Assembly: GCA_030692045.1 (NCBI GenBank)
Contig: JAUYCX010000037.1
Span: 62,001 to 126,000 of the forward strand
DNA length: 64,000 nucleotides
DNA from: Candidatus Omnitrophota bacterium
GTDB lineage: Bacteria > Omnitrophota > Gorgyraeia > JAUYCX01
Direction: 5' to 3'
In this document: positions 1 to 64,000 of the stretch, in pieces
Numbering within the stretch: position 1 is the stretch's first letter
Layout of the letters: every line of letters begins with the position of its first letter
Notes under the pieces: model-generated
The model's database searches: none
Told to the model about the DNA's origin: nothing
The model's input: the letters and a program-made list of their open reading frames with translations, nothing else
Translations under genes and position numbers: made by a program

Positions 1-402
<402 letters not shown>

Positions 403-415
403 CCAGGCGACTAAA

Positions 416-976
416 ATGACCACAAAAGATATTTTGCACGATACCGAAGATAAAATGAAGAAAACGCTTGATGCGGTCTCTCGTGAATTTTTGGAGGTTA
501 GAACCGGCAGGGCAAATCCAGCCTTGGTTGAGGGCTTGCATATTGATTATTATGGCGCACCTACAATGCTTAAACAAATTGCCTCAATTTCTATTCCAGA
601 TGCCAGATTGATAGTCATTCAGCCCTGGGATAAGACAGCATTACCAGAGATTGAGAAGGCAATTATGCGCTCTAACTTGGGAATTACTCCCTCGAGTAGC
701 GGAACATTAATTAGATTGGAGATTCCTCAGTTGTCTAAGGAGAGGCGAGAGGAGTTAGCAAAACTGGTTAAGAAAATGGCTGAGGATGGAAGGGTATCGC
801 TACGTACAATTCGCCGCGATGCCAATGAGGCTATAAAGAAATTACAGGATGATAAAGTAATTCCTGAAGATGAACGTTTTAAAGCTCAGGATGCCATTCA
901 GAAGCTCACCGATAAGTATATTGCCAGAATCGAAGAAATAGTAAAGGAAAAAGAAAAAGAGCTTGTAGAGTTTTAG
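416..976 (+). CDS. frr: Ribosome recycling factor
   Basis: Ribosome recycling factor works with EF-G to split the post-termination ribosome. The 186-residue product matches the usual ~185. Family landmarks are visible: EVRTGRANPALVEGLHIDYYG near residues 28-48, the TLIRLEIPQLSKERREELAK stretch near 97-117, and RRDANEAIKKLQ near 133-144. The long charged helical C-terminus fits domain I of the three-helix bundle. It lies 13 bases after pyrH and eight bases before tRNA-Lys, so the three are probably co-transcribed. Confidence 0.97.
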   Translation: MTTKDILHDTEDKMKKTLDAVSREFLEVRTGRANPALVEGLHIDYYGAPTMLKQIASISIPDARLIVIQPWDKTALPEIEKAIMRSNLGITPSSSGTLIRLEIPQLSKERREELAKLVKKMAEDGRVSLRTIRRDANEAIKKLQDDKVIPEDERFKAQDAIQKLTDKYIARIEEIVKEKEKELVEF

Positions 977-983
977 ATTTTAG

Positions 984-1056
984 GGGCCACTAGCTCATCA
1001 GGTAGAGCACCAGCTTTTTAAGCTGGGTGTGCAGGGTTCGAGTCCCTGGTGGCTCA
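984..1056 (+). tRNA. tRNA-Lys, anticodon TTT
   Basis: A full cloverleaf can be folded by eye: acceptor stem GGGCCAC with GTGGCTC (one G-T pair), anticodon stem CCAGC/GCTGG around the seven-base loop TTTTTAA, and T-arm with GGTTCGAGTCC. The anticodon is TTT. The discriminator base is A and no CCA follows, so CCA must be added after transcription. Confidence 0.96.
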
Positions 1057-1123
1057 CGAAATTTTTATCAGAAAACGCCTCAATATTTATCGCAACGATG
1101 AGATGTTAGCCAAGAAGTTAAGA

Positions 1124-1205
1124 GGGCGGATGGTGCAACTGGAAGACACGCGAGGCTTAGGACCTCGTGGCGCAAGCCTTGGAGGTTCAAATCCTCTTCC
1201 GCCCA
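1124..1205 (+). tRNA. tRNA-Leu, anticodon TAG
   Basis: Acceptor stem GGGCGGA/TCCGCCC, anticodon stem CGAGG/CCTCG around CTTAGGA giving anticodon TAG, and a long variable arm (TGGCGCAAGCCTT) typical of class II tRNA-Leu. T-loop GGTTCAAATCC is normal. Discriminator A; no encoded CCA. Confidence 0.95.
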
Positions 1206-1570
1206 TTTTAAAAATGCAAAAGTCGAAATGCAAAATCACCAATGCCCAATTTACCAATAACCAAACATAGCAATTGGTTGGCAAGCAAGGGGTTTGATTA
1301 TTGGTTATTTAATATTGGAAATTGTTTGCCTCGCACCGAGTGCCTTTATTATCTGTGCTCGGCACGAGGTGGTGATTGTTTCTTGGTTATTGGTGTTTTC
1401 ATCTTATTAACTAAATCTGTTATTGTAATTGTGGAACATTACAATTACGCGGGTGTTCTGCTTCGCCGTGCTGCTTTCGCGCACGGCTTCGCAGAAACTT
1501 TAAAGATTACAAGGCTTCGTGGGTTAGCTCCTACGAAGCTCAAAGCGAAAGCATTTGAGCGAAGTAGAGC
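1206..1570. repeat. Hairpin-rich spacer between tRNA genes
   Basis: No gene is supported in these 365 bases. They hold a chain of imperfect hairpins: CCAATAACCAAAC pairing with GTTTGATTATTGG; CCTCGCACCGAGTGC with GTGCTCGGCACGAGG; TTCTGC-ttc-GCCGTGC with GCACGGC-ttc-GCAGAA; GCTTCGT with ACGAAGC; and GCTCAAA with TTTGAGC, the last just before tRNA-Gly. The reading frame from 1242 that runs into tRNA-Gly has no protein-like features and is a by-product of the repeats. It could be a transcribed spacer of the tRNA cluster or a pile of palindromic intergenic elements. Confidence 0.6.
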
Positions 1571-1646
1571 GCGGGTGTAGCTCAGTTGGTAGAGCGCTAC
1601 CTTGCCAAGGTAGTTGTCGTGGGTTCGAAACCCATCACCCGCTCCA
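1571..1646 (+). tRNA. tRNA-Gly, anticodon GCC
   Basis: Acceptor stem GCGGGTG/CACCCGC, D-arm GCTCAGTTGGTAGAGC, anticodon stem CTACC/GGTAG around TTGCCAA giving anticodon GCC, and T-arm GTGGGTTCGAAACCCAT. Discriminator T, and unlike the two upstream tRNAs the CCA end is encoded (1644-1646). Confidence 0.96.
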
Positions 1647-1647
1647 A

Positions 1648-1765
1648 ATGAATTGGGTTACGTTTTAAAAGGTTGCGGTTGAGTAGCTCGAAACGTCTTA
1701 CGTTAAACGTTCAACGAAACGAGCAGCGCAACCGACAGACGAAAGACGATAGACTCGCAATTCAT
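1648..1765. repeat. Nested inverted repeat between tRNA-Gly and EIIA gene
   Basis: Outer arms ATGAATTG (1648-1655) and CAATTCAT (1758-1765) are perfectly complementary. Inside them GGTTGCG (1671-1677) pairs with CGCAACC (1727-1733), and GCTCG pairs with CGAGC further in. This nested layout resembles the other composite palindromes in the window. It ends 24 bases before the start of the next gene. Confidence 0.65.
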
Positions 1766-1789
1766 ATAAATAACATTGAAGGAGGTTTT

Positions 1790-2260
1790 ATGAAAATTGA
1801 AGATTTTCTTTGTAAGAAGGCTGTAACAGCAAATTTAGAAGCTACAACCAAAGAGGAAGTGATTAAGGAATTAATCGATTTATTAGTCAATGCAGGAGAA
1901 GTAGAAAAACGAGAAAAGAATAAACTAATTGAGATATTAATGGCGCGAGAGGCCTTGGGCTCAACTGCAATTGGTCAGGGCGTGGGTATTCCTCATGGAA
2001 AATGCGAATGCATAAAGAAACTTATTGCCGGTTTTGGCTTGTCGCAAAAGGGAGTTAATTTTGATTCTTTAGACGGTGAGCCTGTCTATATTTTCTTTTT
2101 ATTGATTGCGCCGCAAGATTCCGCAGGCCCTCATTTAAAGGCATTGGCAAGGATTTCCCGATTACTAAAAGATAAGTATTTCCGCGAAAATCTTAAGGCG
2201 GCTAAAGACGAAAAAACAATAACTAAGATAATCACTCAGGAAGACGAGAAGAGAGTTTAA
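1790..2260 (+). CDS. PTS EIIA domain protein (PtsN/fructose type)
   Basis: Single-domain EIIA of the fructose/mannitol/nitrogen-PTS family, expected to take phosphate from HPr on a histidine. With the ATG at 1790 the product is 156 residues, the usual length. The active-site histidine is H69 in GQGVGIPHGK. The start is chosen because GGAGG lies seven bases upstream; in-frame codons further upstream run through the palindromic repeat. No EIIB or EIIC gene is nearby, so a regulatory (PtsN-like) role is more likely than sugar transport; this is inference. It is followed two bases later by yvcK, and HPr and Enzyme I are encoded about 3 kb downstream. Confidence 0.88.
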   Translation: MKIEDFLCKKAVTANLEATTKEEVIKELIDLLVNAGEVEKREKNKLIEILMAREALGSTAIGQGVGIPHGKCECIKKLIAGFGLSQKGVNFDSLDGEPVYIFFLLIAPQDSAGPHLKALARISRLLKDKYFRENLKAAKDEKTITKIITQEDEKRV

Positions 2261-2262
2261 AA

Positions 2263-3507
2263 ATGCAAAAGAGGCAATTTTTTAAGTGGCTTTATCCAGG
2301 AATGAAGATAAAACGGTGGATCTTGATTTCTTTTCTGGGGATATTTGTTGTGGGTGGCTCCTCAGCAGTATTTTTAACTCAACCTTATGGGATTGTAAAG
2401 TTTTTAGGGTTAGTAGTTATTTGCATGGGAATTATTCTCATAATTTTAGGGATAGGCAATATTATAAGTTCGTTTATCACAATTTTCTTGCCTCAGAGAG
2501 AAAGGGAATTTATAAATATCCTTTATCAAAAAAGGCTTTTAGAAAGAGGTCCCAGAATTGTAACCGTAGGCGGGGGTACTGGTTTATCGGTTCTCTTGCA
2601 CGGTTTAAAAGAATATACCAATAATATTACCGCAATTGTTACTGTTGCCGATAATGGAGGAAGTTCAGGAAGATTGCGCGAACAATTCGACGTGCTTCCT
2701 CCCGGAGATATCCGTAACTGCCTGGTTGCCTTGGCAGACGCAGAGCCTTTAATGCGCGATTTATTTCAGTTTCGTTTTGACAAAAATTCTGAATTCCATG
2801 GACATAATTTCGGCAATATTTTTATAACCGCGATGACAAAACTTACTGGAGATTTTGAGGTGGCAATTAAGGAATCCAGCAAGATACTCGCCATCCGCGG
2901 ACAGGTTGTTCCTTCAACTTTAGATAATGTATCACTGGTTGCCGAATATCAAGATGGCTCACGCACAGAAGGGGAGGCGCAAATCCCTAAGAAAACCTCT
3001 TTGATTAGAAGGGTATATTTAAGACCCCAAGAAACAACTCCCACAAAAGAAGCATTAAGGGCTATTCAGGATGCAGAGGTGATTATCTTTGGTCCGGGCA
3101 GTTTATATACGAGTATTATTCCCAATCTATTGGTCAAAGGGATACCCGAGGCAATTGCAAATTCACCGGCACTAAAGATTTATGTTTGCAATATAATGAC
3201 TCAAAACGGCGAAACTGACGGCTATAGTGCATTTGACCATGTAGAAGCAATTGTAAAACATACGAATCCACGTATCATTGATTGTTGTATTGTAAATGTA
3301 GCAAGAATACCTAAAAGCCTGTTAGGAAAATATGAGCTGGAAAAATCCTTCCCGGTTCTCTCTGACAGCCGTCGGATTAGAGAATTAGGTTATAGGGTGA
3401 TAGAAGAAAATTTGATTAGTACAAGAGATTTTGTGCGTCACGATGCAGATAAACTTTCTAAATTGATAATTAATCTTTTGGAAAGCTATAAAGTCGCAAA
3501 GAAATAA
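2263..3507 (+). CDS. yvcK: YvcK/CofD-like gluconeogenesis factor with membrane anchor
   Basis: YvcK-type proteins bind UDP-sugars and are needed for growth on gluconeogenic carbon and for cell-shape control. The core starts near residue 97 with GPRIVTVGGGTGLS (GGGTG at 103-107) followed by TVADNGGSSGRLR and PPGDIRNCL, which are diagnostic. Two hydrophobic segments (about 19-38 and 46-75) precede it, so the enzyme is probably anchored in the inner membrane, an arrangement known in part of the family. Length 414 fits. The gene is tightly packed: two bases after the EIIA gene, and its TAA overlaps the next ATG by one base. Confidence 0.93.
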   Translation: MQKRQFFKWLYPGMKIKRWILISFLGIFVVGGSSAVFLTQPYGIVKFLGLVVICMGIILIILGIGNIISSFITIFLPQREREFINILYQKRLLERGPRIVTVGGGTGLSVLLHGLKEYTNNITAIVTVADNGGSSGRLREQFDVLPPGDIRNCLVALADAEPLMRDLFQFRFDKNSEFHGHNFGNIFITAMTKLTGDFEVAIKESSKILAIRGQVVPSTLDNVSLVAEYQDGSRTEGEAQIPKKTSLIRRVYLRPQETTPTKEALRAIQDAEVIIFGPGSLYTSIIPNLLVKGIPEAIANSPALKIYVCNIMTQNGETDGYSAFDHVEAIVKHTNPRIIDCCIVNVARIPKSLLGKYELEKSFPVLSDSRRIRELGYRVIEENLISTRDFVRHDADKLSKLIINLLESYKVAKK

Positions 3508-5516
3508 TGGTGAATTTGCTTTTAGCAATACACTGCCATCAACCAGTAGGAAACTTTGATAAGATTTTTGAGGAGGCTTTTGAAAGGGCGTATCTTCCAT
3601 TCATTAATGTTTTGGAAAGGCACCCCAAGATAAAAGTAGCACTGCATTATTCAGGAAGCCTGTTGGATTGGTTATCAAGTAATCGCTCAGAATTTATAGA
3701 TAGATTGAGGGTTTTAGTAAAAAATCAACAGGTAGAGATTTTTTCTGGAGGTTATTACGAGCCAGTATTAACTTTAATTCCAGAAAATGATGCTTTAGCT
3801 CAGCTTAATCTGCTTACCTCAAAAATTAAAGAATTATTTTCCTTTGAAGCAAAAGGGGTTTGGATTGCAGAGAGGGTTTGGGAGCCAAAGTTACCAAAAA
3901 TTTTGTCCAAAGCCAATATGGAATACGGCGTTATCGATGATTCGCACTTTAGATACGTTGGTCTTAATCCAGAAAGTCTTTGCGGATTTTATATAACAGA
4001 GGAAGAAGGTTTTAAGTTTAAAATCTTTCCTGGCTCAGAGAAATTGCGTTATCTTTGGCCATTCAAATTGCCAAAGGATTCCATAGATTATTTAAGGCTT
4101 CGAGAAAGAAGCTGTAAAGGCAATGTAACTTTGACCTTTGGAGATGACGGTGAAAAATTTGGGCTTTGGCCAGGCACCTACAAATGGGTTTATCAAGAAA
4201 ATTGGTTAGATAATTTCTTTAAGCTGTTAGAGGAAAACTCTTCTTGGATTAATACTGCACTCTTTAGCGACGTTGTTTTGAAAAACAGCCCAACCAACAG
4301 GGTATATTTACCTTGTGCAAGTTATAGAGAAATGATGGAATGGTCAGAGGGTTTCTACCGCAATTTTTTGGTGAAATATCCTGAGGCAAATAATATGCAT
4401 AAAAAAATGCTTTACTTAAGCAACAGGTTAAATTTAATTAAAGATAAGGTCAAGCCCAAAGATACGCCCATTTTAAAACAGGCGAAGCTTCATTTGTATA
4501 AATCTCAGGCAAATGATTCGTATTGGCATGGGGTATTTGGAGGTCTGTATTTAAATCATTTGCGGTCTTCTGTATGTCATCACTTAATTGAAGCGCAAAA
4601 TTTAATGGATAAGCTGGAAAATAAGAAAAATAAAAATAGAATTGAGCAATTAGATTTTGATTGTGATGGAAAGAGCGAGTTGATGATTTCTACAAAATAT
4701 TTTAATCTTTGCTTAAGGCCAGAAATGGGCGCAAGCCTATCTTTTTTAGATTATAAACCAAAGGCATTTAATTTAATTAACACCCTATCTAGAAAAGAAG
4801 AGCCATATCATAAGAAAATAAAAGAGCTAGTTGAGAAGAAGAATGAATTAAAGAATTCGGAATCTTCTCTCAAGCCGTCAAGTATTCATGACAAAACAAT
4901 AGTAAAAGAAGAGGGATTAGAGAAAATTCTCTTTTACGATAGAAACCCTCGCTATTGCCTTTTCGACCATTTTTTACAAGATGAGGTTAGCTTAGAAGAT
5001 TTTGTTAGTGCCAAATATAGAGAATGTGCAGATTTTGTTGAGGGCAGTTATTTCTGGCAGGACGCCTCTAAAAAGGATACGGTAAGTTTAGAGTTCTCTC
5101 GTCAGTCAAAGGTAGATGAAAATTTAGTCAAGCTTACCAAAACAATAAGCGTTGTGGATAACACGCTAATTCTAAAATATCTTTTAGAGAATTCTGAAAG
5201 GCAAATGAATTTAAAGACACTCTTTGGGGTTGAGTTTAATCTCTCCAGTTTTAATGCCGCTTATTCTAAGGCAGGCGAGGTAAATGGCATAAATAAATTT
5301 ATTTTGGAGGATGTTTGGAATTCAGTAAGAATAGAATTTATTCTAAAAGAAAGATTGAATCTCTGGTATTTTCCAGTTGAAACCGTTTCTGAATCAGAAG
5401 CCGGTATCGAGAAAAGTTGCCAAGAGCTTTGCCTTCTTTTTTGGTCAAGAATAAATTTATCGCCCAGAAGCAATTGGATGCAAAATTTTAAAATAAATAT
5501 AACAGAAAGCATTTAA
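3507..5516 (+). CDS. GH57 4-alpha-glucanotransferase / alpha-amylase family protein
   Basis: Glycoside hydrolase family 57 enzyme acting on alpha-1,4-glucans, probably glycogen or maltodextrin. The N-terminal catalytic domain (about 1-300) begins with AIHCHQPVGNF. E122 in GVWIAERVWEP aligns with the known GH57 nucleophile of the Thermococcus litoralis 4-alpha-glucanotransferase, and FGDDGEKFGLWPGTY (from 211) holds the acid/base aspartate region. The remaining ~350 residues look like the beta-rich domains (DUF1925/DUF1926) that follow in 4-alpha-glucanotransferases; 669 residues is the usual length. No signal peptide, so cytoplasmic. The TAATG overlap with yvcK suggests translational coupling. 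Amylase activity cannot be excluded. Confidence 0.9.
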   Translation: MVNLLLAIHCHQPVGNFDKIFEEAFERAYLPFINVLERHPKIKVALHYSGSLLDWLSSNRSEFIDRLRVLVKNQQVEIFSGGYYEPVLTLIPENDALAQLNLLTSKIKELFSFEAKGVWIAERVWEPKLPKILSKANMEYGVIDDSHFRYVGLNPESLCGFYITEEEGFKFKIFPGSEKLRYLWPFKLPKDSIDYLRLRERSCKGNVTLTFGDDGEKFGLWPGTYKWVYQENWLDNFFKLLEENSSWINTALFSDVVLKNSPTNRVYLPCASYREMMEWSEGFYRNFLVKYPEANNMHKKMLYLSNRLNLIKDKVKPKDTPILKQAKLHLYKSQANDSYWHGVFGGLYLNHLRSSVCHHLIEAQNLMDKLENKKNKNRIEQLDFDCDGKSELMISTKYFNLCLRPEMGASLSFLDYKPKAFNLINTLSRKEEPYHKKIKELVEKKNELKNSESSLKPSSIHDKTIVKEEGLEKILFYDRNPRYCLFDHFLQDEVSLEDFVSAKYRECADFVEGSYFWQDASKKDTVSLEFSRQSKVDENLVKLTKTISVVDNTLILKYLLENSERQMNLKTLFGVEFNLSSFNAAYSKAGEVNGINKFILEDVWNSVRIEFILKERLNLWYFPVETVSESEAGIEKSCQELCLLFWSRINLSPRSNWMQNFKINITESI

Positions 5517-5517
5517 A

Positions 5518-5781
5518 ATGCCAATTATCAACAAAAAGATAACCGTAAAGAATAAACAAGGTCTGCATGCCAGACCCGCAGCATTATTTGTGCAGTTGGC
5601 AAATAAATTTGAATCAGCAATAACTGTAAAGAGGAATAAAGAAAGGGTAAACGGTAAATCAATTATGGGGATATTAATGCTTGCAGCAGAGCAGGGTAGC
5701 CAAATTATTATTGAGGCCGATGGCGAGGATGCTTTTAAAGCCATCGCAGAATTAGAGAGATTGGTAAATACAGATGAGTGA
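5518..5781 (+). CDS. ptsH: Phosphocarrier protein HPr
   Basis: HPr passes phosphate from Enzyme I to EIIA domains. The 87-residue product has the active-site histidine H17 in KQGLHARPAA and a conserved regulatory serine S48 in VNGKSIMGILML, the site used by HPr kinase/phosphorylase in bacteria that have it. No hprK gene is visible in this window. The gene starts one base after the GH57 stop and overlaps ptsI by eight bases, so all are probably one transcript. Confidence 0.96.
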   Translation: MPIINKKITVKNKQGLHARPAALFVQLANKFESAITVKRNKERVNGKSIMGILMLAAEQGSQIIIEADGEDAFKAIAELERLVNTDE

Positions 5782-7534
5782 GGTAATTTTAAAGGGAATT
5801 CCAGCGGCGTCGGGTGTGGCTTTTGGGCCGGCGTATCTTTTGGGCAAGGAAGATTTTATTGTGCCTGCACGTCCGATTTCTGAGAATGATATCCCCTTAG
5901 AGATTGCTCGTTTCGAGGAAGCCCTAATTCAGACACGCCGGGAGATTATTGATATTCAGAAAAAGATTGCACAAGAAATGTCTTCAGAACATGCCCAGAT
6001 TTTTGATGCGCACCTTTTGGTATTGGAAGATAGGATGCTTATAGAAGAGGTAATTTCCCGTATCAAAAAAGAACATTTGTCAGTGGAATATGTTTTCTCT
6101 GAAGAGCTCAAAAAATATATGAATGTTTTTTCTAATATTGAGGATGAATATTTACGAGAGAGGGTTAGCGATATCAATGACGTGGGAAAGCGAATTTTAA
6201 AAAGTCTTTTAGGAAAGAAAAAATCGATAGGGTTAGATGAATTAACCGAACAGTTAATAATTGTAGCGCATGATTTATCTCCTTCTGATACAGCAAGTAT
6301 GCACAGGCAAAATGTGATTGCCTTTGCCACAGATGTGGGTAGCCGAACATCTCATACGGCAATTATGGCCAAGAGCTTAGGGATTCCGGCAGTTGTAGGT
6401 TTAGAAGAGGCAACCTTTAAAGTTAAGAATCGGGATTTTTTAATTGTGGATGGACGATTGGGGTTAGTAATTATAAATCCTGACGAGAAAACCTTAGAGA
6501 ATTATCGTATCGAACAGACTAAAATTAGCATCCTAAAGGATAGGTTTTCAAACATTAAGGATTTGCCAGCACAGACACTCGATGGCAGAAAGGTTGAGAT
6601 TGCGGCAAATTTGGAGTTACCCGAGGAAATACCTTCCATAATTAGCCATGGTGCTGCTGGAATTGGCCTATATCGAAGTGAATATTTTTATATGAACAGG
6701 GTGGACTTGCCTTCTGAGGAAGAGCATTATCAGGCATATAAATTTGTGGCTGAGGCAATACATCCTTATTCTGTAATTATAAGAACCTTAGATTTGGGCG
6801 GCGATAAATTTCTTTCTCAGTTTGAGGTGCCCAAAGATATGCATCCTTTTTTAGGCTGGCGGGCAATTAGATTTTGCTTAGCGCGGCCAGATATTTTTAA
6901 GGTACAATTACGAGCAATTTTACGTGCCTCAGTGCACGGAAAACTGAAACTTATGTATCCCATGATTTCAGGGATTGAGGAGCTGCGTCAGGCAAATGCT
7001 ATCCTTAATGAAGCAAGGGAAGAATTAAAAAGGGAGGGAATTCCTTTTGATGATAATTTAGATGTAGGGGTAATGATTGAGGTTCCTTCTGCAGCTATGA
7101 CTGCAGACCTTTTAGCAAAAGAAGCGGCTTTCTTTAGCATTGGCACAAACGACCTAATTCAATATTCTTTGGCAATTGACCGGGTAAATGAGAAAACCGC
7201 CTATCTCTATGAGCCAGCACATCCCGGGGTTTTAAGATTAATTAAGGCAATCATTGATGCAGGCCACAATCAGGGTATTTGGGTGGGTATGTGTGGAGAA
7301 ATGGCAGGAGACGTGAACTTGGCGCTCTTACTTTTGGGTTTGGGGTTAGATGAGTTCAGCTTGCCGTCTTTGGTTGTTCCTCAGATAAAACAACTCGTAA
7401 GAAGTGTTACTTTTAGGCAGGCAAAGGATATCGCTTACACTGCCTTAGGGCTATCTACAGGCAAGGAAGTTGAGGAATACAGTAAGCTTAAACTTAAAGA
7501 ATTAGCCCCAGAAATAAATGGAGAAGAAAGGTAA
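5774..7534 (+). CDS. ptsI: PTS Enzyme I (phosphoenolpyruvate-protein phosphotransferase)
   Basis: Enzyme I takes phosphate from PEP and hands it to HPr. Length 586 fits. The N-terminal part holds the phosphohistidine H194 in DVGSRTSHTAIMAKSLGIPAVVG. The C-terminal PEP-binding barrel shows GIGLYRSEYFYM, the RTLDLGGDK segment, and MIEVPSAAMTADLLAKE followed by FFSIGTNDLIQY. The signature cysteine loop GMCGEMAGD near the end is present. The start overlaps the ptsH stop. Confidence 0.97.
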   Translation: MSEVILKGIPAASGVAFGPAYLLGKEDFIVPARPISENDIPLEIARFEEALIQTRREIIDIQKKIAQEMSSEHAQIFDAHLLVLEDRMLIEEVISRIKKEHLSVEYVFSEELKKYMNVFSNIEDEYLRERVSDINDVGKRILKSLLGKKKSIGLDELTEQLIIVAHDLSPSDTASMHRQNVIAFATDVGSRTSHTAIMAKSLGIPAVVGLEEATFKVKNRDFLIVDGRLGLVIINPDEKTLENYRIEQTKISILKDRFSNIKDLPAQTLDGRKVEIAANLELPEEIPSIISHGAAGIGLYRSEYFYMNRVDLPSEEEHYQAYKFVAEAIHPYSVIIRTLDLGGDKFLSQFEVPKDMHPFLGWRAIRFCLARPDIFKVQLRAILRASVHGKLKLMYPMISGIEELRQANAILNEAREELKREGIPFDDNLDVGVMIEVPSAAMTADLLAKEAAFFSIGTNDLIQYSLAIDRVNEKTAYLYEPAHPGVLRLIKAIIDAGHNQGIWVGMCGEMAGDVNLALLLLGLGLDEFSLPSLVVPQIKQLVRSVTFRQAKDIAYTALGLSTGKEVEEYSKLKLKELAPEINGEER

Positions 7535-7539
7535 AATTC

Positions 7540-8319
7540 ATGATTGATTTAAGAAAAACCTCCGGCTTACCCGTAAAGTTAGACGAGAAAGCCTTTAAAC
7601 TGGTTTTTAAAGATACCCTTCCGCAAGCTCTTCCAGCAATTCGCACAATCCAAGAGATGAAAGAAGTACTTTTGGATAAAAGTGTAGCCACCCCCAAAGA
7701 ATTATATTTTATGTACAGAGGGGTTAGTTTACTTAAAGATTCTCCTAAGATAGAAAAAAATAATTTAAGATATGATATAACTGTAATTCGAGGTGGCTTG
7801 TTGGGTAAAGAGTTTATGAAAACCGCGGGTCATTATCATCCAGGATTATTTCCTGAACTCTATGAGGTTTTGCATGGAGAGGCTTGGTGTTTATTGCAGA
7901 AATCCTCTCCAGAAGATTTTCAAATAATTACAGATACAATTCTGGTTAAGGCAAAGTTAGGCGAAAAGATTGTTTGCCTTCCCGGGTATGGACATATACT
8001 AATTAATCCTTCTTTAAGTAAGGCTTTAGTCACAGCAAATTGGGTAAGTAACCAATTTAGCTCAGACTATTCACTTTATCAAAAAGCAGGAGGAGCAGCC
8101 TATTTTTTTGAGAAAGTAAACGCAGAGATAAAAATCAGCAAGAATAATTTTTTTAAACAAATTAGCGAAATTCGTAATGTAATACCCAATCCCAAGATAG
8201 AAACTTTCGGCTTAAAAAAAGGAAAACCTATTTACGAACTGCTTAAGAATGTTGAGAAGCTCAAGTTTCTTAATCAGCCTAAAGAGTTTGATTTTAGAGA
8301 TTGCTTTAGAGAGCTTTGA
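7540..8319 (+). CDS. pgiA: Cupin-type glucose-6-phosphate isomerase
   Basis: Interconverts glucose-6-P and fructose-6-P using a metal-binding cupin fold, unrelated to the common Pgi. The metal motif is visible: H98 and H100 in TAGHYHPG, E106 in PELYEVLHGEA, and the late histidine in PGYGHILIN. This form was first known from archaea (Pyrococcus, Thermococcus) and is scattered in bacteria. The 259 residues exceed the ~190 of archaeal enzymes; the extra length is at the N-terminus and in a charged C-terminal tail. It sits five bases after ptsI, fitting a sugar-phosphate role beside the PTS and GH57 genes. Confidence 0.87.
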   Translation: MIDLRKTSGLPVKLDEKAFKLVFKDTLPQALPAIRTIQEMKEVLLDKSVATPKELYFMYRGVSLLKDSPKIEKNNLRYDITVIRGGLLGKEFMKTAGHYHPGLFPELYEVLHGEAWCLLQKSSPEDFQIITDTILVKAKLGEKIVCLPGYGHILINPSLSKALVTANWVSNQFSSDYSLYQKAGGAAYFFEKVNAEIKISKNNFFKQISEIRNVIPNPKIETFGLKKGKPIYELLKNVEKLKFLNQPKEFDFRDCFREL

Positions 8320-8328
8320 AAAATTACT

Positions 8329-8431
8329 TTTTAACACAGATTCACACGGATAAAAGAACGGATGTGCACGGATTTAGCGACGTTGATATCCGTGAAAATC
8401 CGTTACAAATCCGTAAAATCCGTGTTTAAAA
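8329..8431. repeat. ACACGGAT/ATCCGTGT palindromic repeat, copy 1
   Basis: Short units ACACGGAT, GCACGGATT and their complements ATCCGTG, AATCCGT and ATCCGTGT are arranged as a nested inverted repeat, bounded by TTTTAACAC and GTGTTTAAAA. Similar elements occur at 17830-17910, 19592-19671 and 25455-25572. It fills the junction between the PGI gene and the nucleotidyltransferase gene. Confidence 0.75.
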
Positions 8432-8486
8432 GATTTTTTCATTAATTTCTTTTAAATAACTATTCTAAAAAAAGGAGAATTAATAC

Positions 8487-9251
8487 TTGAAGGTTTTAAT
8501 CTTGGCTGCTGGCTATGGCACTCGGCTTTATCCGATTACTAAGGATACGCCAAAACCGCTTTTGTGGATTGACGACAGCCCTTTAATAAACTACATTTTG
8601 GGAAAAATTAAAAAATTTGATTTTATAAAAGAAGTTTTTGTTGTAACGAATGATAAATTCTATACAAATTTTAAAGAGTGGCATAGTTGTTTGAATGAAC
8701 CATTTAAAAAATTATCTATCAAAATAATTAATGATGGCTCAACTTCTGTCGAGAACCGCTTGGGTGCAATGGGTGATATAAATTTTGTGATTCAAAAAGA
8801 GAGCGTTAAAGATGACATTTTAGTTATCGGCGGAGATAATCTTTTTGACGAGGGGTTAGAAAAATTTATTGAATTCTCACAAAGCTTAGGCAAAGAAGCC
8901 ACAATTGGTTTATTTGATATCGGAAATAAAAAAGAGGCTAGCAAGTTTGGCGTGGCAGGACTTGACAAAGATAATAAGGTTATTTCTTTTGAAGAAAAGC
9001 CAAGGCAACCCTCTTCTACTCTAATTGCGATGTGCCTTTATTATTTTTCTTATAAGACATTTGAGTTTATTTCTCAATATTTGAAGGAAACCGTTAAGCA
9101 TGATACAACCGGTGATTATATAAATTGGCTTCATTCTATAATTCCCGTATATGGTTTTATTTTTAAGGGCAAATGGAGTGATATTGGACATATCGATTCA
9201 CTATGTGATTGGGATGAGGGTTATTGTAAGTATAAATCAAATGAAGCCTAA
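8487..9251 (+). CDS. Sugar-phosphate nucleotidyltransferase
   Basis: Activates a sugar-1-phosphate with an NTP (glucose-1-phosphate thymidylyl/uridylyl-transferase-like). The N-terminal signature LILAAGYGTRLYPITKDTPKPLL binds the nucleotide, IGGDNLFD supplies the metal-binding Asp, and FEEKP is the conserved sugar-site motif. The 254-residue length matches small RmlA-like enzymes without an extra domain. The start is a TTG at 8487, chosen because AAAGGAG lies about ten bases upstream and the product then begins exactly at the conserved MKVLILAAG. The last codons (Asn-Glu-Ala-stop) lie inside the left end of the inverted-repeat element at 9239. Substrate not determined. Confidence 0.88.
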   Translation: MKVLILAAGYGTRLYPITKDTPKPLLWIDDSPLINYILGKIKKFDFIKEVFVVTNDKFYTNFKEWHSCLNEPFKKLSIKIINDGSTSVENRLGAMGDINFVIQKESVKDDILVIGGDNLFDEGLEKFIEFSQSLGKEATIGLFDIGNKKEASKFGVAGLDKDNKVISFEEKPRQPSSTLIAMCLYYFSYKTFEFISQYLKETVKHDTTGDYINWLHSIIPVYGFIFKGKWSDIGHIDSLCDWDEGYCKYKSNEA

Positions 9252-9460
9252 ACTTACGGAGCGTAAGCGAACGTAAGTTTGTTGGCTGAATTTGACCCAG
9301 CACTAATTTTTGAAAGAGCGCTTTATTAAAAACAAATGGTAAACTCAGTAAGTAACCCAAGAATTCTGAACACCACACTATTACAAAAATTAGTGCTGGA
9401 TTTAATTCGGGCAAATAACTTACGTCAGCATTCGCTTCCGTAAGTTATGCCCTCATTAAA
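9239..9460. repeat. Composite inverted-repeat element, copy A
   Basis: Left part has a hairpin (AAACTTACG 9250-9258 with CGTAAGTTT 9272-9280); right part has a matching hairpin (AACTTACG 9417-9424 with CGTAAGTT 9439-9446). Between them a long-range perfect 16 bp stem joins CCAGCACTAATTTTTG (9297-9312) to CAAAAATTAGTGCTGG (9384-9399), enclosing a ~70-base loop. Ends read AAATGAAGCC and GCCCTCATTAAA. The left end carries the stop codon of the upstream gene and the right end runs straight into the GGAGG of metK. Copies B and C share the core stem; copy D shares the layout with a different core. Confidence 0.88.
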
Positions 9461-9474
9461 GGAGGAAAAACAAG

Positions 9475-12061
<2,587 letters not shown>

Positions 12062-12113
12062 AAAGTAAAAAGGAAAAAGTAAAAAGTAAAAAGAAAAAAA
12101 GCGGGAGGAAAGA

Positions 12114-13769
12114 ATGAAAAAACAGATTATAATAATCGCATTTTTATTTTTTCTTTTTAATATCGCATTTTGCTTTGCTGAGACTATAGATGTTAATTCA
12201 AGAATAACTTCTGTCACAATTTATCCGGATTCTGCCTTGATTACGCGTAGTTCAAATTTAAAACTAACCCCAGGAGAGCATCAAATTGTATTTCCTGATA
12301 TTATTCCTGAAATAGATGAGAATTCTTTGAGGGTTTCAGTTGGGGAGAGTGAAGGAATTAAGATTTTAGGGGCTCAGCTTAAAAAGAAGTTTTTAGAGGA
12401 ACAGCCTTCTGAAAGGGTAAAGCAGATTGAAGCGCAGATTCAAACCCTTGAAGATGAGAAAAGAAAATTTGAGGATAGTAAAAAAATTCTTTCTGAAGAA
12501 AAAGAGTTTCTAGATTCTATCCGATTATTTTCTAAAGATCAACTTCCTAAGGATTTGGTAACTAAGACTCCTTCAGCAAAAGACCTTGAAGAAACTTTTA
12601 AATTTTTAGACGCCAAATTAAAGGAGAATTATTCTCTGATTCTGGATACGGAATTGAATTTAAGACAACTACAAAAGAAGATAGATGTTTTAAAAAATGA
12701 ATTAGCACAGGTTTTCGGCTTTTCTAAAAAATCTAAAAGGTCAATTACAGTTGATTTACAAGTTTTAAAACCTTTAACCTGTGATTTGAATGTATCTTAT
12801 CTTGTAAAAGGTGCTTCTTGGGAAGCCATTTATGATGCCCGGGCAAACTTTGAAAAATTAGAGGTGGAGTTGGTTTCTTATGGAATCATTCGTCAGAAAA
12901 CTGGAGAAGATTGGCCTGAGGTTGAAATTTCTTTATCTACGGCTAAGCCTGCAGTTGGTGGTAGAATGCCTTATGTTGCTCCTTGGTTTTTAAAACCTTA
13001 TGAGATGGAAAGGATGCGTGGACAAGGATTGGGAATTAAGGCAGGAAGGTTAGCTCAGCAATATGAAGCTTTCGATGCAGAATTTGCAGCAAAACCAGAA
13101 GCACCCCAAGTTGAATATGCCGCAGTCGAAGAAAAAGGCATAGCCGTGGTTTACAAAATTCCTCACAAAGCAAATGTGAAGTCTGATGGCTCAGAGCATA
13201 AATTACCGGTTTCTTCGCAAATCTTACAGGCAAGGTTTGAATATTCAACCTATCCGCGCGCAACTCCTTGTGCTTTTTTAGGCAGCCGTGTGACCAATGC
13301 CAAAGAACTTCAGTTACTTGCAGGAAGGGTAAACATATTCTTGGATGGTGATTTTGTAGGTCAATCTAGCCTGGATAACATTGGCCCTGGCGAAGAATTT
13401 GATCTTTATTTAGGTGTTGATGAAAATGTAAAGGTAAAAAGAGAGCAAATTGAGAAAAAGGTGGATGATGTTTTAATTGCCGGCATTCCTTCGCCAACGC
13501 GCAAAACTACATTTAAATACAAAACCACATTAGAAAACTATAAAAATAAAAAGATTAACATAATTTTATTTGAGGCAATGCCAGTTTCGCAGGATGAGAA
13601 GATAAAAGTAAAAATAATCAACTCCAGCCTTGAGCCAAAAGAAAAAGATTGGCAGGATAGAAAAGGTATCTGGCGTTTTGAATTAGAATTGACACCCAAG
13701 GAAAAGAAGGAAATTTTTTATTCCTTCAGCGTTGAACATCCGCGCGATATGCAGTTAGAAGGACTTTAG
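12114..13769 (+). CDS. Secreted DUF4139/DUF4140 domain protein
   Basis: Function unknown. A signal peptide is clear (residues 1-22, ending CFAET). DUF4140-like beta-rich N-terminus (about 25-125) contains VTIYPDSALITRS; a predicted coiled coil follows (about 95-200, rich in Lys/Glu/Leu). The DUF4139 domain (about 210-551) shows YLVKGASWEAIYDAR and, near the end, the conserved ITLENYKNKK-like segment and SLEPKEKD. The family includes the mucoidy-inhibitor A homologues. Likely exported to the periplasm or cell surface. RBS GGGAGG is seven bases before the ATG; the short spacer from 12062 repeats AAAAAGTAAAAAG. Confidence 0.8.
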   Translation: MKKQIIIIAFLFFLFNIAFCFAETIDVNSRITSVTIYPDSALITRSSNLKLTPGEHQIVFPDIIPEIDENSLRVSVGESEGIKILGAQLKKKFLEEQPSERVKQIEAQIQTLEDEKRKFEDSKKILSEEKEFLDSIRLFSKDQLPKDLVTKTPSAKDLEETFKFLDAKLKENYSLILDTELNLRQLQKKIDVLKNELAQVFGFSKKSKRSITVDLQVLKPLTCDLNVSYLVKGASWEAIYDARANFEKLEVELVSYGIIRQKTGEDWPEVEISLSTAKPAVGGRMPYVAPWFLKPYEMERMRGQGLGIKAGRLAQQYEAFDAEFAAKPEAPQVEYAAVEEKGIAVVYKIPHKANVKSDGSEHKLPVSSQILQARFEYSTYPRATPCAFLGSRVTNAKELQLLAGRVNIFLDGDFVGQSSLDNIGPGEEFDLYLGVDENVKVKREQIEKKVDDVLIAGIPSPTRKTTFKYKTTLENYKNKKINIILFEAMPVSQDEKIKVKIINSSLEPKEKDWQDRKGIWRFELELTPKEKKEIFYSFSVEHPRDMQLEGL

Positions 13770-13777
13770 AAAAACTT

Positions 13778-14743
13778 ATGTCAATAAAAAAAATTGGTGT
13801 GCTAACTTCGGGTGGAGACGCCCCTGGCATGAACGCTGCAATTCGTAGTGTTGTGCGTTATGCAATATACCACAAACTGGAGGTTATGGGAATTTTGCGC
13901 GGATATGAAGGATTAATTAATGAAGAGCTAATGCCAATGAATCACCGCTCAGTTTCAAATATAATCAATCGCGGCGGAACAATTCTTAAAACCGCGCGCT
14001 CAGAAAGATTTATGGCTGAAGAAGGACAAGGCTTGGCAGTTGAAGTGATTAGGAAAAATAAGATTGATGGTTTGGTTCTAATCGGCGGAGATGGAACCTA
14101 TCGTGGCGGAAATTGCCTCTCTGAAAAATGGAAAATTCCCTGTGTGGGAGTGCCTTGCACAATTGACAATGATTTAAACGGAACTGATGCCACAATTGGT
14201 TCAGATACGGCAGTAAATACCGCCCTGGATGCCATTGATAAAATTAGGGATACTGCTACCAGTATGGAAAGAATTTTTGTAGTTGAGGTGATGGGAAGGT
14301 CTTCTGGTTTTATTGCTATGCAGGTTGCCTTGGCCGGAGGTAGTGAAGATGTAATTATCCCTGGAAGAGAATTAGACTACGAGACTATGTGCCATGAGAT
14401 AGTGAATGGAAATTTGCGCGGCAAGGTGAGCTGGATTATAATTGTAGCAGAAGGGACAAGCAGTGCCAGCGAAGTAGCGCAAGAGATACTTAAAAGAACC
14501 GATTTGGAAACCCGCGAGGTTGTTTTAGGGCATGTCCAGCGAGGAGGGAGTCCTACCGCCACAGACAGAATTTTAGCCACTCGCTTGGGAGCCGCGGCAG
14601 TAGATTTATTGCTTAAAGGAGAAACCAATAAGGCAGTAGGAATTGTAGCTGATAAAGTAAATGTCGTAGATTTTGAGACTGCAACTAAAGAGAAACCAGT
14701 TTCTTTCGAGGAATTATATAGATTATTAAAAATTTTAACCTAA
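13778..14743 (+). CDS. pfkA: ATP-dependent 6-phosphofructokinase
   Basis: Phosphorylates fructose-6-P to fructose-1,6-bisphosphate. N-terminus IGVLTSGGDAPGMNAAIR binds ATP; IGGDGTYRGG (G103-G104-D105-G106) has glycine where PPi-dependent enzymes carry aspartate, so ATP is the likely donor. VPCTIDNDLNGTD holds the catalytic aspartate, and VEVMGRSSGFIA and GHVQRGGSPTATDR are conserved substrate-site segments. Length 321 is the bacterial norm. It lies 18 bases ahead of an aldolase gene, giving two consecutive glycolytic steps. Confidence 0.96.
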   Translation: MSIKKIGVLTSGGDAPGMNAAIRSVVRYAIYHKLEVMGILRGYEGLINEELMPMNHRSVSNIINRGGTILKTARSERFMAEEGQGLAVEVIRKNKIDGLVLIGGDGTYRGGNCLSEKWKIPCVGVPCTIDNDLNGTDATIGSDTAVNTALDAIDKIRDTATSMERIFVVEVMGRSSGFIAMQVALAGGSEDVIIPGRELDYETMCHEIVNGNLRGKVSWIIIVAEGTSSASEVAQEILKRTDLETREVVLGHVQRGGSPTATDRILATRLGAAAVDLLLKGETNKAVGIVADKVNVVDFETATKEKPVSFEELYRLLKILT

Positions 14744-14760
14744 ATATGGAGGCTTAAACT

Positions 14761-16077
14761 GTGAAGCAAAAAGAAATTGATATTTTAGTTAATGATTTAA
14801 TTTTCACAGATGACATCAAAAAAAAGCAGGATTGTTTAGCTAAAATTTGGGAAATCGCCAAATCCAAGCGGATTATTTTAAGCTCTATCCATGATTTATA
14901 CAGGGCAAGGGGTAGAGACGAAATTGGTGGATTTACAGTTCCGGCCATAAACTTGCGCGGATTAACCCTTCATCTGGCACGTGCAATTTTTCGTACTAGC
15001 CTACGAAATGATGCAGGAGCATTTATCTTTGAGATTGCCAAAAGCGAAATGGGTTATACTAATCAGCGTCCAGTAGAATATACGGGTGTGGTTTTGGCAG
15101 CAGCCATAAAAGAGGGTTTTGTCGGTCCAGTTTTTATCCAAGGAGACCATTTCCAAATTAATGCCAAGAAGTTTACCGATGACCCTAAAAAGGAAATAAA
15201 TTCTATAAAGGAATTGATTGAAGAGTCAGTTAGCGCGGGATTTTATAATATTGATATTGACAGCTCCACGGTTGTGGATTTAGAGAAGCCCGAGATAAAA
15301 GAGCAGCAGAGGCAAAATTTTGAGACTTGTGCACAACTCACAAAATTTATCCGAAAGATTGAGCCAGAGGGAATAACAATTTCTGTGGGCGGGGAAATTG
15401 GAGAGGTAGGCGGAAAAAATTCTACACTTGAAGATTTACGCTTTTTTATGGAAGGATATAAGGAGAGCTTGCCAGCGGATATGCAGGGAATTAGTAAAAT
15501 TAGTATTCAAACTGGAACCTCTCACGGAGGTGTGGTCTTACCCAACGGTTCAATTGCTAATGTCAAATTGGACTTTGATACCTTAAAGAATTTATCCGAG
15601 GTAGCCAAACGGGAATACGGTTTGGCAGGTTGTGTGCAGCACGGCGCGTCAACCTTGCCTTCAGAGGCATTTCATAAATTTCCTGAGGTTGAAACTGCTG
15701 AAGTCCATTTGGCAACTGAATTTCAGAATATGATTTATGAAAACAAATATTTTCCTCCTGAATTAAAGGAGAGAATTTATTTTTGGCTTAATAAAAATTG
15801 CTCTGATGAGAGAGAAGATGAGCAAACCGAGGAGCAATTTATCTACAAGACGCGTAAAAAGGCATTAGGCCCATTTAAAAAGGAAATTATGAGTTTGCCT
15901 GAAGAGTTAAGGGAAAATATTGGTCATGACATTGAAGCAAAATTTGATTTTCTGTTTAAGCAGTTAAAGGTTATCAACGCGAAGGATATAGTTAAGAAAT
16001 ACATTAAGCCGGTAGAAACTAAACTGTTAATTAGAAAAGGACAAAAGGCAAAGATTGATAGCGAAGGAGCGGACTAA
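14761..16077 (+). CDS. Class II fructose/tagatose-bisphosphate aldolase family protein
   Basis: Probable fructose-1,6-bisphosphate aldolase. GTG start at 14761 with GGAGG about nine bases upstream. A class II aldolase-like barrel is suggested by AGAFIFEIAKSEMGYTNQ, FIQGDHFQIN (metal histidine), NIDIDSSTVVD, TISVGGEIGEVGGKN (metal Glu) and IQTGTSHGG (metal His). At 438 residues it is longer than standard FbaA (~310-360), with an extra charged C-terminal region of about 80 residues. Context right after pfkA supports the fructose-bisphosphate role; tagatose-bisphosphate activity is possible. Confidence 0.78.
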   Translation: MKQKEIDILVNDLIFTDDIKKKQDCLAKIWEIAKSKRIILSSIHDLYRARGRDEIGGFTVPAINLRGLTLHLARAIFRTSLRNDAGAFIFEIAKSEMGYTNQRPVEYTGVVLAAAIKEGFVGPVFIQGDHFQINAKKFTDDPKKEINSIKELIEESVSAGFYNIDIDSSTVVDLEKPEIKEQQRQNFETCAQLTKFIRKIEPEGITISVGGEIGEVGGKNSTLEDLRFFMEGYKESLPADMQGISKISIQTGTSHGGVVLPNGSIANVKLDFDTLKNLSEVAKREYGLAGCVQHGASTLPSEAFHKFPEVETAEVHLATEFQNMIYENKYFPPELKERIYFWLNKNCSDEREDEQTEEQFIYKTRKKALGPFKKEIMSLPEELRENIGHDIEAKFDFLFKQLKVINAKDIVKKYIKPVETKLLIRKGQKAKIDSEGAD

Positions 16078-16080
16078 TAA

Positions 16081-16150
16081 AATCCAAATATCAAAAATTA
16101 AATATCAAAATGACAATGCAAAATTTAAAATTTTTAAGCCATTTTGGATT
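16081..16150. repeat. AATCCAAA/TTTGGATT inverted repeat
   Basis: AATCCAAA (16081-16088) and TTTGGATT (16143-16150) are perfect inverted arms around an AT-rich loop with ATTAAATATCAAAA-type units. Similar ATCAAATATCAAAA strings occur at 59036-59055 and 59597. It fills the junction before ilvD. Confidence 0.5.
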
Positions 16151-16176
16151 AACTTTTAATTCAAAGCGAGGTAAAC

Positions 16177-17829
16177 ATGCGTTCTGATACAATTAAAAAA
16201 GGCATTGAGAGAATTCCTCATCGCGCGCTTTTGTATTCCACAGGGTTGACCCCGCAGGATATGAAGAAGCCATTTGTGGGAATTGCTTCTAGTTTTTCAG
16301 ATTTAGTTCCGGGACATACAAATATGAGGAGCTTAGAACGTTCCATTGAAAATGGCATTTACGAGGCTGGGGGTGTTCCATTTGTATTTGGAATGCCGGG
16401 AATTTGTGACGGAATTGCTATGGGACATTCTGGAATGAAATATTCGCTTGCCTCGCGCGAACTTATTGCAGATTGTGTAGAATCAGTAGCTAATGCGCAT
16501 TGCCTGGATGGATTAGTTTTGTTGACCAATTGCGATAAAATTACTCCAGGAATGTTGATGGCAGTTGCCAGATTAAATATTCCTTCAGTTGTGGTAACTG
16601 CAGGTCCAATGATGACTGGCAGATACAAAGGCAAAAGGCTTTCTTTGGTGCGTGATACATTTGAGGCAGTGGCTAAAGCAAGGCTGGGTGCAATTACAGA
16701 AGAAGAAATCCATTCCCTTGAAATGTGCGCCTGTCCTGGCTCTGGTTCTTGTCAAGGTTTGTATACCGCAAATACAATGTCTTGTTTAACTGAAACCTTA
16801 GGATTATCCTTAACAGGTTGTGCAACTGCTTTGGTTGTCTTGGCAAAAAAAGAAAGAATTGCTTTTGAAAGCGGCAGAAAAATTGTGGAATTGGTTAAGA
16901 AAAATATTTTACCTCACACAATTCTTACTAAAAAAGCTTTTGAGAATGCAATTACTATGGATATGGCTTTGGGTGGTTCAACTAATACTGTCTTACATCT
17001 ATTAGCTATTGCTCATGAGGCAGGTATAGATTTACCCTTAGAAACATTTGATAAAATCAGCCAAAATACACCCAACATTACTTCTTTAGAGCCAGCCGGA
17101 GATTTTTATATGGAAGATTTGGAATATGCCGGCGGAATTCCTGCGGTAATGAAAAGATTAAAGTCAAAACTAAATGATTGCCCAACAGTTAATGGTAAAT
17201 CCATTTATAAAATTGCAGAAGAGGCAGAGATTTCTGATGAAGAGGTTATTCGTCCTTTAAATAAACCTTTCCATAAACAGGGCGGCATTGCAATTTTATG
17301 GGGAAACCTGGCACCTAAGGGAAGTGTGGTAAAACAAGTTGCGGTGTCAGAAAAAATGATGCATTTTAAAGGTAAAGCAGTGTGTTTTAATTGCGAAGAA
17401 GAAGCTGTGGCTGCGATTATGAATGGCAAGATTAAGAAGGGAAGTGTTTTAGTTATCCGTTATGAAGGGCCCAAGGGTGGCCCGGGAATGCGGGAGATGC
17501 TTTCACCTACCTCTTTAATTGTGGGTATGGGTTTATCTAACGACGTTGCCTTAATTACTGATGGAAGATTTTCAGGCGGCACGCGCGGCCCTTGCATTGG
17601 TCATATCTCGCCGGAAGCCGCATCAGGAGGCCCTATCGCAGTCATTAAAAATGGCGATGAAATTGCAATTGATATCCCAAAGAGAAAGTTGGAAATAAAT
17701 TTAAGCAAAAAAGAATTGGATTCGCGCTTAGAAGCATGGAAGGCACCAAAGCCAAAGATTACATCTGGCTATCTATCACGTTATGCTAAATTAGTAAGCT
17801 CTGCAGATAAGGGAGCAATATTAGAGTAA
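16177..17829 (+). CDS. ilvD: Dihydroxy-acid dehydratase
   Basis: Dehydrates dihydroxyvalerate/methylvalerate in isoleucine and valine synthesis, using an Fe-S cluster. Diagnostic motifs: [11 protein letters not shown] (cluster Cys), [18 protein letters not shown] (second cluster Cys), [15 protein letters not shown], and near the end [25 protein letters not shown]. Length 550 is typical. GAGGT lies about seven bases before the ATG. It heads the ilvD-ilvB-ilvN-ilvC-leuA run. Confidence 0.97.
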
Positions 17830-17910
17830 CGCGAATTAACACGAATTGCACGCGAATAGACACGAGTTTAATTCGTGTGAATTAGTGTTTGATTCGTTTA
17901 AATTCGTGTT
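17830..17910. repeat. ACACGAAT/ATTCGTGT palindromic repeat, copy 2 (variant)
   Basis: Same layout as the ACACGGAT family but with A replacing G: AACACGAATTG and ACACGAG on the left, TTCGTGTGAATTAGTG and AATTCGTGTT on the right. It fills the ilvD-ilvB junction and is followed at once by GAGGAGTGAAACGACGAATG, very similar to the leader after copy 3. Confidence 0.7.
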
Positions 17911-17929
17911 ATGAGGAGTGAAACGACGA

Positions 17930-19591
17930 ATGAACGGTGCGCAAATTTTAATTGAGTCCTTAATAAAAGAGGGCGTTCAAGTTATGTTTGGCTATCCGGG
18001 AGGAGCAGTTTTGCCAATTTTCGATGCTCTTTATGAATGCCCCATCAGATTTATTTTAACCCGCCACGAGCAAGGTGCTGCCCACGCTGCCGACGGATAT
18101 TCACGCGCAACTGGCAAGGTAGGAGTTTGTATTGCTACATCTGGTCCAGGGGCAACAAACCTGACAACCGGCATTGCCAATGCCTATATGGATTCAATTC
18201 CTCTGGTGGCTTTAACCGGACAAGTAAAAACTTTTTTAATTGGAAATGATGCCTTTCAAGAGGCTGATGTAACTGGCGTTACACGACCAATTACTAAACA
18301 TAATTATCTGGTTAAAGATGTAAATGACTTAGCCAGAACTGTGAGAGAAGCGTTTCATATCGCATCTACTGGCAGGCCCGGTCCAGTGCTAATTGATATT
18401 CCTGTGGATGTGCAATTGCAGGAAGCAGAATTTATCTGGCCAGAAAAGGTGGATATCCGAGGATATAAACCTACAATCTTTGGCCATCCAGGCCAGATTA
18501 AAAAAGCTGCCAAGGCAATTGCCAAAAGTAAAAAGCCAATTATCTATGTGGGTGGCGGCGCAATTACATCTAACTGTGCTCAAGAGATTAAAGAATTGGC
18601 AGAAAAAATTCAAGCCCCAGTAACTATGACTTTAATGGGTTTAGGGGCATTCCCTATGACTGATGAGTTATCTTTGGGAATGCTGGGTATGCACGGTACA
18701 GCTTATGCCAATCACGCTACTATGGAGTCTGATTTAATTTTAGCCATTGGCGCAAGATTTGATGATAGAGTTACAGGTCGTTTGGATGCCTTTGCGCCTC
18801 ATGCAAAGGTGATACATATTGATATTGACCCAACTTCCATCAGCAAAAATGTGCATGTAGATATTCCAATTGTGGGTGATGCAAAGAATGTTTTAGGACA
18901 ATTATTAGAGGTAATTGAGGCGCCAGACACCAGTGAATGGCTTAAGACAATTAATCACTGGAAAAAAACTCATCCTTTAAAATATAATGAGGGCTACAAA
19001 ATCAAACCCCAATATGTGATTGAACAAATTTATGAGGCAACTAAGGGCGAGGCAATTATCACAACCGAGGTAGGTCAAAATCAAATGTGGAGCTGTCAGT
19101 GGTACAAATACACACAGCCGCGCACATTTATTTCCAGCGGCGGTTTAGGCACAATGGGTTTTGGCTTTCCTGCGGCAATTGGTGCAAAGGTCGGCCATCC
19201 GGAAAGAATAGTTGTTGACATTGCCGGAGATGGCTCAATTCAAATGAATATCCAGGAATTGGCAACTGCTGTGCATGAAAAAATTTATGTGAAGGTGGCA
19301 ATTTTAAATAATGGGTATTTAGGCATGGTGCGCCAATGGCAAGAGTTATTTTATAAAAAACGCTATTCTTACACTACGCTTTATAATCCAGACTTTGTAA
19401 AGCTGGCAGAAAGTTATGGAGCGCTAGGTTTGCGTGTAACCAAAAAAGAAGAGGTGCGCCCAGCAATTGAAAAAGCAATATTTACAGACAATGTGGTATT
19501 CATTGATTTTCATATCGAACCAGAAGAAAATGTTTATCCTATGGTGCCAACAGGCGAAGCCATTAATCGAATGATTGGCGGCATGGCTTAA
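17930..19591 (+). CDS. ilvB: Acetolactate synthase, large subunit
   Basis: ThDP-dependent enzyme that condenses pyruvate to acetolactate (or acetohydroxybutyrate). I choose the ATG at 17930: the product then starts [16 protein letters not shown], the family N-terminus, and GAGGAG lies 11 bases upstream; a GTG at 17918 is in frame but within that leader. Motifs: [16 protein letters not shown], the ThDP-activating Glu in [19 protein letters not shown], and [15 protein letters not shown] with [13 protein letters not shown]. About 553 residues. Works with IlvN encoded next. Confidence 0.96.
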
Positions 19592-19671
19592 ACACGGATA
19601 TAAAAGGATAAAAAAACGGATTAGCACGGTTAATCCGTTAAATCCGCATAAAATCTGTTAAATCCGTGTTA
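19592..19671. repeat. ACACGGAT/ATCCGTGT palindromic repeat, copy 3
   Basis: ACACGGATA and ACGGATTAGCACGG on the left, AATCCGTTAAATCCG and AAATCCGTGTT on the right. It begins right after the ilvB stop and is followed by AGAGGAGCGGTAGCGACGAATG, whose GAGGAG and CGACGAATG match the leader of ilvB. Confidence 0.72.
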
Positions 19672-19690
19672 AGAGGAGCGGTAGCGACGA

Positions 19691-20164
19691 ATGAAACACA
19701 CAATCTCAGCCTTAGTCGAAAACAAATTTGGCGTTTTGGCAAGGATTTCTGGGTTGTTTAGCGCCCGAGGTTATAATATTTCTTCCTTGAGCGTAAGCGA
19801 AACTGAAGACCCGACTATTTCCCGTATGACTATTCTTGTTGAAGCTGCGGATGAAAAGATACTTGAGCAGATAAAAAAACAGCTTAACCGCCTTATCGAT
19901 GTTATCAGTGTAGTAGATTTAACCAAAAAGGAATTTATCGAGAAAGAATTGGTTTTTGTAAAGGTAAATTCTTCCAAGGAAAACAAGTCAAAGATTGCAA
20001 AGGTTGTTAATAAATTCGCTGGCAAAATCTTGGAAGCCAAAGAAGATTACTTAATAATTGAGGCGGTGGTTGACCAGCGACATCTAAAGGATTTTTTAGA
20101 AGAACTAAAAGAATTTGGTATTAAGGAATTAGTCAGAAGCGGCAGAATAGCGATTACTAAATGA
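19691..20164 (+). CDS. ilvN: Acetolactate synthase, small (regulatory) subunit
   Basis: Regulatory partner of IlvB giving feedback control by valine. Starts MKHTISALVENKFGVLARISGLFSARGYN, an ACT domain with the expected glycine-rich turn, and has the second ACT-like half from about 80 with AGKILEAKEDYLIIEAV. Length 157 fits the IlvH/IlvN family. Start ATG at 19691 has GAGGAG 12 bases upstream, a slightly long spacing shared with ilvB. Confidence 0.96.
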   Translation: MKHTISALVENKFGVLARISGLFSARGYNISSLSVSETEDPTISRMTILVEAADEKILEQIKKQLNRLIDVISVVDLTKKEFIEKELVFVKVNSSKENKSKIAKVVNKFAGKILEAKEDYLIIEAVVDQRHLKDFLEELKEFGIKELVRSGRIAITK

Positions 20165-20194
20165 ATTTTTTAAGAAGGAAGGAGTAGGATTATT

Positions 20195-21196
20195 ATGGCA
20201 AAGATTTATTATGATACCGACGCTGATTTAGGAATTTTAAAAGACAAAAAAATCGCCATTATTGGTTATGGTATTCAAGGCAGAGCCCATGCCTTAAATC
20301 TAAAAGACTCGGGGTTAGATGTGGTTGTGGCTGAGATTTCTGGAACGCAAAGTTTTGAACAGGCAAAAAAGGATGGCTTTAATCCTGTCTCTGCCAAAGA
20401 GGCATCAGCAGAGGCGCAGGTTATTCAAATATTGGTGCAAGACCACATCCAGCCAAAAGTTTACAATGAAGAGATAAAGAAGAACTTAGCCAAGGGCAAG
20501 GCATTGGGTTTTTCGCATGGCTTTAATATCCGTTTTAAACAGATAAAGCCATCTAAGAAAATTGATGTGTTTATGGTTGCGCCCAAGGGTCCAGGTTCCT
20601 TAGTTCGCAAAATGTACATAGAGGCAAAGGGAGTTCCTTGTTTAGTGGCTATTCATCAAGATGCAAGTGGCAAGGCAAAGGATATTGCTTTGGCATATGC
20701 CAAAGGTATTGGCGGAACTAAAGCAGGAGTAATTGAGACTACTTTTACAGAAGAAACTGAAACTGACCTTTTTGGCGAACAAGCGGTTTTGTGTGGAGGC
20801 GTAACTGAACTAATCAAAGCCGGTTTTGATACCTTGCTCGAGGCAGGATTTCAGCCAGAGATTGCCTATTTTGAGGTTTTGCATGAGTTAAAACTTATTA
20901 CAGACTTAATTCAGGAAACTGGAATTTCTGGAATGCGCAGGCGGGTTTCTAACACAGCTTGTTACGGAGATTTAACTCGTGGACCAAAGGTTATCAATGA
21001 AAAAACCCGAAAGATTATGAAAAAAATACTAAAAGATATCCAGTCTGGAAAATTTGCCCGGGAATGGATTAAGGAAAATACAGCTGGCCGTCCAGTTTTT
21101 AACGAGCTTTTGAAAAAAGGCGATAGCCATCCGATAGAAGAAGTGGGAAGGAAGCTGCGAGAGATGATGCCGTGGATGCGAAGCGAACGCAAGTGA
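20195..21196 (+). CDS. ilvC: Ketol-acid reductoisomerase
   Basis: Reduces and isomerises acetolactate in valine/isoleucine synthesis. The Rossmann start [21 protein letters not shown] is clear; [14 protein letters not shown] and [22 protein letters not shown] carry conserved substrate and Mg sites (Asp/Glu in the ETDLFGEQ segment). Class I length (333). The C-terminal MRSERK and stop are written by DNA that belongs to a GCGA-rich repeat, so the repeat seems to have replaced or extended the end. RBS GGAAGGAG lies upstream. Confidence 0.97.
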
Positions 21197-21231
21197 GCGG
21201 AGTCCTGAGCGAGTGAAGCGAGTCGAAGGAA
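21180..21231. repeat. GCGA-rich REP-like repeat at the ilvC end
   Basis: The stretch GAGTCCTGAGCGAGTGAAGCGAGTCGAAGGA is an imperfect palindrome (TCCT...AGGA; GAGCGAG/GAAGCGAG units) of a kind common in bacterial spacers. It overlaps the last codons of ilvC. Confidence 0.5.
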
Positions 21232-21253
21232 AGAAATAAGTAAAAAGGAAAAA

Positions 21254-21349
21254 GTGGATAAAATAATCATTTTCGACACAACCTTAAGAGACAGAGAGCA
21301 GGCACCACGCGTAACTTTAGATGTCAATTCAAAGAATTATAAACAATAG
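21254..21349 (+). pseudogene. Relic of the 5' end of a leuA-like gene
   Basis: From GTG 21254 the frame reads [18 protein letters not shown], nearly the same as the start of LeuA at 21938 ([18 protein letters not shown]), then loses similarity and stops at 21349 after 31 residues. Most base differences from the real leuA are at synonymous third positions, so this is not a fresh direct duplication; it looks like the remnant of a diverged paralogue (isopropylmalate/citramalate/homocitrate synthase family) or an old copy. The Gly of the conserved RDGEQ motif is Arg here. Confidence 0.75.
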
Positions 21350-21367
21350 AAAATAAAAAGGTATAGC

Positions 21368-21928
21368 ATGAATAAAGTATGGAGGTTTTTTAATTTAGGG
21401 GGGATAATAGGTTCTGTAATTGCATATCTACTTTATTTGTTGTTAACCCTCATGTTCGCAGGTGGGGCTAAATTTTTCTTTTGTGAAATTGGGGGTATTA
21501 TTCTTTTAATAATAGGATTTCTTCCGGCTATTCTAACAGGATTTATTCCTTATGGACTATTAGGTATTTTAACATTATTTATCATTAGGAAATATTCAGC
21601 GATTGTATCTTTAAAAAAGTTAAGATTATATTTGATATTTTTAGGATTGGTTTATCCTTTAGTCTTAACAGTAGTTTATGCTTTTGGGCTTACGCTTCTT
21701 GGCCTCGTTAGATCCACTATAACCTTAAATGAAGCACTTTCAGCTAGTGTTAGTATTACTAAATATATGTTTTCAATGAATGGAGGTTCAGGTGGTTTTA
21801 TACCATCTTTTCCCAATTTGTTTAATATGCTTATTTTTTTGACTTCCGGGATGAGCGTATCTCTTATTTTGTTAAATGTATTCATAAGGGAAAACAAGAA
21901 TAATGCGTCAACCACAAATTCTCATTAA
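21368..21928 (+). CDS. Hypothetical multi-spanning membrane protein
   Basis: Not recognised. The 186-residue product is very hydrophobic, with about five membrane segments (roughly 10-31, 39-58, 60-73, 84-110, 147-168) and a short polar tail. A loop with GGSGGFIPSFPN lies before the last segment. It sits between the leuA relic and leuA, so it may have entered the ilv-leu run together with the event that left the relic. No clear Shine-Dalgarno beyond AAAGG about 12 bases upstream of the ATG. Confidence 0.6.
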   Translation: MNKVWRFFNLGGIIGSVIAYLLYLLLTLMFAGGAKFFFCEIGGIILLIIGFLPAILTGFIPYGLLGILTLFIIRKYSAIVSLKKLRLYLIFLGLVYPLVLTVVYAFGLTLLGLVRSTITLNEALSASVSITKYMFSMNGGSGGFIPSFPNLFNMLIFLTSGMSVSLILLNVFIRENKNNASTTNSH

Positions 21929-21937
21929 GTATAAACT

Positions 21938-23467
21938 ATGGACAAAATAATCATATTTGATACAACTCTTAGAGACGGCGAGCAGGCTCCGGGCGCAAGC
22001 CTCAATGCCAAGGAAAAATTAGAGATTGCGCAGGCTCTGGTGCGTTTAGGCGTGGATATTATTGAGGCAGGTTTTCCAGTTTCTTCAAAAGGGGATTTCG
22101 AGGCAGTAAAATTGGTTGCCTCTAAAATTAAAGCTGCCTCGGTTTGCGCCTTAGCTCGCGCCATAAAAAAGGATATTGATTGTGCTTACAATGCTATAAA
22201 AAATTCAGCACATCCGCGAATTCATGTATTTTTGGCAACCTCTAAAATACATATGCAATATAAACTTCAAAAAGCCGAAGATGAGATTTTGCGCTTAGCA
22301 GTTGAATCTGTAAAATATGCCAAGAAATACTGCTCTGATATTGAGTTTTCGCCTGAAGATGCTTCACGCACAGAAAAAGAATTTCTTTACCAGGTTTTAG
22401 AGGCAGTAATTGAGGCAGGGGCATTGACTTTAAACATTCCTGATACAGTTGGTTACGCAGAACCCGAAGAATTTGGAAGTTTAATTAAGGGGATAATAGA
22501 AAATGTAGCAAATATTAATAAAGCCATAATTTCTGTACATTGCCATAATGACTTAGGCTTAGCAGTGGCTAATTCTTTATTAGCAGTAAAAAATGGCGCC
22601 AGGCAGGTTGAGTGCACAATTAATGGCATCGGCGAAAGAGCTGGTAATGCCTCAATGGAAGAAATCGTAATGGCAATTAGAACGCGCAAGGATTTATTTG
22701 GGTTTACCACTTCCATTAACACTAAAGAAATATTTAAAGCCAGCAGATTGGTGAGCAAATTAACTGGATTTGTGGTTGCGCCCAACAAAGCAATTGTGGG
22801 TGTAAATGCCTTTAGACACGAGGCAGGTATTCATCAGGATGGAATTTTAAAGAAGCGTCAAACCTACGAAATTATTAAACCCGAGGATGTTGGTTTTTAT
22901 GGTCAAGGTTTGGTTTTAGGAAAACATTCTGGAAGGCATGCCTTTAAACAAAGATTAATTGCCTTAGGAATTAAATTAAAAGAGAACGAAACGCAAAGAG
23001 CCTTTGAGCGTTTTAAAATGGTTGCTGACAAGAAAAAAGAGGTTTACGACGAGGATTTAATTGCAATTATTGATGAGGAATTAAAAACTGCCAAAGAGAT
23101 TTGGCAGTTAGAGGAGTTAACTATTACCAGCGGCACTAAGATTACACCTTTTGCAACTGTAAAGATTAAGTCAAAAACTAAATCTTATACTAACAGCTCA
23201 TCTGGTGATGGACCAGTAGATGCCTGCTACAAGGCAATTGATAAGATTACTAAGATTAAAGGTGAGCTTATGGATTATTCAATTCAGTCAGTGACAAAAG
23301 GAAAAGATGCCTTAGGCGAGGTAAACGTTAAAGTAAAACTTAAAGGCAAGGAATTTAGCACTCGCGCCTCAAGCACAGATATTTTGGAAGCATCTGCCAA
23401 GGCATACATAAATGCAATCAACAAATTTCTCTCCCAGCCAAAAGCTCATCAGAGCCTGACCTTATAA
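21938..23467 (+). CDS. leuA: 2-isopropylmalate synthase
   Basis: First step of leucine synthesis: acetyl-CoA plus 2-ketoisovalerate. N-terminal TIM barrel with [16 protein letters not shown], the metal-binding [14 protein letters not shown] and the [10 protein letters not shown] loop; [11 protein letters not shown]-like [14 protein letters not shown] follows. The C-terminal regulatory domain (about 385-509) includes [14 protein letters not shown]. Length 509 fits full leucine-regulated enzymes. Four bases separate it from aroE. Confidence 0.95.
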
Positions 23468-23470
23468 TAG

Positions 23471-24322
23471 ATGTTTAGAAAGTCTCCCCAAAAAATTTAT
23501 GGCTTACTTGGCTTTCCGGCTAAACACAGCCTCTCAGCAATAATGCACAATGCTGCATTCAAGGCATTAAAGATTAATGCTGAGTATAAATTATTTGAGG
23601 TTGAGTCTAATGATTTTGTTGATTTCTTAAACAGTTTAGAAGAGCAGAATATATTTGGTTTAAATATTACCATTCCTTATAAAGAGAGGATAATGGATTT
23701 TGTTTCTCTTAGTTTTGAGGCGAATTACCTTAAAAGAATTGGGGCAGTTAACACAATAGTAAATAAAGAGGGCATTTGGAGGGGCTTTAATACGGATATT
23801 CCTGGTTTTGAAAAACATTTAAAAGAAAATTTCGAACCTGCTGGTAAGAATGTTGCTGTACTTGGCGCAGGCGGAGCAGCGCGCGCAGTTTGTTATGTTT
23901 TAGCCAAATCTAATGCAGAAAGAATTGCGATTTTTGACATTGATAAAGTAAAAGCGCAAATTGTTTCGAACATGATAAAAAGTTTATTTGATTTTAACAT
24001 TTTTCCTCTGGAAAAAATTGAGGAATTAGATTTAAGAAATAAAGATTTATTGGTAAATGCCACACCCCTGGGTTTAAATGAAAATGACCCATTTCCTATA
24101 AAAGAGGAATGGCTACACAAAGATTTATTTGTTTATGACCTGATTTATAATCCGCCTGAAACACAGTTATTAGCCATTGCCAAAAAAATTGGCGCTAAAA
24201 CCTCTAATGGCTTAGGCATGCTTTTATATCAGGGAATGCTTTCCTTTGAAATCTGGACTGGAAAACCAGCGCCCCGAGAGGCGATGGAGGGGGCGCTGTT
24301 AGAAGCATTGCATATAAAATGA
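23471..24322 (+). CDS. aroE: Shikimate dehydrogenase
   Basis: NADP-dependent reduction of dehydroshikimate. Motifs: YGLLGFPAKHSLSAIMHNAAF (shikimate binding), LNITIPYKERIMDF (catalytic Lys), GAVNTIVN, then the nucleotide-binding VLGAGGAARAVCYVL and VNATPLGLN. Length 283 fits. Together with aroC and aroK downstream it gives three shikimate-pathway genes. The stop codon TGA overlaps the beginning of an inverted-repeat element (ATGAGG). Confidence 0.95.
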   Translation: MFRKSPQKIYGLLGFPAKHSLSAIMHNAAFKALKINAEYKLFEVESNDFVDFLNSLEEQNIFGLNITIPYKERIMDFVSLSFEANYLKRIGAVNTIVNKEGIWRGFNTDIPGFEKHLKENFEPAGKNVAVLGAGGAARAVCYVLAKSNAERIAIFDIDKVKAQIVSNMIKSLFDFNIFPLEKIEELDLRNKDLLVNATPLGLNENDPFPIKEEWLHKDLFVYDLIYNPPETQLLAIAKKIGAKTSNGLGMLLYQGMLSFEIWTGKPAPREAMEGALLEALHIK

Positions 24323-24525
24323 GGTTTATGCTGTTTTTTACGGGTTCTGTCTTGGTTTGTTTCTCGACGCACCGCTCGCCCCGCCCCAGCGTGGCGGGGC
24401 TTCGCTCGGAGAAAATTTTCGCTCTGCCAAACTTTTATTATGAGGGGCATCCATGCCCGCTCAAATTTTCTACGTGCGTCTCGAAACTAAACCAAGCCAC
24501 CCGCAAACCGAAGTAAACGGCAAAG
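24320..24525. repeat. Long imperfect inverted repeat with nested hairpins
   Basis: Left CTTGGTTTgTTTCtCGACGCAC corresponds to the complement of right GTGCGTCTCGAAACTAAACCAAG; GAGAAAATTT on the left pairs with AAATTTTCTAC on the right. The left arm contains a strong extra hairpin, CCCCGCC with GGCGGGG, and the centre contains GGGCATCCATGCCC. No gene is supported in 24323-24656. Layout resembles the composite elements elsewhere: long-range stem, extra hairpin in an arm, and an ATGAGG left edge on the upstream stop codon. Confidence 0.65.
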
Positions 24526-24618
24526 AATTTAGTGCTGGAGAAGTTCGACAGCGAGCCAAATTGTCAAAGAGAATGATTTAGAGTCAATTTCAAACTCATT
24601 TTATTTTTGTTAATTCTA

Positions 24619-24647
24619 TTGAGCACGCAGATAAAAAATGCTAAAAT
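24619..24647 (+). promoter_or_regulatory. Sigma-70-like promoter for prepilin peptidase gene
   Basis: TTGAGC (24619-24624), a 17-base spacer and TAAAAT (24642-24647). The expected transcription start would be only a few bases before the ATG at 24657, so the message may have almost no leader. Confidence 0.55.
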
Positions 24648-24656
24648 TATCCCAAT

Positions 24657-25448
24657 ATGAATGACTTGTTTATAAAAATCCTGGTCTTCCTCTTCGGCTC
24701 AATGGTAGGCAGTTTCTTAAATGTCTGTATTTACAGAATGCCCAAGGAAGAGTCAATTGTTAAGCCCGGCTCACACTGTCCCAATTGCAGTGCTGTTATT
24801 TATTGGTTCGATAATATTCCCATTTTAAGTTATATAATTCTAATGGGGCGCTGCAGGTTTTGCAAAAAACCAATTTCTCCTGGCTATCCAATTGTAGAGC
24901 TTTTAACTGCAATTACATTTTTGGTATTCTATAATTATTTTGGGCTAACGTTTAAATTATTTGTGTATTTATTATTTGTTTCTGGCTTAATTGTGGCAAC
25001 CTTTGTGGACATTGCTCATCGAATTATTCCTGATGAAATTAGTATTGGCGGAATTATTGTAGGATTTATTTTAAGTATAATGTTTCCTCATATACAAAAT
25101 ACAACTTCACATTTTTGGGGGGGCGTTGAGTCTCTATTAGGCATTTTAATTGGCGGGGTTTCTATTTATTTAACCGGAATAATTGGCGATTGGATATTTA
25201 AGAAGGAATCTATGGGTGGAGGGGATGTAAAATTATTGGCAATGATTGGCGCATTTTTAGGCTGGCGCATTGCATTATTGACATTTTTTTTAGCGCCTTT
25301 GTTTGGAGCGGTTGTGGGGATAATTGTTAAGATAAAAACCAAACAGAGCCTTATTCCTTATGGACCGTTTCTTTCTTTAGCAGCAGTTATTTCGTTATTT
25401 TATTATCAGGAAGTAATTAACTGGATTTTTGGATACTATCGATATTAA
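24657..25448 (+). CDS. pilD: Type IV prepilin peptidase (leader peptidase/methyltransferase)
   Basis: Inner-membrane aspartyl protease that trims type IV pilin or type II secretion pseudopilin leaders and methylates the new N-terminus. It has the cytoplasmic zinc loop with two CxxC pairs (C41/C44, C66/C69) and the two catalytic aspartates: D118 in VDIAHRIIPDE and D190 in MGGGDVKLLAMIGA. About seven or eight membrane segments; length 263 is normal. Implies pilins or a type II system elsewhere in the genome. No other pilus gene is nearby, and it appears to be transcribed alone. Confidence 0.93.
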   Translation: MNDLFIKILVFLFGSMVGSFLNVCIYRMPKEESIVKPGSHCPNCSAVIYWFDNIPILSYIILMGRCRFCKKPISPGYPIVELLTAITFLVFYNYFGLTFKLFVYLLFVSGLIVATFVDIAHRIIPDEISIGGIIVGFILSIMFPHIQNTTSHFWGGVESLLGILIGGVSIYLTGIIGDWIFKKESMGGGDVKLLAMIGAFLGWRIALLTFFLAPLFGAVVGIIVKIKTKQSLIPYGPFLSLAAVISLFYYQEVINWIFGYYRY

Positions 25449-25454
25449 AAGACT

Positions 25455-25572
25455 GTTGAAAATTAATCTTGGACACGGATTACACGGATAAAAAGAGCGG
25501 ATTTTACAGATAAAAATCCGTGAAATCCGTAAGAAATCCGTGAAAATCCGTGTTTAAAAGTTATTATTCAAC
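25455..25572. repeat. ACACGGAT/ATCCGTGT palindromic repeat, copy 4
   Basis: Outer arms GTTGAA and TTCAAC; inside, ACACGGATTACACGGAT on the left faces AATCCGTGAAAATCCGTGT on the right. It fills the junction between the prepilin peptidase gene and aroC. Confidence 0.75.
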
Positions 25573-25597
25573 ACTCTAATATTAACGGGGGTGTTAG

Positions 25598-26638
25598 ATG
25601 TTAAGATATTTAACTTCTGGCGAATCACATGGTAAATGTGTTTTGGCAATATTAGAAGGCATGCCAGCTGGTCTAAAAATCAATGTAGATAAGATTAATT
25701 TGGAGTTAAAGCGTAGACAAAAAGGTTATGGCAGGGGTCCCAGAATGCAAATTGAGCCAGATAGGGCAGAAATTTTATCCGGCACAAGGCGAGGCATAAC
25801 AATTGGTAGCCCAATTGCTCTAAAGATTGATAATAAAGATAATTCTATTGAAGAATTACCTTCTGTAAGTTGCCCTCGTCCAGGTCACGCAGATTTAGCT
25901 GGTTGTCTAAAATATGGATTTGATGATATCCGCAATGTCTTAGAACGCGCCTCTGCCAGAGATACTGCCAGTCGATCGGCTATAGGTGCGGTGTGCAAGA
26001 TTTTTTTGGCTGAATTTGATATTGAAATTTTAAGCAAGGTTATTATGATAGGCAATGAAACAAATTCAGCTAAAATCAAAAACAAGATTGATGAGGCAAT
26101 TAAGAAAAAGGATACCTTAGGTGGAATTTTTGAGCTGATTGCAAAAAATGTTCCCGTGGGTTTAGGTAGTTATGTGCAACCCCACAGAAGGTTAGATAGT
26201 AAAATTGCCGCAGGCTTAATTTCCATTCCCGGAATTAAGGCAGTGGAATTTGGAATGGGTTTTGCTTGTGCCTCTAAATTTGGCTCAGAGGTTCATGATG
26301 CAATCTTTTTCTCAAAACAAAAAGGTTTTTTCAGGAAAACCAACAATGCCGGAGGTCTTGAAGGCGGCATAAGTAATGGAGAGCCTTTAGTTGTAAGATG
26401 CTGTATGAAGCCAATTTCCACGTTGTTAAATCCCTTGCCATCCGTAGATATTCTAACCAAAAGAGAAACCAAGGCAACTGTTGAGCGCTCTGATATCTGT
26501 GTTGTAGAAGCAGCAGGTGTTGTGGCAGAGGCAGTTTTAGCCTTTGAGATAACCTCTGCTATGTTAGAAAAGTTTGGAGGAGATAGCCTAAAAGAGATTA
26601 AGCGAAATTTCCAAGCCTTTAAGTCAAGCGCATTATAA
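25598..26638 (+). CDS. aroC: Chorismate synthase
   Basis: Last step of the shikimate pathway, FMN-dependent. Starts MLRYLTSGESHGKCVLAILEGMPAGL with the conserved GESHG; RRQKGYGRGPRMQIE, RPGHADLAGCLKYG and RASARDTASRSAIGA are further signatures, and GGLEGGISNGEPLVVR is present. Length 346 fits. A terminator-like hairpin follows the stop. Confidence 0.97.
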   Translation: MLRYLTSGESHGKCVLAILEGMPAGLKINVDKINLELKRRQKGYGRGPRMQIEPDRAEILSGTRRGITIGSPIALKIDNKDNSIEELPSVSCPRPGHADLAGCLKYGFDDIRNVLERASARDTASRSAIGAVCKIFLAEFDIEILSKVIMIGNETNSAKIKNKIDEAIKKKDTLGGIFELIAKNVPVGLGSYVQPHRRLDSKIAAGLISIPGIKAVEFGMGFACASKFGSEVHDAIFFSKQKGFFRKTNNAGGLEGGISNGEPLVVRCCMKPISTLLNPLPSVDILTKRETKATVERSDICVVEAAGVVAEAVLAFEITSAMLEKFGGDSLKEIKRNFQAFKSSAL

Positions 26639-26659
26639 GTATTTATAAATTATAAAGTT

Positions 26660-26696
26660 ATAGCCCAGATAGATAATTTGCTTTTATCTGGGCTAT
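26660..26696 (+). terminator. Terminator-like hairpin after aroC
   Basis: Perfect 12 bp stem ATAGCCCAGATA / TATCTGGGCTAT around a 13-base loop, 21 bases after the aroC stop, followed by ATTCTTTG, a weak T-tract. It separates aroC from the promoter of aroK. Confidence 0.6.
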
Positions 26697-26709
26697 ATTC
26701 TTTGTAAGA

Positions 26710-26738
26710 TTGACAGTTTTGGGCTTATATGTTAAAAT
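26710..26738 (+). promoter_or_regulatory. Sigma-70-like promoter for aroK operon
   Basis: Consensus -35 TTGACA (26710-26715), 17-base spacer, -10 TAAAAT (26733-26738), 21 bases ahead of the aroK ATG. It lies right after the hairpin that ends the aroC unit. Confidence 0.75.
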
Positions 26739-26759
26739 TTACCCCGTTAGGTAAGAAGA

Positions 26760-27272
26760 ATGAAGAGTGAAAAAAACATCTCCTTAATTGGTTTTATGGG
26801 AGCAGGTAAGACAGTTGTAGGCAAAGAACTGGCTAATCAGCTAAATTTAGAATTTGTAGATTTGGACAGCCTAATAGAGGCAAGAGAAAAAATGCCAATT
26901 AGTGAAATATTTGCCAAAGAGGGTGAGCCATATTTTCGCAAGCTCGAGAAGGAAATGGTTAATAAAGTTTGCCAGAGTCAAGGTGTTGTAATTGCTTGCG
27001 GAGGCGGAGTTGTTTTAGATAAGGAAAATTTGCAAAATCTAAAACAAAATTCTAGGCTTATTTATCTAAAGGCATCCGCAGAAGTTATCTTTGAAAGAAC
27101 AAAAAACCAAACACACCGGCCTTTATTGGATGTGGAAAAGCCAAAAGTAAGGATTGCGCAGTTACTTAAGTTGCGTGAGCCATTCTATACCCAAGCAGAT
27201 TATACAATTGATACATCCAAGTTAGATGTTGATGAGGTAGTAAGCAAGATTCTTAAGATTTTAAAAGAATGA
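26760..27272 (+). CDS. aroK: Shikimate kinase
   Basis: Phosphorylates shikimate with ATP. Walker A GFMGAGKTVVGKELA near residues 11-25, FVDLDSLIEAREKMPISEIFAKEGEPYFRK (shikimate-binding Asp and Arg), the CGGGVV motif, and the lid/adenine segment TKNQTHRPLL. Length 170 fits. First gene of a unit whose members overlap: the ATGA junction with dprA is four bases. Confidence 0.95.
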   Translation: MKSEKNISLIGFMGAGKTVVGKELANQLNLEFVDLDSLIEAREKMPISEIFAKEGEPYFRKLEKEMVNKVCQSQGVVIACGGGVVLDKENLQNLKQNSRLIYLKASAEVIFERTKNQTHRPLLDVEKPKVRIAQLLKLREPFYTQADYTIDTSKLDVDEVVSKILKILKE

Positions 27273-28387
27273 CAGATTTAGAAAGTTTATTGATTTTGAA
27301 TTCGATTTCTCAACTGGGGAGCATCCGCATCAAAAAATTATTAGAGCATTTTGGCGAGACTAAGAAAATACTTTTAGCCACGCAAAAAGAGCTTTGCGCA
27401 GTTGAAGGGATAAGTTTGGCAGTTGCCCAGAATATCGTAAGCAGGAAAAACAAGCTGGATATTAAAAAAGAGTTAGATTTAGCCGATAAAAATGGTATTA
27501 AAATAATCAGTATTCAGGATAAAGACTATCCAGAAAATCTGAAGAATATTTATGACCCTCCCATAATTCTTTACATTAAGGGTCGGCTTTTAGAAAAGGA
27601 TATTTTTTCTATCGCAATTGTGGGTTCAAGGCGCGCTTCTATTTATGGAATAAGCACTGCAGAAAAATTTGCCTTTGAATTAGCACAATTAGGTATTACC
27701 ATTGTTTCTGGTATGGCGCGGGGCATTGACAGCGCTGCTCATCGAGGTAGCTTAAAGTCAAAAGGCAGAACAATTGCAGTTTTAGGAAGCGGCTTATTAA
27801 ATATTTATCCTCCTGAAAATAAGGAATTGTTTCAAGAGATTTGTGAAAATGGTTGTGTTATTTCAGAGTTTCCTTTAGAAACTAAGCCCCTTGCAGAAAA
27901 CTTTCCCAGAAGAAACCGTATCATAAGTGGTTTGTCTTTGGGTTTAATTGTAGTTGAGGCATCGCGTAATAGCGGAGCTCTTATCAGCGCCAATTTGGCT
28001 TTGGAACAAGGCAGAGAGGTTTTTGCTGTGCCGGGTAAGGTTGATAGTGTAAATTCTTTTGGAGTGCATACCCTTATAAAACAAGGAGCAAAACTTACTG
28101 CCTCAATTGATGATGTGTTAACAGAGTTAAAGCCGCATTTAACAGGCTTGATTAAAAGTTCTAAAAAATCTCAGCAAGAATTTAGTCCAAAGCCAAATTT
28201 AGAGCTTAACAAAGAGGAGACAATAGTTTGTGAGCTTATTAATGAAGATGCAAAATATATAGATGAGATAGTTGAAATGAGCAATTTATCAGTTACAAAG
28301 GTAATGTCCATTTTGACTAATTTGGAATTAAGGCACATTGTTAAGCAATTGCCAGGAAAATTATTTGTGAGGAAATCTAATGTCTAA
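27269..28387 (+). CDS. dprA: DNA processing protein DprA
   Basis: Loads RecA on incoming single-stranded DNA during natural transformation. An N-terminal helix-hairpin-helix region (about 1-70) is followed by the Rossmann-like DprA core with IVGSRRASIYG, IVSGMARGIDSAAHRGSLK, GSGLLNIYPPEN and FPRRNRIISGLS, and GALISANLALEQGREVFAVPG. A C-terminal winged-helix-like region (about 310-372) ends the protein. Overlaps topA by eight bases; dprA-topA is a common neighbour pair. Confidence 0.95.
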   Translation: MTDLESLLILNSISQLGSIRIKKLLEHFGETKKILLATQKELCAVEGISLAVAQNIVSRKNKLDIKKELDLADKNGIKIISIQDKDYPENLKNIYDPPIILYIKGRLLEKDIFSIAIVGSRRASIYGISTAEKFAFELAQLGITIVSGMARGIDSAAHRGSLKSKGRTIAVLGSGLLNIYPPENKELFQEICENGCVISEFPLETKPLAENFPRRNRIISGLSLGLIVVEASRNSGALISANLALEQGREVFAVPGKVDSVNSFGVHTLIKQGAKLTASIDDVLTELKPHLTGLIKSSKKSQQEFSPKPNLELNKEETIVCELINEDAKYIDEIVEMSNLSVTKVMSILTNLELRHIVKQLPGKLFVRKSNV

Positions 28388-30347
28388 ATCCTTAGTTATC
28401 GTAGAGTCGCCGGCAAAGGCAAAGACTATCAATAAAATTCTGGGAGATGATTTTGTGGTTGAGTCTTCTATGGGTCATATTGTGGATTTGCCTCAAAAGT
28501 CAATGGGCGTGGATTTAAAGGATAATTTTAAGCCCGAATACGAGGTGATTGCCAAAAAGAAGAAAATTCTCTCCCAGCTTAAGAAACAGGCAAAGGATAA
28601 AAAAAGGATTTATTTAGCTACAGACCCTGACAGAGAGGGTGAGGCAATCGGCTGGCATTTAAAGGAAAAGATTGGCGGTAAGGGTGAATTTTTGCGTGTA
28701 GTATTTCACGAAATAACCAAAGAGGCTGTTCTCGATGCATTTAAGAATCCTAAAGGCATTGATGCTAACAAAGTTAATGCCCAGACCGCGCGGCGCATTT
28801 TAGATAGGTTAGTTGGTTATCTTTTAAGCCCGCTTTTGTGGAAAAATGTGGGTTCTCGTTTAAGCGCTGGCCGTGTTCAGTCGGTTGTTCTTAGGCTTAT
28901 AGTTGAGCGGGAAAAGGCAATTAAAGCATTTATACCAGAGGAATATTGGCAGATTGAGGCAAAGTTAAAAAAGAAAGATAAAAAATTAATTTTCACTGCC
29001 AATTTGGAGAAGATTGACAAAAACAAATTTGAAATTAAGACTGAAGAAGTGGCTCATCAATTTCTTGGTGAAATAAAGCAAAATAAATTTATTGTTTCAG
29101 ACATTCAGGAAAGACAAATTAAACGCAATCCCCTGCCTCCTTTTATTACGAGTACACTTCAGCAAGAGGCATTTAACAAATTGAAATTCACGGCTAATAA
29201 GACGATGATGATTGCCCAGGCGCTTTACGAGGGCATAGAGTTAGGAAAGGAAGGCCCAGTTGGTCTAATTACTTATATGCGCACAGATTCTGTAAGAGTG
29301 GCTGAATCAGCTATCCAAGAAGCCAGGGATTTTATTTTAGAAAACTTCGGCAAAGATTATCTGCCCGAAACACCAAATTTTTACAAGTCCAAAAAAAGTG
29401 CCCAAGAGGCGCACGAGGCAATTAGGCCCACACTTTCAAAGCGTAAACCCGATTCAATAAAAGAATTCTTAACCCCTGAGCAATTTAAACTTTATGAACT
29501 TATCTGGAAAAGATTTTTAAGCAGCCAGATGGCGCAGGAGAAGATTTTATCCACCAAAATCCAGATAGAGGCTGGCAGATTTACATTTGGAGTAACTGGT
29601 TCAAAATTAATTTTTGAGGGATTTATGGCGCTTTATAAAACTGAAGAAGAAAAAGAAAGCCAGCTTCCTCCTTTTAGCTTGAAAGAAGAGTTGGATTTAA
29701 TTGAGTTAATTCCCAGTCAACATTTTACAAAACCACCGCCTCGGTTTTCTGATGCCTCGCTAGTTAAGGCTTTAGAGGAAGACGGTATTGGTAGGCCCAG
29801 CACTTACGCGCCCATCATTTCAAATATTGTGGCGCGTCATTATGTTTTTCGTCAAAGAGGATATTTTATTCCTTCGGAGTTGGGGGTTTTGATAACTGAG
29901 CTCTTAATTCAGTATTTTCCGAAAGTAATGGATATTGGTTTTACTGCTAAGATGGAAGAGGAGCTGGATAAAATTGAAGATGGCTTAATTATCTGGCAGG
30001 ATGTTTTAAATGAATTTTATCAGCCATTCCAGGCAGATTTAAGTTTTGCTAAGGAGCATATGAAGAAGACGCAAATTTTTGTGGATAAAACTTGTCCTGA
30101 ATGTGGCAAGACATTGGTGATAAAATGGGGCAGAAACGGCAGGTTTTTAAGCTGCTCTGGCTTTCCTGCTTGTCGCTATGCAGAATCTTTTTTAACTGGG
30201 GTAAAATGCCCGCAGACTAACTGTGGTGGAGAATTGGTTGAGAGGCGTTCCAAAAGGGGTGGTATATTTTTTGGCTGTAGTAATTATCCTAAATGCACAT
30301 TTATGACAAGAAATCTTCCCACGGAATCAAAACCAGCAGAGGCGTAA
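28380..30347 (+). CDS. topA: DNA topoisomerase I
   Basis: Type IA topoisomerase that relaxes negative supercoils. TOPRIM domain with E9 in IVESPAKAKTI and D82/D84/E86 in TDPDREGEAI; active-site tyrosine Y299 in GLITYMRTDSVR. The C-terminal part carries two zinc-ribbon modules (CPECGK...CSGFPACRY and CPQTNCGG...CSNYPKC). At 655 residues it is shorter than E. coli TopA, in the range of enzymes with two ribbons. Confidence 0.97.
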   Translation: MSKSLVIVESPAKAKTINKILGDDFVVESSMGHIVDLPQKSMGVDLKDNFKPEYEVIAKKKKILSQLKKQAKDKKRIYLATDPDREGEAIGWHLKEKIGGKGEFLRVVFHEITKEAVLDAFKNPKGIDANKVNAQTARRILDRLVGYLLSPLLWKNVGSRLSAGRVQSVVLRLIVEREKAIKAFIPEEYWQIEAKLKKKDKKLIFTANLEKIDKNKFEIKTEEVAHQFLGEIKQNKFIVSDIQERQIKRNPLPPFITSTLQQEAFNKLKFTANKTMMIAQALYEGIELGKEGPVGLITYMRTDSVRVAESAIQEARDFILENFGKDYLPETPNFYKSKKSAQEAHEAIRPTLSKRKPDSIKEFLTPEQFKLYELIWKRFLSSQMAQEKILSTKIQIEAGRFTFGVTGSKLIFEGFMALYKTEEEKESQLPPFSLKEELDLIELIPSQHFTKPPPRFSDASLVKALEEDGIGRPSTYAPIISNIVARHYVFRQRGYFIPSELGVLITELLIQYFPKVMDIGFTAKMEEELDKIEDGLIIWQDVLNEFYQPFQADLSFAKEHMKKTQIFVDKTCPECGKTLVIKWGRNGRFLSCSGFPACRYAESFLTGVKCPQTNCGGELVERRSKRGGIFFGCSNYPKCTFMTRNLPTESKPAEA

Positions 30348-30350
30348 GTT

Positions 30351-31211
30351 ATGCAGCGCTACATCGAAAAATTTATTTCTTATCTGGATATAGAAAAAAA
30401 TTATTCACCTCATACGATACTGAATTATCGTGTAGACTTGCAAGAGTTTTCTGTATTTTTAAAAGAAACATCTTTAGAAAAAGTTGACTACCTTAATCTA
30501 AGACGATTTTTAGCTTTCCTAAAGACAAGGAATTTGCGTAGCCGCACCTTGGCAAGAAAGCTATCGTGCCTAAGGAGTTTTTTTAGATTTCTTTTGCGTG
30601 AAGGATATCTAAAAAACAATCCCACCACATTATTATCCACACCCAAATTAGACAAACGCTTGCCGAACTTTCTTACAGAAAATGAGGTGGTAAAATTAGT
30701 GGAGGCTCCTCCCAAGGATAAAATATCCGGTTTAAGAGACAGGGCAATATTAGAGACGCTTTACTCAACAGGTATAAGGGTTAGCGAACTTGTTGGTTTA
30801 AGCATTGATGATATTGATTTTGTGGGTTCAGTGGTTAAGGTTTTTGGAAAGGGCAGAAAAGAAAGGTTGGCCCCCATTGGCGAGAAGGCTCTGAGTGCAG
30901 TGCACGAATATCTAAATAAGCGAGAGAATGAAAGTAAAGCGCTGTTTTTAAATAAAAATGGCGGACGTTTAACTAGCCGCGGCATAAGGGATATCTTGGA
31001 AAAATATATCAAGCTTACAAGTTTAAAAACGCATGTTTCACCTCACACCTTAAGGCATTCTTTTGCTACACACCTATTAAATCATGGTGCAGATTTAAGG
31101 AGTGTGCAGGAATTACTTGGCCATGTCAATCTTTCGTCAACCCAGATTTATACGCATCTTACAACTGAGAGATTAAAAATAGTTTACGATAAAGCACATC
31201 CCCGCGCCTAA
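30351..31211 (+). CDS. xerC: Tyrosine recombinase XerC/XerD family
   Basis: Site-specific recombinase, probably resolving chromosome dimers at dif. N-terminal SAM-like core-binding domain (about 1-90) and C-terminal catalytic domain with the full active set: R143 in STGIRVSEL, K167 in GKGRKERL, H232 and R235 in SPHTLRHSFATHLL, H258 in LLGHVNLSSTQIYTH and nucleophile Y267. Length 286 is right for Xer rather than a phage integrase, and the position behind topA is a housekeeping one. XerC versus XerD cannot be told apart here. Confidence 0.93.
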   Translation: MQRYIEKFISYLDIEKNYSPHTILNYRVDLQEFSVFLKETSLEKVDYLNLRRFLAFLKTRNLRSRTLARKLSCLRSFFRFLLREGYLKNNPTTLLSTPKLDKRLPNFLTENEVVKLVEAPPKDKISGLRDRAILETLYSTGIRVSELVGLSIDDIDFVGSVVKVFGKGRKERLAPIGEKALSAVHEYLNKRENESKALFLNKNGGRLTSRGIRDILEKYIKLTSLKTHVSPHTLRHSFATHLLNHGADLRSVQELLGHVNLSSTQIYTHLTTERLKIVYDKAHPRA

Positions 31212-31232
31212 GGCCTGCTTCAATTTTGAATT

Positions 31233-32516
31233 ATGTTTTTAATTTATGATTTAATATTTTTGTTATTTATCATTTTATACTTGCCATTATTTTTGTTTAA
31301 AGGTAAGGCACACAAAGGATTTAGACAAAGGCTTGGCTATTTCTCTAAAGATTTAAATGAGAGCTTTAAAAATAAAAATAATATTTGGGTACATGCGGTA
31401 AGCGTTGGTGAAGTCACAGTTGTGGCAGGGCTTCTGAATTTCTTAAGAAAGCTTTATCCCAAAGATAGAATTATTATTTCTACAGTTACCCCCACAGGAA
31501 ACAAGCTCGCAAAATCTATTCGCAGTCCCGATGATTTGATAATTTACTTTCCTTTAGATTTAAGTTTTATTGTCAAAAAATTTGTCAAAAAGATTAAGCC
31601 TAAGATTTTTATCAGTGCAGAAACTGAAATATGGCCGAATCTGTTTTTGGCTCTCTATAAAGAGAATGTGCCTGTAATTTTAGTAAATGGCAGAGTTTCA
31701 GATGCTTCCTTTAGAGGTTATAGGATTGTTAAACCACTCATTAGAAATATTTTAAGGGGGGTTAAGCTTTTTTGCATGCAGACACAAATGGACGCACAAA
31801 GAATAAAAGAGCTGGGTGCAAACATTGAGACAATTGTCGTTGCAGGAAATATGAAATTCGATACTACTTCGCCAAGTTCTAAATACAGCAAAGAAAACTT
31901 AGGTTTTTTAGATAGCGATTTATTGTTAATTGCAGGCAGCACCCATAATGGCGAAGAGGAAATTATCTTAAAGGTTTATAAAAATTTATCTAAGGAATTT
32001 ATGAATTTAAAATTATTAATTGCACCAAGGCATATTGAAAGATGCCGGTTTGTAGAGTCTATTTTAATTAGAGAGGGAATAAAATTTGTCAGATTTTCTA
32101 AAGGTTTAAATAAATTGGCTCAAGCAAATGTAGTTATTTTAGATACGATTGGCGACTTAAATTCTCTCTATGCCTTGGCAGACGTGATTTTTATGGGCGG
32201 CAGCCTCATAAAAAAGGGAGGACACAATATTATTGAGCCGGCATTATTTGGTAAACCAGTGATTTTTGGTCCGTATATGTTTAATTTCAAAGAAATTAGT
32301 AGAATTTTTCTTAAAAGAAATGCCGCCATTAAGATAAATAACCCGGAGGATTTAGAAACAAATATAAGAGATTTACTTTTACATAAAGAATCAAGAGAGA
32401 AAATCGGGAAAATTGCCGCAAGTATAGTCGAAGAAAACAGAGGGGCAACAGAAAAAACTGCTCGAATAATTGAAGAAAGTATTTTTAAAAAAAATGCTCA
32501 GAGAATATTTCTATAA
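31233..32516 (+). CDS. waaA: 3-deoxy-D-manno-octulosonic acid (Kdo) transferase
   Basis: Adds Kdo from CMP-Kdo to lipid A precursor on the inner membrane. N-terminal hydrophobic anchor (about 1-22), HAVSVGEVTVVAGLL with the conserved catalytic Glu, STVTPTGNKLA, FISAETEIWPNLF, the VAGSTHNGEEE-like IAGSTHNGEEE segment and MGGSLIKKGGHNIIEPALFGKPVIFGPY. Length 427 is standard. Overlaps lpxK by 23 bases; the neighbouring genes complete lipid A and core synthesis. Confidence 0.96.
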   Translation: MFLIYDLIFLLFIILYLPLFLFKGKAHKGFRQRLGYFSKDLNESFKNKNNIWVHAVSVGEVTVVAGLLNFLRKLYPKDRIIISTVTPTGNKLAKSIRSPDDLIIYFPLDLSFIVKKFVKKIKPKIFISAETEIWPNLFLALYKENVPVILVNGRVSDASFRGYRIVKPLIRNILRGVKLFCMQTQMDAQRIKELGANIETIVVAGNMKFDTTSPSSKYSKENLGFLDSDLLLIAGSTHNGEEEIILKVYKNLSKEFMNLKLLIAPRHIERCRFVESILIREGIKFVRFSKGLNKLAQANVVILDTIGDLNSLYALADVIFMGGSLIKKGGHNIIEPALFGKPVIFGPYMFNFKEISRIFLKRNAAIKINNPEDLETNIRDLLLHKESREKIGKIAASIVEENRGATEKTARIIEESIFKKNAQRIFL

Positions 32517-33585
32517 CTTGGCAAGCGAAAAAGTAAATAGTGTTTTTGCTTCTTTTGTAAAATTTATACTTTTTTTATTATCTTTAGTTTATTCTCTTGC
32601 AGTTAAATTTATTTTTTACGCTTACAAATCAAATATTCTAAGAACCTATTATTTAAATTGTAAGGTGATTAGCGTAGGTAATATTACTTGGGGAGGCACA
32701 GGTAAAACTCCCATAGTTGAAATGATTGCCAATAAACTCATAAAAGAAGGACGCAAGGTAGCAATTCAAAGCCGCGGCTACAAAAGAAAAAAAACTCCTC
32801 AAAATTCCAGACTTGAAACCGCTGATTATCGAACAATGGGCGATGAGCCATTTATGTTACAGGAAAATTTAAATGAAATCCCTGTGATTGTAGGCAAGAA
32901 CAGGGTACTTGAGGCTAAACTTGCTTTGGAAAGGCTTAATTTAGATGTAGTAATCCTGGATGATGGTTTTCAGCACTGGAAGTTATTCAGAGATTTGGAT
33001 ATTGTGGCAATTGATGCAACTAATCCATTTGGTAAGGGCTTTTTAATTCCTCGGGGAATTTTAAGGGAGCCTTTGAAAGGCTTAAAGCGAGCAGATATTT
33101 TTTTATTAACCCACACAGATTCAGCTAAAGATAATTTAAACTCGCTTATTCAAAGATTAGAGGAAATCAACCCTAAGGCAGAAATTTTCGAGTCAATTCA
33201 TTCGCCCATTGGATTTTATAATATTTTAGATACACAGAAAAAAATTATCAATACAAATTTAATTAAAGGTAAAAAAATTGGAATAGTCACAGCTATTGGC
33301 AATCCCGCTTCTTTTAAAGAATCAGTTCTTAATCTTGGCCTTAACGTTTCCTTAAAATTTATCTTTTTAGATCATCATGAATTTTCTCAAGATGATTTTG
33401 ATAGGATAATAACCTCGTGCCTAAAAGAAGGGCTCTCAACCTTGGTTACAACTGCAAAAGACGCAACAAGATTAAGGAAATATTGTTTAGACTTTAGAGA
33501 TGTGGATATTTTGGTTTTACGCATCGAAATAAAAATTACTAAAAATGAAGATAAATTTTTTAATAGACTATTTAGCCTATATTAG
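32494..33585 (+). CDS. lpxK: Tetraacyldisaccharide 4'-kinase
   Basis: Phosphorylates the 4' position of the lipid A disaccharide. N-terminal membrane segment (about 18-38 of the product from ATG 32494), then the P-loop NITWGGTGKTPIVE, the RGYKRKK and GDEPFML segments, and VVILDDGFQHWKLFRDLDIVAID, all typical. The ATG at 32494 gives 363 residues; a TTG at 32470 is in frame but gives an unusually lysine-rich extra N-terminus. Neither has a strong RBS, so translation is probably coupled to waaA. The 3' end overlaps the next gene by 41 bases. Confidence 0.94.
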   Translation: MLREYFYNLASEKVNSVFASFVKFILFLLSLVYSLAVKFIFYAYKSNILRTYYLNCKVISVGNITWGGTGKTPIVEMIANKLIKEGRKVAIQSRGYKRKKTPQNSRLETADYRTMGDEPFMLQENLNEIPVIVGKNRVLEAKLALERLNLDVVILDDGFQHWKLFRDLDIVAIDATNPFGKGFLIPRGILREPLKGLKRADIFLLTHTDSAKDNLNSLIQRLEEINPKAEIFESIHSPIGFYNILDTQKKIINTNLIKGKKIGIVTAIGNPASFKESVLNLGLNVSLKFIFLDHHEFSQDDFDRIITSCLKEGLSTLVTTAKDATRLRKYCLDFRDVDILVLRIEIKITKNEDKFFNRLFSLY

Positions 33586-35515
33586 CGTAAGGTTGTTAAG
33601 CTTAATTTTTATATTAATGCCTACCAATCTTGCTATGCGCATCGGGCGTGCCATTGGCACATTGGCTTACTATATTGACGTAAGGCATAAAGCAGTGGCT
33701 TATGATAATATAAGTTTTGTATTCTCAGCGGAAAAAAATATTTTTGAAAGAAAACAAATTCTAAAAAAACTTTTTCAGAATTTTGCCCTCAGCATTGTAG
33801 AGTTATTGCGCTTGCCGGTTGTTACAACCTCTTATTTTGAAAAATATATCGAGATTGAAGGTAGAGACCATATCCAAGAAGCTTTAAAAAAAGGCAAGGG
33901 TTTAATATTTTTAGCAGTGCATTTTGGCAGTTGGGAGTTGTCTAATATTATTTGTGCAAAATTAGGATTAACCTATAAGGTAATTGCCAGAGAGCAGAAA
34001 AGGTTTTCTAAATTAAATAAATTATTAAATAGCTATCGCCAATCTCAGGGTACAGTTGTAATAACAAGAGGAGTAACAACTCGAGAGATTGTTAGGAGCT
34101 TAAGTTTTAATGAAGTGGTGGGCATGGTTGCAGACCAGGGTGGTCGTGATGGATGCTTGATTGAATTTTTTGGTAAGGATGCCTCAATGCCGACCGGTGC
34201 AATAAGATTGGCTCTTAAGTTTGAGGTACCAATTTTGGTGGCTTTTCTGGTGCGTAAATACGGCCCCTTTCACAAAGTTATTATAAAACCACAGCTCAAG
34301 CTTTTAAAGACAGATAGCCTCGAGCAGGATATTTTAATTAACCTAAGGAACGTGGTTAAAGTGGCTGAAGAGTTAATTAAACTTTATCCTGAACAATATA
34401 TGTGGTTTTATAAAATCTGGAAATATTCTCTAACTCGCTCAATAGTCATTTTAAACGACGGTAAAATTGGTCATCTTAGGCAATCGCAGGCACTAGCGAA
34501 TATAATAACAGAGCATTTAAGAAAGCGTAATTTTAACCCCTTGATTAAAATCATTAACATAAATTTTAAAAATAAAATTGCCAAACAGCTTGTTACATTC
34601 TCTGCTGTTTTTGCCAGAAAAAACAATTGCAAGGGTTGTTTGTGGTGTTTAAAGAATTCTTTGGAGGATAATTCTTTTCTTAAGATTTTGAATTCAGATG
34701 CTGATTTTGTTATTTCTTGTGGTCAAGCACTTGCAGCAGTGAATTTTATTTTATCCCGCGAAAGAAGCGCAAAAAGCATTACAGTTTTAAATCCAGGAAT
34801 TTTGGGTTTCAAACGTTTTGATTTAGTGGTAATGCCAGAGCATGACCGGCCGCCAAAGAGAAATAATATAATACTCACTATGGGAGCTCTCAATTTAATT
34901 AGCGATGATTATCTTAAAAAGGAAAGCTCGTCTCTTCTAAGCGGCTTTCCAGATTTATCTGCCAACCAAAGAATAAAAATAGGTTTATTTTTAGGCGGTG
35001 ATACAAAAAAATATGTTCTGACTAAAGAAACAGTTGAAAAAACTTTGTCAGAGCTTAAAAATATTTGTAATGAATTTGATTTCGAACTTTTAATTACAAC
35101 TTCTCGTCGTACATCAAAGAGAATAGAGAATATTTTAAAAAAAGAAATGGCTAATTTTTCAAAATGTAAACTAATAATTATTGCCCATGAGAATGATCAT
35201 CTAAGCAGCGTGGGCGGTATATTGGGCTTAGCTAGTATTGTGGTTGTTTCAGGAGAGAGTATTTCCATGGTTTCAGAGGCGGCTAGCTCAGGAAAGACAG
35301 TGGTTGTATTTCGCTTACCACTTCGCCAGGGTTTAAATGTAGATAAAGATAAGCATGAAATATTCTTACAAAATATGCTGGCCCAAGGGTTTTTACATCT
35401 TGCCAGTGCAGAAAATATTGGGCAAACCTTAAGCGATGTTATTCTTAATAAAAAGACAACCAAGAAGTTAGACGATAATTTCACTTTATTGAAGGCAATA
35501 GAAAAAATACTATGA
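33545..35515 (+). CDS. Lipid A acyltransferase (LpxL/HtrB-like) fused to ELM1-like domain
   Basis: Two-domain fusion. Residues about 1-295 are a lysophospholipid/lipid A acyltransferase: membrane segment near 9-28, the HX4E catalytic motif in LAVHFGSWELSNII, MVADQGGRDGCLIEFFG and PTGAIRLALKFEVP. Residues about 297-656 resemble the ELM1 (mitochondrial fission) family, a GT-B-like fold: VILNDGKIGHLRQSQALA, ISCGQALAAVNFI, VMPEHDRPP, LFLGGDTKKYVLT and VSGESISMVSEAASSGKTVVVF. A small cysteine cluster (CKGCLWC) lies near 360. ELM1 homologues are common near bacterial LPS genes, where a sugar-transfer role is suspected. The fusion is unusual and suggests coupled acylation and glycosylation of one substrate; that is inference. 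Confidence 0.86.
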   Translation: MKINFLIDYLAYISVRLLSLIFILMPTNLAMRIGRAIGTLAYYIDVRHKAVAYDNISFVFSAEKNIFERKQILKKLFQNFALSIVELLRLPVVTTSYFEKYIEIEGRDHIQEALKKGKGLIFLAVHFGSWELSNIICAKLGLTYKVIAREQKRFSKLNKLLNSYRQSQGTVVITRGVTTREIVRSLSFNEVVGMVADQGGRDGCLIEFFGKDASMPTGAIRLALKFEVPILVAFLVRKYGPFHKVIIKPQLKLLKTDSLEQDILINLRNVVKVAEELIKLYPEQYMWFYKIWKYSLTRSIVILNDGKIGHLRQSQALANIITEHLRKRNFNPLIKIININFKNKIAKQLVTFSAVFARKNNCKGCLWCLKNSLEDNSFLKILNSDADFVISCGQALAAVNFILSRERSAKSITVLNPGILGFKRFDLVVMPEHDRPPKRNNIILTMGALNLISDDYLKKESSSLLSGFPDLSANQRIKIGLFLGGDTKKYVLTKETVEKTLSELKNICNEFDFELLITTSRRTSKRIENILKKEMANFSKCKLIIIAHENDHLSSVGGILGLASIVVVSGESISMVSEAASSGKTVVVFRLPLRQGLNVDKDKHEIFLQNMLAQGFLHLASAENIGQTLSDVILNKKTTKKLDDNFTLLKAIEKIL

Positions 35516-37605
35516 ACATCCTGCAAGTTTTACCAGAATTAAATGTGGGAGGAGTGGAAACCGGAACTGTGGATTTGGCAAGGTATTTTGTAAGCCATAG
35601 CCACAAAGTTGTAGTAGTTTCTAATGGCGGCGAATTAGTTAAGGATTTAGAAAAGATAAATGTAAGACACTATCATTTGCCTGTGCATAAAAAATCTTTA
35701 TTTACCATGATAAGAATGGTAAAAGAGCTAATTAAAATCATAAAAAGTGAAAATATAGAGATTGTTCATGCTCGTTCAAGGGTTCCTGCTTGGATTAGTT
35801 TCTTTGCTTGCCGCAAAACAAATACCGCTTTTATTACCACTTGTCATGGATATTACACGCCGCATTTATTAAGCCGTGTTATGGGTTGGCCTAAATTAGT
35901 CATTTGTCCAAGTCTTGTTATTGCCAGGCATATGATTGAGAGTTTTAATGTTCCTCATGAGCGTATAAGAATAATTCCCCGCAGTGTAGATTTGGAAAGG
36001 TTTACCTATAGGGGAAACGAAGAAAAAACCAAGCATGAATTTATTGTCGGGATAGTAGGTAGAATTACGCCTTTAAAGGGACATAGTTTCTTTTTAAGGG
36101 CTATGGCGAAAGTTGTTAGAACTTTGCCTTTTATGAAGATTTGGATTATTGGAAGTCCGCCGGAAAATAAACCATCATACAAGGAAGAATTAGAGGTGTT
36201 GGTTAAGAGGTTTGGCCTTTCTAATTATGTTGAATTTCTGGGTAACCGTCGGGATATTCCAGATTTGATTGCTAAAATGAATGTGCTGGTTTTAGCAACC
36301 ATTAGTGAAGAGGCCTTTGGTCGCGTAATATTAGAGGCTCAAGCTGTGGGCACGCCAGTTGTGGCAACGCGGGTAGGCGGAGTAGTTGATATTATCGAGG
36401 ATAAAACCACAGGAATTTTAACAACACCTAAAGACCCTGCGGGAATGGCAGAAGCAATAATTGAGATTTTAAGGGATAACAATTTAGCCAAAACTTTAGT
36501 TAGAAACGCTCGTAAAAAAATAGAAGAAAAGTTCAGTTTAGAATTGATGGGGAGAAATACCCTTAAAGTCTATGAGGAGCTCGCCTCAGTTTTGAATATT
36601 TTGATAATTAAGATTAGTTCTTTGGGTGATGTGATTTTAGCTACTCCCTCCATAAGGGCAATAAGACATACTTTCCCCAAGGCAAAAATTTTCTGTCTGG
36701 TAGGCAAGGATAGTAGGCAGGCAATTGAACGTTGTCCCTATTTAGATGGCTTAATTGTTTGTGACCTTAAAGAAAAAGATAAAGGCATAAAGGGTTTGTT
36801 AAGTCTTGCCAGGAAGCTGCGGCGTTATTCTTTTGATGCAGTGATAGATTTACAAAACAGCCGCAAGAGCCACACGCTTTCTTTTTTAAGTACAGCTCCT
36901 AAAAGATTTGGTTATGATAATGGCAAATGGAGTTTCTTATTAAATAACCGTTTAAAAGAAAATCCTCTGGTTTTATCACCTGTGGAGCATCAGTTTAGGA
37001 CATTGGAAATGTTAGGAATAAATGCAACTGAAAACCATTTAGAAATATGGCCATCTAAAGAAGATGAAGAATATGTTAACCAAATATTACAAACTGAGTG
37101 GATAGCCCACGAAGAACAATTGGTAGGTATTAATCTTGCGGCCTCTCGCAGGTGGTTAACCAAATGCTGGCCTGAAAAAAATATTGCCGCTCTTTGCGAC
37201 ATGCTTGTAAAGAGTAATATACGCCCTGTGATTACAGGGACCGAAGAAGACTTGCCGCTGGCTGCTTCTCTTTTAAAATTAACCCCTGCTAAACCTTTAA
37301 ATTTTGTAGGAAAAACTACGATTTTACAATTAGCCTGTCTTATAAAAAAGTGCGGGGTATTTGTCAGCGCGGATTCTGCGCCTTTGCATGTGGCAGCAGC
37401 TGTGGGAGTGCCAATTGTTGCTTTATTTGGGCCAACCTCTCCTGCGCGCCATATGCCTTCGGCAAAAAACTTTATTGTGATAAAACGCGATATTAGTTGC
37501 AGCCCTTGTTACAAACCAGAATGCAAAGATATTGTTTGTATGAAATATATTAGCGCCAAAGAGGTTTTGGATGCGATTGAAAAGTTAATTATTAAATCAA
37601 GATGA
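35512..37605 (+). CDS. Fused GT4 glycosyltransferase and GT9 heptosyltransferase
   Basis: Residues about 1-360 form a GT4 transferase: LPELNVGGVETGTVDLARYF, HARSRVPAWIS, VGIVGRITPLKGHSFFLRAM and the EX7E-type SEEAFGRVILEAQAVGTPVVATRVGG. Residues about 364-697 form a GT9 heptosyltransferase: IIKISSLGDVILATPSIRAIR, VIDLQNSRKSH, VGINLAASRRWLTKCWP, VSADSAPLHVAAAVGVPIVALFGPTSP, with a terminal Cys cluster (CSPC...C...CM). Likely adds two successive sugars of the LPS inner core on the cytoplasmic face. ATGA overlaps at both ends (four bases each) show a tight operon. Sugar specificity is not readable. Confidence 0.9.
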   Translation: MNILQVLPELNVGGVETGTVDLARYFVSHSHKVVVVSNGGELVKDLEKINVRHYHLPVHKKSLFTMIRMVKELIKIIKSENIEIVHARSRVPAWISFFACRKTNTAFITTCHGYYTPHLLSRVMGWPKLVICPSLVIARHMIESFNVPHERIRIIPRSVDLERFTYRGNEEKTKHEFIVGIVGRITPLKGHSFFLRAMAKVVRTLPFMKIWIIGSPPENKPSYKEELEVLVKRFGLSNYVEFLGNRRDIPDLIAKMNVLVLATISEEAFGRVILEAQAVGTPVVATRVGGVVDIIEDKTTGILTTPKDPAGMAEAIIEILRDNNLAKTLVRNARKKIEEKFSLELMGRNTLKVYEELASVLNILIIKISSLGDVILATPSIRAIRHTFPKAKIFCLVGKDSRQAIERCPYLDGLIVCDLKEKDKGIKGLLSLARKLRRYSFDAVIDLQNSRKSHTLSFLSTAPKRFGYDNGKWSFLLNNRLKENPLVLSPVEHQFRTLEMLGINATENHLEIWPSKEDEEYVNQILQTEWIAHEEQLVGINLAASRRWLTKCWPEKNIAALCDMLVKSNIRPVITGTEEDLPLAASLLKLTPAKPLNFVGKTTILQLACLIKKCGVFVSADSAPLHVAAAVGVPIVALFGPTSPARHMPSAKNFIVIKRDISCSPCYKPECKDIVCMKYISAKEVLDAIEKLIIKSR

Positions 37606-38699
37606 ATATTTTGATTATTGCCAAACATTTACAACCCGGCGGTATCAGCAGTTATGTAGTTTCTTTGGCTAAGGGGTTAAGAGAAAGAGGCCATAATATT
37701 TTTGTTGCCTCAAGCGGCGGAATGTTGGAGGGTTTGTTGAAAGAAAGCAGCATCGAGCTAATCAATTTAGACTTGGATACCAAATCAGAACTTAGCCCAA
37801 AGGTTTTATTCGCCATAAAAAAGCTTCTGTTGATTGTTAAAGAGAAAAATATCCAGATTATTCATGCTCAAACCAGAGTTACAAGTATCATTGCTTATTG
37901 GCTTTCGAAATTAAGCCATATTCCATATCTTACAACCTGTCATGGATTTTTTAGACCACATTTTTTTAGAAGATTGTTTCCTTTTTGGGGCAAAAAGACA
38001 ATTGCCATTAGTGATGCGGTTTACGCACACTTACTTCAAGACTTCAAGCTAAAAAAATATTCTCTGGAATTGATTTATAATGGGGTTTGTGTAAAAGATG
38101 CGTCTAAATTTAGTTTGGAAGAAAAAAGAAAATTTAAAGATAAGTTTGGTTTATTCTGCGGTCCATTTGTTGGCTGTGTGGCAAGATTATCAGATGTAAA
38201 GGGACATAAATTTTTAATTGATGCCTTTAAAATTGTTTTAAAAGATTTTCCTTCGGCTGTGCTAATACTTGTAGGTGATGGAAGAATAAAACCAGATTTA
38301 ATTGCGCAAACTAAAGAATTGGGCATAGAAAAAAGGGTTGTCTTTATTCCCTCGCAGTTGGATACTTCCTTAGTCCTATCCCTAATGGATGTTTTTGTAA
38401 TGCCTTCAATTCAAGAGGGTTTGGGCTTGGCAATTATGGAGGCAATGGCCGTGGGTTTACCCATTGTTGCCACCGATGTAGGAGGAATTAAGAATTTAAT
38501 TAAAGATAATGAGAGCGGGATTTTAGTTTCAGCTTGTGATTCAAGGGCTTTGGCCGAGGCAATAATTCTTTTGTTGAAAGATAAAAATATGGCCAAAGCC
38601 CTTGCCTTAAAAGCTCATGATTTTATTCAGAGAGAATTTCCTTTAGAGAAAATGCTAAATAAAACCGAGGCGCTATATAATTCGTTATTAAACTCATGA
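37602..38699 (+). CDS. Glycosyltransferase family 4 protein
   Basis: GT-B fold GT4 enzyme, probably of the LPS core. N-terminal LIIAKHLQPGGISSYVVSLAKGL, then HAQTRVTSIIAYWL, TTCHGFF, VGCVARLSDVKGHKFLIDAF and the donor-site SIQEGLGLAIMEAMAVGLPIVATDVGG. It closely resembles the GT4 half of the preceding fusion, suggesting duplication. Four-base overlaps with both neighbours. Length 365 is typical; no membrane segment. Confidence 0.9.
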   Translation: MNILIIAKHLQPGGISSYVVSLAKGLRERGHNIFVASSGGMLEGLLKESSIELINLDLDTKSELSPKVLFAIKKLLLIVKEKNIQIIHAQTRVTSIIAYWLSKLSHIPYLTTCHGFFRPHFFRRLFPFWGKKTIAISDAVYAHLLQDFKLKKYSLELIYNGVCVKDASKFSLEEKRKFKDKFGLFCGPFVGCVARLSDVKGHKFLIDAFKIVLKDFPSAVLILVGDGRIKPDLIAQTKELGIEKRVVFIPSQLDTSLVLSLMDVFVMPSIQEGLGLAIMEAMAVGLPIVATDVGGIKNLIKDNESGILVSACDSRALAEAIILLLKDKNMAKALALKAHDFIQREFPLEKMLNKTEALYNSLLNS

Positions 38700-39715
38700 A
38701 AGAGATAAAAAAGATTCTCATAGTTGAGGTTAACTGGTTAGGAGATGTGCTTTTTACCACACCCGCAATAAAGGCAATAAAAAAGGCGTATCCAAATTGT
38801 CATCTTGCCTGTATGATTTTACCTCGCGTTAGAGAGGTTTTAGAAGGCAATCCCAATGTTGATGAATTAATTATTTTTGATGAAAAAGGAAAACATTTAA
38901 GGATTGCGCCAAGAATAAAATTTATTTTGGAATTAAGAAGAAAGAGATTTGATATTGTATTTTTGTTCCACCGTTCATTAACAAGAACACTAATTACTTT
39001 TTTTGCCGGTATTCCCAAGCGAGTTGGCTATGCTACGCGAAAAAGAGGCTTCCTTTTAACTAAAAGAATCCCTCAACCGCCTGAAGGTATGCATCGCAGT
39101 GACAGCTTTTCTAACATCGCTGAATCGTTTGGCATAATAGTAAAAGATCGAAATTACGAATTCTTTGTTTCTGAGAAAAGTCGTTTCTTTATTCGTGAAT
39201 TTTTGGAAAAAGAGGGTATTTCGCCTCACGATTTTTTAGTAGTAATAAATCCGGGAGCTAATTGGTCTTTAAAACGCTGGCCAAAGGAAAACTTTGCTGA
39301 AGTTTCTGACAGGCTGATTGAATATTTCAATGCCAAAATTGTTATCTCTGGGGGAGATAAAGATATTGACTTAGCCATAGATATCAGCAATATGATGAAA
39401 GCAAAACCAATAATACTTACTGGAAAAACTACCTTTAAACAATTGGGCGCACTAATTGAGAGAGCTAATTTGGTTATTTCAGCTGATTCAGGTCCAATGC
39501 ATTTGGCTGCGGCAGTAGGAAAAAATCTGATTGCTCTTTTTGGTCCTACAGACCCTAAGATAACCGGACCCCGTGGCAAGGCAAACACAATAATTATGCA
39601 AAAGGATGTAAGTTGTAAAATTCCCTGCTATGAGTTGGATTGCCGGGATAATTTATGTATGGAGGCAATAAGTGTAGAAGATGTTTTACTCGAAGTTAGA
39701 AAAATCAGGCGTTAA
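38696..39715 (+). CDS. GT9 heptosyltransferase family protein
   Basis: Lipopolysaccharide heptosyltransferase-like. IVEVNWLGDVLFTTPAIKAIKKAYP begins the N-terminal domain; VVINPGANWSLKRWPKENFAEV and ISADSGPMHLAAAVGKNLIALFGPTDP are donor-site segments shared by WaaC/WaaF/WaaQ enzymes. It ends with the four-cysteine pattern CKIPC...C...C followed by MEAISVEDV, common to the GT9 modules here. Length 339 fits. WaaC versus WaaF type cannot be settled; WaaF-like by NWLGDVLFTTP impression. Confidence 0.9.
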   Translation: MKEIKKILIVEVNWLGDVLFTTPAIKAIKKAYPNCHLACMILPRVREVLEGNPNVDELIIFDEKGKHLRIAPRIKFILELRRKRFDIVFLFHRSLTRTLITFFAGIPKRVGYATRKRGFLLTKRIPQPPEGMHRSDSFSNIAESFGIIVKDRNYEFFVSEKSRFFIREFLEKEGISPHDFLVVINPGANWSLKRWPKENFAEVSDRLIEYFNAKIVISGGDKDIDLAIDISNMMKAKPIILTGKTTFKQLGALIERANLVISADSGPMHLAAAVGKNLIALFGPTDPKITGPRGKANTIIMQKDVSCKIPCYELDCRDNLCMEAISVEDVLLEVRKIRR

Positions 39716-41732
39716 AAAAATTCTCTTTATTACTCTAAGCAATATCGGCGATTGCATTTTAACCTTGCCGGTTATGGATGCATTAAAGAAAAACTTTCCT
39801 AATGCCAAGTTTTATGTTTTAGTCGGACCAAAGGCAAGAGAGTTGTTTGTTAACGACCCAAAAATTGAAAAAATAATCATCTATGATAAGCAAAAGCCAT
39901 GGCAAGATAAGGCAAAATTAACTCTTGATTTAAGAAAAGAGAAATTTGATATTATTGTAGATTTGCGTAACAGCGCCTTTGCGTTATTATTAAAGGCAAG
40001 GCTTAAGACAACGCCTTTTTTAAGAATTCCTCGTAGAATTTTGCATATGAAGGAAAGGCATCTCTTGCGCTTAAAAGCTATTCTTGATTTTCCCGAAAAT
40101 TATAATTCTCTTTCCATTTATCCAAGCCTTATGGGCAAAGATTACATTGAAAATTTGCTTAAAGATGAAGGCATTGTTTCAGGGGAAAAGTTGTTGTTTG
40201 TTGGTCCTGGCGCGGCAAATCATATTAAACAATGGGATGCTGCGGGCTTTGCCAAGGTTTGTGATAAGTTAATTGAGGAATTTAAGGTAAAGATAATCTT
40301 TGTGGGAGATGATAAAGATAAAAAGATTGTTTCTTTGATAATTTCATTAATGAAGAATAAAGCAGTTGATTTTAGTGGTAAGACTACTCTAAGGGAATTA
40401 GCATTTTTATTACAAAAAGCGCAGTTACTTATAAGCTGTGATAGTGCAGTAATGCATATGGCAAGTTACCTAAATATTCCTGTATTTGCAATTTTTGGGC
40501 CCACTAATTCTAAGAAATATGGGCCCTGGTCAGATAAAAGTTCTATTTATAGACTTAATCTGGATTGCAGCCCTTGTGAAAAATCTGGCTGCAACCGCAA
40601 TCATGAATGTATGCAACAAATAGATGCCTTAGATGTTTATAAAGCAATAAAGGAATTTTTAAAGTCTGAAAAGGCGCAATCCCTAACTGTTGAAAAATTT
40701 AAAAAGATTCTAATCATCCGCACAGATAGAATTGGCGATGTTATTCTTACAACCCCTGTAATTAAGGCGATAAGGCAGAGCTTTCCTAAAAGTTTTATTT
40801 CCATAATGGTTAGCCCAGTTAGCAAAGATATTGTGGAAGGCAATCCCTATCTCGATGAGGTGATTGTTTATGATAAAAAAGGCAGGGATAAAGGGATTTT
40901 TGGTTTGTTTAGATTTGTGCTTAGTTTAAAAAAGAGAAATTTTGATTTAAGTTTGAATTTGCATACTAAAAAACGCATAAATTTAATCAGTTTTCTGGCT
41001 GGGATTAAACAAAGAATTGGATATGACAACAATAAATTTAGTTTCCTCTTAACTACTAGATTAAAGGATGTGCGTGTGCAGGGGAAAAAACACGAGGCAG
41101 ATTATTGTTTGGATGTTTTAAAAACAATCGGCATAAACACAGATGAAAAACAATTGTTTATGCCTTTAAAAGACGCGTCAGAAAAATGGGCGCAAGAGGT
41201 ATTGAAGGAAAACAATGTCAAGGCAAATGATATGCTTGTGGCAATTCATCCTGATGCCAGCTGTCCCTCCAAAAGATGGCCCATAGAAAGATTTGCTCAA
41301 GTTTGCAATAAATTAATTGAGGAAAAGGGTTTTAAAATTGCAATTATTTCAGGTCAAGGGAACTCAAAAATTATTGAAATAGTTAAGAGGTATTTGAGGC
41401 ATCCAGTTCTTGACCTTTCAGGCAGGACTTCTGTCAGTCAACTGGCAAGTTTTTTAAAGCGTTGTAATTTGTTCATTTCAAATGATTCCGGGCCAGTGCA
41501 CATTGCCCAAGCAGTGGGAACGCCGGTTATCGTGATTTTTGGCAGAAATCAAGCAGGTTTAAGTCCTATTCGCTGGGCGCCGCTGGGCAAGAATAATATA
41601 ATTCTGCATAAGGACGTAGGTTGTAAGGTTTGTTTAGCGCATAACTGTAAAATTGGATTTATCTGCCTCGCGGCAATATCGGTTAAGGAAATTTTAGAAG
41701 CAGTTGATGTTATCTTAAAAAAAAGCCGCTAG
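39681..41732 (+). CDS. Tandem double GT9 heptosyltransferase
   Basis: Two complete GT9 domains in one chain. The first (about 12-330): ILFITLSNIGDCILTLPVMDALKKNFP, FVGPGAANHIKQW, ISCDSAVMHMASYLNIPVFAIFGPTNS, ending in CSPC...C...CMQQI. The second (about 336-683): ILIIRTDRIGDVILTTPVIKAIRQSFP, VAIHPDASCPSKRWP, ISNDSGPVHIAQAVGTPVIVIFGRN, ending in CKVC...C...CLAAI. The start overlaps the previous gene by 35 bases. Last gene of the first LPS block; after it, gene content switches to the radC/restriction island. Confidence 0.9.
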   Translation: MFYSKLEKSGVKKILFITLSNIGDCILTLPVMDALKKNFPNAKFYVLVGPKARELFVNDPKIEKIIIYDKQKPWQDKAKLTLDLRKEKFDIIVDLRNSAFALLLKARLKTTPFLRIPRRILHMKERHLLRLKAILDFPENYNSLSIYPSLMGKDYIENLLKDEGIVSGEKLLFVGPGAANHIKQWDAAGFAKVCDKLIEEFKVKIIFVGDDKDKKIVSLIISLMKNKAVDFSGKTTLRELAFLLQKAQLLISCDSAVMHMASYLNIPVFAIFGPTNSKKYGPWSDKSSIYRLNLDCSPCEKSGCNRNHECMQQIDALDVYKAIKEFLKSEKAQSLTVEKFKKILIIRTDRIGDVILTTPVIKAIRQSFPKSFISIMVSPVSKDIVEGNPYLDEVIVYDKKGRDKGIFGLFRFVLSLKKRNFDLSLNLHTKKRINLISFLAGIKQRIGYDNNKFSFLLTTRLKDVRVQGKKHEADYCLDVLKTIGINTDEKQLFMPLKDASEKWAQEVLKENNVKANDMLVAIHPDASCPSKRWPIERFAQVCNKLIEEKGFKIAIISGQGNSKIIEIVKRYLRHPVLDLSGRTSVSQLASFLKRCNLFISNDSGPVHIAQAVGTPVIVIFGRNQAGLSPIRWAPLGKNNIILHKDVGCKVCLAHNCKIGFICLAAISVKEILEAVDVILKKSR

Positions 41733-41931
41733 ACTTAAAAATTCGAATATCAAGACAGAATTTCATAAAAATACGTATCGTCGGGGTCTTTGAGCCAGAT
41801 TCATTCTAAAGAAAATTGAGAGAAAAGATTGATAAATGCAGCAGATTGGGGGGGTTGAAAAAAGAGGACGCGAGAGGTAGAATTATTGGCAGGGAAAGTT
41901 TTAGGGGAAGGGATGTTATAGTTGTTAAAAT

Positions 41932-42639
41932 ATGATAAATGAATCAAAATATAGAGGAATAAAAAATTGGCCGAAAGATGACAGGCCCAGAGAAAAGTTG
42001 TTAAAGAATGGTGAGCATACTTTGAGTAATTCTGAATTGTTAGCAATTCTTCTAAGGACTGGAGTAAAAGGTCAAAGCGCGATAGACTTAGCCAGAAAAA
42101 TATTAGAGAAATTTAAGACATTTCGTAATATGTCTCATACTGATTTATCACAATGGAAAGAATTTAAAGGTTTAGGTCAAGCCAAAATAGCTCAAATCCG
42201 AGCCGCTCTAGAAATTGGCAAAAGATTTAGAGAGGATGAAGTTAAAGAAAATCAACCCAAAATAGAATCCTCAAAAGATGTAGTAGATATTTTAATGCCC
42301 AGAATGCGGGATTTAAAGAAAGAAGTCTTTAAAATTGTGCTTTTAAATTCACAAAATAGAATTATTGATATCTTTGACACAGGAGAAGGAACTGTTAATA
42401 AAGCAAATCCAATAATTCGAGAGATCTTCCAGAAGGCGCTACAAAATTATGCAGTTTCTTTAATATGCGTGCATAATCATCCTTCAGGAAAAACTGAACC
42501 GAGCAGAGAAGATAGAGATTTCACCAAAGAGTTATACCAAGCCGGCAACATTATGCAGGTTAAAGTATTGGATCATGTTATAATTGGCGATAATAATTAT
42601 TATAGTTTTACTGATGAGAATGATATCGATATATCGTAA
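41932..42639 (+). CDS. radC: RadC family (JAB/MPN) protein, first copy
   Basis: RadC proteins carry a helix-hairpin-helix region and a JAB/MPN metalloprotease-like domain; despite the name their role in repair is unproven, and they are frequent in mobile and defence regions. Visible are DRPREKLLKNGEHTLSNSELLAILLRTG (about 17-44), FKGLGQAKIAQIRAALE (HhH) and the metal motif H181/H183 in HNHPSGKTEPSREDRD with D194. Length 235 fits. A second, diverged radC begins at 44050. Confidence 0.93.
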   Translation: MINESKYRGIKNWPKDDRPREKLLKNGEHTLSNSELLAILLRTGVKGQSAIDLARKILEKFKTFRNMSHTDLSQWKEFKGLGQAKIAQIRAALEIGKRFREDEVKENQPKIESSKDVVDILMPRMRDLKKEVFKIVLLNSQNRIIDIFDTGEGTVNKANPIIREIFQKALQNYAVSLICVHNHPSGKTEPSREDRDFTKELYQAGNIMQVKVLDHVIIGDNNYYSFTDENDIDIS

Positions 42640-42733
42640 GTGTATAATGATAGATATAGTGTATAATCCAGCATATAGGATATATCAGAAAAAAGATCGA
42701 ACCGCAGAGCAAAGAGAGAAGAGGTGAAAATAA

Positions 42734-43765
42734 ATGAATTCCTTTAAGCCTGAGAATATAAGTTTGCCTTTAAGTTCAGTTTGGCTTCTGAACTCGATCG
42801 CCGAATATAAAGGCAAGCAGGAACTTTATGCGAGGCAGTCGCCGCAGATTTTAAAGACGCTTCTAGAGGCGGCACTTATTGAGAGCGCGGAATCTTCAAA
42901 CCGCATAGAAGGGGTTACGGTAGATCATGCCCGTTTGAAACCGCTCGTTATCGGCCATAGCAAGCCCCGCGATCGTTCAGAAGAAGAAGTTGTTGGATAT
43001 CGTAAAGCGCTTGATTTGATTCATACAAAGTATAAAAACTTGCGCATCATTTCGGATACAATCAAGGAATTACATCGGCTCTGTCGTGGCGAATCCTCGG
43101 ATGCCGGTAAATGGAAAGAGAAAGATAATGATATTATTCGCAAACACCCGGATGGCCATATTGAAGTAATCTTCAGACCGGTCAGCGCCGCTAAAACACC
43201 GGAAATGATGAAGCAACTCTGCTTATCTTACGAGCACAGCATCACACAGCTTAAATACCCTGATCTTTACGCGGTGGCTTGTCTTGTGTTGGATTTTTTG
43301 AGCATCCATCCGTTCCGCGATGGCAATGGCAGGGTATCGCGGCTTTTAACGTTGCTGGCGCTTTATCAACATGGGTTTATGGTCGGCAAATATATTAGTC
43401 TTGAGCGGATAGTTGAACAGTCAAAAGAAACCTATTACGAGACGCTCAATAGAAGCTCGCAAAAATGGCACGAAGCCAAGCATAATGCGATGCCGTGGTT
43501 TAATTATTTTCTCGGGACGATACTGGCGGCTTATAAGGAATTTGAAGAACGGGCGGCAAATATAAAGCCGACACGAGGCTCAAAGACACAGATTATTACC
43601 CAAGCTATTGAGCGCCAGGTTGGAGAATTCAGTTTAAGCGATATTGAGCGAGAGTGTCCAAGCGCCAGCCGGGATATGATAAAAATCATATTCAGAGAAT
43701 TACAGAAGGTAAAGAAGATTAAGTGCCTTGGTAAAGGTAAGAGCTCAAAATGGAAAAAAATCTAA
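42734..43765 (+). CDS. Fic family protein with intramolecular inhibition motif
   Basis: Fic enzymes transfer AMP or other nucleotide parts to target proteins. The catalytic motif HPFRDGNGR (192-200) is complete. An N-terminal inhibitory motif SSNRIEG (54-60, with E59) matches the (S/T)xxxE(G/N) helix that blocks ATP binding in class II Fic proteins. The N-terminus looks like a Fic_N domain and the C-terminal ~80 residues like a winged helix, so it may also bind DNA. By eye the gene is richer in G+C than its neighbours, suggesting recent transfer. Two TATAAT hexamers lie at 42643 and 42664 upstream. Toxin, regulator or defence function unknown. Confidence 0.92.
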   Translation: MNSFKPENISLPLSSVWLLNSIAEYKGKQELYARQSPQILKTLLEAALIESAESSNRIEGVTVDHARLKPLVIGHSKPRDRSEEEVVGYRKALDLIHTKYKNLRIISDTIKELHRLCRGESSDAGKWKEKDNDIIRKHPDGHIEVIFRPVSAAKTPEMMKQLCLSYEHSITQLKYPDLYAVACLVLDFLSIHPFRDGNGRVSRLLTLLALYQHGFMVGKYISLERIVEQSKETYYETLNRSSQKWHEAKHNAMPWFNYFLGTILAAYKEFEERAANIKPTRGSKTQIITQAIERQVGEFSLSDIERECPSASRDMIKIIFRELQKVKKIKCLGKGKSSKWKKI

Positions 43766-43851
43766 TAGGGTAATAACTTTTTCTAATGGGGTAATAAATA
43801 GGGTAATGAAGGCGACTTGTATATTTTAATTTCAAAGAGTATAGCTCAGGC

Positions 43852-43899
43852 AATAATGAATATTATAGTTTTGCGGATGATGGTGTATTAGTTCATTAA
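43852..43899 (+). pseudogene. Relic of a third radC C-terminus
   Basis: The frame reads NNEYYSFADDGVLVH then TAA, closely like the end of RadC at 41932 (NNYYSFTDENDIDIS) and typical RadC tails. Nothing of the JAB domain is visible upstream. A second possible relic follows at 43916-43996, where an open frame ends in WRFKPEDLARFVKAWANK and TAA; I do not recognise its family. Short direct repeats of GGGTAATAA lie at 43768-43798. Together they indicate deletions in this 284-base gap. Confidence 0.5.
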
Positions 43900-44049
43900 A
43901 ATTGGAGAAAGTTAGACTCGCGCAGAGAAGATAGGGCAGTGGAGATTTAAGCCTGAGGATTTGGCGAGGTTTGTTAAGGCGTGGGCGAATAAATAAACTT
44001 TCGTTCACAAGGCGAGGGTTTTTCATTTTTAATATATATAAGAGTTATT

Positions 44050-44709
44050 ATGAAAAAGATAAAAGATCTATTATTACAAGATAGGCCCAGAGAAAAGTTG
44101 AAGAAGAAGGGTGTTAGGGCCTTATCTGATTTTGAATTATTAGAGGTTCTGATTGGAAGCGGTGTTGAGGGTGCAAGTGTTGGAGAAATTGCAAATGAAA
44201 TTCTTGACAAGTTTAAGGGTAATTTTGAAGGTTTATCTTTATCCGATTTAGAATCAATTAAGGGAGTCAGTTTGGCAAAAGCAAGCCAAATCCTCGCGGC
44301 TATTGAAATTTCAAAGCGCTACCTTGTTAAGGATAGTGTTAAAATATCAAAATCTTTTGATGCGCTTCCATTTGTTCAAGAATATAGAAATAAAAAACAA
44401 GAGTATTTTATTTGCATCTCTTTAGACGGCGCAAGTCATGTAATTCAAAATAGGGTAATTTCTGTGGGAACATTGACGGAAAGCTTAATCCATCCGCGGG
44501 AAGTATTTACTGATACTATTACCGATAGGGCGGCAGGAGTTATTTTTGTCCACAATCACCCTTCGGGTTTGTTGGACCCAAGTGAAGCAGATAAAATAAT
44601 AACTAAAAGATTACTTGAAGCTGGCAAAATTTTAGGCATCGTGGTTTTGGATCATATTATCATTACACAAAAATCGCATTACAGCTTCAAAGATAACAAC
44701 CTTATTTGA
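44050..44709 (+). CDS. radC: RadC family (JAB/MPN) protein, second copy
   Basis: A diverged RadC of 219 residues. It lacks the first ~9 residues of the other copy but keeps DRPREKLKKKGVRALSDFELLEVLIGSG, an HhH region (IKGVSLAKASQILAAIE) and the metal motif H168/H170 in HNHPSGLLDPSEAD with D181. Two bases separate its stop from the methyltransferase ATG, so it is probably co-transcribed with the type III restriction-modification genes. Confidence 0.9.
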   Translation: MKKIKDLLLQDRPREKLKKKGVRALSDFELLEVLIGSGVEGASVGEIANEILDKFKGNFEGLSLSDLESIKGVSLAKASQILAAIEISKRYLVKDSVKISKSFDALPFVQEYRNKKQEYFICISLDGASHVIQNRVISVGTLTESLIHPREVFTDTITDRAAGVIFVHNHPSGLLDPSEADKIITKRLLEAGKILGIVVLDHIIITQKSHYSFKDNNLI

Positions 44710-44711
44710 TT

Positions 44712-46754
44712 ATGGAAAACCTCGATAAAAACGATATAGAATTTTTGATTGATTGTCTGGAGAAGGGAAAAGAAATCCCCGAACAATACAAATACGCTTT
44801 ATTTCCAACAAAGCAGAAGGAGTATGAGTTAGTGTACGCCGGGAAAAAGAGAAAAGAGGATATATTAGCCGACAATGAAGAAGCAAAGGCTGTTCCGTTG
44901 CAAATAGAAAAGATTTTTAATGGGAAACGGTATCCACTTGTATTAAAAGATTGGCATAATTTTTTAATTTTTGGCGACAATCTCCAAATTCTTAAAACTT
45001 TTTATGAAGATAAGGATAACCGCATAAAAGGAAAAATCAAAGGCAGGGTGAAATTGATTTATATTGATCCACCCTTCGGAACTGGTGATGTATATGATGG
45101 CGCTAATGGCCACAGTGCTTACAGCGCAAAAAGAAAGGGGGCTGATTTTGTTGAGTTTTTGCGAAGGCGTCTTTATCTCTTAAATGAATTACTAGATGAA
45201 GATGGCTCAATTTTTGTGAGAATGGATTATCACTTTGGGCATTATGCAAAAATTATAATGGATGAAGTTTTTGGAAAAGGTAATTTTCTAAATGAGATTA
45301 TTATTAATCGAATAAAGAAGTCAGATTCAGGGGCTAAAAAATTTAACGTAGCGACAGATTCTTTATTCTTATACGTTAAGACAGAACAGTACAAGGATAA
45401 TTTTAAGCCTTACTACAAAAGATTACAGAATAAGAAAGAAAATCGTTGGCATGCGATGGATTCGCAAGGGCGGGGTAGTCCATTAAATATTTTAGGCAAA
45501 TTAATGCATCCACCGACAGGAAGGCATTGGACATTTGGGCAAGAATCTATTCATAAGTTAGAGAAATTAGGAAGAATAAGATTAAGCAAAACAGGGAACC
45601 CCCAATATTTAATTGACTCTACAGAATCTATTCTGATTGACTCTAATTGGACTGATATTCCTGGGTATTCTACGGGAACAGGCTATCCTACAGAAAATTC
45701 GGAACAATTATTGGAAAGAGTTATCAAATCTTTTTCTAAGGAAGGCGATTTAGTGATGGATGTTTTTGCAGGAAGTGGTACAACGCTTGCTGTTGCAGAA
45801 AAATTAGGGAGGCGTTGGGTGGGATGCGATATTGGTAAACTTTCTATTTACACAATTCAAAAGCGGCTTTTAGAAATTGATAAAAGCAGAGATTTGGAAA
45901 ATCAGAAAAAGGTGTATGGTAAACCTGCGAAATCTTTTGCAGTTGTTTCTGCTGGTCTTTACGATCTTGAGAAAGTGCTACATCAGGTCAAGGATAGATA
46001 TATTCAATTTGTTTCTGATTTATTTGAAGTGGAACGTTTAGAAAACAAAAAGATAGGCGGAGTAACGATAGATGGGAAGAAAGGAGAATTTTATGTCCAA
46101 ATATTTCCTTACTGGGAATTTAAGGATGCAAATGTTGATGAAGAATATATAGAGGATTTACACAAAAATATAGGTAAAAAGATAGATGAGCGATTTTATA
46201 TTATCGCGCCGGCGAATAGTGTTGATTTTATTACCGACTATTACGAGATTGGCGATGTTCGTTATTATTTTCTCAAAGTCCCTTATCAGATTATTAAGGA
46301 ATTGCATAAAGTACAATTTAAGAAACTCCGACAGCCACAAAGCAAAAATAACATTAACGATTTAGATGACGCCATCGGATTTCACTTTATTAAACAGCCA
46401 GAAGTGCTGTCCAAACTTGAAGTTAAAAAAGATAAGGTTAATTTACGAATTAAGAAATTCAAGTCGCAGTACACCGAAGAAGAGACTGGGGAAAAACTCG
46501 GCAATTTTGAATCGTTAGCTATGCTTCTTATTGATTTGCAATATAACGGTGAAATGTTTTTAATGACAAAATATATTTTTGCAGATGATCTCACGAAGAA
46601 AAATGAAGAAAGCGAAGAAGATGTAAAGAAAGAATTGAAAAAGCAAAAAGAGATAAAAGTTGAATTCAATAGAAAAGAATGCGGCAAAAATATAATGATT
46701 ATTTATGTTGATATTTATGGGAATGAATTTAAGGAAATCTTAAAAGTTAAATAA
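44712..46754 (+). CDS. mod: Type III restriction-modification methyltransferase (Mod)
   Basis: N6-adenine DNA methyltransferase, beta class by motif order: the catalytic DPPF (119-122) in YIDPPFGTGDVYDG comes before the SAM-binding FAGSG (352-356) in MDVFAGSGTTLAVAEKLGRRWVGCD. The region between (about 200-300) would hold target recognition. The ATG at 44712 gives 680 residues; a TTG at 44706 is in frame but overlaps the radC stop. The C-terminal ~250 residues are charged and not recognised. Followed two bases later by res. Confidence 0.93.
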   Translation: MENLDKNDIEFLIDCLEKGKEIPEQYKYALFPTKQKEYELVYAGKKRKEDILADNEEAKAVPLQIEKIFNGKRYPLVLKDWHNFLIFGDNLQILKTFYEDKDNRIKGKIKGRVKLIYIDPPFGTGDVYDGANGHSAYSAKRKGADFVEFLRRRLYLLNELLDEDGSIFVRMDYHFGHYAKIIMDEVFGKGNFLNEIIINRIKKSDSGAKKFNVATDSLFLYVKTEQYKDNFKPYYKRLQNKKENRWHAMDSQGRGSPLNILGKLMHPPTGRHWTFGQESIHKLEKLGRIRLSKTGNPQYLIDSTESILIDSNWTDIPGYSTGTGYPTENSEQLLERVIKSFSKEGDLVMDVFAGSGTTLAVAEKLGRRWVGCDIGKLSIYTIQKRLLEIDKSRDLENQKKVYGKPAKSFAVVSAGLYDLEKVLHQVKDRYIQFVSDLFEVERLENKKIGGVTIDGKKGEFYVQIFPYWEFKDANVDEEYIEDLHKNIGKKIDERFYIIAPANSVDFITDYYEIGDVRYYFLKVPYQIIKELHKVQFKKLRQPQSKNNINDLDDAIGFHFIKQPEVLSKLEVKKDKVNLRIKKFKSQYTEEETGEKLGNFESLAMLLIDLQYNGEMFLMTKYIFADDLTKKNEESEEDVKKELKKQKEIKVEFNRKECGKNIMIIYVDIYGNEFKEILKVK

Positions 46755-46756
46755 CT

Positions 46757-49291
46757 ATGGCAGATATAAAGATTTATAAAACTCAAGATTTAGTATTGCA
46801 GATTAAGAAAAGTTACGACCCTGCAAAATTAAATTTGAGAAAATGGGTTAGTTTTATCGATGCATTATGCGGACCAAGAGAATTTCAAAAAGAAGCAATT
46901 GAGGCTGGCATTATTTACCTTGCTTCGGAGCAGTATAAATCAATAGAAGATATCGTTGCTGAGAATTGGAATAATAATGCCGAGTTGCGCGAGAGATACA
47001 GTGATTTAGGGGAATACACGAGAAAATTGCCATTGCCGAATAAATTGTCAGCAGTTATTGATTTAGCAACGGGAACGGGGAAAAGTTATGTAATCTATGG
47101 TATTGCCCAAATTGTTCTTGGCCTAGAATTAGTTGATAAGGTTTTGGTTTTATGCCCTTCGTTGACGATTGAATCAGGTTTGAAAGAGAAATTTGATGCT
47201 CTTTCCGGGGACAGGAAGCTAAAAGCCACCTTGCCGGACGGAATCAAATTTAAAAATCCAAGAGTTATCCATGCCAATCAAACAATAAAAAATGGAGATA
47301 TTTGTGTAGAAAATATTCATGCAGTCTATGAAAAGACAGGATCGTCTATAGTTGATAGCTTGAAAGGGGCCGGCGGACGTGTGCTTGTTTTAAATGACGA
47401 AACGCATCATACATACAATATCACCCCAGATCGTGATATACGAAAGTGGAAAGAATTTTTAATGAATTCTCAATTTAGATTTCATTATATTTTAGGATTT
47501 ACCGGGACTGCGTATATTGATAATGAATACTTCAATGATGTTATTTATCGTTACTCTATTAGGCAAGCGATCAATGATAAAGTGGTAAAGTTGGTAGATT
47601 ATGTGAGCAAAGATGATACATTGAGCAGAGATGAAAAATTTCAGAAAATTTATGACAACCATTTAGAAAATATGAATAGATATAGATTACTTAAGCCAGT
47701 CACCATTCTTGTTACAAAAGATATCGGTAAGGCAAAAGTTCTTTATGAAGACCTCACTGATTTTTTGAAAAAGAAAGAGAGATTAACAAGAGATAAGGCA
47801 GAAAAGAAGGTACTCATTGTTACATCACATAAAGACCATAGAGCCAACATTCCGAAATTAAAAAAAGTGGATGATAAAGAAAATTCGGTAGAGTGGATTA
47901 TTTCTGTTTCAATGCTTACAGAGGGATGGGATGTAAAAAACGTCTTTCAGATTGTTCCTTGGGAAGATAGAGCTTTTAATTCCAAGTTGCTTATTGCTCA
48001 GGTTTTGGGTAGGGGTCTGCGGATTCCTCCAGAATATCAATCTTCTCAACCCAAAGTCCGAGTTTTTAATCACGATGCGTGGAGTAGGAGCATTAGAGGA
48101 CTTGTTGATGAGGTCTTAGAGATAGAGATGAAATTTATAAGCAAAGTTTTGGATGTGGGGCAGAGATCAAAATTTAATTTTGATTTGCATTGGATTGATT
48201 ATGACAAGAAGCCAGAGAAGAAAAGTGCGAAAAAAGACACCAAAGTTTTTGACTATTCAAAGGGTTATATAGATTTGGTGGCGCAAATTGAAAAGGATGA
48301 GAAAACTACAGAATATACAGATCTACATGGTCGAGTATCGCAAAAAAATACTCTTGTTGAATACGGCACTTATTCCATAAAGGAGACAATAGATAAAATT
48401 ATGGAAGAATTTGAAACTCGTGACTGGGAAGCGAAAATTCTAAAACTCCCGGGCGGAGAATACAAAGATGTAATTCCGCCGCGAGAAGAAATTGAGAATA
48501 TCATTAAAGAATCCCTTAAAAGGCGTGGGGTTAAGAGCGGAAGGATTGTGGAGAGAAATCATACAATTATTCTTCAGGCATTTGGTACACTCTTGAGGAA
48601 AAAAGGCAAAACGGTAGTAAATATAAGAAAGGTCAATAAACCAATAAAAATTTCTACGAAAAAAATTGATAAAGAATCGCTTGCTATCGGAAATTTGCGT
48701 TATGGCGCTACAGTTTTTTATACCGAGAACTACCAAAAAGAGGCCGACGAAGAGACTGTAAATATTTTGAGTGAATATTTATCTGATGAGGAAAGATTAG
48801 TAAGCGCCTCAAAAGAGATCAATTTTTATGATTTTAAAACTCCGATTAATCTTGTTTTTACAAAGGGAATGCCCGAAAGAAAATTTGTAGAAGATTTGTG
48901 CAAACAAAAAAATAGTCAAAAAATTGATGCATGGATTAAATCACGAGATCAAGGATTCTATAGCATTGAGTATTCTTGGCGTAAAGGCGAACATCCCATA
49001 CAGAATACTTTCAACCCCGACTTTTTTATTAAAATTAGGCATAATGTTGTCATCGTGGAAATAAAGGTGGATGGTGATGATTCGGAAGAAAATAAGGCAA
49101 AATTAAAATGGAGCAAAGAGTATGTTAATGATTTAAATGGAGAACTTAAAAGACAAGGACTTGAAACAAAATACTTTTTTCATTTTCTTAGCCCGGCGAG
49201 TTTCAGCGAATTCTTTGAATATTTATCAGATGGACGATTATTCAAGGGTGAATTCAGGAGCCATTTGGAAGACTTGTTAGAACAAGGTTAG
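46757..49291 (+). CDS. res: Type III restriction enzyme, helicase/nuclease subunit (Res)
   Basis: SF2 translocase/nuclease partner of Mod. Walker A ATGTGKS (104-110), a DE-box in VLNDETHHTYN (about 207-218), LGFTGTAY (motif III), and motif VI in QVLGRGLRIP. The C-terminus carries a PD-(D/E)xK nuclease signature: NPDFFIKI followed by VVIVEIKVDGDD (about 757-782). Length 844 is within the usual 800-1000. No frameshift is seen, so the system looks intact. Confidence 0.93.
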   Translation: MADIKIYKTQDLVLQIKKSYDPAKLNLRKWVSFIDALCGPREFQKEAIEAGIIYLASEQYKSIEDIVAENWNNNAELRERYSDLGEYTRKLPLPNKLSAVIDLATGTGKSYVIYGIAQIVLGLELVDKVLVLCPSLTIESGLKEKFDALSGDRKLKATLPDGIKFKNPRVIHANQTIKNGDICVENIHAVYEKTGSSIVDSLKGAGGRVLVLNDETHHTYNITPDRDIRKWKEFLMNSQFRFHYILGFTGTAYIDNEYFNDVIYRYSIRQAINDKVVKLVDYVSKDDTLSRDEKFQKIYDNHLENMNRYRLLKPVTILVTKDIGKAKVLYEDLTDFLKKKERLTRDKAEKKVLIVTSHKDHRANIPKLKKVDDKENSVEWIISVSMLTEGWDVKNVFQIVPWEDRAFNSKLLIAQVLGRGLRIPPEYQSSQPKVRVFNHDAWSRSIRGLVDEVLEIEMKFISKVLDVGQRSKFNFDLHWIDYDKKPEKKSAKKDTKVFDYSKGYIDLVAQIEKDEKTTEYTDLHGRVSQKNTLVEYGTYSIKETIDKIMEEFETRDWEAKILKLPGGEYKDVIPPREEIENIIKESLKRRGVKSGRIVERNHTIILQAFGTLLRKKGKTVVNIRKVNKPIKISTKKIDKESLAIGNLRYGATVFYTENYQKEADEETVNILSEYLSDEERLVSASKEINFYDFKTPINLVFTKGMPERKFVEDLCKQKNSQKIDAWIKSRDQGFYSIEYSWRKGEHPIQNTFNPDFFIKIRHNVVIVEIKVDGDDSEENKAKLKWSKEYVNDLNGELKRQGLETKYFFHFLSPASFSEFFEYLSDGRLFKGEFRSHLEDLLEQG

Positions 49292-49493
49292 AAAATATAA
49301 AACTAAAAAGATAGAGTACTTTAGTAACAGAGAAATTGCAGACGCTTTACCTAATGCTAGGGAATTTAGTAAGTGGTAAAACAAATGTAACCAAGCCAAA
49401 GTCAAAGAATACTAACGCCAAATCGACCAGATGGGCTCACAAACGAGGAGATAGAAACTGTAGAAAATCCTCGCAGTTAAAATAGGATAAGAT

Positions 49494-50324
49494 ATGAGGA
49501 CGCAGGTACAAACTTGGGAAGAATACAAAAAATGGGTAGCTTCTGTTATAGCAAATAAAAAAGACTATTATTACAGAGGGCAAGCAGATGCTAAGTGGGA
49601 ATTGCAGACAACATTTCATAGGGAAGCAGTTGTTTCGGTGATTACTCTAGATACCTATTTAAACGATATTTTGCCAAGAGTGCATTATTATATCTGCGCT
49701 TGGCATAATGAAATTATAAATCTTCAAGATCCAAATGAGTTTGGATCATTTCTCGCCCTACTACAACATCATGGTTTCCCAACACCGCTCTTAGACTGGA
49801 CATTATCACCTTATATAGCCGCATATTTTGCTTTTAGAGAAGTAAATGATAAATTACCTCAGGTTGATCATGTAAAAATATATATTTTTGATTTCCAAGT
49901 CTGGACCACTACTTTTCAACAATTATTAGATTTACGCGAAACAAAGATAGCATATGTCAGTGTTTTATTTCCGTACGCAAGATTTAATCCTAGGATAATT
50001 CATCAAATGGGCACATATACTGTGACGAACCAACCTGATATGGGGGCATACATATTAAAAAGATCTCAGGAGGTAAATAAGGATTTTCTACGTAGTTTTA
50101 CCTTCTCTGTTAAGGAAAGAACTAAAGTTATGAGAGAATTAAATCTAATGGGAATCAATGAAATGGCACTTTTCCCTGGTTTAGAGGGTGTTTGCCATAC
50201 AATGCGAGAGTGGTTTTTCTCGAAAGATCATGTTGGATTAACTAAATCAGAATTTAATGAGCTTCTAAGAAAACTTCTGCAAAGCTCTACTACGAAAAAG
50301 ACAGAAGCTGAAAAAGAACCATAG
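49494..50324 (+). CDS. FRG domain protein
   Basis: Carries an FRG domain, named for its conserved F-R-G residues, seen here as YYYRGQADAKWELQTTFHRE (about 21-41), and LLQHHGFPTPLLDWTLSPYIAAYFAF (about 98-123), which holds the conserved HHG...LLDWT. FRG proteins are widespread near restriction and other defence genes; their biochemical activity is not established. No signal peptide. The lysine-rich tail is probably disordered. Separated from res by 202 bases with no clear gene; next to a DUF4145 gene that is often found in similar islands. Confidence 0.85.
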   Translation: MRTQVQTWEEYKKWVASVIANKKDYYYRGQADAKWELQTTFHREAVVSVITLDTYLNDILPRVHYYICAWHNEIINLQDPNEFGSFLALLQHHGFPTPLLDWTLSPYIAAYFAFREVNDKLPQVDHVKIYIFDFQVWTTTFQQLLDLRETKIAYVSVLFPYARFNPRIIHQMGTYTVTNQPDMGAYILKRSQEVNKDFLRSFTFSVKERTKVMRELNLMGINEMALFPGLEGVCHTMREWFFSKDHVGLTKSEFNELLRKLLQSSTTKKTEAEKEP

Positions 50325-50374
50325 GACCAGGTTCCAATAACTTATAGGGTTACCTTTTAAATTAGGAGGTGCAT

Positions 50375-51118
50375 ATGGAAGCATATTCCTGGACATGTCC
50401 ATTTTGTCAGCAGCCCACAACTGTTACCGACAATGATACTAGTTCAACAAGTAGTACGCTACAAATAAAAAATAAACATGATTTTAAACTGCTATATATT
50501 AACTGGATAGTATGCCCTAATGTAAAATGTAAAGAATATTCACTTAATGTTTCACTCTTTGATTATTTATATAATCCTATGAGAGGCTGGGAGGTGGGTA
50601 AACGTATAAAATCGTGGAATCTTGTCCCCGCTTCTCAATCGAGAGTATTTCCCGATTATATCCCAGAAGCAATACGCAATGATTATTTAGAAGCATGTCT
50701 AATAAAGGACTTAAGCCCAAAAGCTTCAGCTACTTTGTCAAGGCGTTGCTTGCAGGGCATGATTAGGGATTTCTGGGGAGTTAAACAATCAAACCTGAGG
50801 AAGGCTATTGATAAAATAAAAAACAAGGTTGATCCACTTACTTGGAAAGCAATAGATGCCGTGAGGAAAATGGGGAATATTGGCTCCCACATGGAAAAAG
50901 ATATCAATCTTATAATTGAGGTAGATCCCAAAGAAGCATCGTTATTAATTAATCTCATAGAGAAGTTAATCGAAGAATGGTACATACATCGGCATGAGAG
51001 ACAAGCGACAATGGAAAGCATTGTTGAAATGAGTAACGAGAAAGACTTAAAGAAAAAAGAAGAAAAGCTGGAATCCGGTCAAAAAATAGAAGAGAGTAGT
51101 CCTTCGGAAGGAAATTAG
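50375..51118 (+). CDS. DUF4145 domain protein
   Basis: Function unknown. An N-terminal zinc-ribbon-like part (CPFCQQ near 9-14 and CPNVKCKEY near 46-54) is followed by a helical DUF4145 domain (about 100-215) with ASATLSRRCLQGMIRDFWGV and KMGNIGSHMEKDINLIIEVDPKEA, the conserved core of that family. ATG at 50375 is chosen because AGGAGG ends five bases upstream; a GTG at 50369 lies within that site. DUF4145 proteins often accompany restriction systems and may be accessory or effector proteins; that is inference. The charged C-terminal tail (about 225-247) is low complexity. Confidence 0.8.
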   Translation: MEAYSWTCPFCQQPTTVTDNDTSSTSSTLQIKNKHDFKLLYINWIVCPNVKCKEYSLNVSLFDYLYNPMRGWEVGKRIKSWNLVPASQSRVFPDYIPEAIRNDYLEACLIKDLSPKASATLSRRCLQGMIRDFWGVKQSNLRKAIDKIKNKVDPLTWKAIDAVRKMGNIGSHMEKDINLIIEVDPKEASLLINLIEKLIEEWYIHRHERQATMESIVEMSNEKDLKKKEEKLESGQKIEESSPSEGN

Positions 51119-51182
51119 TGAATGATGTTGAGCAGACGCAGGCCGTTCCTTAAAAATTCCAGGGACCTAAACTTTATTTCCA

Positions 51183-51329
51183 ATGCCTAAAGAATTAACC
51201 AAAGCAGACGGTTATAAGTTGCTGGTTAAGAAAATTCAGACTGAATTATCAGAGCTGGATTTCTTCATTAGGCGCAGAACTGCTGAGGCATATTGGAAGG
51301 TGGGAAAATTCATCTCCAATTCTGGCTGA
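51183..51329 (+). pseudogene. Truncated DUF1016 (YhcG-type nuclease) N-terminus
   Basis: The frame from ATG 51183 reads 48 residues, including IRRRTAEAYWKVGKFI, the kind of N-terminal helical segment found in DUF1016 PD-(D/E)XK proteins, then stops inside a perfect palindrome. The rest of the gene (normally ~340 residues) is missing. Further down, GTG 51420 to TAG 51509 gives a 29-residue open frame of unknown origin. The remaining bases of 51119-51565 hold nothing I recognise. Confidence 0.6.
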
Positions 51330-51341
51330 TCAGCCAGAATT
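51318..51341. repeat. Perfect 24 bp palindrome
   Basis: AATTCTGGCTGA followed directly by its exact complement, centred on TGATCA. It supplies the stop codon that ends the DUF1016 relic. Confidence 0.85.
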
Positions 51342-51565
51342 GAGTTGTCCGCCATCCGCGAGAGATAGCTGATAAAAATAGAATCTTATGTATTATACAT
51401 ATATTTTACTTAAGTAGAAGTGGGAAAAGAACATACACAGGCAGCGCTTGAGCAAGGCGTATTTCTTAACCAACAATTACTGGACGCTAATCTTGCCGCG
51501 CAATTTTAGCGCTCGCTTCGAATTTAACACTTAATTTAACAAAAACTTTTGAATGGGAGGGTAAT

Positions 51566-52174
51566 ATGAGAACATTGAAGTTACTGTTAATCTTTATTTT
51601 CTGTTTTGCGATTTATGGTTTTGCCGAAGAAAAAAGTTTATTAATCGATAATTTGGATGGTCCTATTCACACAGGCGCAGAGGCAACTGTGGATTATGGA
51701 GCAGGAAACGGCTCGAGTGTCGAGGTATCATCCGATACCCATATTAAATATTTTGATAAACAATCGCTAAAAGTTGTTTATGATGCTGTGGCTGGTGGCT
51801 ATATGTGGGTTGCCAGAGGATTTGGCTTAGATGCTCAGAAAGCCGTCTGGCTAAAGAAACCCGAAGAAATTGATTGGAAAGCATACAATTGCATATCTTT
51901 TTATATGTACGGAAGTAATTCTAAGGTAAGAGTTGCCTTTGATGTCAAGGACAGCGGTAATGAAATGTTTAGGCAAGTTACAACTGATGATTTTAATGGC
52001 TGGAAACAGATAGTCTTGCAGTTTAAAGATTTCAAGCCGCGCGAAGATTGGCAGCCGGCTAATGCAAATAAAAATGCAAATATTGATTTTCCCATTAAAA
52101 GCTACCAGTTTGAGCCGCTTCCTGAATCAAAAGGAACGCTATATTTTGATCGCGTTGAGTTGATTAACAGATAA
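51566..52174 (+). CDS. Secreted protein, possible carbohydrate-binding beta-sandwich
   Basis: Signal peptide at residues 1-20 (hydrophobic core LLLIFIFCFAIYGFA). The mature part of about 180 residues looks like a jelly-roll of the CBM11/galactose-binding kind: LIDNLDG at the start, SLKVVYDA, FYMYGSNSKVRVAFDVKDSGNEMF, GWKQIVLQFKDFKPREDWQP and a final TLYFDRVELINR. No catalytic motif is seen. GGGAGG lies about nine bases before the ATG. It is followed by composite inverted-repeat copy B. A single-domain periplasmic or outer-surface sugar-binding role is inference. Confidence 0.6.
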   Translation: MRTLKLLLIFIFCFAIYGFAEEKSLLIDNLDGPIHTGAEATVDYGAGNGSSVEVSSDTHIKYFDKQSLKVVYDAVAGGYMWVARGFGLDAQKAVWLKKPEEIDWKAYNCISFYMYGSNSKVRVAFDVKDSGNEMFRQVTTDDFNGWKQIVLQFKDFKPREDWQPANANKNANIDFPIKSYQFEPLPESKGTLYFDRVELINR

Positions 52175-52212
52175 ACATATTATGGCTTACCAAAAGCGTA
52201 ACTTAAAAGGTC

Positions 52213-52446
52213 AAATGAAACCACGACTTATGGAACGAAGTGAACATAAGTTTGCTGGCTGAATTTGACCCAGCACTAATTTTTGAAAGAGCACTTATAA
52301 GATATGCAGGAGTTCATTAACAATATCCCCTAAATCCTTAAAACGCACTATTACAAAAATTAGTGCTGGATTTAATTCGCACTTATAAGTTATGTCGTCC
52401 GCCAAAGTTCTGTGGCGGACTCCATAACTTATGTGCTCATTAAAGG
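52213..52446. repeat. Composite inverted-repeat element, copy B
   Basis: Same core stem as copy A: CCAGCACTAATTTTTG (52270-52285) with CAAAAATTAGTGCTGG (52354-52369). Left hairpin ACTTATG/CATAAGT; right hairpin ATAAGTTATG/CATAACTTAT with a further hairpin GTCCGCCA/TGGCGGAC at its tip. Ends AAATGAAACC and GCTCATTAAA. The loop between core arms shares AAAGAGC and CACTATTA with copy A but is otherwise different. Confidence 0.88.
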
Positions 52447-52475
52447 TTGACGAATATAATAAGTTATGGTAAAAT
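52447..52475 (+). promoter_or_regulatory. Sigma-70-like promoter
   Basis: TTGACG (52447-52452), 17-base spacer, TAAAAT (52470-52475), 13 bases ahead of the ATG at 52489. It begins right where inverted-repeat copy B ends, so it would drive the downstream LPS-linked genes. Confidence 0.65.
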
Positions 52476-52488
52476 TTGATGTTAAAAA

Positions 52489-53424
52489 ATGGCTGAAATA
52501 AACTTAAATAAAATCAAAACCTATTCGCTTAAGAAAAGAAAAAGTAAGATAAATCTTAAAGAGTTTGCCGGTGTCTGTTCTAAGGGGGTAAGCTTTAAAG
52601 GCTTTTATAAATCTTTACCGCATATTCTTGCCGCAGAAAATCTTAGAGCAATAGCCGATGCCATTATCTTAAGCTGTAAAAATAAAAAACAGGTAATTTT
52701 TATGTTGGGCGCGCATGTAATTAAATGCGGCTTAAGCCCATTGATAATTGAGCTTATCAACAAGGGTGTAATTAAATGCATCTGTTTAAATGGCGCAGGG
52801 GTAATTCATGATTTTGAAATTGCTTATGCTGGTTTTACTTCTGAAGATGTTTTGTCTGGTTTGGAAAATGGCAATTTTGGAATGGCTAAAGAAACCGCTG
52901 AATTTATTAATAGCGCAATTGTTGACGGACAAAAAAAGGGGTTTGGTTTGGGTAGGAGTGTAGGGCAGGCGATAAAAGAGGGAAATCTTGCCCATAAAAA
53001 TTTAAGCATCTTGCATCATGCAGTTAAAAAAGCTATTCCAGTTTGCGTAAGTGTGGCAATTGGCACAGATATTATTCATCAGCATCCTTCTTTTGATGGC
53101 GCAGCAACAGGTTGGGCGAGCCAAAAGGATTTTAAGACCTTTGTGGAAATGGTTTCTTTGTTGGAAGGCGGTGTAATTGTAAACTTTGGCTCAGCCGTAA
53201 TCTTGCCAGAAGTGTTTTTAAAGGCATTGAATTTAGCCAGAAACTTAGGCTTTAAAATTAAAAATTTTACCACTGCAAATTTTGATATGATATACCACTA
53301 CAGGCCAGCGCAGAATCTGGTTAGCCGTCCTACTAAAGGATGCGGAAAAGGGTTTTATATTATCGGACACCACGAGATAATGCTGCCGCTTTTAACCCAG
53401 GCAATTATTGAACAGGTCAAATGA
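52489..53424 (+). CDS. Conserved protein, deoxyhypusine-synthase-like (tentative)
   Basis: I do not recognise this firmly. The 311-residue soluble protein has a Rossmann-like look with FMLGAHVIKCGLSPLIIELINKG, CLNGAGVIHDFEIAYAG, VAIGTDIIHQHPSFDGAATG and VVNFGSAVILPEVFLKAL-like segments, and a late NFDMIYHYRPAQN. The pattern recalls bacterial deoxyhypusine-synthase-like proteins of unknown function. The many His and Asp residues in GTDIIHQHPSFDG suggest a metal or NAD site. The clustering upstream of hldE-kdsB-pyrG-kdsA hints at a link to sugar or envelope metabolism. Its TGA lies inside the left end of inverted-repeat copy C. Confidence 0.6.
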   Translation: MAEINLNKIKTYSLKKRKSKINLKEFAGVCSKGVSFKGFYKSLPHILAAENLRAIADAIILSCKNKKQVIFMLGAHVIKCGLSPLIIELINKGVIKCICLNGAGVIHDFEIAYAGFTSEDVLSGLENGNFGMAKETAEFINSAIVDGQKKGFGLGRSVGQAIKEGNLAHKNLSILHHAVKKAIPVCVSVAIGTDIIHQHPSFDGAATGWASQKDFKTFVEMVSLLEGGVIVNFGSAVILPEVFLKALNLARNLGFKIKNFTTANFDMIYHYRPAQNLVSRPTKGCGKGFYIIGHHEIMLPLLTQAIIEQVK

Positions 53425-53816
53425 AGCCACGACTTATGTCACTTCGTTCCATAAGTCGTTTGGCTGAATTTGACCCAGCACTAATTTTATGAACATATAT
53501 TGGATTTATGTTTTGAAAGACAGAAATACAAGTGAGTCTTATTACGGTTATACCAATAACCTAGAAAGACGTTTAAAAGAACACGATATTGATAATAAAT
53601 GGAAATTTATCGGTTGTGAAGGATGCGCTTCAGAGTTAGATGCCAGAGAAAGGGAAAATAAATTAAAACATTATGGATAGGCAAGAACTCATCTCAAGAA
53701 CAGGCTTAAAAAATCGTTTCAATTGTAAAATTAGTGCTGGGTTTAATTCGCGCAAACAACTTATCTCGTCCGCCAACGAAGCAATGGCGGACTCCATAAG
53801 TTGTGCGCTCATTAAA
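53419..53816. repeat. Composite inverted-repeat element, copy C, carrying a GIY-YIG gene
   Basis: Core arms CCCAGCACTAATTTTA (53474-53489) and TAAAATTAGTGCTGGG (53726-53741) are perfect 16 bp complements. Left hairpin CGACTTATG/CATAAGTCG; right hairpin CAACTTAT/ATAAGTTG with the same tip hairpin GTCCGCCA/TGGCGGAC as copy B. Ends AAATGAAGCC and GCGCTCATTAAA. In place of the short loop of copies A and B it holds about 236 bases encoding a GIY-YIG protein. The left end includes the stop codon of the upstream gene; the right end stops one base before the hldE ATG. Confidence 0.88.
53489..53680 (+). CDS. Small GIY-YIG nuclease domain protein, interrupted by in-frame TAG
   Basis: Single-domain GIY-YIG protein of the UPF0213/YhbQ-like kind. 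Seen: IYVLKDRN (first strand), YYGYTNNLERRLKEHD (second YIG-like strand and the conserved Arg) and ELDARERENKLKHYG (conserved Glu helix). The frame stops at TAG 53678-53680 after 63 residues, but reading on gives ARTHLKNRLKKSFQL and then TAA (53726-53728), which is the usual basic tail of this family; full length would be ~79 residues. CAG to TAG is the simplest explanation. The A of the ATG and all of the TAA lie in the perfect stem arms of element C. No ribosome-binding site is evident. Pseudogene, readthrough or a functional short form are all possible. Confidence 0.75.
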   Translation: MNIYWIYVLKDRNTSESYYGYTNNLERRLKEHDIDNKWKFIGCEGCASELDARERENKLKHYG

Positions 53817-53817
53817 T

Positions 53818-54849
53818 ATGAAAGAAGATTTTAAAAAAATAATTTCCCATTTCAAAACAGCCAAAATTCTTGTGGTGGGAGATTTGATGCTTGATGAATT
53901 TATCTATGGAGAGGTGGAGAGAATTTCTCCGGAGGCGCCAGTTCCAGTTGTAGCTGCGAGGAAAAGAAGATATATGCCAGGGGGAGCTTGTAATGTAGCT
54001 AGTAATATCGCCTCATTAGGTGCCAAGGTTAGCCTTGTGGGGGTTGTAGGAAATGATAGCAATGGCTTACAATTGATTTCTGAATTGAAAGCAAGAAAAA
54101 TCCAAACTCAAGGCATCTTTAGAGACAAGCACAGACACACGATTTTAAAGACGCGGATTATCGGCGGACATCAGCAAGTTGTAAGGGTGGATTGGGAGGA
54201 TACGGATTTAATTAAAGGTTTACTTAGCAAAAAAATGGCAGGTTTTATTTCAGATGAATTAAAAAACTTTGATTGTTTGATTATTGAAGACTACGGTAAA
54301 GGGGTTATCACTAAAGAGCTTTTAGCCTCTATTTGTTTTGCCAATAAACAAAATAAAATTATCACCGTTGATCCTAAGGAAGACCATTTTTCAATGTATC
54401 GTGCTCTAAAGATTACTGCCATAACCCCTAATCGCAAAGAAACAGAGAACGCAATTAGAAACATAAAAATTAGCGACAGTAACAATAAATTAAAAATTTA
54501 TCAAGATAGGCTGGTAACTTCAAATGATATTGATTTAGCCGCAGCTGAATTATTAAAATATTTGGGCGCAAAGGCAGTGCTTATAACTTTGGGAGAAGCG
54601 GGAATGCGTTTGTTTGAGGCTCGGAAGAAGCCATTTCATATTGATACAGTTGCCCAAGAGGTGTTTGATGTTTCTGGAGCAGGGGATACGGTTGTTGCCA
54701 CCTTCACACTTGCCTTGGCTGTTGGCGCAGGTTTTCAAAAAGCAGCTGTTATCTCTAATTTTGCTGCAGGCATTGTGGTTGGTAAAATAGGCGTGGCCAC
54801 AGTATCACCACAAGAATTATTAAATAGTATAGCCTTAAAGTATAGATAA
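53818..54849 (+). CDS. hldE: D-glycero-beta-D-manno-heptose-7-phosphate kinase (HldE/RfaE kinase domain)
   Basis: PfkB-family sugar kinase of the ADP-heptose pathway. Motifs: VVGDLMLDEFIYGEVERISPEAPVPVV, YMPGGACNVASNIASLGA, and the PfkB signature DVSGAGDTVVATFTLAL with catalytic D290. At 343 residues only the kinase half of E. coli HldE is present; the adenylyltransferase half (hldC-like) would be a separate gene elsewhere. ATG at 53818 is chosen; the in-frame GTG at 53803 lies in repeat element C. No Shine-Dalgarno is obvious upstream. First gene of the Kdo/heptose run. Confidence 0.92.
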   Translation: MKEDFKKIISHFKTAKILVVGDLMLDEFIYGEVERISPEAPVPVVAARKRRYMPGGACNVASNIASLGAKVSLVGVVGNDSNGLQLISELKARKIQTQGIFRDKHRHTILKTRIIGGHQQVVRVDWEDTDLIKGLLSKKMAGFISDELKNFDCLIIEDYGKGVITKELLASICFANKQNKIITVDPKEDHFSMYRALKITAITPNRKETENAIRNIKISDSNNKLKIYQDRLVTSNDIDLAAAELLKYLGAKAVLITLGEAGMRLFEARKKPFHIDTVAQEVFDVSGAGDTVVATFTLALAVGAGFQKAAVISNFAAGIVVGKIGVATVSPQELLNSIALKYR

Positions 54850-54850
54850 G

Positions 54851-57203
<2,353 letters not shown>

Positions 57204-57212
57204 ATTTCAAAG

Positions 57213-58037
57213 ATGAAAACCATAACTTTAGATAAAATAAAGATCGGTAATAACAATCCCTTGGTTTTAATTGCTGGTCCCTGCGTTATTGAAACGAAAC
57301 AAAGCTGTTTTGATACAGCGCGCCACTTAAAAGATATTACCCAAAAAATGGGTATTCCCTTTATCTTCAAATCCAGTTTTGATAAGGCAAACCGCACATC
57401 TTTAAAATCATACCGAGGTCCTGGTTTAATCAATGGATTGAAAATTTTAAAACAGATAAAGCAAGAATTGAATATTCCAGTGTTAAGTGATGTGCATACA
57501 CAGGAAGAAGTGAAGGCTGCGGCAAAAATTCTGGATATCTTGCAGATACCGGCTTTTTTATGCCGGCAAACTGATTTAATCTTGGCAGTTGCTGATACAG
57601 GAAAAATCGTAAATATCAAAAAGGGACAATTCTTAGCTCCCGGGGATGTCGAGCAGATTATTAGAAAAATCGAAAGTCGCGGCAATAAAAAAATTCTAAT
57701 AACTGAAAGAGGCACAAGCTTTGGTTATAATAATTTAGTCAGCGATTTTCGCTCTTTAATAATAATGCCTAAATTTGGCTTTCCCATAATTTATGATGCC
57801 ACTCACAGCGTACAGCTTCCCGGCGGAAAGGGATATGCCTCATCAGGAGAAGTAGAGTTTGTGCCAGCGCTCTCGCGCGCAGCTGTTGCATGTGGTGTTG
57901 ATGGTTTGTTTTTAGAGGTGCACCTAAATCCTAAAAAAGCCCTCTGCGACGGACCAAATATGCTTTCTTTAAGTCAGTTGATAGAATTGTTGCCAGTTGT
58001 AAAGGATATTGATGGTATTGTAAAGTTGCCACTTTGA
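57213..58037 (+). CDS. kdsA: 3-deoxy-D-manno-octulosonic acid 8-phosphate synthase
   Basis: Condenses PEP and arabinose-5-P to Kdo-8-P. LIAGPCVIETKQSCFDTA, FKSSFDKANRTSLKSYRGPG, VLSDVHTQEE, IPAFLCRQTDL, RGTSFGYNNLVSDFRSL and DATHSVQLPGG are the family signatures. In CRQTD the Cys-preceded site is worth noting: metal-dependent KdsA enzymes carry a cysteine near the N-terminus, here GPCVIE with C where many metal-free enzymes have Asn, so this is probably the metal-dependent type. Length 274. Confidence 0.96.
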   Translation: MKTITLDKIKIGNNNPLVLIAGPCVIETKQSCFDTARHLKDITQKMGIPFIFKSSFDKANRTSLKSYRGPGLINGLKILKQIKQELNIPVLSDVHTQEEVKAAAKILDILQIPAFLCRQTDLILAVADTGKIVNIKKGQFLAPGDVEQIIRKIESRGNKKILITERGTSFGYNNLVSDFRSLIIMPKFGFPIIYDATHSVQLPGGKGYASSGEVEFVPALSRAAVACGVDGLFLEVHLNPKKALCDGPNMLSLSQLIELLPVVKDIDGIVKLPL

Positions 58038-58068
58038 TTAATCTAAAGAATATTTTCTTAACAAAAAC

Positions 58069-59028
58069 ATGACCCTAAAACGCGCAAAAGAAGTTTTAAA
58101 AGTTGAAGCTCAGGCGATTAACCGATTAATCGGCAGGCTAAATGAAGATTTTTTAAAGGCAGTGGATTTAATGTATCGTTGCAAAGGCCGTGTGGTAATA
58201 ACAGGTATGGGCAAGGCAGGAATTGTGGGACAAAAAATTTCTGCAACCCTTTCCAGTTTAGGCACCCCAAGTTTGTGGCTGCATAGTGCTGAGGCAATTC
58301 ACGGTGATTTAGGCCGGGTAAGAAAAGATGATGTGGTAGTGCTTCTTTCAAATAGCGGAGAAACAGAAGAGGTTAAAAAACTTCTGCCTCTCTTAAAGAA
58401 AATTGGCGCCAAGATTATTGCCTTAACTGGAAATTTAAAATCCACTCTGGCAAAGCACAGCGATGTAATTATTGATGTTTCTGTAAAAGAAGAAGGCTGC
58501 CCATTGGGCTTGGCACCAATGGCTTCAACTACGGCAATGCTGGCTATGGGTGATTGTTTGGCAGCTTGTTTAATTGATAGAAAGGGTTTTAAGAAAGAGG
58601 ATTTTGCTTTTTTGCATCCCGGAGGAAATTTAGGCAAGCGCCTTTTATTAAAGGTTGAAGATATTATGCGAAAGGGTACAAGCCACCCAATTGTAAAGGA
58701 AGACAAAAAAGTAAAGGATGTGCTTTTAGCAATTACAAAGGCAAGGGCAGGTTCTGCTTCAATAGTTGATAGAAGAGGAAGGTTAGTGGGAATTTTTACT
58801 GACGGAGATTTGCGCCGCCATTTAGAGCAAGACTCAAATCTGACTCTAAAAAAGGTAAAAGATGTAATGACTAAAAATCCCATTACCATTTCTAAAGATA
58901 GATTAGCAGTTGAGGCAATGCGTATTTTGGAAGAAAAAAAGATTGATGAAATTCCTGTAGTTGACAACCATAAAAAACCCGTAGGGCTCCTGGATGTGCA
59001 GGATTGTTTAAAGGCAGGGTTGGTATGA
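58069..59028 (+). CDS. kdsD: Arabinose-5-phosphate isomerase
   Basis: Converts ribulose-5-P to arabinose-5-P, feeding KdsA. SIS domain (about 30-175): VVITGMGKAGIVGQKISATLSSLGTPSLWLHSAEAIHGDLG and LSNSGETEEVKKLL. Two CBS domains (about 200-319): VEDIMRKG...IFTDGDLRRHLE and VKDVMTKNPITI...IPVVDNHKKPVGLLDVQD. Length 319 fits KdsD/KpsF/GutQ; context picks KdsD. Confidence 0.95.
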   Translation: MTLKRAKEVLKVEAQAINRLIGRLNEDFLKAVDLMYRCKGRVVITGMGKAGIVGQKISATLSSLGTPSLWLHSAEAIHGDLGRVRKDDVVVLLSNSGETEEVKKLLPLLKKIGAKIIALTGNLKSTLAKHSDVIIDVSVKEEGCPLGLAPMASTTAMLAMGDCLAACLIDRKGFKKEDFAFLHPGGNLGKRLLLKVEDIMRKGTSHPIVKEDKKVKDVLLAITKARAGSASIVDRRGRLVGIFTDGDLRRHLEQDSNLTLKKVKDVMTKNPITISKDRLAVEAMRILEEKKIDEIPVVDNHKKPVGLLDVQDCLKAGLV

Positions 59029-59070
59029 AGAAAATCAAATATCAAATATCAAAATTCAAAAATAAATAGA

Positions 59071-59595
59071 ATGAAAAAATCTTTATTGCAAAAGGCAAAG
59101 AAAATAAAATTGCTGATTATGGATGTTGATGGCGTTCTAACCGACGGAAAGATTGTCTTTGATAATAAAGGCAATGAATTAAAATTCTTTGATGTGCAGG
59201 ATGGTTTGGGTGTTGTTTTATTAAAAAGATTAGGCATTAAAACCGCAATTATCACTGCCAAGGGTTCCAAGGTTGTAGAAAGAAGGGCTTTGGATATGCA
59301 GGTGGATAGGCTTTATCAGGATGCCAATCATAAAATAAAAGCTTATGAGCAGCTTCTAAAGGAATTCAAATTCAAAGATGAGGCTGCTTGCTTTATTGCT
59401 GATGAACTTATTGATTTATCTGTAATAAAAAGAGTAGGTTTTGCAGTTGCAGTTGCCAATGCCGCGCCAGAAATAAAAAAACAGGCTCACTATATTACAA
59501 AAAGAAAAGGCGGTCAAGGGGCGGTTAGAGAAGTTATTGAGCTAATTTTAAAGAGTCAAAATCTTTGGCAAAAGGCTCTCAGACTTTTTGAGTAA
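59071..59595 (+). CDS. kdsC: 3-deoxy-D-manno-octulosonate 8-phosphate phosphatase
   Basis: HAD-family phosphatase, releasing Kdo from Kdo-8-P. Catalytic DxD pair D18/D20 in IMDVDGVLTDGKI, FDVQDGLGVVLLKRLGIKTAIITAK (motif II Thr), and ADELIDLSVIKRVGFAVAVANA (motif IV), with RKGGQGAVREVIELIL at the end. Length 174 is typical of the small tetrameric KdsC. A 42-base AT-rich spacer with ATCAAATATCAAAA units precedes it. Confidence 0.95.
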   Translation: MKKSLLQKAKKIKLLIMDVDGVLTDGKIVFDNKGNELKFFDVQDGLGVVLLKRLGIKTAIITAKGSKVVERRALDMQVDRLYQDANHKIKAYEQLLKEFKFKDEAACFIADELIDLSVIKRVGFAVAVANAAPEIKKQAHYITKRKGGQGAVREVIELILKSQNLWQKALRLFE

Positions 59596-59608
59596 TTAAA
59601 TATCAAAA

Positions 59609-60433
59609 ATGAGAAAGTTATTTTTAATTTTTGCTTTTTTATTTTTATTTGGTATAAGCATTCAGGCAGAAGAAACCTCAGACCAGCAATTTGTGGATTT
59701 TAATATTGCCGGTTACGGAGAAGGTGGCAAAAAGACTTGGACTATCGAAGGGCAGTCTGCAGACATATTTGAAAATGTGGTTAAATTAAGTAATATCAAG
59801 GCAGATGTTTTTGGTCAAGAGGAGCAGATGGTTTTAACTGCCAAAAAAGGAAGTTTAGACAAACAATCCGGCAATATGCATTTAGAGCAAGATGTTGTAG
59901 CAACCACTCAAACTGGCGCTAAGATGACAACCGATTCTTTAGACTGGCAGCGCGGCACCAATTTAGTTACAACCCCTGATAAAGTAAAAATTGAAAAAGA
60001 AAATATGACTGCAGTTGGCACAGGCGCAGAGGCAAAGCTTAATCTAAATTTAGCTAAAATGGAAAAGGACGTTACTGTCAATATAAATACTGAGCCAAAA
60101 AATCCGCAAGGTAACATAACCACAATCACCTGCGATGGGCCGTTAAATGTAGATTATCAAAATGAGATTGGCGTATTTAGGAATAATGTGGTAGCCACCG
60201 ATGCCCAGGGAAAAATTTACGCCGATATGATGCGCATTTATTTTGATTTTAAGGCAAAGGGGATTAAAAAAATTATCTGTGTGGGTAATGTTAAGATTAT
60301 TAAGGGCGAGAGTACTTCTTACAGCAAGCAGGCAATTTACTCTGCAAAAGATAAAAAGCTAATTCTAATTGGTAAACCAAAATTAATTCTTTTAACTGAA
60401 GGGGCCAACAACAATGCACCTTTTGGAAACTAA
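59609..60433 (+). CDS. LPS export periplasmic protein, LptC-like and LptA-like fusion
   Basis: Signal peptide at residues 1-20. Residues about 25-160 look like Lpt[48 protein letters not shown] and [21 protein letters not shown]. The last part (about 160-270) resembles LptA/Ost[40 protein letters not shown] and [31 protein letters not shown]. If so, one chain would form both the LptC foot and part of the periplasmic bridge. It overlaps lptB by 20 bases. LptC alone with an extended C-terminus is the alternative. Confidence 0.8.
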
Positions 60434-61136
60434 AGGTTTAGTTAAGAGTTATTCTGGCCGCTGTGTCGTAGATAAGGTTAACGTAGTAGTTAAGCGCGGA
60501 GAAATCGTGGGTCTTTTAGGTCCCAATGGCGCAGGAAAAACTACTACCTTCTATATGGTAGTTGGGATAATTACGCCTGACAAGGGAGAGATTATTTTTG
60601 ACCAGCGTGATATCACAAAATTTCCCATTCATGAACGCTCGCGTTTGGGCATAGGTTATCTTTCGCAAGAGCCATCAATATTTCGAAAGTTAACAGTTGA
60701 AGAAAATATTATGGCGATTTTGGAGACACTTAACATTAGCCCAAGGGAGAGAAAGAGAAGATTAGATGCGCTTTTGGAAGAGTTAAATATTGGCCACTTA
60801 AGGAAAAATAAGGCTTATACATTATCCGGCGGTGAGAGAAGGCGCTTGGAAATTACTCGCGCGCTGGTAACTAATCCGTCGTTCATACTTTTAGATGAGC
60901 CGTTTTCTGGCATTGACCCGATTGTGGTAGCTGAAGCACAGGAAATAATCAAGGATTTAAAGAATAAGGGCTTGGGTATTTTATTAACCGACCACAATGT
61001 GCGAGAAACGCTCTCCATTACTGACCGGGCATATTTAATTGCCGAGGGAAAAATTTTAATTTCTGGCACTGCCCATGATCTTATTAACGACACCCAGGCG
61101 CGCCAGATTTATTTGGGTGAGAAGTTTAGGATGTGA
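60414..61136 (+). CDS. lptB: LPS export ABC transporter ATPase
   Basis: ATPase of the LptBFG extractor. Walker [10 protein letters not shown] (36-44), Q-loop in [19 protein letters not shown], signature LSGGE (137-141), Walker [14 protein letters not shown] (D161/E162), and H-loop in [10 protein letters not shown]. The [21 protein letters not shown] stretch is specific to LptB. Length 240 fits. lptF and lptG are not in the window. Its stop codon overlaps inverted-repeat copy D. Confidence 0.96.
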
Positions 61137-61420
61137 ATGAGGACATAACTTATGGAGCTCGAAGAGCGACATAAGTTATAAGTCCGAACTCACCCCCCAC
61201 CACTTTTTGTAAGTGCGGGGTTAGTTGAAATAAGAGTTGGATTAGTATCTGTCTATAGAATTAGAATAAACCGCTGTTTCAAAAAGTGGTGGGGGGTTAA
61301 ATTCGCGCAAATAACTTACTCATCCCCTGAAATTGCTTTGCAATTTCGGGGATTTAATCCCGGAAATCGCTTTGCGATTTCACGGGACACTTTTGTGTTC
61401 GTAAGTTATACGCTCATTTA
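61136..61420. repeat. Composite inverted-repeat element, copy D (different core)
   Basis: Same layout as copies A-C but with a new 17 bp perfect core: CCCCCCACCACTTTTTG (61193-61209) with CAAAAAGTGGTGGGGGG (61280-61296). Left hairpin ATAACTTAT/ATAAGTTAT; right hairpin ATAACTTAC/GTAAGTTAT carrying two tip hairpins (CCCC...CAATTTCGGGG and CCCGGAAATCG/CGATTTCACGGG). Ends AATGAGGAC and CGCTCATTTA. The linker TTAAATTCGCGCAAATAACTTA matches copies A and C. It spans the whole lptB-tig junction, up to two bases from the tig ATG. Confidence 0.88.
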
Positions 61421-61422
61421 AA

Positions 61423-62310
61423 ATGAAATTTACAGTTAAAAAAGTGGACGCCACAAAAAGAGAGTTAGATATCGAGGTTCCCAAGGAAACCGTTAGTCAG
61501 AAATTCGATGAGGTATATGAGGCAATTGCTAAAAATGCAAAGATAAGAGGTTTTCGTCCGGGAAAAGCGCCGCGCCAAATTGTAGAACAACATCATAAGC
61601 CGCTGGCACAGGAAGAGGTTTTGAAAGACTTAATCCCTGCAACATACGAGGAGGTTCTTAAGAAAGAAAATCTTAAAGCCATTGCTTTGCCGGAAATTTT
61701 TGATGTAAAATTAGAAGCAGGCATACTATCTTACAAGGCAAAATTAGAGATTAAGCCCGAGGTGGAAATAAGGGATTACAAAGGCTTAAAAATAAAGAAA
61801 ATGCCCTCCAACGTTACAGACGAGGATTTAAAAAAGAGTTATGAACTTATTCTTCAATCACGAGGAGGCCCAAAAGAAACTCCTATTGATGATAGCTTTG
61901 CCAGAAGTTTGGGCTATACAAACCTAAAAGAATTAGAAGCCTCTTTCAAGAAACAGCTTGAAATTAATTGCGACCAGCAAGCAAAGATAGATTTAGAAAA
62001 TCAGATTATTGAACAGCTCTTAGCAAAGGCAAAATTTGAAGTGCCAGAAGCTTCGGTTAATAGTCAACTGGAACATCTGGTAAAGGATGCAAAAATGCGC
62101 CTTTCTTGGCAGGGTTTAAAAAAGGAGGATATTGAGGCAAAGCATGAAGGTTTAAGGAAGGAGCTTAAAGATATTGCCCATAGGGATGTCAAGGTTTATT
62201 TTGTCCTCGAGAAAATCGCCGAATTAGAAAATATCAAGGTTGACCACGAAGATAATTTACTAAAAAAGGTTATGGAGTTTTTGCTAAAAGAGGCAAGGTG
62301 GGAGCAATAG
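61423..62310 (+). CDS. tig: Trigger factor lacking the PPIase domain
   Basis: Ribosome-bound chaperone. The N-terminal ribosome-binding domain (about 1-115) has GFRPGKAP (43-50). Residues about 140-295 look like the helical C-terminal chaperone arms. The FKBP-like PPIase domain that normally sits between (about 150-240 in a ~430-residue protein) is absent: the chain goes from IKKMPSNVTDEDLKKSYE almost directly to LEASFKKQLEINCDQQ. There is no frameshift, so this is a natural short form, as reported for some lineages. It precedes clpP, the common tig-clpP order. Confidence 0.9.
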   Translation: MKFTVKKVDATKRELDIEVPKETVSQKFDEVYEAIAKNAKIRGFRPGKAPRQIVEQHHKPLAQEEVLKDLIPATYEEVLKKENLKAIALPEIFDVKLEAGILSYKAKLEIKPEVEIRDYKGLKIKKMPSNVTDEDLKKSYELILQSRGGPKETPIDDSFARSLGYTNLKELEASFKKQLEINCDQQAKIDLENQIIEQLLAKAKFEVPEASVNSQLEHLVKDAKMRLSWQGLKKEDIEAKHEGLRKELKDIAHRDVKVYFVLEKIAELENIKVDHEDNLLKKVMEFLLKEARWEQ

Positions 62311-62322
62311 AGGGAGGTAGTT

Positions 62323-62955
62323 ATGGAGAAAAATCAGATTTTAATACCCATGGTTGTGGAACAAACTGGAAGGGTTGAGCGCGCATATGATATTTACTCG
62401 CGACTTTTAAAGGACAGGATTGTTTTTATCGGCACATCTATTGATGACCATGTAGCAAATTTAGTTATCGCACAGTTGCTTTTTTTACAGATGGATGATA
62501 TTTCTAAAGACATCAATGTTTATATCAATACTCCCGGAGGAATGGTTACATCGGGCTTAGCAATTTATGATACCCTGCAGTTTGTTAAGTCAGATGTATG
62601 CACTTATTGTGTGGGTCAGGCAACCAGTATGGGTGCATTGTTACTGGCAGCTGGTAAAAAAGGAAAACGTTATGCCTTGCCTAACTCACGCATTATGATA
62701 CATCAGCCTTGGGGTGGCATTCAAGGAGCGGCAACAGATATCTCTATTCAGGCAAATGAGATTTTGCGCTTAAGAGATAGGATAAATGAACTTTTAGCCA
62801 TTCACACAGGCCAGCCATTAGACAAGATCAAAAAAGATACAGACAGGGATTATTTTATGTCTGCTGAAGAAGCCAAGTCTTACGGACTGATTGATGAGGT
62901 GATTGCAAAGAAGGTAGATGATAAGCCAAAAGGTGTAAGTTCATCCGTGCAATAA
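62323..62955 (+). CDS. clpP: ATP-dependent Clp protease proteolytic subunit
   Basis: Serine peptidase of the Clp machine. Catalytic triad: S102 in [15 protein letters not shown]127 in MIHQPWGG and D176 in DRDYFMS. N-terminus shows [28 protein letters not shown]. Length 210 fits. GGGAGG lies about six bases before the ATG. No clpX follows in the window; an aminotransferase gene comes next. Confidence 0.97.
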
Positions 62956-62995
62956 TTAACCTTTTTTCTTAGTTATTTAGTTATTAGGAGGCTTT

Positions 62996-64000
62996 ATGAA
63001 AAAAGATTATCTATTAACGCCGGGCCCCACACCTCTGCCACCGCAAGTGATGGAAACATTGGCGAGGCCGATTATTCACCACAGAACCCCTCAGTTTCAG
63101 GCAATTTTAAAAGAGGCAACAGAAAATCTTAAATATGTTTTTCAGACAAATAATGATATTTTTATCTTTGCCTCGTCAGGAACCGGCGCAATGGAAGCAG
63201 CAGTTTGTAATTTTTTATCACCGGCAGATTCTGCAATTACCGTCGAAGGTGGAAAATTCGGAGAGCGCTGGAGTGAATTATGTACTGCATTTGGCATAAA
63301 ATCAATTCCTATAAAGGTTGAATGGGACAGTAGTGTTGAGCCCAAAGACATAGAAAAACTTTTAAAGTCAGATAAAAATATCAAAGCAGTTTTTACTACC
63401 CTTTGCGAAACCTCCACTGGCGTCAACCATGATATCAAAGCAATTGCGCAGGTTGTAAAAAATACAGATGCAGTTTTGGTAGTTGATGCCATTAGCGGTT
63501 TGGGAGTTTTAGATTTACAAACCGATAACTGGTGTGTAGATGTTGTGGTAAGCGGTTCGCAAAAAGGCTTAATGCTTCCTCCGGGCTTAAGTTTTATAAG
63601 TGTAAGCCAAAAGGCATGGAAATTAATAGAAACTTCAAGATGCCAAAAATATTATTTTAGTTTAAAGGCAGCAAAAAAGGCCTGGGATAGTGTTGATACA
63701 CCCTTTACGCCAGCTATCGGATTAATCATTGCTTTGAATGAGAGTTTGAAGATGATTAAGAAAGAAGGCCTTGCTAATATCTTTGCCTATTACAAAAAAC
63801 TCGCCAAAGCAACTCGCGAGGCAGCCAAGGCACTGGGTTTAAAAATTTATGCTAAAGAGGGCTGTTCTTCTGATGCGCTCACCGCAATTGAAGTTCCTGA
63901 TGGTATAGACGCAGAAAAGATGGTTAAAACTATGCGCGATACTTATCAGGTAACAATTGCCGGAGGTCAGGCAGAATTAAAGGGAAAGGTTTTTCGCATT
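62996..64000 (+). CDS. Class V aminotransferase (serine-pyruvate/alanine-glyoxylate type), 3' end outside window
   Basis: PLP enzyme whose frame is open to the last base; 335 residues are seen of a usual ~380. ATG at 62996 with TTAGGAGG six bases upstream. The product starts MKKDYLLTPGPTPLPPQV and IIHHRTPQFQAILKE, both typical of the AGXT/serine-pyruvate family. Further, FASSGTGAMEAAVCNFL binds the cofactor phosphate and VVSGSQKGLMLPPGL holds the Schiff-base Lys. These enzymes often sit beside serA in a serine/glycine route; serA would be just past the window if that order holds (inference). Confidence 0.92.
   Translation, partial: MKKDYLLTPGPTPLPPQVMETLARPIIHHRTPQFQAILKEATENLKYVFQTNNDIFIFASSGTGAMEAAVCNFLSPADSAITVEGGKFGERWSELCTAFGIKSIPIKVEWDSSVEPKDIEKLLKSDKNIKAVFTTLCETSTGVNHDIKAIAQVVKNTDAVLVVDAISGLGVLDLQTDNWCVDVVVSGSQKGLMLPPGLSFISVSQKAWKLIETSRCQKYYFSLKAAKKAWDSVDTPFTPAIGLIIALNESLKMIKKEGLANIFAYYKKLAKATREAAKALGLKIYAKEGCSSDALTAIEVPDGIDAEKMVKTMRDTYQVTIAGGQAELKGKVFRI

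Follow-up and report, generated by a model that had tools for sequence, protein, structure and literature searches.

Organization of the ilvC–leuA locus

The window, by which we mean the whole 64,000-nt stretch of DNA that was analysed, lies on contig 9 of a 2.19-Mb genome assembly (2,187,264 bases in 119 contigs, ~95.7% complete, with an estimated contamination of 7.53%). On its plus strand, ilvC, encoding ketol-acid reductoisomerase (20195–21196; NCBIfam NF004017/TIGR00465), is followed by a 57-nt spacer (21197–21253) of a length ordinary for ilvC–leuA junctions, a relic of the leuA start (21254–21349), the gene of an orphan membrane protein of 186 aa (21368–21928) and intact leuA, encoding 2-isopropylmalate synthase (21938–23467; NCBIfam NF002086/TIGR00973; Pfam HMGL-like and LeuA_dimer). 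The relic, the membrane-protein gene and leuA share one reading frame, and 9 nt separate the stop codon of the membrane-protein gene from the leuA ATG. The 18 nt before this ATG contain no Shine–Dalgarno-like motif, which is not unusual because the strict motif is present in only 10 of the 48 relatives with an aligned leuA start codon. By LeuA, the nearest kin are Omnitrophota genomes, with L005 the best match (75% identity), and the ilvC product is 80% identical to its L005 orthologue; the kin compared stand at class distance, none of those in the comparison set being from the genus, family or order of the source.

Two repeat-like features of the window can be recorded here. The last codons of ilvC enter a GC-rich GAGCGAAGCGAG-type repeat-like stretch (21165–21230), the core of which occurs once in the source genome (at most one mismatch), with diverged look-alikes elsewhere. 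Separately, an interspersed repeat family built around ATTAGTGCTGG and its complement is present in three to four copies with partly inverted parts (9265–9478, 52238–52462, 53443–53834 and 61272–61322), and is possibly a miniature mobile element.

The insert between relic and leuA holds a single plus-strand open reading frame of at least 60 aa, that of the membrane protein. Its GC content is 30.8%, compared with 37.4% for the window, placing it in the lowest 1.1% of same-size windows across the 64 kb. The protein has at least five hydrophobic segments, and a single-sequence structure model is all-helical at low confidence (mean pLDDT 65.3, pTM 0.37). No match was found in Pfam, PHROGs, NCBIfam, PADLOC, PDB sequences, plasmids or phages, and a search of viral contigs gave no confirmed relative. 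Weak matches occur in 4 of 383 other genomes of the phylum, the best of them inside an unrelated 149-aa open reading frame, and a second, probably overlapping, draw of 384 genomes added nothing. As far as searched, the protein is an orphan.

A decayed copy of the leuA start

The relic, 31 codons that run from a GTG at 21254 to a TAG at 21347–21349, is a decayed copy of the start of leuA, offset by 684 nt from the ATG of the intact gene at 21938. The direct repeat formed by 21255–21327 and 21939–22011 (74% identity over 73 nt) is the longest reported within 19500–24500, and the local DNA score of relic against leuA is 35, compared with a maximum of 17 in 1000 shuffles; the longest exact run common to the two is 11 nt. 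For the 31-residue peptide, the best NCBIfam model is 2-isopropylmalate synthase (E=1.9e-6), with a profile match that extends up to codon 27 and bit scores of 26.6 for LeuA, 22.1 for the archaeal type and 19.2 for homocitrate synthase; Pfam returns HMGL-like (E=5.5e-4). In a screen of 565 flanks upstream of gene starts (1.5 kb each; open reading frames of at least 180 aa in the window and 80 leuA loci), the relic scored 89, and the sole other upstream score above 60 was 71, from an intact paralogue.

The differences between relic and gene have the character of coding change. Over codons 2–18, 8 codons are identical, 8 differ synonymously and 1 is changed, and 9 of the 11 nucleotide differences fall in third positions (P=0.0014 if all three positions were equally likely to differ). 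Over codons 2–27 the corresponding counts are 8, 10 and 8, and the third-position share is only 13/23, so that the tail of the relic is either more decayed or not homologous. We also considered the tail as a LeuA C-terminal end and rejected this, having found no likeness to C-termini by eye. Damage is evident as G14R and G19R, both at positions occupied by glycine in all 80 relatives compared, and the full LeuA catalytic domain with its invariant glycines is not present in the 31 codons. A preliminary description of the window had reported a LeuA-like relic 684 nt upstream of leuA, mostly synonymous differences within the first 18 codons and a membrane protein of no assignable family in the gap, all of which are upheld by the profile, codon and library comparisons above. 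It had also proposed divergence under selection before decay; the third-position excess and the loss of two invariant glycines fit this proposal, and, judged by these patterns, relic and leuA were apparently both under selection for much of the time since they split, with the damage coming later.

How long ago this split occurred can be gauged from leuA itself. The relic shares 55/78 nt with its own leuA, and the median pair among 80 leuA starts shares 53/78 nt (quartiles 50–56; 3160 pairs). The distance between relic and gene is thus the typical distance between Omnitrophota leuA starts, and the split is about that old. This divergence, as between the leuA genes of different Omnitrophota, rules out a recent copy of the present leuA. 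A recent tandem duplication, which should show near identity and a copied upstream region, is rejected on the same count of shared nucleotides and on an upstream likeness not above that of shuffled sequences. The best match of the relic is L062 (56/78 nt), and no donor was identified.

The relic has a start codon of its own, an AAGG motif at the usual distance and an in-frame stop, features that a short translated leader regulating leuA would possess. Such a leader is extremely improbable, as the open reading frame is not seen in relatives and contains only 2 leucine codons. Other regulatory candidates were likewise rejected: 14000–30000 has no Rfam match to a riboswitch or regulatory RNA, the sole terminator-like site lies inside the membrane-protein gene, and promoter- and terminator-like counts are at chance level.

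The leuA loci of relatives

Both the relic and the membrane protein are absent from the leuA loci of 80 relatives, where nothing but the start of leuA proper resembles the relic, and 29 further loci with ~1.5 kb of flank (one identical to L005) contain no relic, membrane protein or second leuA. In 69 of the 80 loci ilvC lies upstream of leuA. Between the last matched position of ilvC and leuA lie at most 234 nt in 57 of these 69, and 295 to 2131 nt in the other 12. Seven of the wide gaps hold a protein of 623–671 aa, two have no open reading frame of 80 codons on the leuA strand, and the remaining three contain what we take to be two methyltransferase-like proteins and one nucleotidyltransferase-like protein. 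Because 12 relatives have wide gaps, mostly with open reading frames, the ilvC–leuA junction tolerates insertions. The position of the relic looks native: it begins 57 nt after ilvC, the usual starting place of leuA in relatives, much as an ilvN relic in another Omnitrophota genome (L027, described below) begins 3 nt after ilvB.

These loci also bear on the possibility that an old leuA duplicate was functional in this lineage and was later reduced to its start while the membrane-protein gene moved in. Such a history would account for both the selected divergence and the position of the relic, and the uvrA and valS relics described below are slightly closer to their own genes than to the relatives compared. 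We nonetheless regard it as doubtful. No tandem leuA pair exists in the 80 loci: a second LeuA-like gene upstream of leuA is absent from all of them, 69 of which reach ilvC, and the second LeuA-family matches in 3 of the 80 are distant (30–31% identity) and downstream of leuA. The source genome has two LeuA-family genes elsewhere, also distant (27% and 32% identity), and 287 of 292 genomes of the class have a LeuA-family match. Moreover, the same history would need to recur for uvrA, valS and truA, and the sequences upstream of relic and gene lack similarity. The preliminary description had left a choice between the trace of a replaced leuA paralogue and that of an insertion that brought its own start, and had proposed comparing relatives for a second LeuA-like gene or for a missing membrane protein. 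At class distance, neither a second upstream leuA nor the membrane protein was found; with no upstream second LeuA in the 80 loci and only distant family members elsewhere, the insertion fits better, leaving a paralogue confined to this lineage a modest chance.

Start relics at other genes of the genome

We searched the window and another 39 stretches of the source genome (838,000 of 2,187,264 bases, 38%; 757 open reading frames of at least 120 codons; a first run covered 438,000 bases) for fragments matching the N- or C-terminal residues of a gene product, in the same orientation as the gene, no more than 5–6 kb away and not inside long frames. Five start relics with the arrangement of relic, insert and intact gene were found, at leuA, uvrA, valS, truA and a GT2 glycosyltransferase gene. 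The uvrA relic (L153 6583–7007, minus strand) lies 424 nt before the intact start, with ~230 nt between relic and gene, and has F in place of S beside a lysine that we assume belongs to a Walker-type motif. By eye, its insert seemingly contains the opening and closing codons of an aminotransferase gene; a 28-aa piece of this insert has no Pfam match. The valS relic (~16 codons; L151 15909–16161, minus strand; offset 252 nt) is separated from its gene by ~200 nt with short ATATCAG-type repeats. Between the truA relic and truA (L154 9425–10158, minus strand; offset 733 nt) lies an antitoxin/toxin-like pair, comprising an 87-aa MazE-like and a 95-aa weakly ParE-like protein, both with Pfam scores below the curated cut-offs. 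The GT2 relic (L127 14390–16720; offset 2330 nt) precedes a 720-aa aldo-keto reductase/radical-SAM protein that ends 9 nt before the intact GT2 gene, and is a weaker case because another intact GT2 gene directly precedes the relic. The identities of ValS and UvrA were confirmed by NCBIfam and that of TruA by Pfam; NCBIfam, at the strict limit applied, returned no match for TruA.

One further arrangement in the window, judged from sequence likeness, is probably the mirror image of the leuA case. Intact radC (41932–42639, plus strand; Pfam RadC E=6.3e-42) is followed by a Fic-family gene (42734–43765, plus strand; Pfam Fic E=3.7e-14) and then by a probable relic of the radC 3′ end (43822–43899, plus strand), which matches radC at 84% over 32 nt and is open to its own stop; a 25-aa piece of this relic has no Pfam match. 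This case is weaker because another intact radC-like gene follows at 44050–44709.

Across the start relics, identity between relic and gene is 65–82%. The relics of uvrA and valS are closer to their own gene than to the best relative (0.80 vs 0.77 and 0.75 vs 0.71, respectively), and that of leuA is about equally close to both (0.71 vs 0.72); the genes themselves match their best relatives at 0.79, 0.77 and 0.79 for uvrA, valS and leuA. When the five start relics of this genome are pooled with the ilvN and pfkA relics of two related genomes, third positions account for 90 of 136 differences, and 77 of 107 changed codons are synonymous and 30 are not (codon 1 being left out of the counts for leuA, valS, truA and ilvN). 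This synonymous share, which is biased upward because the protein-based screen favours synonymous change, exceeds the value of 0.467 that we roughly estimate for one copy free of selection since the split (P=4e-6) and is compatible with 0.6 (P=0.08). In all seven pairs, the 60 nt upstream of relic and gene show no likeness above the best of 200 shuffles, truA coming nearest to a signal, with 11 where its shuffles average 7.4 and reach at most 15. Each pair therefore seems to consist of two orthologous starts from different contexts. Such dissimilarity in seven of seven cases would be expected for two alleles of different surroundings, rather than for a fresh tandem duplication.

An assembly with 119 contigs and 7.53% estimated contamination might contain chimeras of related strains, in which a contig ending within leuA of one strain has been joined to the membrane-protein gene and leuA of another. 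The relics are damaged, however (G14R and G19R in leuA, the serine-to-phenylalanine change in uvrA and a deletion of ~33 nt in the L027 ilvN relic), and are thus unlike a join of two living genes. In addition, L005 is the best or nearly the best match for the ilvC flank as well as for the leuA–aroE flank. We consider a chimera at leuA improbable.

Frequency of relics and control screens

Neither G262 (400 kb screened) nor E. coli K-12 (250 kb) yielded a start relic in the protein screen. G075 (400 kb) yielded one, of pfkA (L200 8624–8752), which lies 128 nt before intact pfkA, with no gene between the two and 13 of 17 differences in third positions; the other matches in G075 were repeat-like. 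In 646 kb of leuA loci, the sole case was that of ilvN in L027 (1480–2500; Omnitrophota MAG QZM4_1.bins.77), where the relic with its internal deletion is offset by 1020 nt and is followed by two open reading frames of no clear family (one weak TPR match) and then by intact ilvN. The leuA loci were screened with 45-residue gene ends within 5 kb, and G262, G075 and E. coli with 60-residue ends within 6 kb; both settings gave the same five start relics in the source genome. A DNA-only screen, which has no preference for synonymous change, recovered leuA, uvrA, truA, GT2, radC and ilvN and missed valS and pfkA.

Several matches were set aside by eye as repeated families or unclear repeats (pilin-like genes in L138, glycosyltransferases in L127 and L128, and matches in L159 and L161, together with L187 and L199 of G075); from L127 only the start relic was retained. 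We attributed short DNA-only matches (22–45 nt, E values between 4e-7 and 8e-4) to chance or to repeats; they occurred in L161, L147, L128, L154, L149 and L136 of this genome, in L179 of G262, in L194, L195, L186 and others of G075, and in the leuA loci L036, L083, L053 and L055.

Start relics number 5 for 757 open reading frames in this genome and 2 for 1385 elsewhere, an excess that is not significant (P=0.10, or 0.19 without GT2). Start relics outnumber end relics by 5:1 here (P=0.22) and by 7:1 with the two other genomes included (P=0.07); gene ends are less conserved than gene starts.

Origin of the relic

In homology-facilitated illegitimate recombination (HFIR; PMC3240628), one homologous anchor and one illegitimate joint add non-homologous DNA beside a conserved stretch. 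We give somewhat better than even chances to the proposal that the leuA relic is the native start left behind when DNA from a related lineage joined the locus by HFIR or a similar route. The incoming DNA would have carried the membrane-protein gene and the start of its own leuA. The right joint would have formed by homologous recombination within leuA or beyond, and the left joint by illegitimate recombination or very short homology inside about codons 18–27 of the resident leuA. The outcome would be the old start, the foreign gene and a new start fused to leuA, in which the new start feeds the working gene and the old start then decays. The direction of transfer, a crossover, the route of recombination and a foreign origin for the 5′ end that leuA now has are parts of this proposal that we infer. 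We read the start relics at the other genes in the same way. An identity of 65–82% is low for homologous recombination. The predominance of start relics also sits badly with one-sided recombination, which should yield start and end relics alike, although the 5:1 ratio is not significant.

A foreign 5′ end of leuA, uvrA or valS was sought by half-gene, sliding and clade comparisons, which gave no resolution. We saw no mosaic in LeuA, L005 being nearest by path for both halves and L008 having the highest identity in the first half. Along LeuA, the sliding identity of L005 ranks 15, 2, 49, 32, 3, 4, 1, 13 and 14 of 80, without a clear break. In clade tests of six segments of leuA, UvrA and ValS, sisterhood of the window with L005 (or with the UvrA and ValS of the same genome) was never rejected, the nearest rejection being valS 76–600 (P=0.15).

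Two further origins would involve more specialized machinery. First, the insert could be what is left of an integrative element whose attachment site was the 5′ end of leuA. Like the elements known at dusA and prfC, it would have supplied a divergent start in replacement of the old one, and it would since have shrunk to one gene. The geometry is the same, with the old start at one junction and a new, divergent start at the other, and start relics are more numerous than end relics here, albeit not significantly. Against this stand the 684-nt size with one open reading frame and no phage or plasmid match, among which we found neither an integrase nor an att core, and the longest exact run between relic and gene of only 11 nt. 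The other cases moreover involve unrelated genes with unrelated inserts, so that no common element or site is visible, and we judge such a remnant unlikely. Second, core genes of this lineage could be the targets of a recurrent, directed process that places one accessory gene at the start of each, provides a diverged start that works and leaves the former start behind as a relic. Small inserts in such number, at targets unrelated to one another, would be unlike the integrative elements known to us, and we assign such a process only a slim chance.

If the proposal of one-sided joining is correct, the relics would be fossils that record the sites and the manner of accessory-gene capture beside core genes in an uncultured phylum, and a single genome would suffice to find them, by a search for fragments of gene starts a short way upstream of the intact genes. 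Should a larger count uphold the preference for gene starts, which is not yet significant, it would indicate either a mechanism or selection. A small full-text literature search returned no matching account of displaced-gene remnants, which does not prove absence in print.

Comparison with known systems

In mosaic operons, in situ gene displacement exchanges an operon gene in place with a diverged orthologue. The leuA locus differs in that intact leuA lacks a clear foreign origin, and in that a fragment of a start and an added gene remain. The integrative elements of dusA and prfC are large. According to PMC8409611, IMEVchUSA3 and SXT insert into the start of a core gene (dusA and prfC, respectively), whose new, divergent N-terminus is supplied by the insert; for dusA elements, the new N-terminus is of identical length and 61% identical over 35 residues. 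The feature shared with our locus is a divergent copy of the start at each junction (74% over 73 nt here). Those elements, however, carry an integrase, have defined att sites and use one target, whereas here a single small gene, no visible integrase and several target genes are involved.

HFIR is known from competent bacteria and from E. coli conjugation and has been proposed for effector–immunity arrays; here the genes are biosynthetic or housekeeping, and the route is inferred from sequence alone. A non-homologous insert beside a conserved gene is what the locus presents, the membrane-protein gene being absent from the sets of 80 and 29 loci, and HFIR can leave displaced pieces of genes (PMC5361080). 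The locus is most likely a scar of an already known kind, and the recurrence of similar scars within one genome, at unrelated genes and mostly at their starts, is the notable part.

Follow-up and report, generated by a model that had tools for sequence, protein, structure and literature searches.

A probable family of transposable elements in Omnitrophota with a small GIY-YIG nuclease as its only protein

The window, a stretch of 64,000 nucleotides from an Omnitrophota genome of 119 contigs (G000:C9:62001-126000), contains members of what is probably a transposable family of the Omnitrophota: the family encodes a single protein, a small GIY-YIG nuclease with flanking inverted repeats of its own, and MITE-like derivatives accompany the gene-bearing units. 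The units are mobile, duplicate their targets and occur both with and without the gene. Their landing sites are translation-start signals, namely the Shine-Dalgarno (SD) sequence for units with outer hairpins and ATGAA start codons for bare units. To our knowledge, no class of DNA transposon uses a GIY-YIG nuclease. No published description of such an element was found in the open-access literature (a subscription paper could have been missed), and a survey of the GIY-YIG superfamily from 2006 does not mention inverted repeats or palindromes.

A composite element with a nested GIY-YIG gene

The gene-bearing element of the window is composite (Table 1): from the outside in, a hairpin is followed by an inverted-repeat arm starting with CCC, by the gene (or, in other copies, a short interior) and then by the mirror image. 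The right outer hairpin ends 1 bp upstream of the start ATG of a sugar-kinase-like gene. The initial annotation had described the gene as nested exactly in the element, and the fit is indeed exact: the ATG starts at 53489, where the left arm has its last base, and the TAA (53726-53728) provides the first bases of the right one. The gene is not intact, however; codon 64 is a TAG (53678-53680) where relatives have CAG (Gln). Readthrough of a reassigned TAG was considered and ruled out, as TAG ends 7 of 47 long ORFs and is thus a normal stop in the host genome, and the copy on contig C98 is interrupted by a TGA. The window copy has lost its autonomy; the two intact genes, at C9:11310 and C71:537, could serve it in trans.

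Table 1. Coordinates of the composite elements in the window and of the parts of the gene-bearing one
Feature	Position	Strand	Description
Composite element with GIY-YIG frame	53417..53816	+	hairpin, inverted-repeat arm, gene, inverted-repeat arm, hairpin
Left outer hairpin	53417..53473	+	TCAAAT/ATTTGA arm, GA/GA internal loop, AGCC/GGCT stem, ACTTATG stem, variable tip
Left inverted-repeat arm	53474..53489	+	CCCAGCACTAATTTTA
GIY-YIG nuclease frame	53489..53728	+	79 codons and TAA; in-frame TAG at 53678-53680
Right inverted-repeat arm	53726..53741	+	TAAAATTAGTGCTGGG; includes the final TAA of the frame
Right outer hairpin	53742..53816	-	GA/GA loop on the minus strand
Gene-less (MITE-like) copy	52211..52444	+	core CCAGCACTAATTTT, arm spacing 86 bp
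Gene-less (MITE-like) copy	9237..9460	+	core CCAGCACTAATTTT, arm spacing 89 bp
Fourth composite element	61134..61421	+	core CCCCCCACCACTTTTTG (given also as CCCCCCACCAC)

The 79-amino acid protein consists of a single GIY-YIG domain (Pfam PF01541, E-value about 1e-9). By profile, the nearest solved structures are UPF0213 (1zg2), SLX1 and I-TevI; a search with an AlphaFold2 model (two input sequences, the TAG codon of the window copy read as Q; pLDDT 78) ranked 1zg2 and SLX1 highest, at weak E-values. An alignment of 12 divergent members has fourteen invariant columns, Y, R, H and E residues among them. Comparisons of divergent nuclease copies gave dN/dS values of 0.04-0.12, indicating purifying selection and thus a protein that is kept for its function.

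Copies in the window and in the host genome

Three copies with one core had been recognised initially, and all three carry the exact sequence CCAGCACTAATTTT with its complement, but a fourth composite element with a different core was missed. In another Omnitrophota genome, a gene-bearing unit (L074) has the core of this fourth element as its inverted repeat; in the window, the element lies between a gene for an LptB-like ABC-transporter ATPase and a trigger-factor-like gene. The 3' end of the copy at 9237 adjoins the SD-like AGGAGG of a metK-like gene downstream.

Genome-wide, based on pattern searches and fetched stretches, CCAGCACTAATTTT has 78 exact matches (38 forward, 40 reverse; none for a reversed control pattern), many more than chance would give. 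Almost all of them form inverted pairs with a spacing of 34-36, 84-90 or 252 bp. They define 40 elements: 38 exact pairs and two with one mutated arm. In 36 of the 40 there is no gene and the spacing is mostly 84-90 bp (34-36 bp in two); the remaining four, with 252-bp spacing, have the GIY-YIG gene, intact in two. None of the 40 contains any other gene or has room for one. A protein search of the genome likewise found exactly four nested GIY-YIG genes, and a broader Pfam search returned other GIY-YIG genes (UvrC-like, tRNA-adjacent and others), none of them so arranged. This differs from the single-copy housekeeping pattern of UPF0213/YhbQ: there are four copies, and all are within inverted repeats.

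The short copies share nothing but the inverted repeats with the gene-bearing ones and are without a gene, which fits the initial reading of them as non-autonomous, MITE-like derivatives. RNAalifold, run on their interior, recovered the inverted repeat alone, with two inner pairs that change on both sides, and Rfam at a permissive threshold gave only chance miRNA-like matches, with no intron family and no family above chance.

One gene copy (G000:C98:20377-20613) is closer to a copy from G033, a genome of another family (dS 0.42), than to its paralogues in its own genome, which indicates either horizontal transfer or a contaminant contig; the listed contamination of this genome is 7.5%. Three further GIY-YIG genes of this genome adjoin tRNA-like sequence (L161, C14:287487; L162, C91:3975; L163, C51:10767), some with apparent repeated tRNA fragments beyond the gene, and perhaps represent a different, homing-type insertion.

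The outer hairpins have a defined structure

Hairpins flanking the core had also been noted initially; they are present, but rather than loose flanks they are a defined structure, made up of a 6-bp arm that covaries, a 2x2 internal loop that is invariably GA/GA, and a stem of 4 bp. When 74 of 76 hairpin ends were parsed independently of the arms and of the 5' dinucleotide, GA was opposite GA in 72 of the 74. The 6-bp arms, of types that include TCAAAT/ATTTGA, TTTAAT/ATTAAA and TAAGT/ACTTA, pair in 65-72 of the 74 ends; two positions hardly vary, and the four variable ones pair in 70, 67, 68 and 65 ends, compared to maxima of 61, 44, 51 and 60 in 1000 shuffles. The GA/GA strand is the top strand in the left hairpin and the bottom strand in the right one: this is the symmetry of a DNA end and not that of one RNA.

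In the host genome, hairpins of the identical kind also enclose cores other than CCAGCACTAATTTT, including that of the element at 61134. A core-agnostic scan of DNA that had been chosen around cores, and is biased to that extent, found hairpins nearly always attached to a CCC..GGG core, with two solitary ones (L046:1854 and L049:2079); double hairpins without core, considered as independent targets, were set aside on this biased sample. Many hairpin tips contain a small palindrome, GTCCGCC...GGCGGAC, for example at 52397-52422 and 53769-53792 of the window and in L034 and L063.

Inner units that are 93-100% identical can have unrelated hairpins on one or both sides, and the other side may be 97-100% identical. 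Between L034:3443 and L062:1447, for instance, the inner units are 100% and the 3' hairpins 49% identical; further copies with alike inner units and unrelated hairpins are the window copy at 53474 compared to C9:11296 (L172) and C71 (L168). The orientation of the inner unit with respect to the hairpins also varies among copies. Near-identical inner units with unrelated hairpins suggest gene conversion or hairpin exchange in addition to simple transposition.

Inverted repeats follow the nuclease subfamily

Searched with a profile built from 12 nested proteins, 293 of 384 genomes of the class had a match; as all 12 are flanked by inverted repeats, the survey is biased towards genes flanked in this way. 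Among 117 distinct GIY-YIG genes, about 75 have an inverted repeat with a score of at least 11 (the 95th percentile of mismatched pairs), nearly always starting with (A)CCC and close to the gene. Together with the four copies of the host genome, which all lie within inverted repeats, this upholds the linkage of gene and repeat seen in the window and extends it to every close relative. The repeat types include CCAGCACTAATTTT, CCCACACCCAGCAATG, CCCCACACCAATTAT, CCCGCACCTTCT, CCCGCCCTTTTGGC, CCCGTTAGAGAT, CCAGCCCCTCCT and CCTTGACATTTTG, and there are two architectures: units flanked by hairpins, and bare units that consist of inverted repeat and gene without hairpins.

Inverted repeat and nuclease are associated (Mantel rho 0.39, null sd 0.053): in 66 of 73 cases the nearest protein neighbours, at less than 90% identity, have the inverted repeat in common, while 19 would be expected. 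A single genome, G033, holds several types of inverted repeat, each with its own nuclease. These comparisons show that every nuclease subfamily has an inverted repeat of its own and that the two co-evolve.

An exact-pattern search of the phylum with one bare inverted-repeat type returned nothing beyond the copy already known, and a search of phage DNA had no match. Some bare units appear to be nested or in tandem (L180/L070 in G021:C91 and L252 in G033:C50) and share ends of the type ACCCCGCACCTT.. or CCCGCCCTTCCT.

Insertion into translation-start signals

The junctions of congeners are empty at orthologous positions. In L171 (G059), AGGAGG is present on both sides of the unit, while G033 lacks the unit and has a single AAGGAGG in its place: the filled site reads TAATAGGAGG / TCAAATGA...TCATTGA / AGGAGG / AAAAATG and the empty one TAATAAGGAGGAATTATG. 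L101 compared with G059 gave an empty site of like kind, and neither empty site contains any palindrome. G054 and G025 differ by two polymorphic units with empty sites both ways, both just upstream of a start codon; their alignment indicates that some target sequence was replaced and that the join is not always clean. At one orthologous site G059 has a gene-bearing unit and G033 a gene-less derivative. The empty sites and target duplications speak for the minimal mobile unit with a GIY-YIG gene that was proposed for the window, with the nuclease as its presumed mover. Applied to gene linkage and to orthologous junctions, the check designed to refute that proposal did not do so.

Of 30 bare units, 20 have an exact duplication that is 4 bp or longer, mostly TGAA at start codons (mean 7.7 and maximum 13 in 2000 shuffled pairings); of the bare units with a left flank other than TGAA, 7 of 17 have a duplication, compared to 1.4. 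Among 18 bare units with a TGA right flank, 16 regain a start codon, GTG or ATG, that spans the element end and is in frame with long ORFs, and in 13 the end sequence of the element contains an SD-like motif. The target ORFs, named from their translated N-termini, are nrdR, leuD, rfbA-like, clpB-like and others; in L195, for example, ATGAA / CCCC...AGAAGGTGCGGGG / TGAAGTGTCCG reads GTG AAG TGT CCG, an NrdR-like start. Hairpin units have an SD-like motif directly 3' in 21 of 45 cases, compared to 3 of 45 on the opposite strand, and the likeness of their outer flanks is 4.62, compared to 3.84 in shuffled pairs (sd 0.15). The duplication is thus about 6 bp (AGGAGG, the SD sequence) for the hairpin type and 4 bp (TGAA) for the bare type.

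That translation-initiation sites are the targets had escaped the initial annotation. Sequence does not distinguish between a preference for such targets and selection that lets harmless insertions survive. The harmlessness itself is unusual: the element lands on a start codon or SD sequence and supplies the replacement.

How the element may move

The nuclease itself probably does the moving, a reading that is strengthened by its co-evolution with the inverted repeat and by the purifying selection on it. It would bind its own type of inverted repeat, perhaps in the form of an extruded branch or cruciform; such a substrate is proposed because the nearest structural relatives of the nuclease include SLX1. 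A staggered cut at the element ends and at the target, followed by joining and fill-in by the host, would leave the 4-bp (bare) or approximately 6-bp (hairpin-type) duplication. The hairpins that enclose the composite units, whose conserved GA/GA loops lie on opposite strands at the two ends, would be end structures at the DNA level. We know of no GIY-YIG nuclease that catalyses strand transfer, so that ligation or repair by the host has to be invoked. Since the two duplications differ, the hairpin type may depend on a second enzyme. Transposition leaves unaccounted for both the identical inner units with unrelated hairpins and the differing duplication lengths of hairpin and bare units.

These identical inner units would fit a homing-like process, in which the endonuclease cuts gene-less palindromes, is copied into them by gene conversion and leaves the dispersal of the palindromes to something else: inner units with 93-96% identity and unrelated hairpins look as if they were converted, with one flank, into pre-existing hairpin pairs, the variable orientation of the inner unit would follow as well, and GIY-YIG homing endonucleases are known. 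We nevertheless regard homing as unlikely. Bare gene-bearing units have entered a variety of genes that held no palindrome before, creating new duplications of 4 bp, the empty sites are free of palindromes, and inverted repeat and nuclease co-evolve, whereas homing endonucleases do not recognise their own element.

If, alternatively, the GIY-YIG gene were cargo, an unlinked transposase would have to act in trans, either a Y1/HUH enzyme such as RAYT or a DDE enzyme. The host genome has six Y1_Tnp genes, and REP/RAYT systems are a precedent for hairpin repeats associated with a Y1 enzyme (PMC3733652). None of the six genes is flanked by hairpins or inverted repeats of the element, and RAYT/Y1 was rejected as the mover. 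Transposition of the IS200/IS605 type is not known to cause a target duplication, while duplications of 4 and 6 bp are found here; the 40 core elements of the host genome hold no other gene, and the inverted repeat tracks the nuclease rather than the genome, as the several repeat types of G033 illustrate. We consider the cargo explanation improbable.

A chiefly regulatory role of the elements, as intergenic mRNA hairpins or insulators that selection maintains and to which the nuclease is incidental, can be dismissed almost entirely: the hairpins are strong, covarying, adjoin ribosome binding sites and lie between co-directional genes, but they are present or absent at orthologous sites, come with duplications and MITE-like derivatives, have GA/GA loops on opposite strands that suit DNA better than one RNA strand, and resemble no Rfam family above chance.

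Transposons are classified by the chemistry of their enzyme. If the nuclease is indeed the mover of the Omnitrophota element, an 80-residue nuclease with 14-bp inverted repeats would be among the smallest autonomous mobile elements.

Comparison with known systems and GIY-YIG genes of Proteobacteria

Among known systems, REPtrons (RAYT, also TnpA-REP, a Y1 HUH enzyme) have a similar organisation, with one small gene between inverted hairpins and many dispersed gene-less intergenic copies. The Omnitrophota element differs by a GIY-YIG instead of a HUH enzyme, by target duplications, by the GA/GA loops of its hairpins and by a separate inner inverted repeat; also, the GTAG tag at the hairpin foot of REPtrons is absent, the feet here consisting of an arm, for example TCAAAT or TTTAAT, and GA. 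With insertion sequences and MITEs it shares terminal inverted repeats, target-site duplications, autonomous and non-autonomous forms and empty sites. Its units encode, however, no DDE, HUH, serine or tyrosine transposase, just the GIY-YIG protein of approximately 80 amino acids, and its targets are SD sequences or start codons that are rebuilt by the element ends.

The GIY-YIG homing endonucleases I-TevI and I-BmoI have the same catalytic domain and are likewise part of selfish elements, but here there is no intron or intein, the 79 amino acids leave no room for a separate DNA-binding domain, and the element has its own inverted repeats and occupies dispersed, non-allelic sites at many unrelated genes. 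Penelope-like elements also use a GIY-YIG endonuclease in transposition; they are eukaryotic retroelements with a reverse transcriptase, which the Omnitrophota element lacks. Closest by sequence and fold are the small UPF0213/YhbQ-YazA proteins and SLX1 (PDB 1zg2, 7cq2-4); these are housekeeping or repair proteins without bounding inverted repeats (control: a Radiobacillus YazA-like protein). Integron attC sites resemble the folded hairpins by eye only.

The CGTC-tagged REPs, which include the neisserial dRS3, are also dispersed intergenic palindromes, mostly in head-to-head dimers; their sequence is unrelated to that of the Omnitrophota element, and the hairpins of the window differ from their consensus of CGTC tag, 8-9 bp stem, 4-5 nt loop and CCA tail. 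According to Di Nocera et al. 2013 (PMC3733652), they lack a dedicated transposase and their hosts include A. lipoferum, S. meliloti and Neisseria; GIY-YIG genes are absent from the passages of that paper that were consulted.

A protein search in plasmid records identified small GIY-YIG genes that are bracketed by long inverted repeats of CGTC-type palindromes in Azospirillum (between sufB and sufC), Rhizobium, Neorhizobium, Shinella, Sphingobium, Novosphingobium and Aeromonas; a GIY-YIG gene of Neisseria is bracketed by the dRS3 type and one of Sinorhizobium by another palindrome. Loci bracketed by CGTC or dRS3 repeats are L258, L260, L261, L263, L265, L267, L268, L270 and L273. As some bracketed loci are orthologous (Shinella, Sphingobium), there are about ten independent ones. 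On three stretches of 50 kb the inverted-repeat score of the GIY-YIG gene is 31-33; among the 115 other genes on these stretches, two IS transposases (28 and 14) and one other gene (14) score at least 14. Bracketing palindromes were absent from a YazA-like housekeeping gene and from the genes of Photobacterium, Acetoanaerobium, R. tumorigenes and Sphingomonas paeninsulae.

This possible link between GIY-YIG genes and CGTC/dRS3 repeats in Proteobacteria is a lead. We give even chances to the wider proposal that combines two parts: that the GIY-YIG protein is the sole mobility protein of a new prokaryotic transposable class that inserts into, and rebuilds, translation-initiation sites, and that related GIY-YIG genes encode the mobility enzyme so far missing for the proteobacterial CGTC-tagged and dRS3 repeats. 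Because similar GIY-YIG genes are bracketed by CGTC/dRS3 repeats, the published question of what disperses these repeats is now directly testable. On plasmid p1 of Planktothrix agardhii (L266), a GIY-YIG gene with only a weak inverted repeat lies between an MmeI-type restriction enzyme and the DISARM gene drmA.
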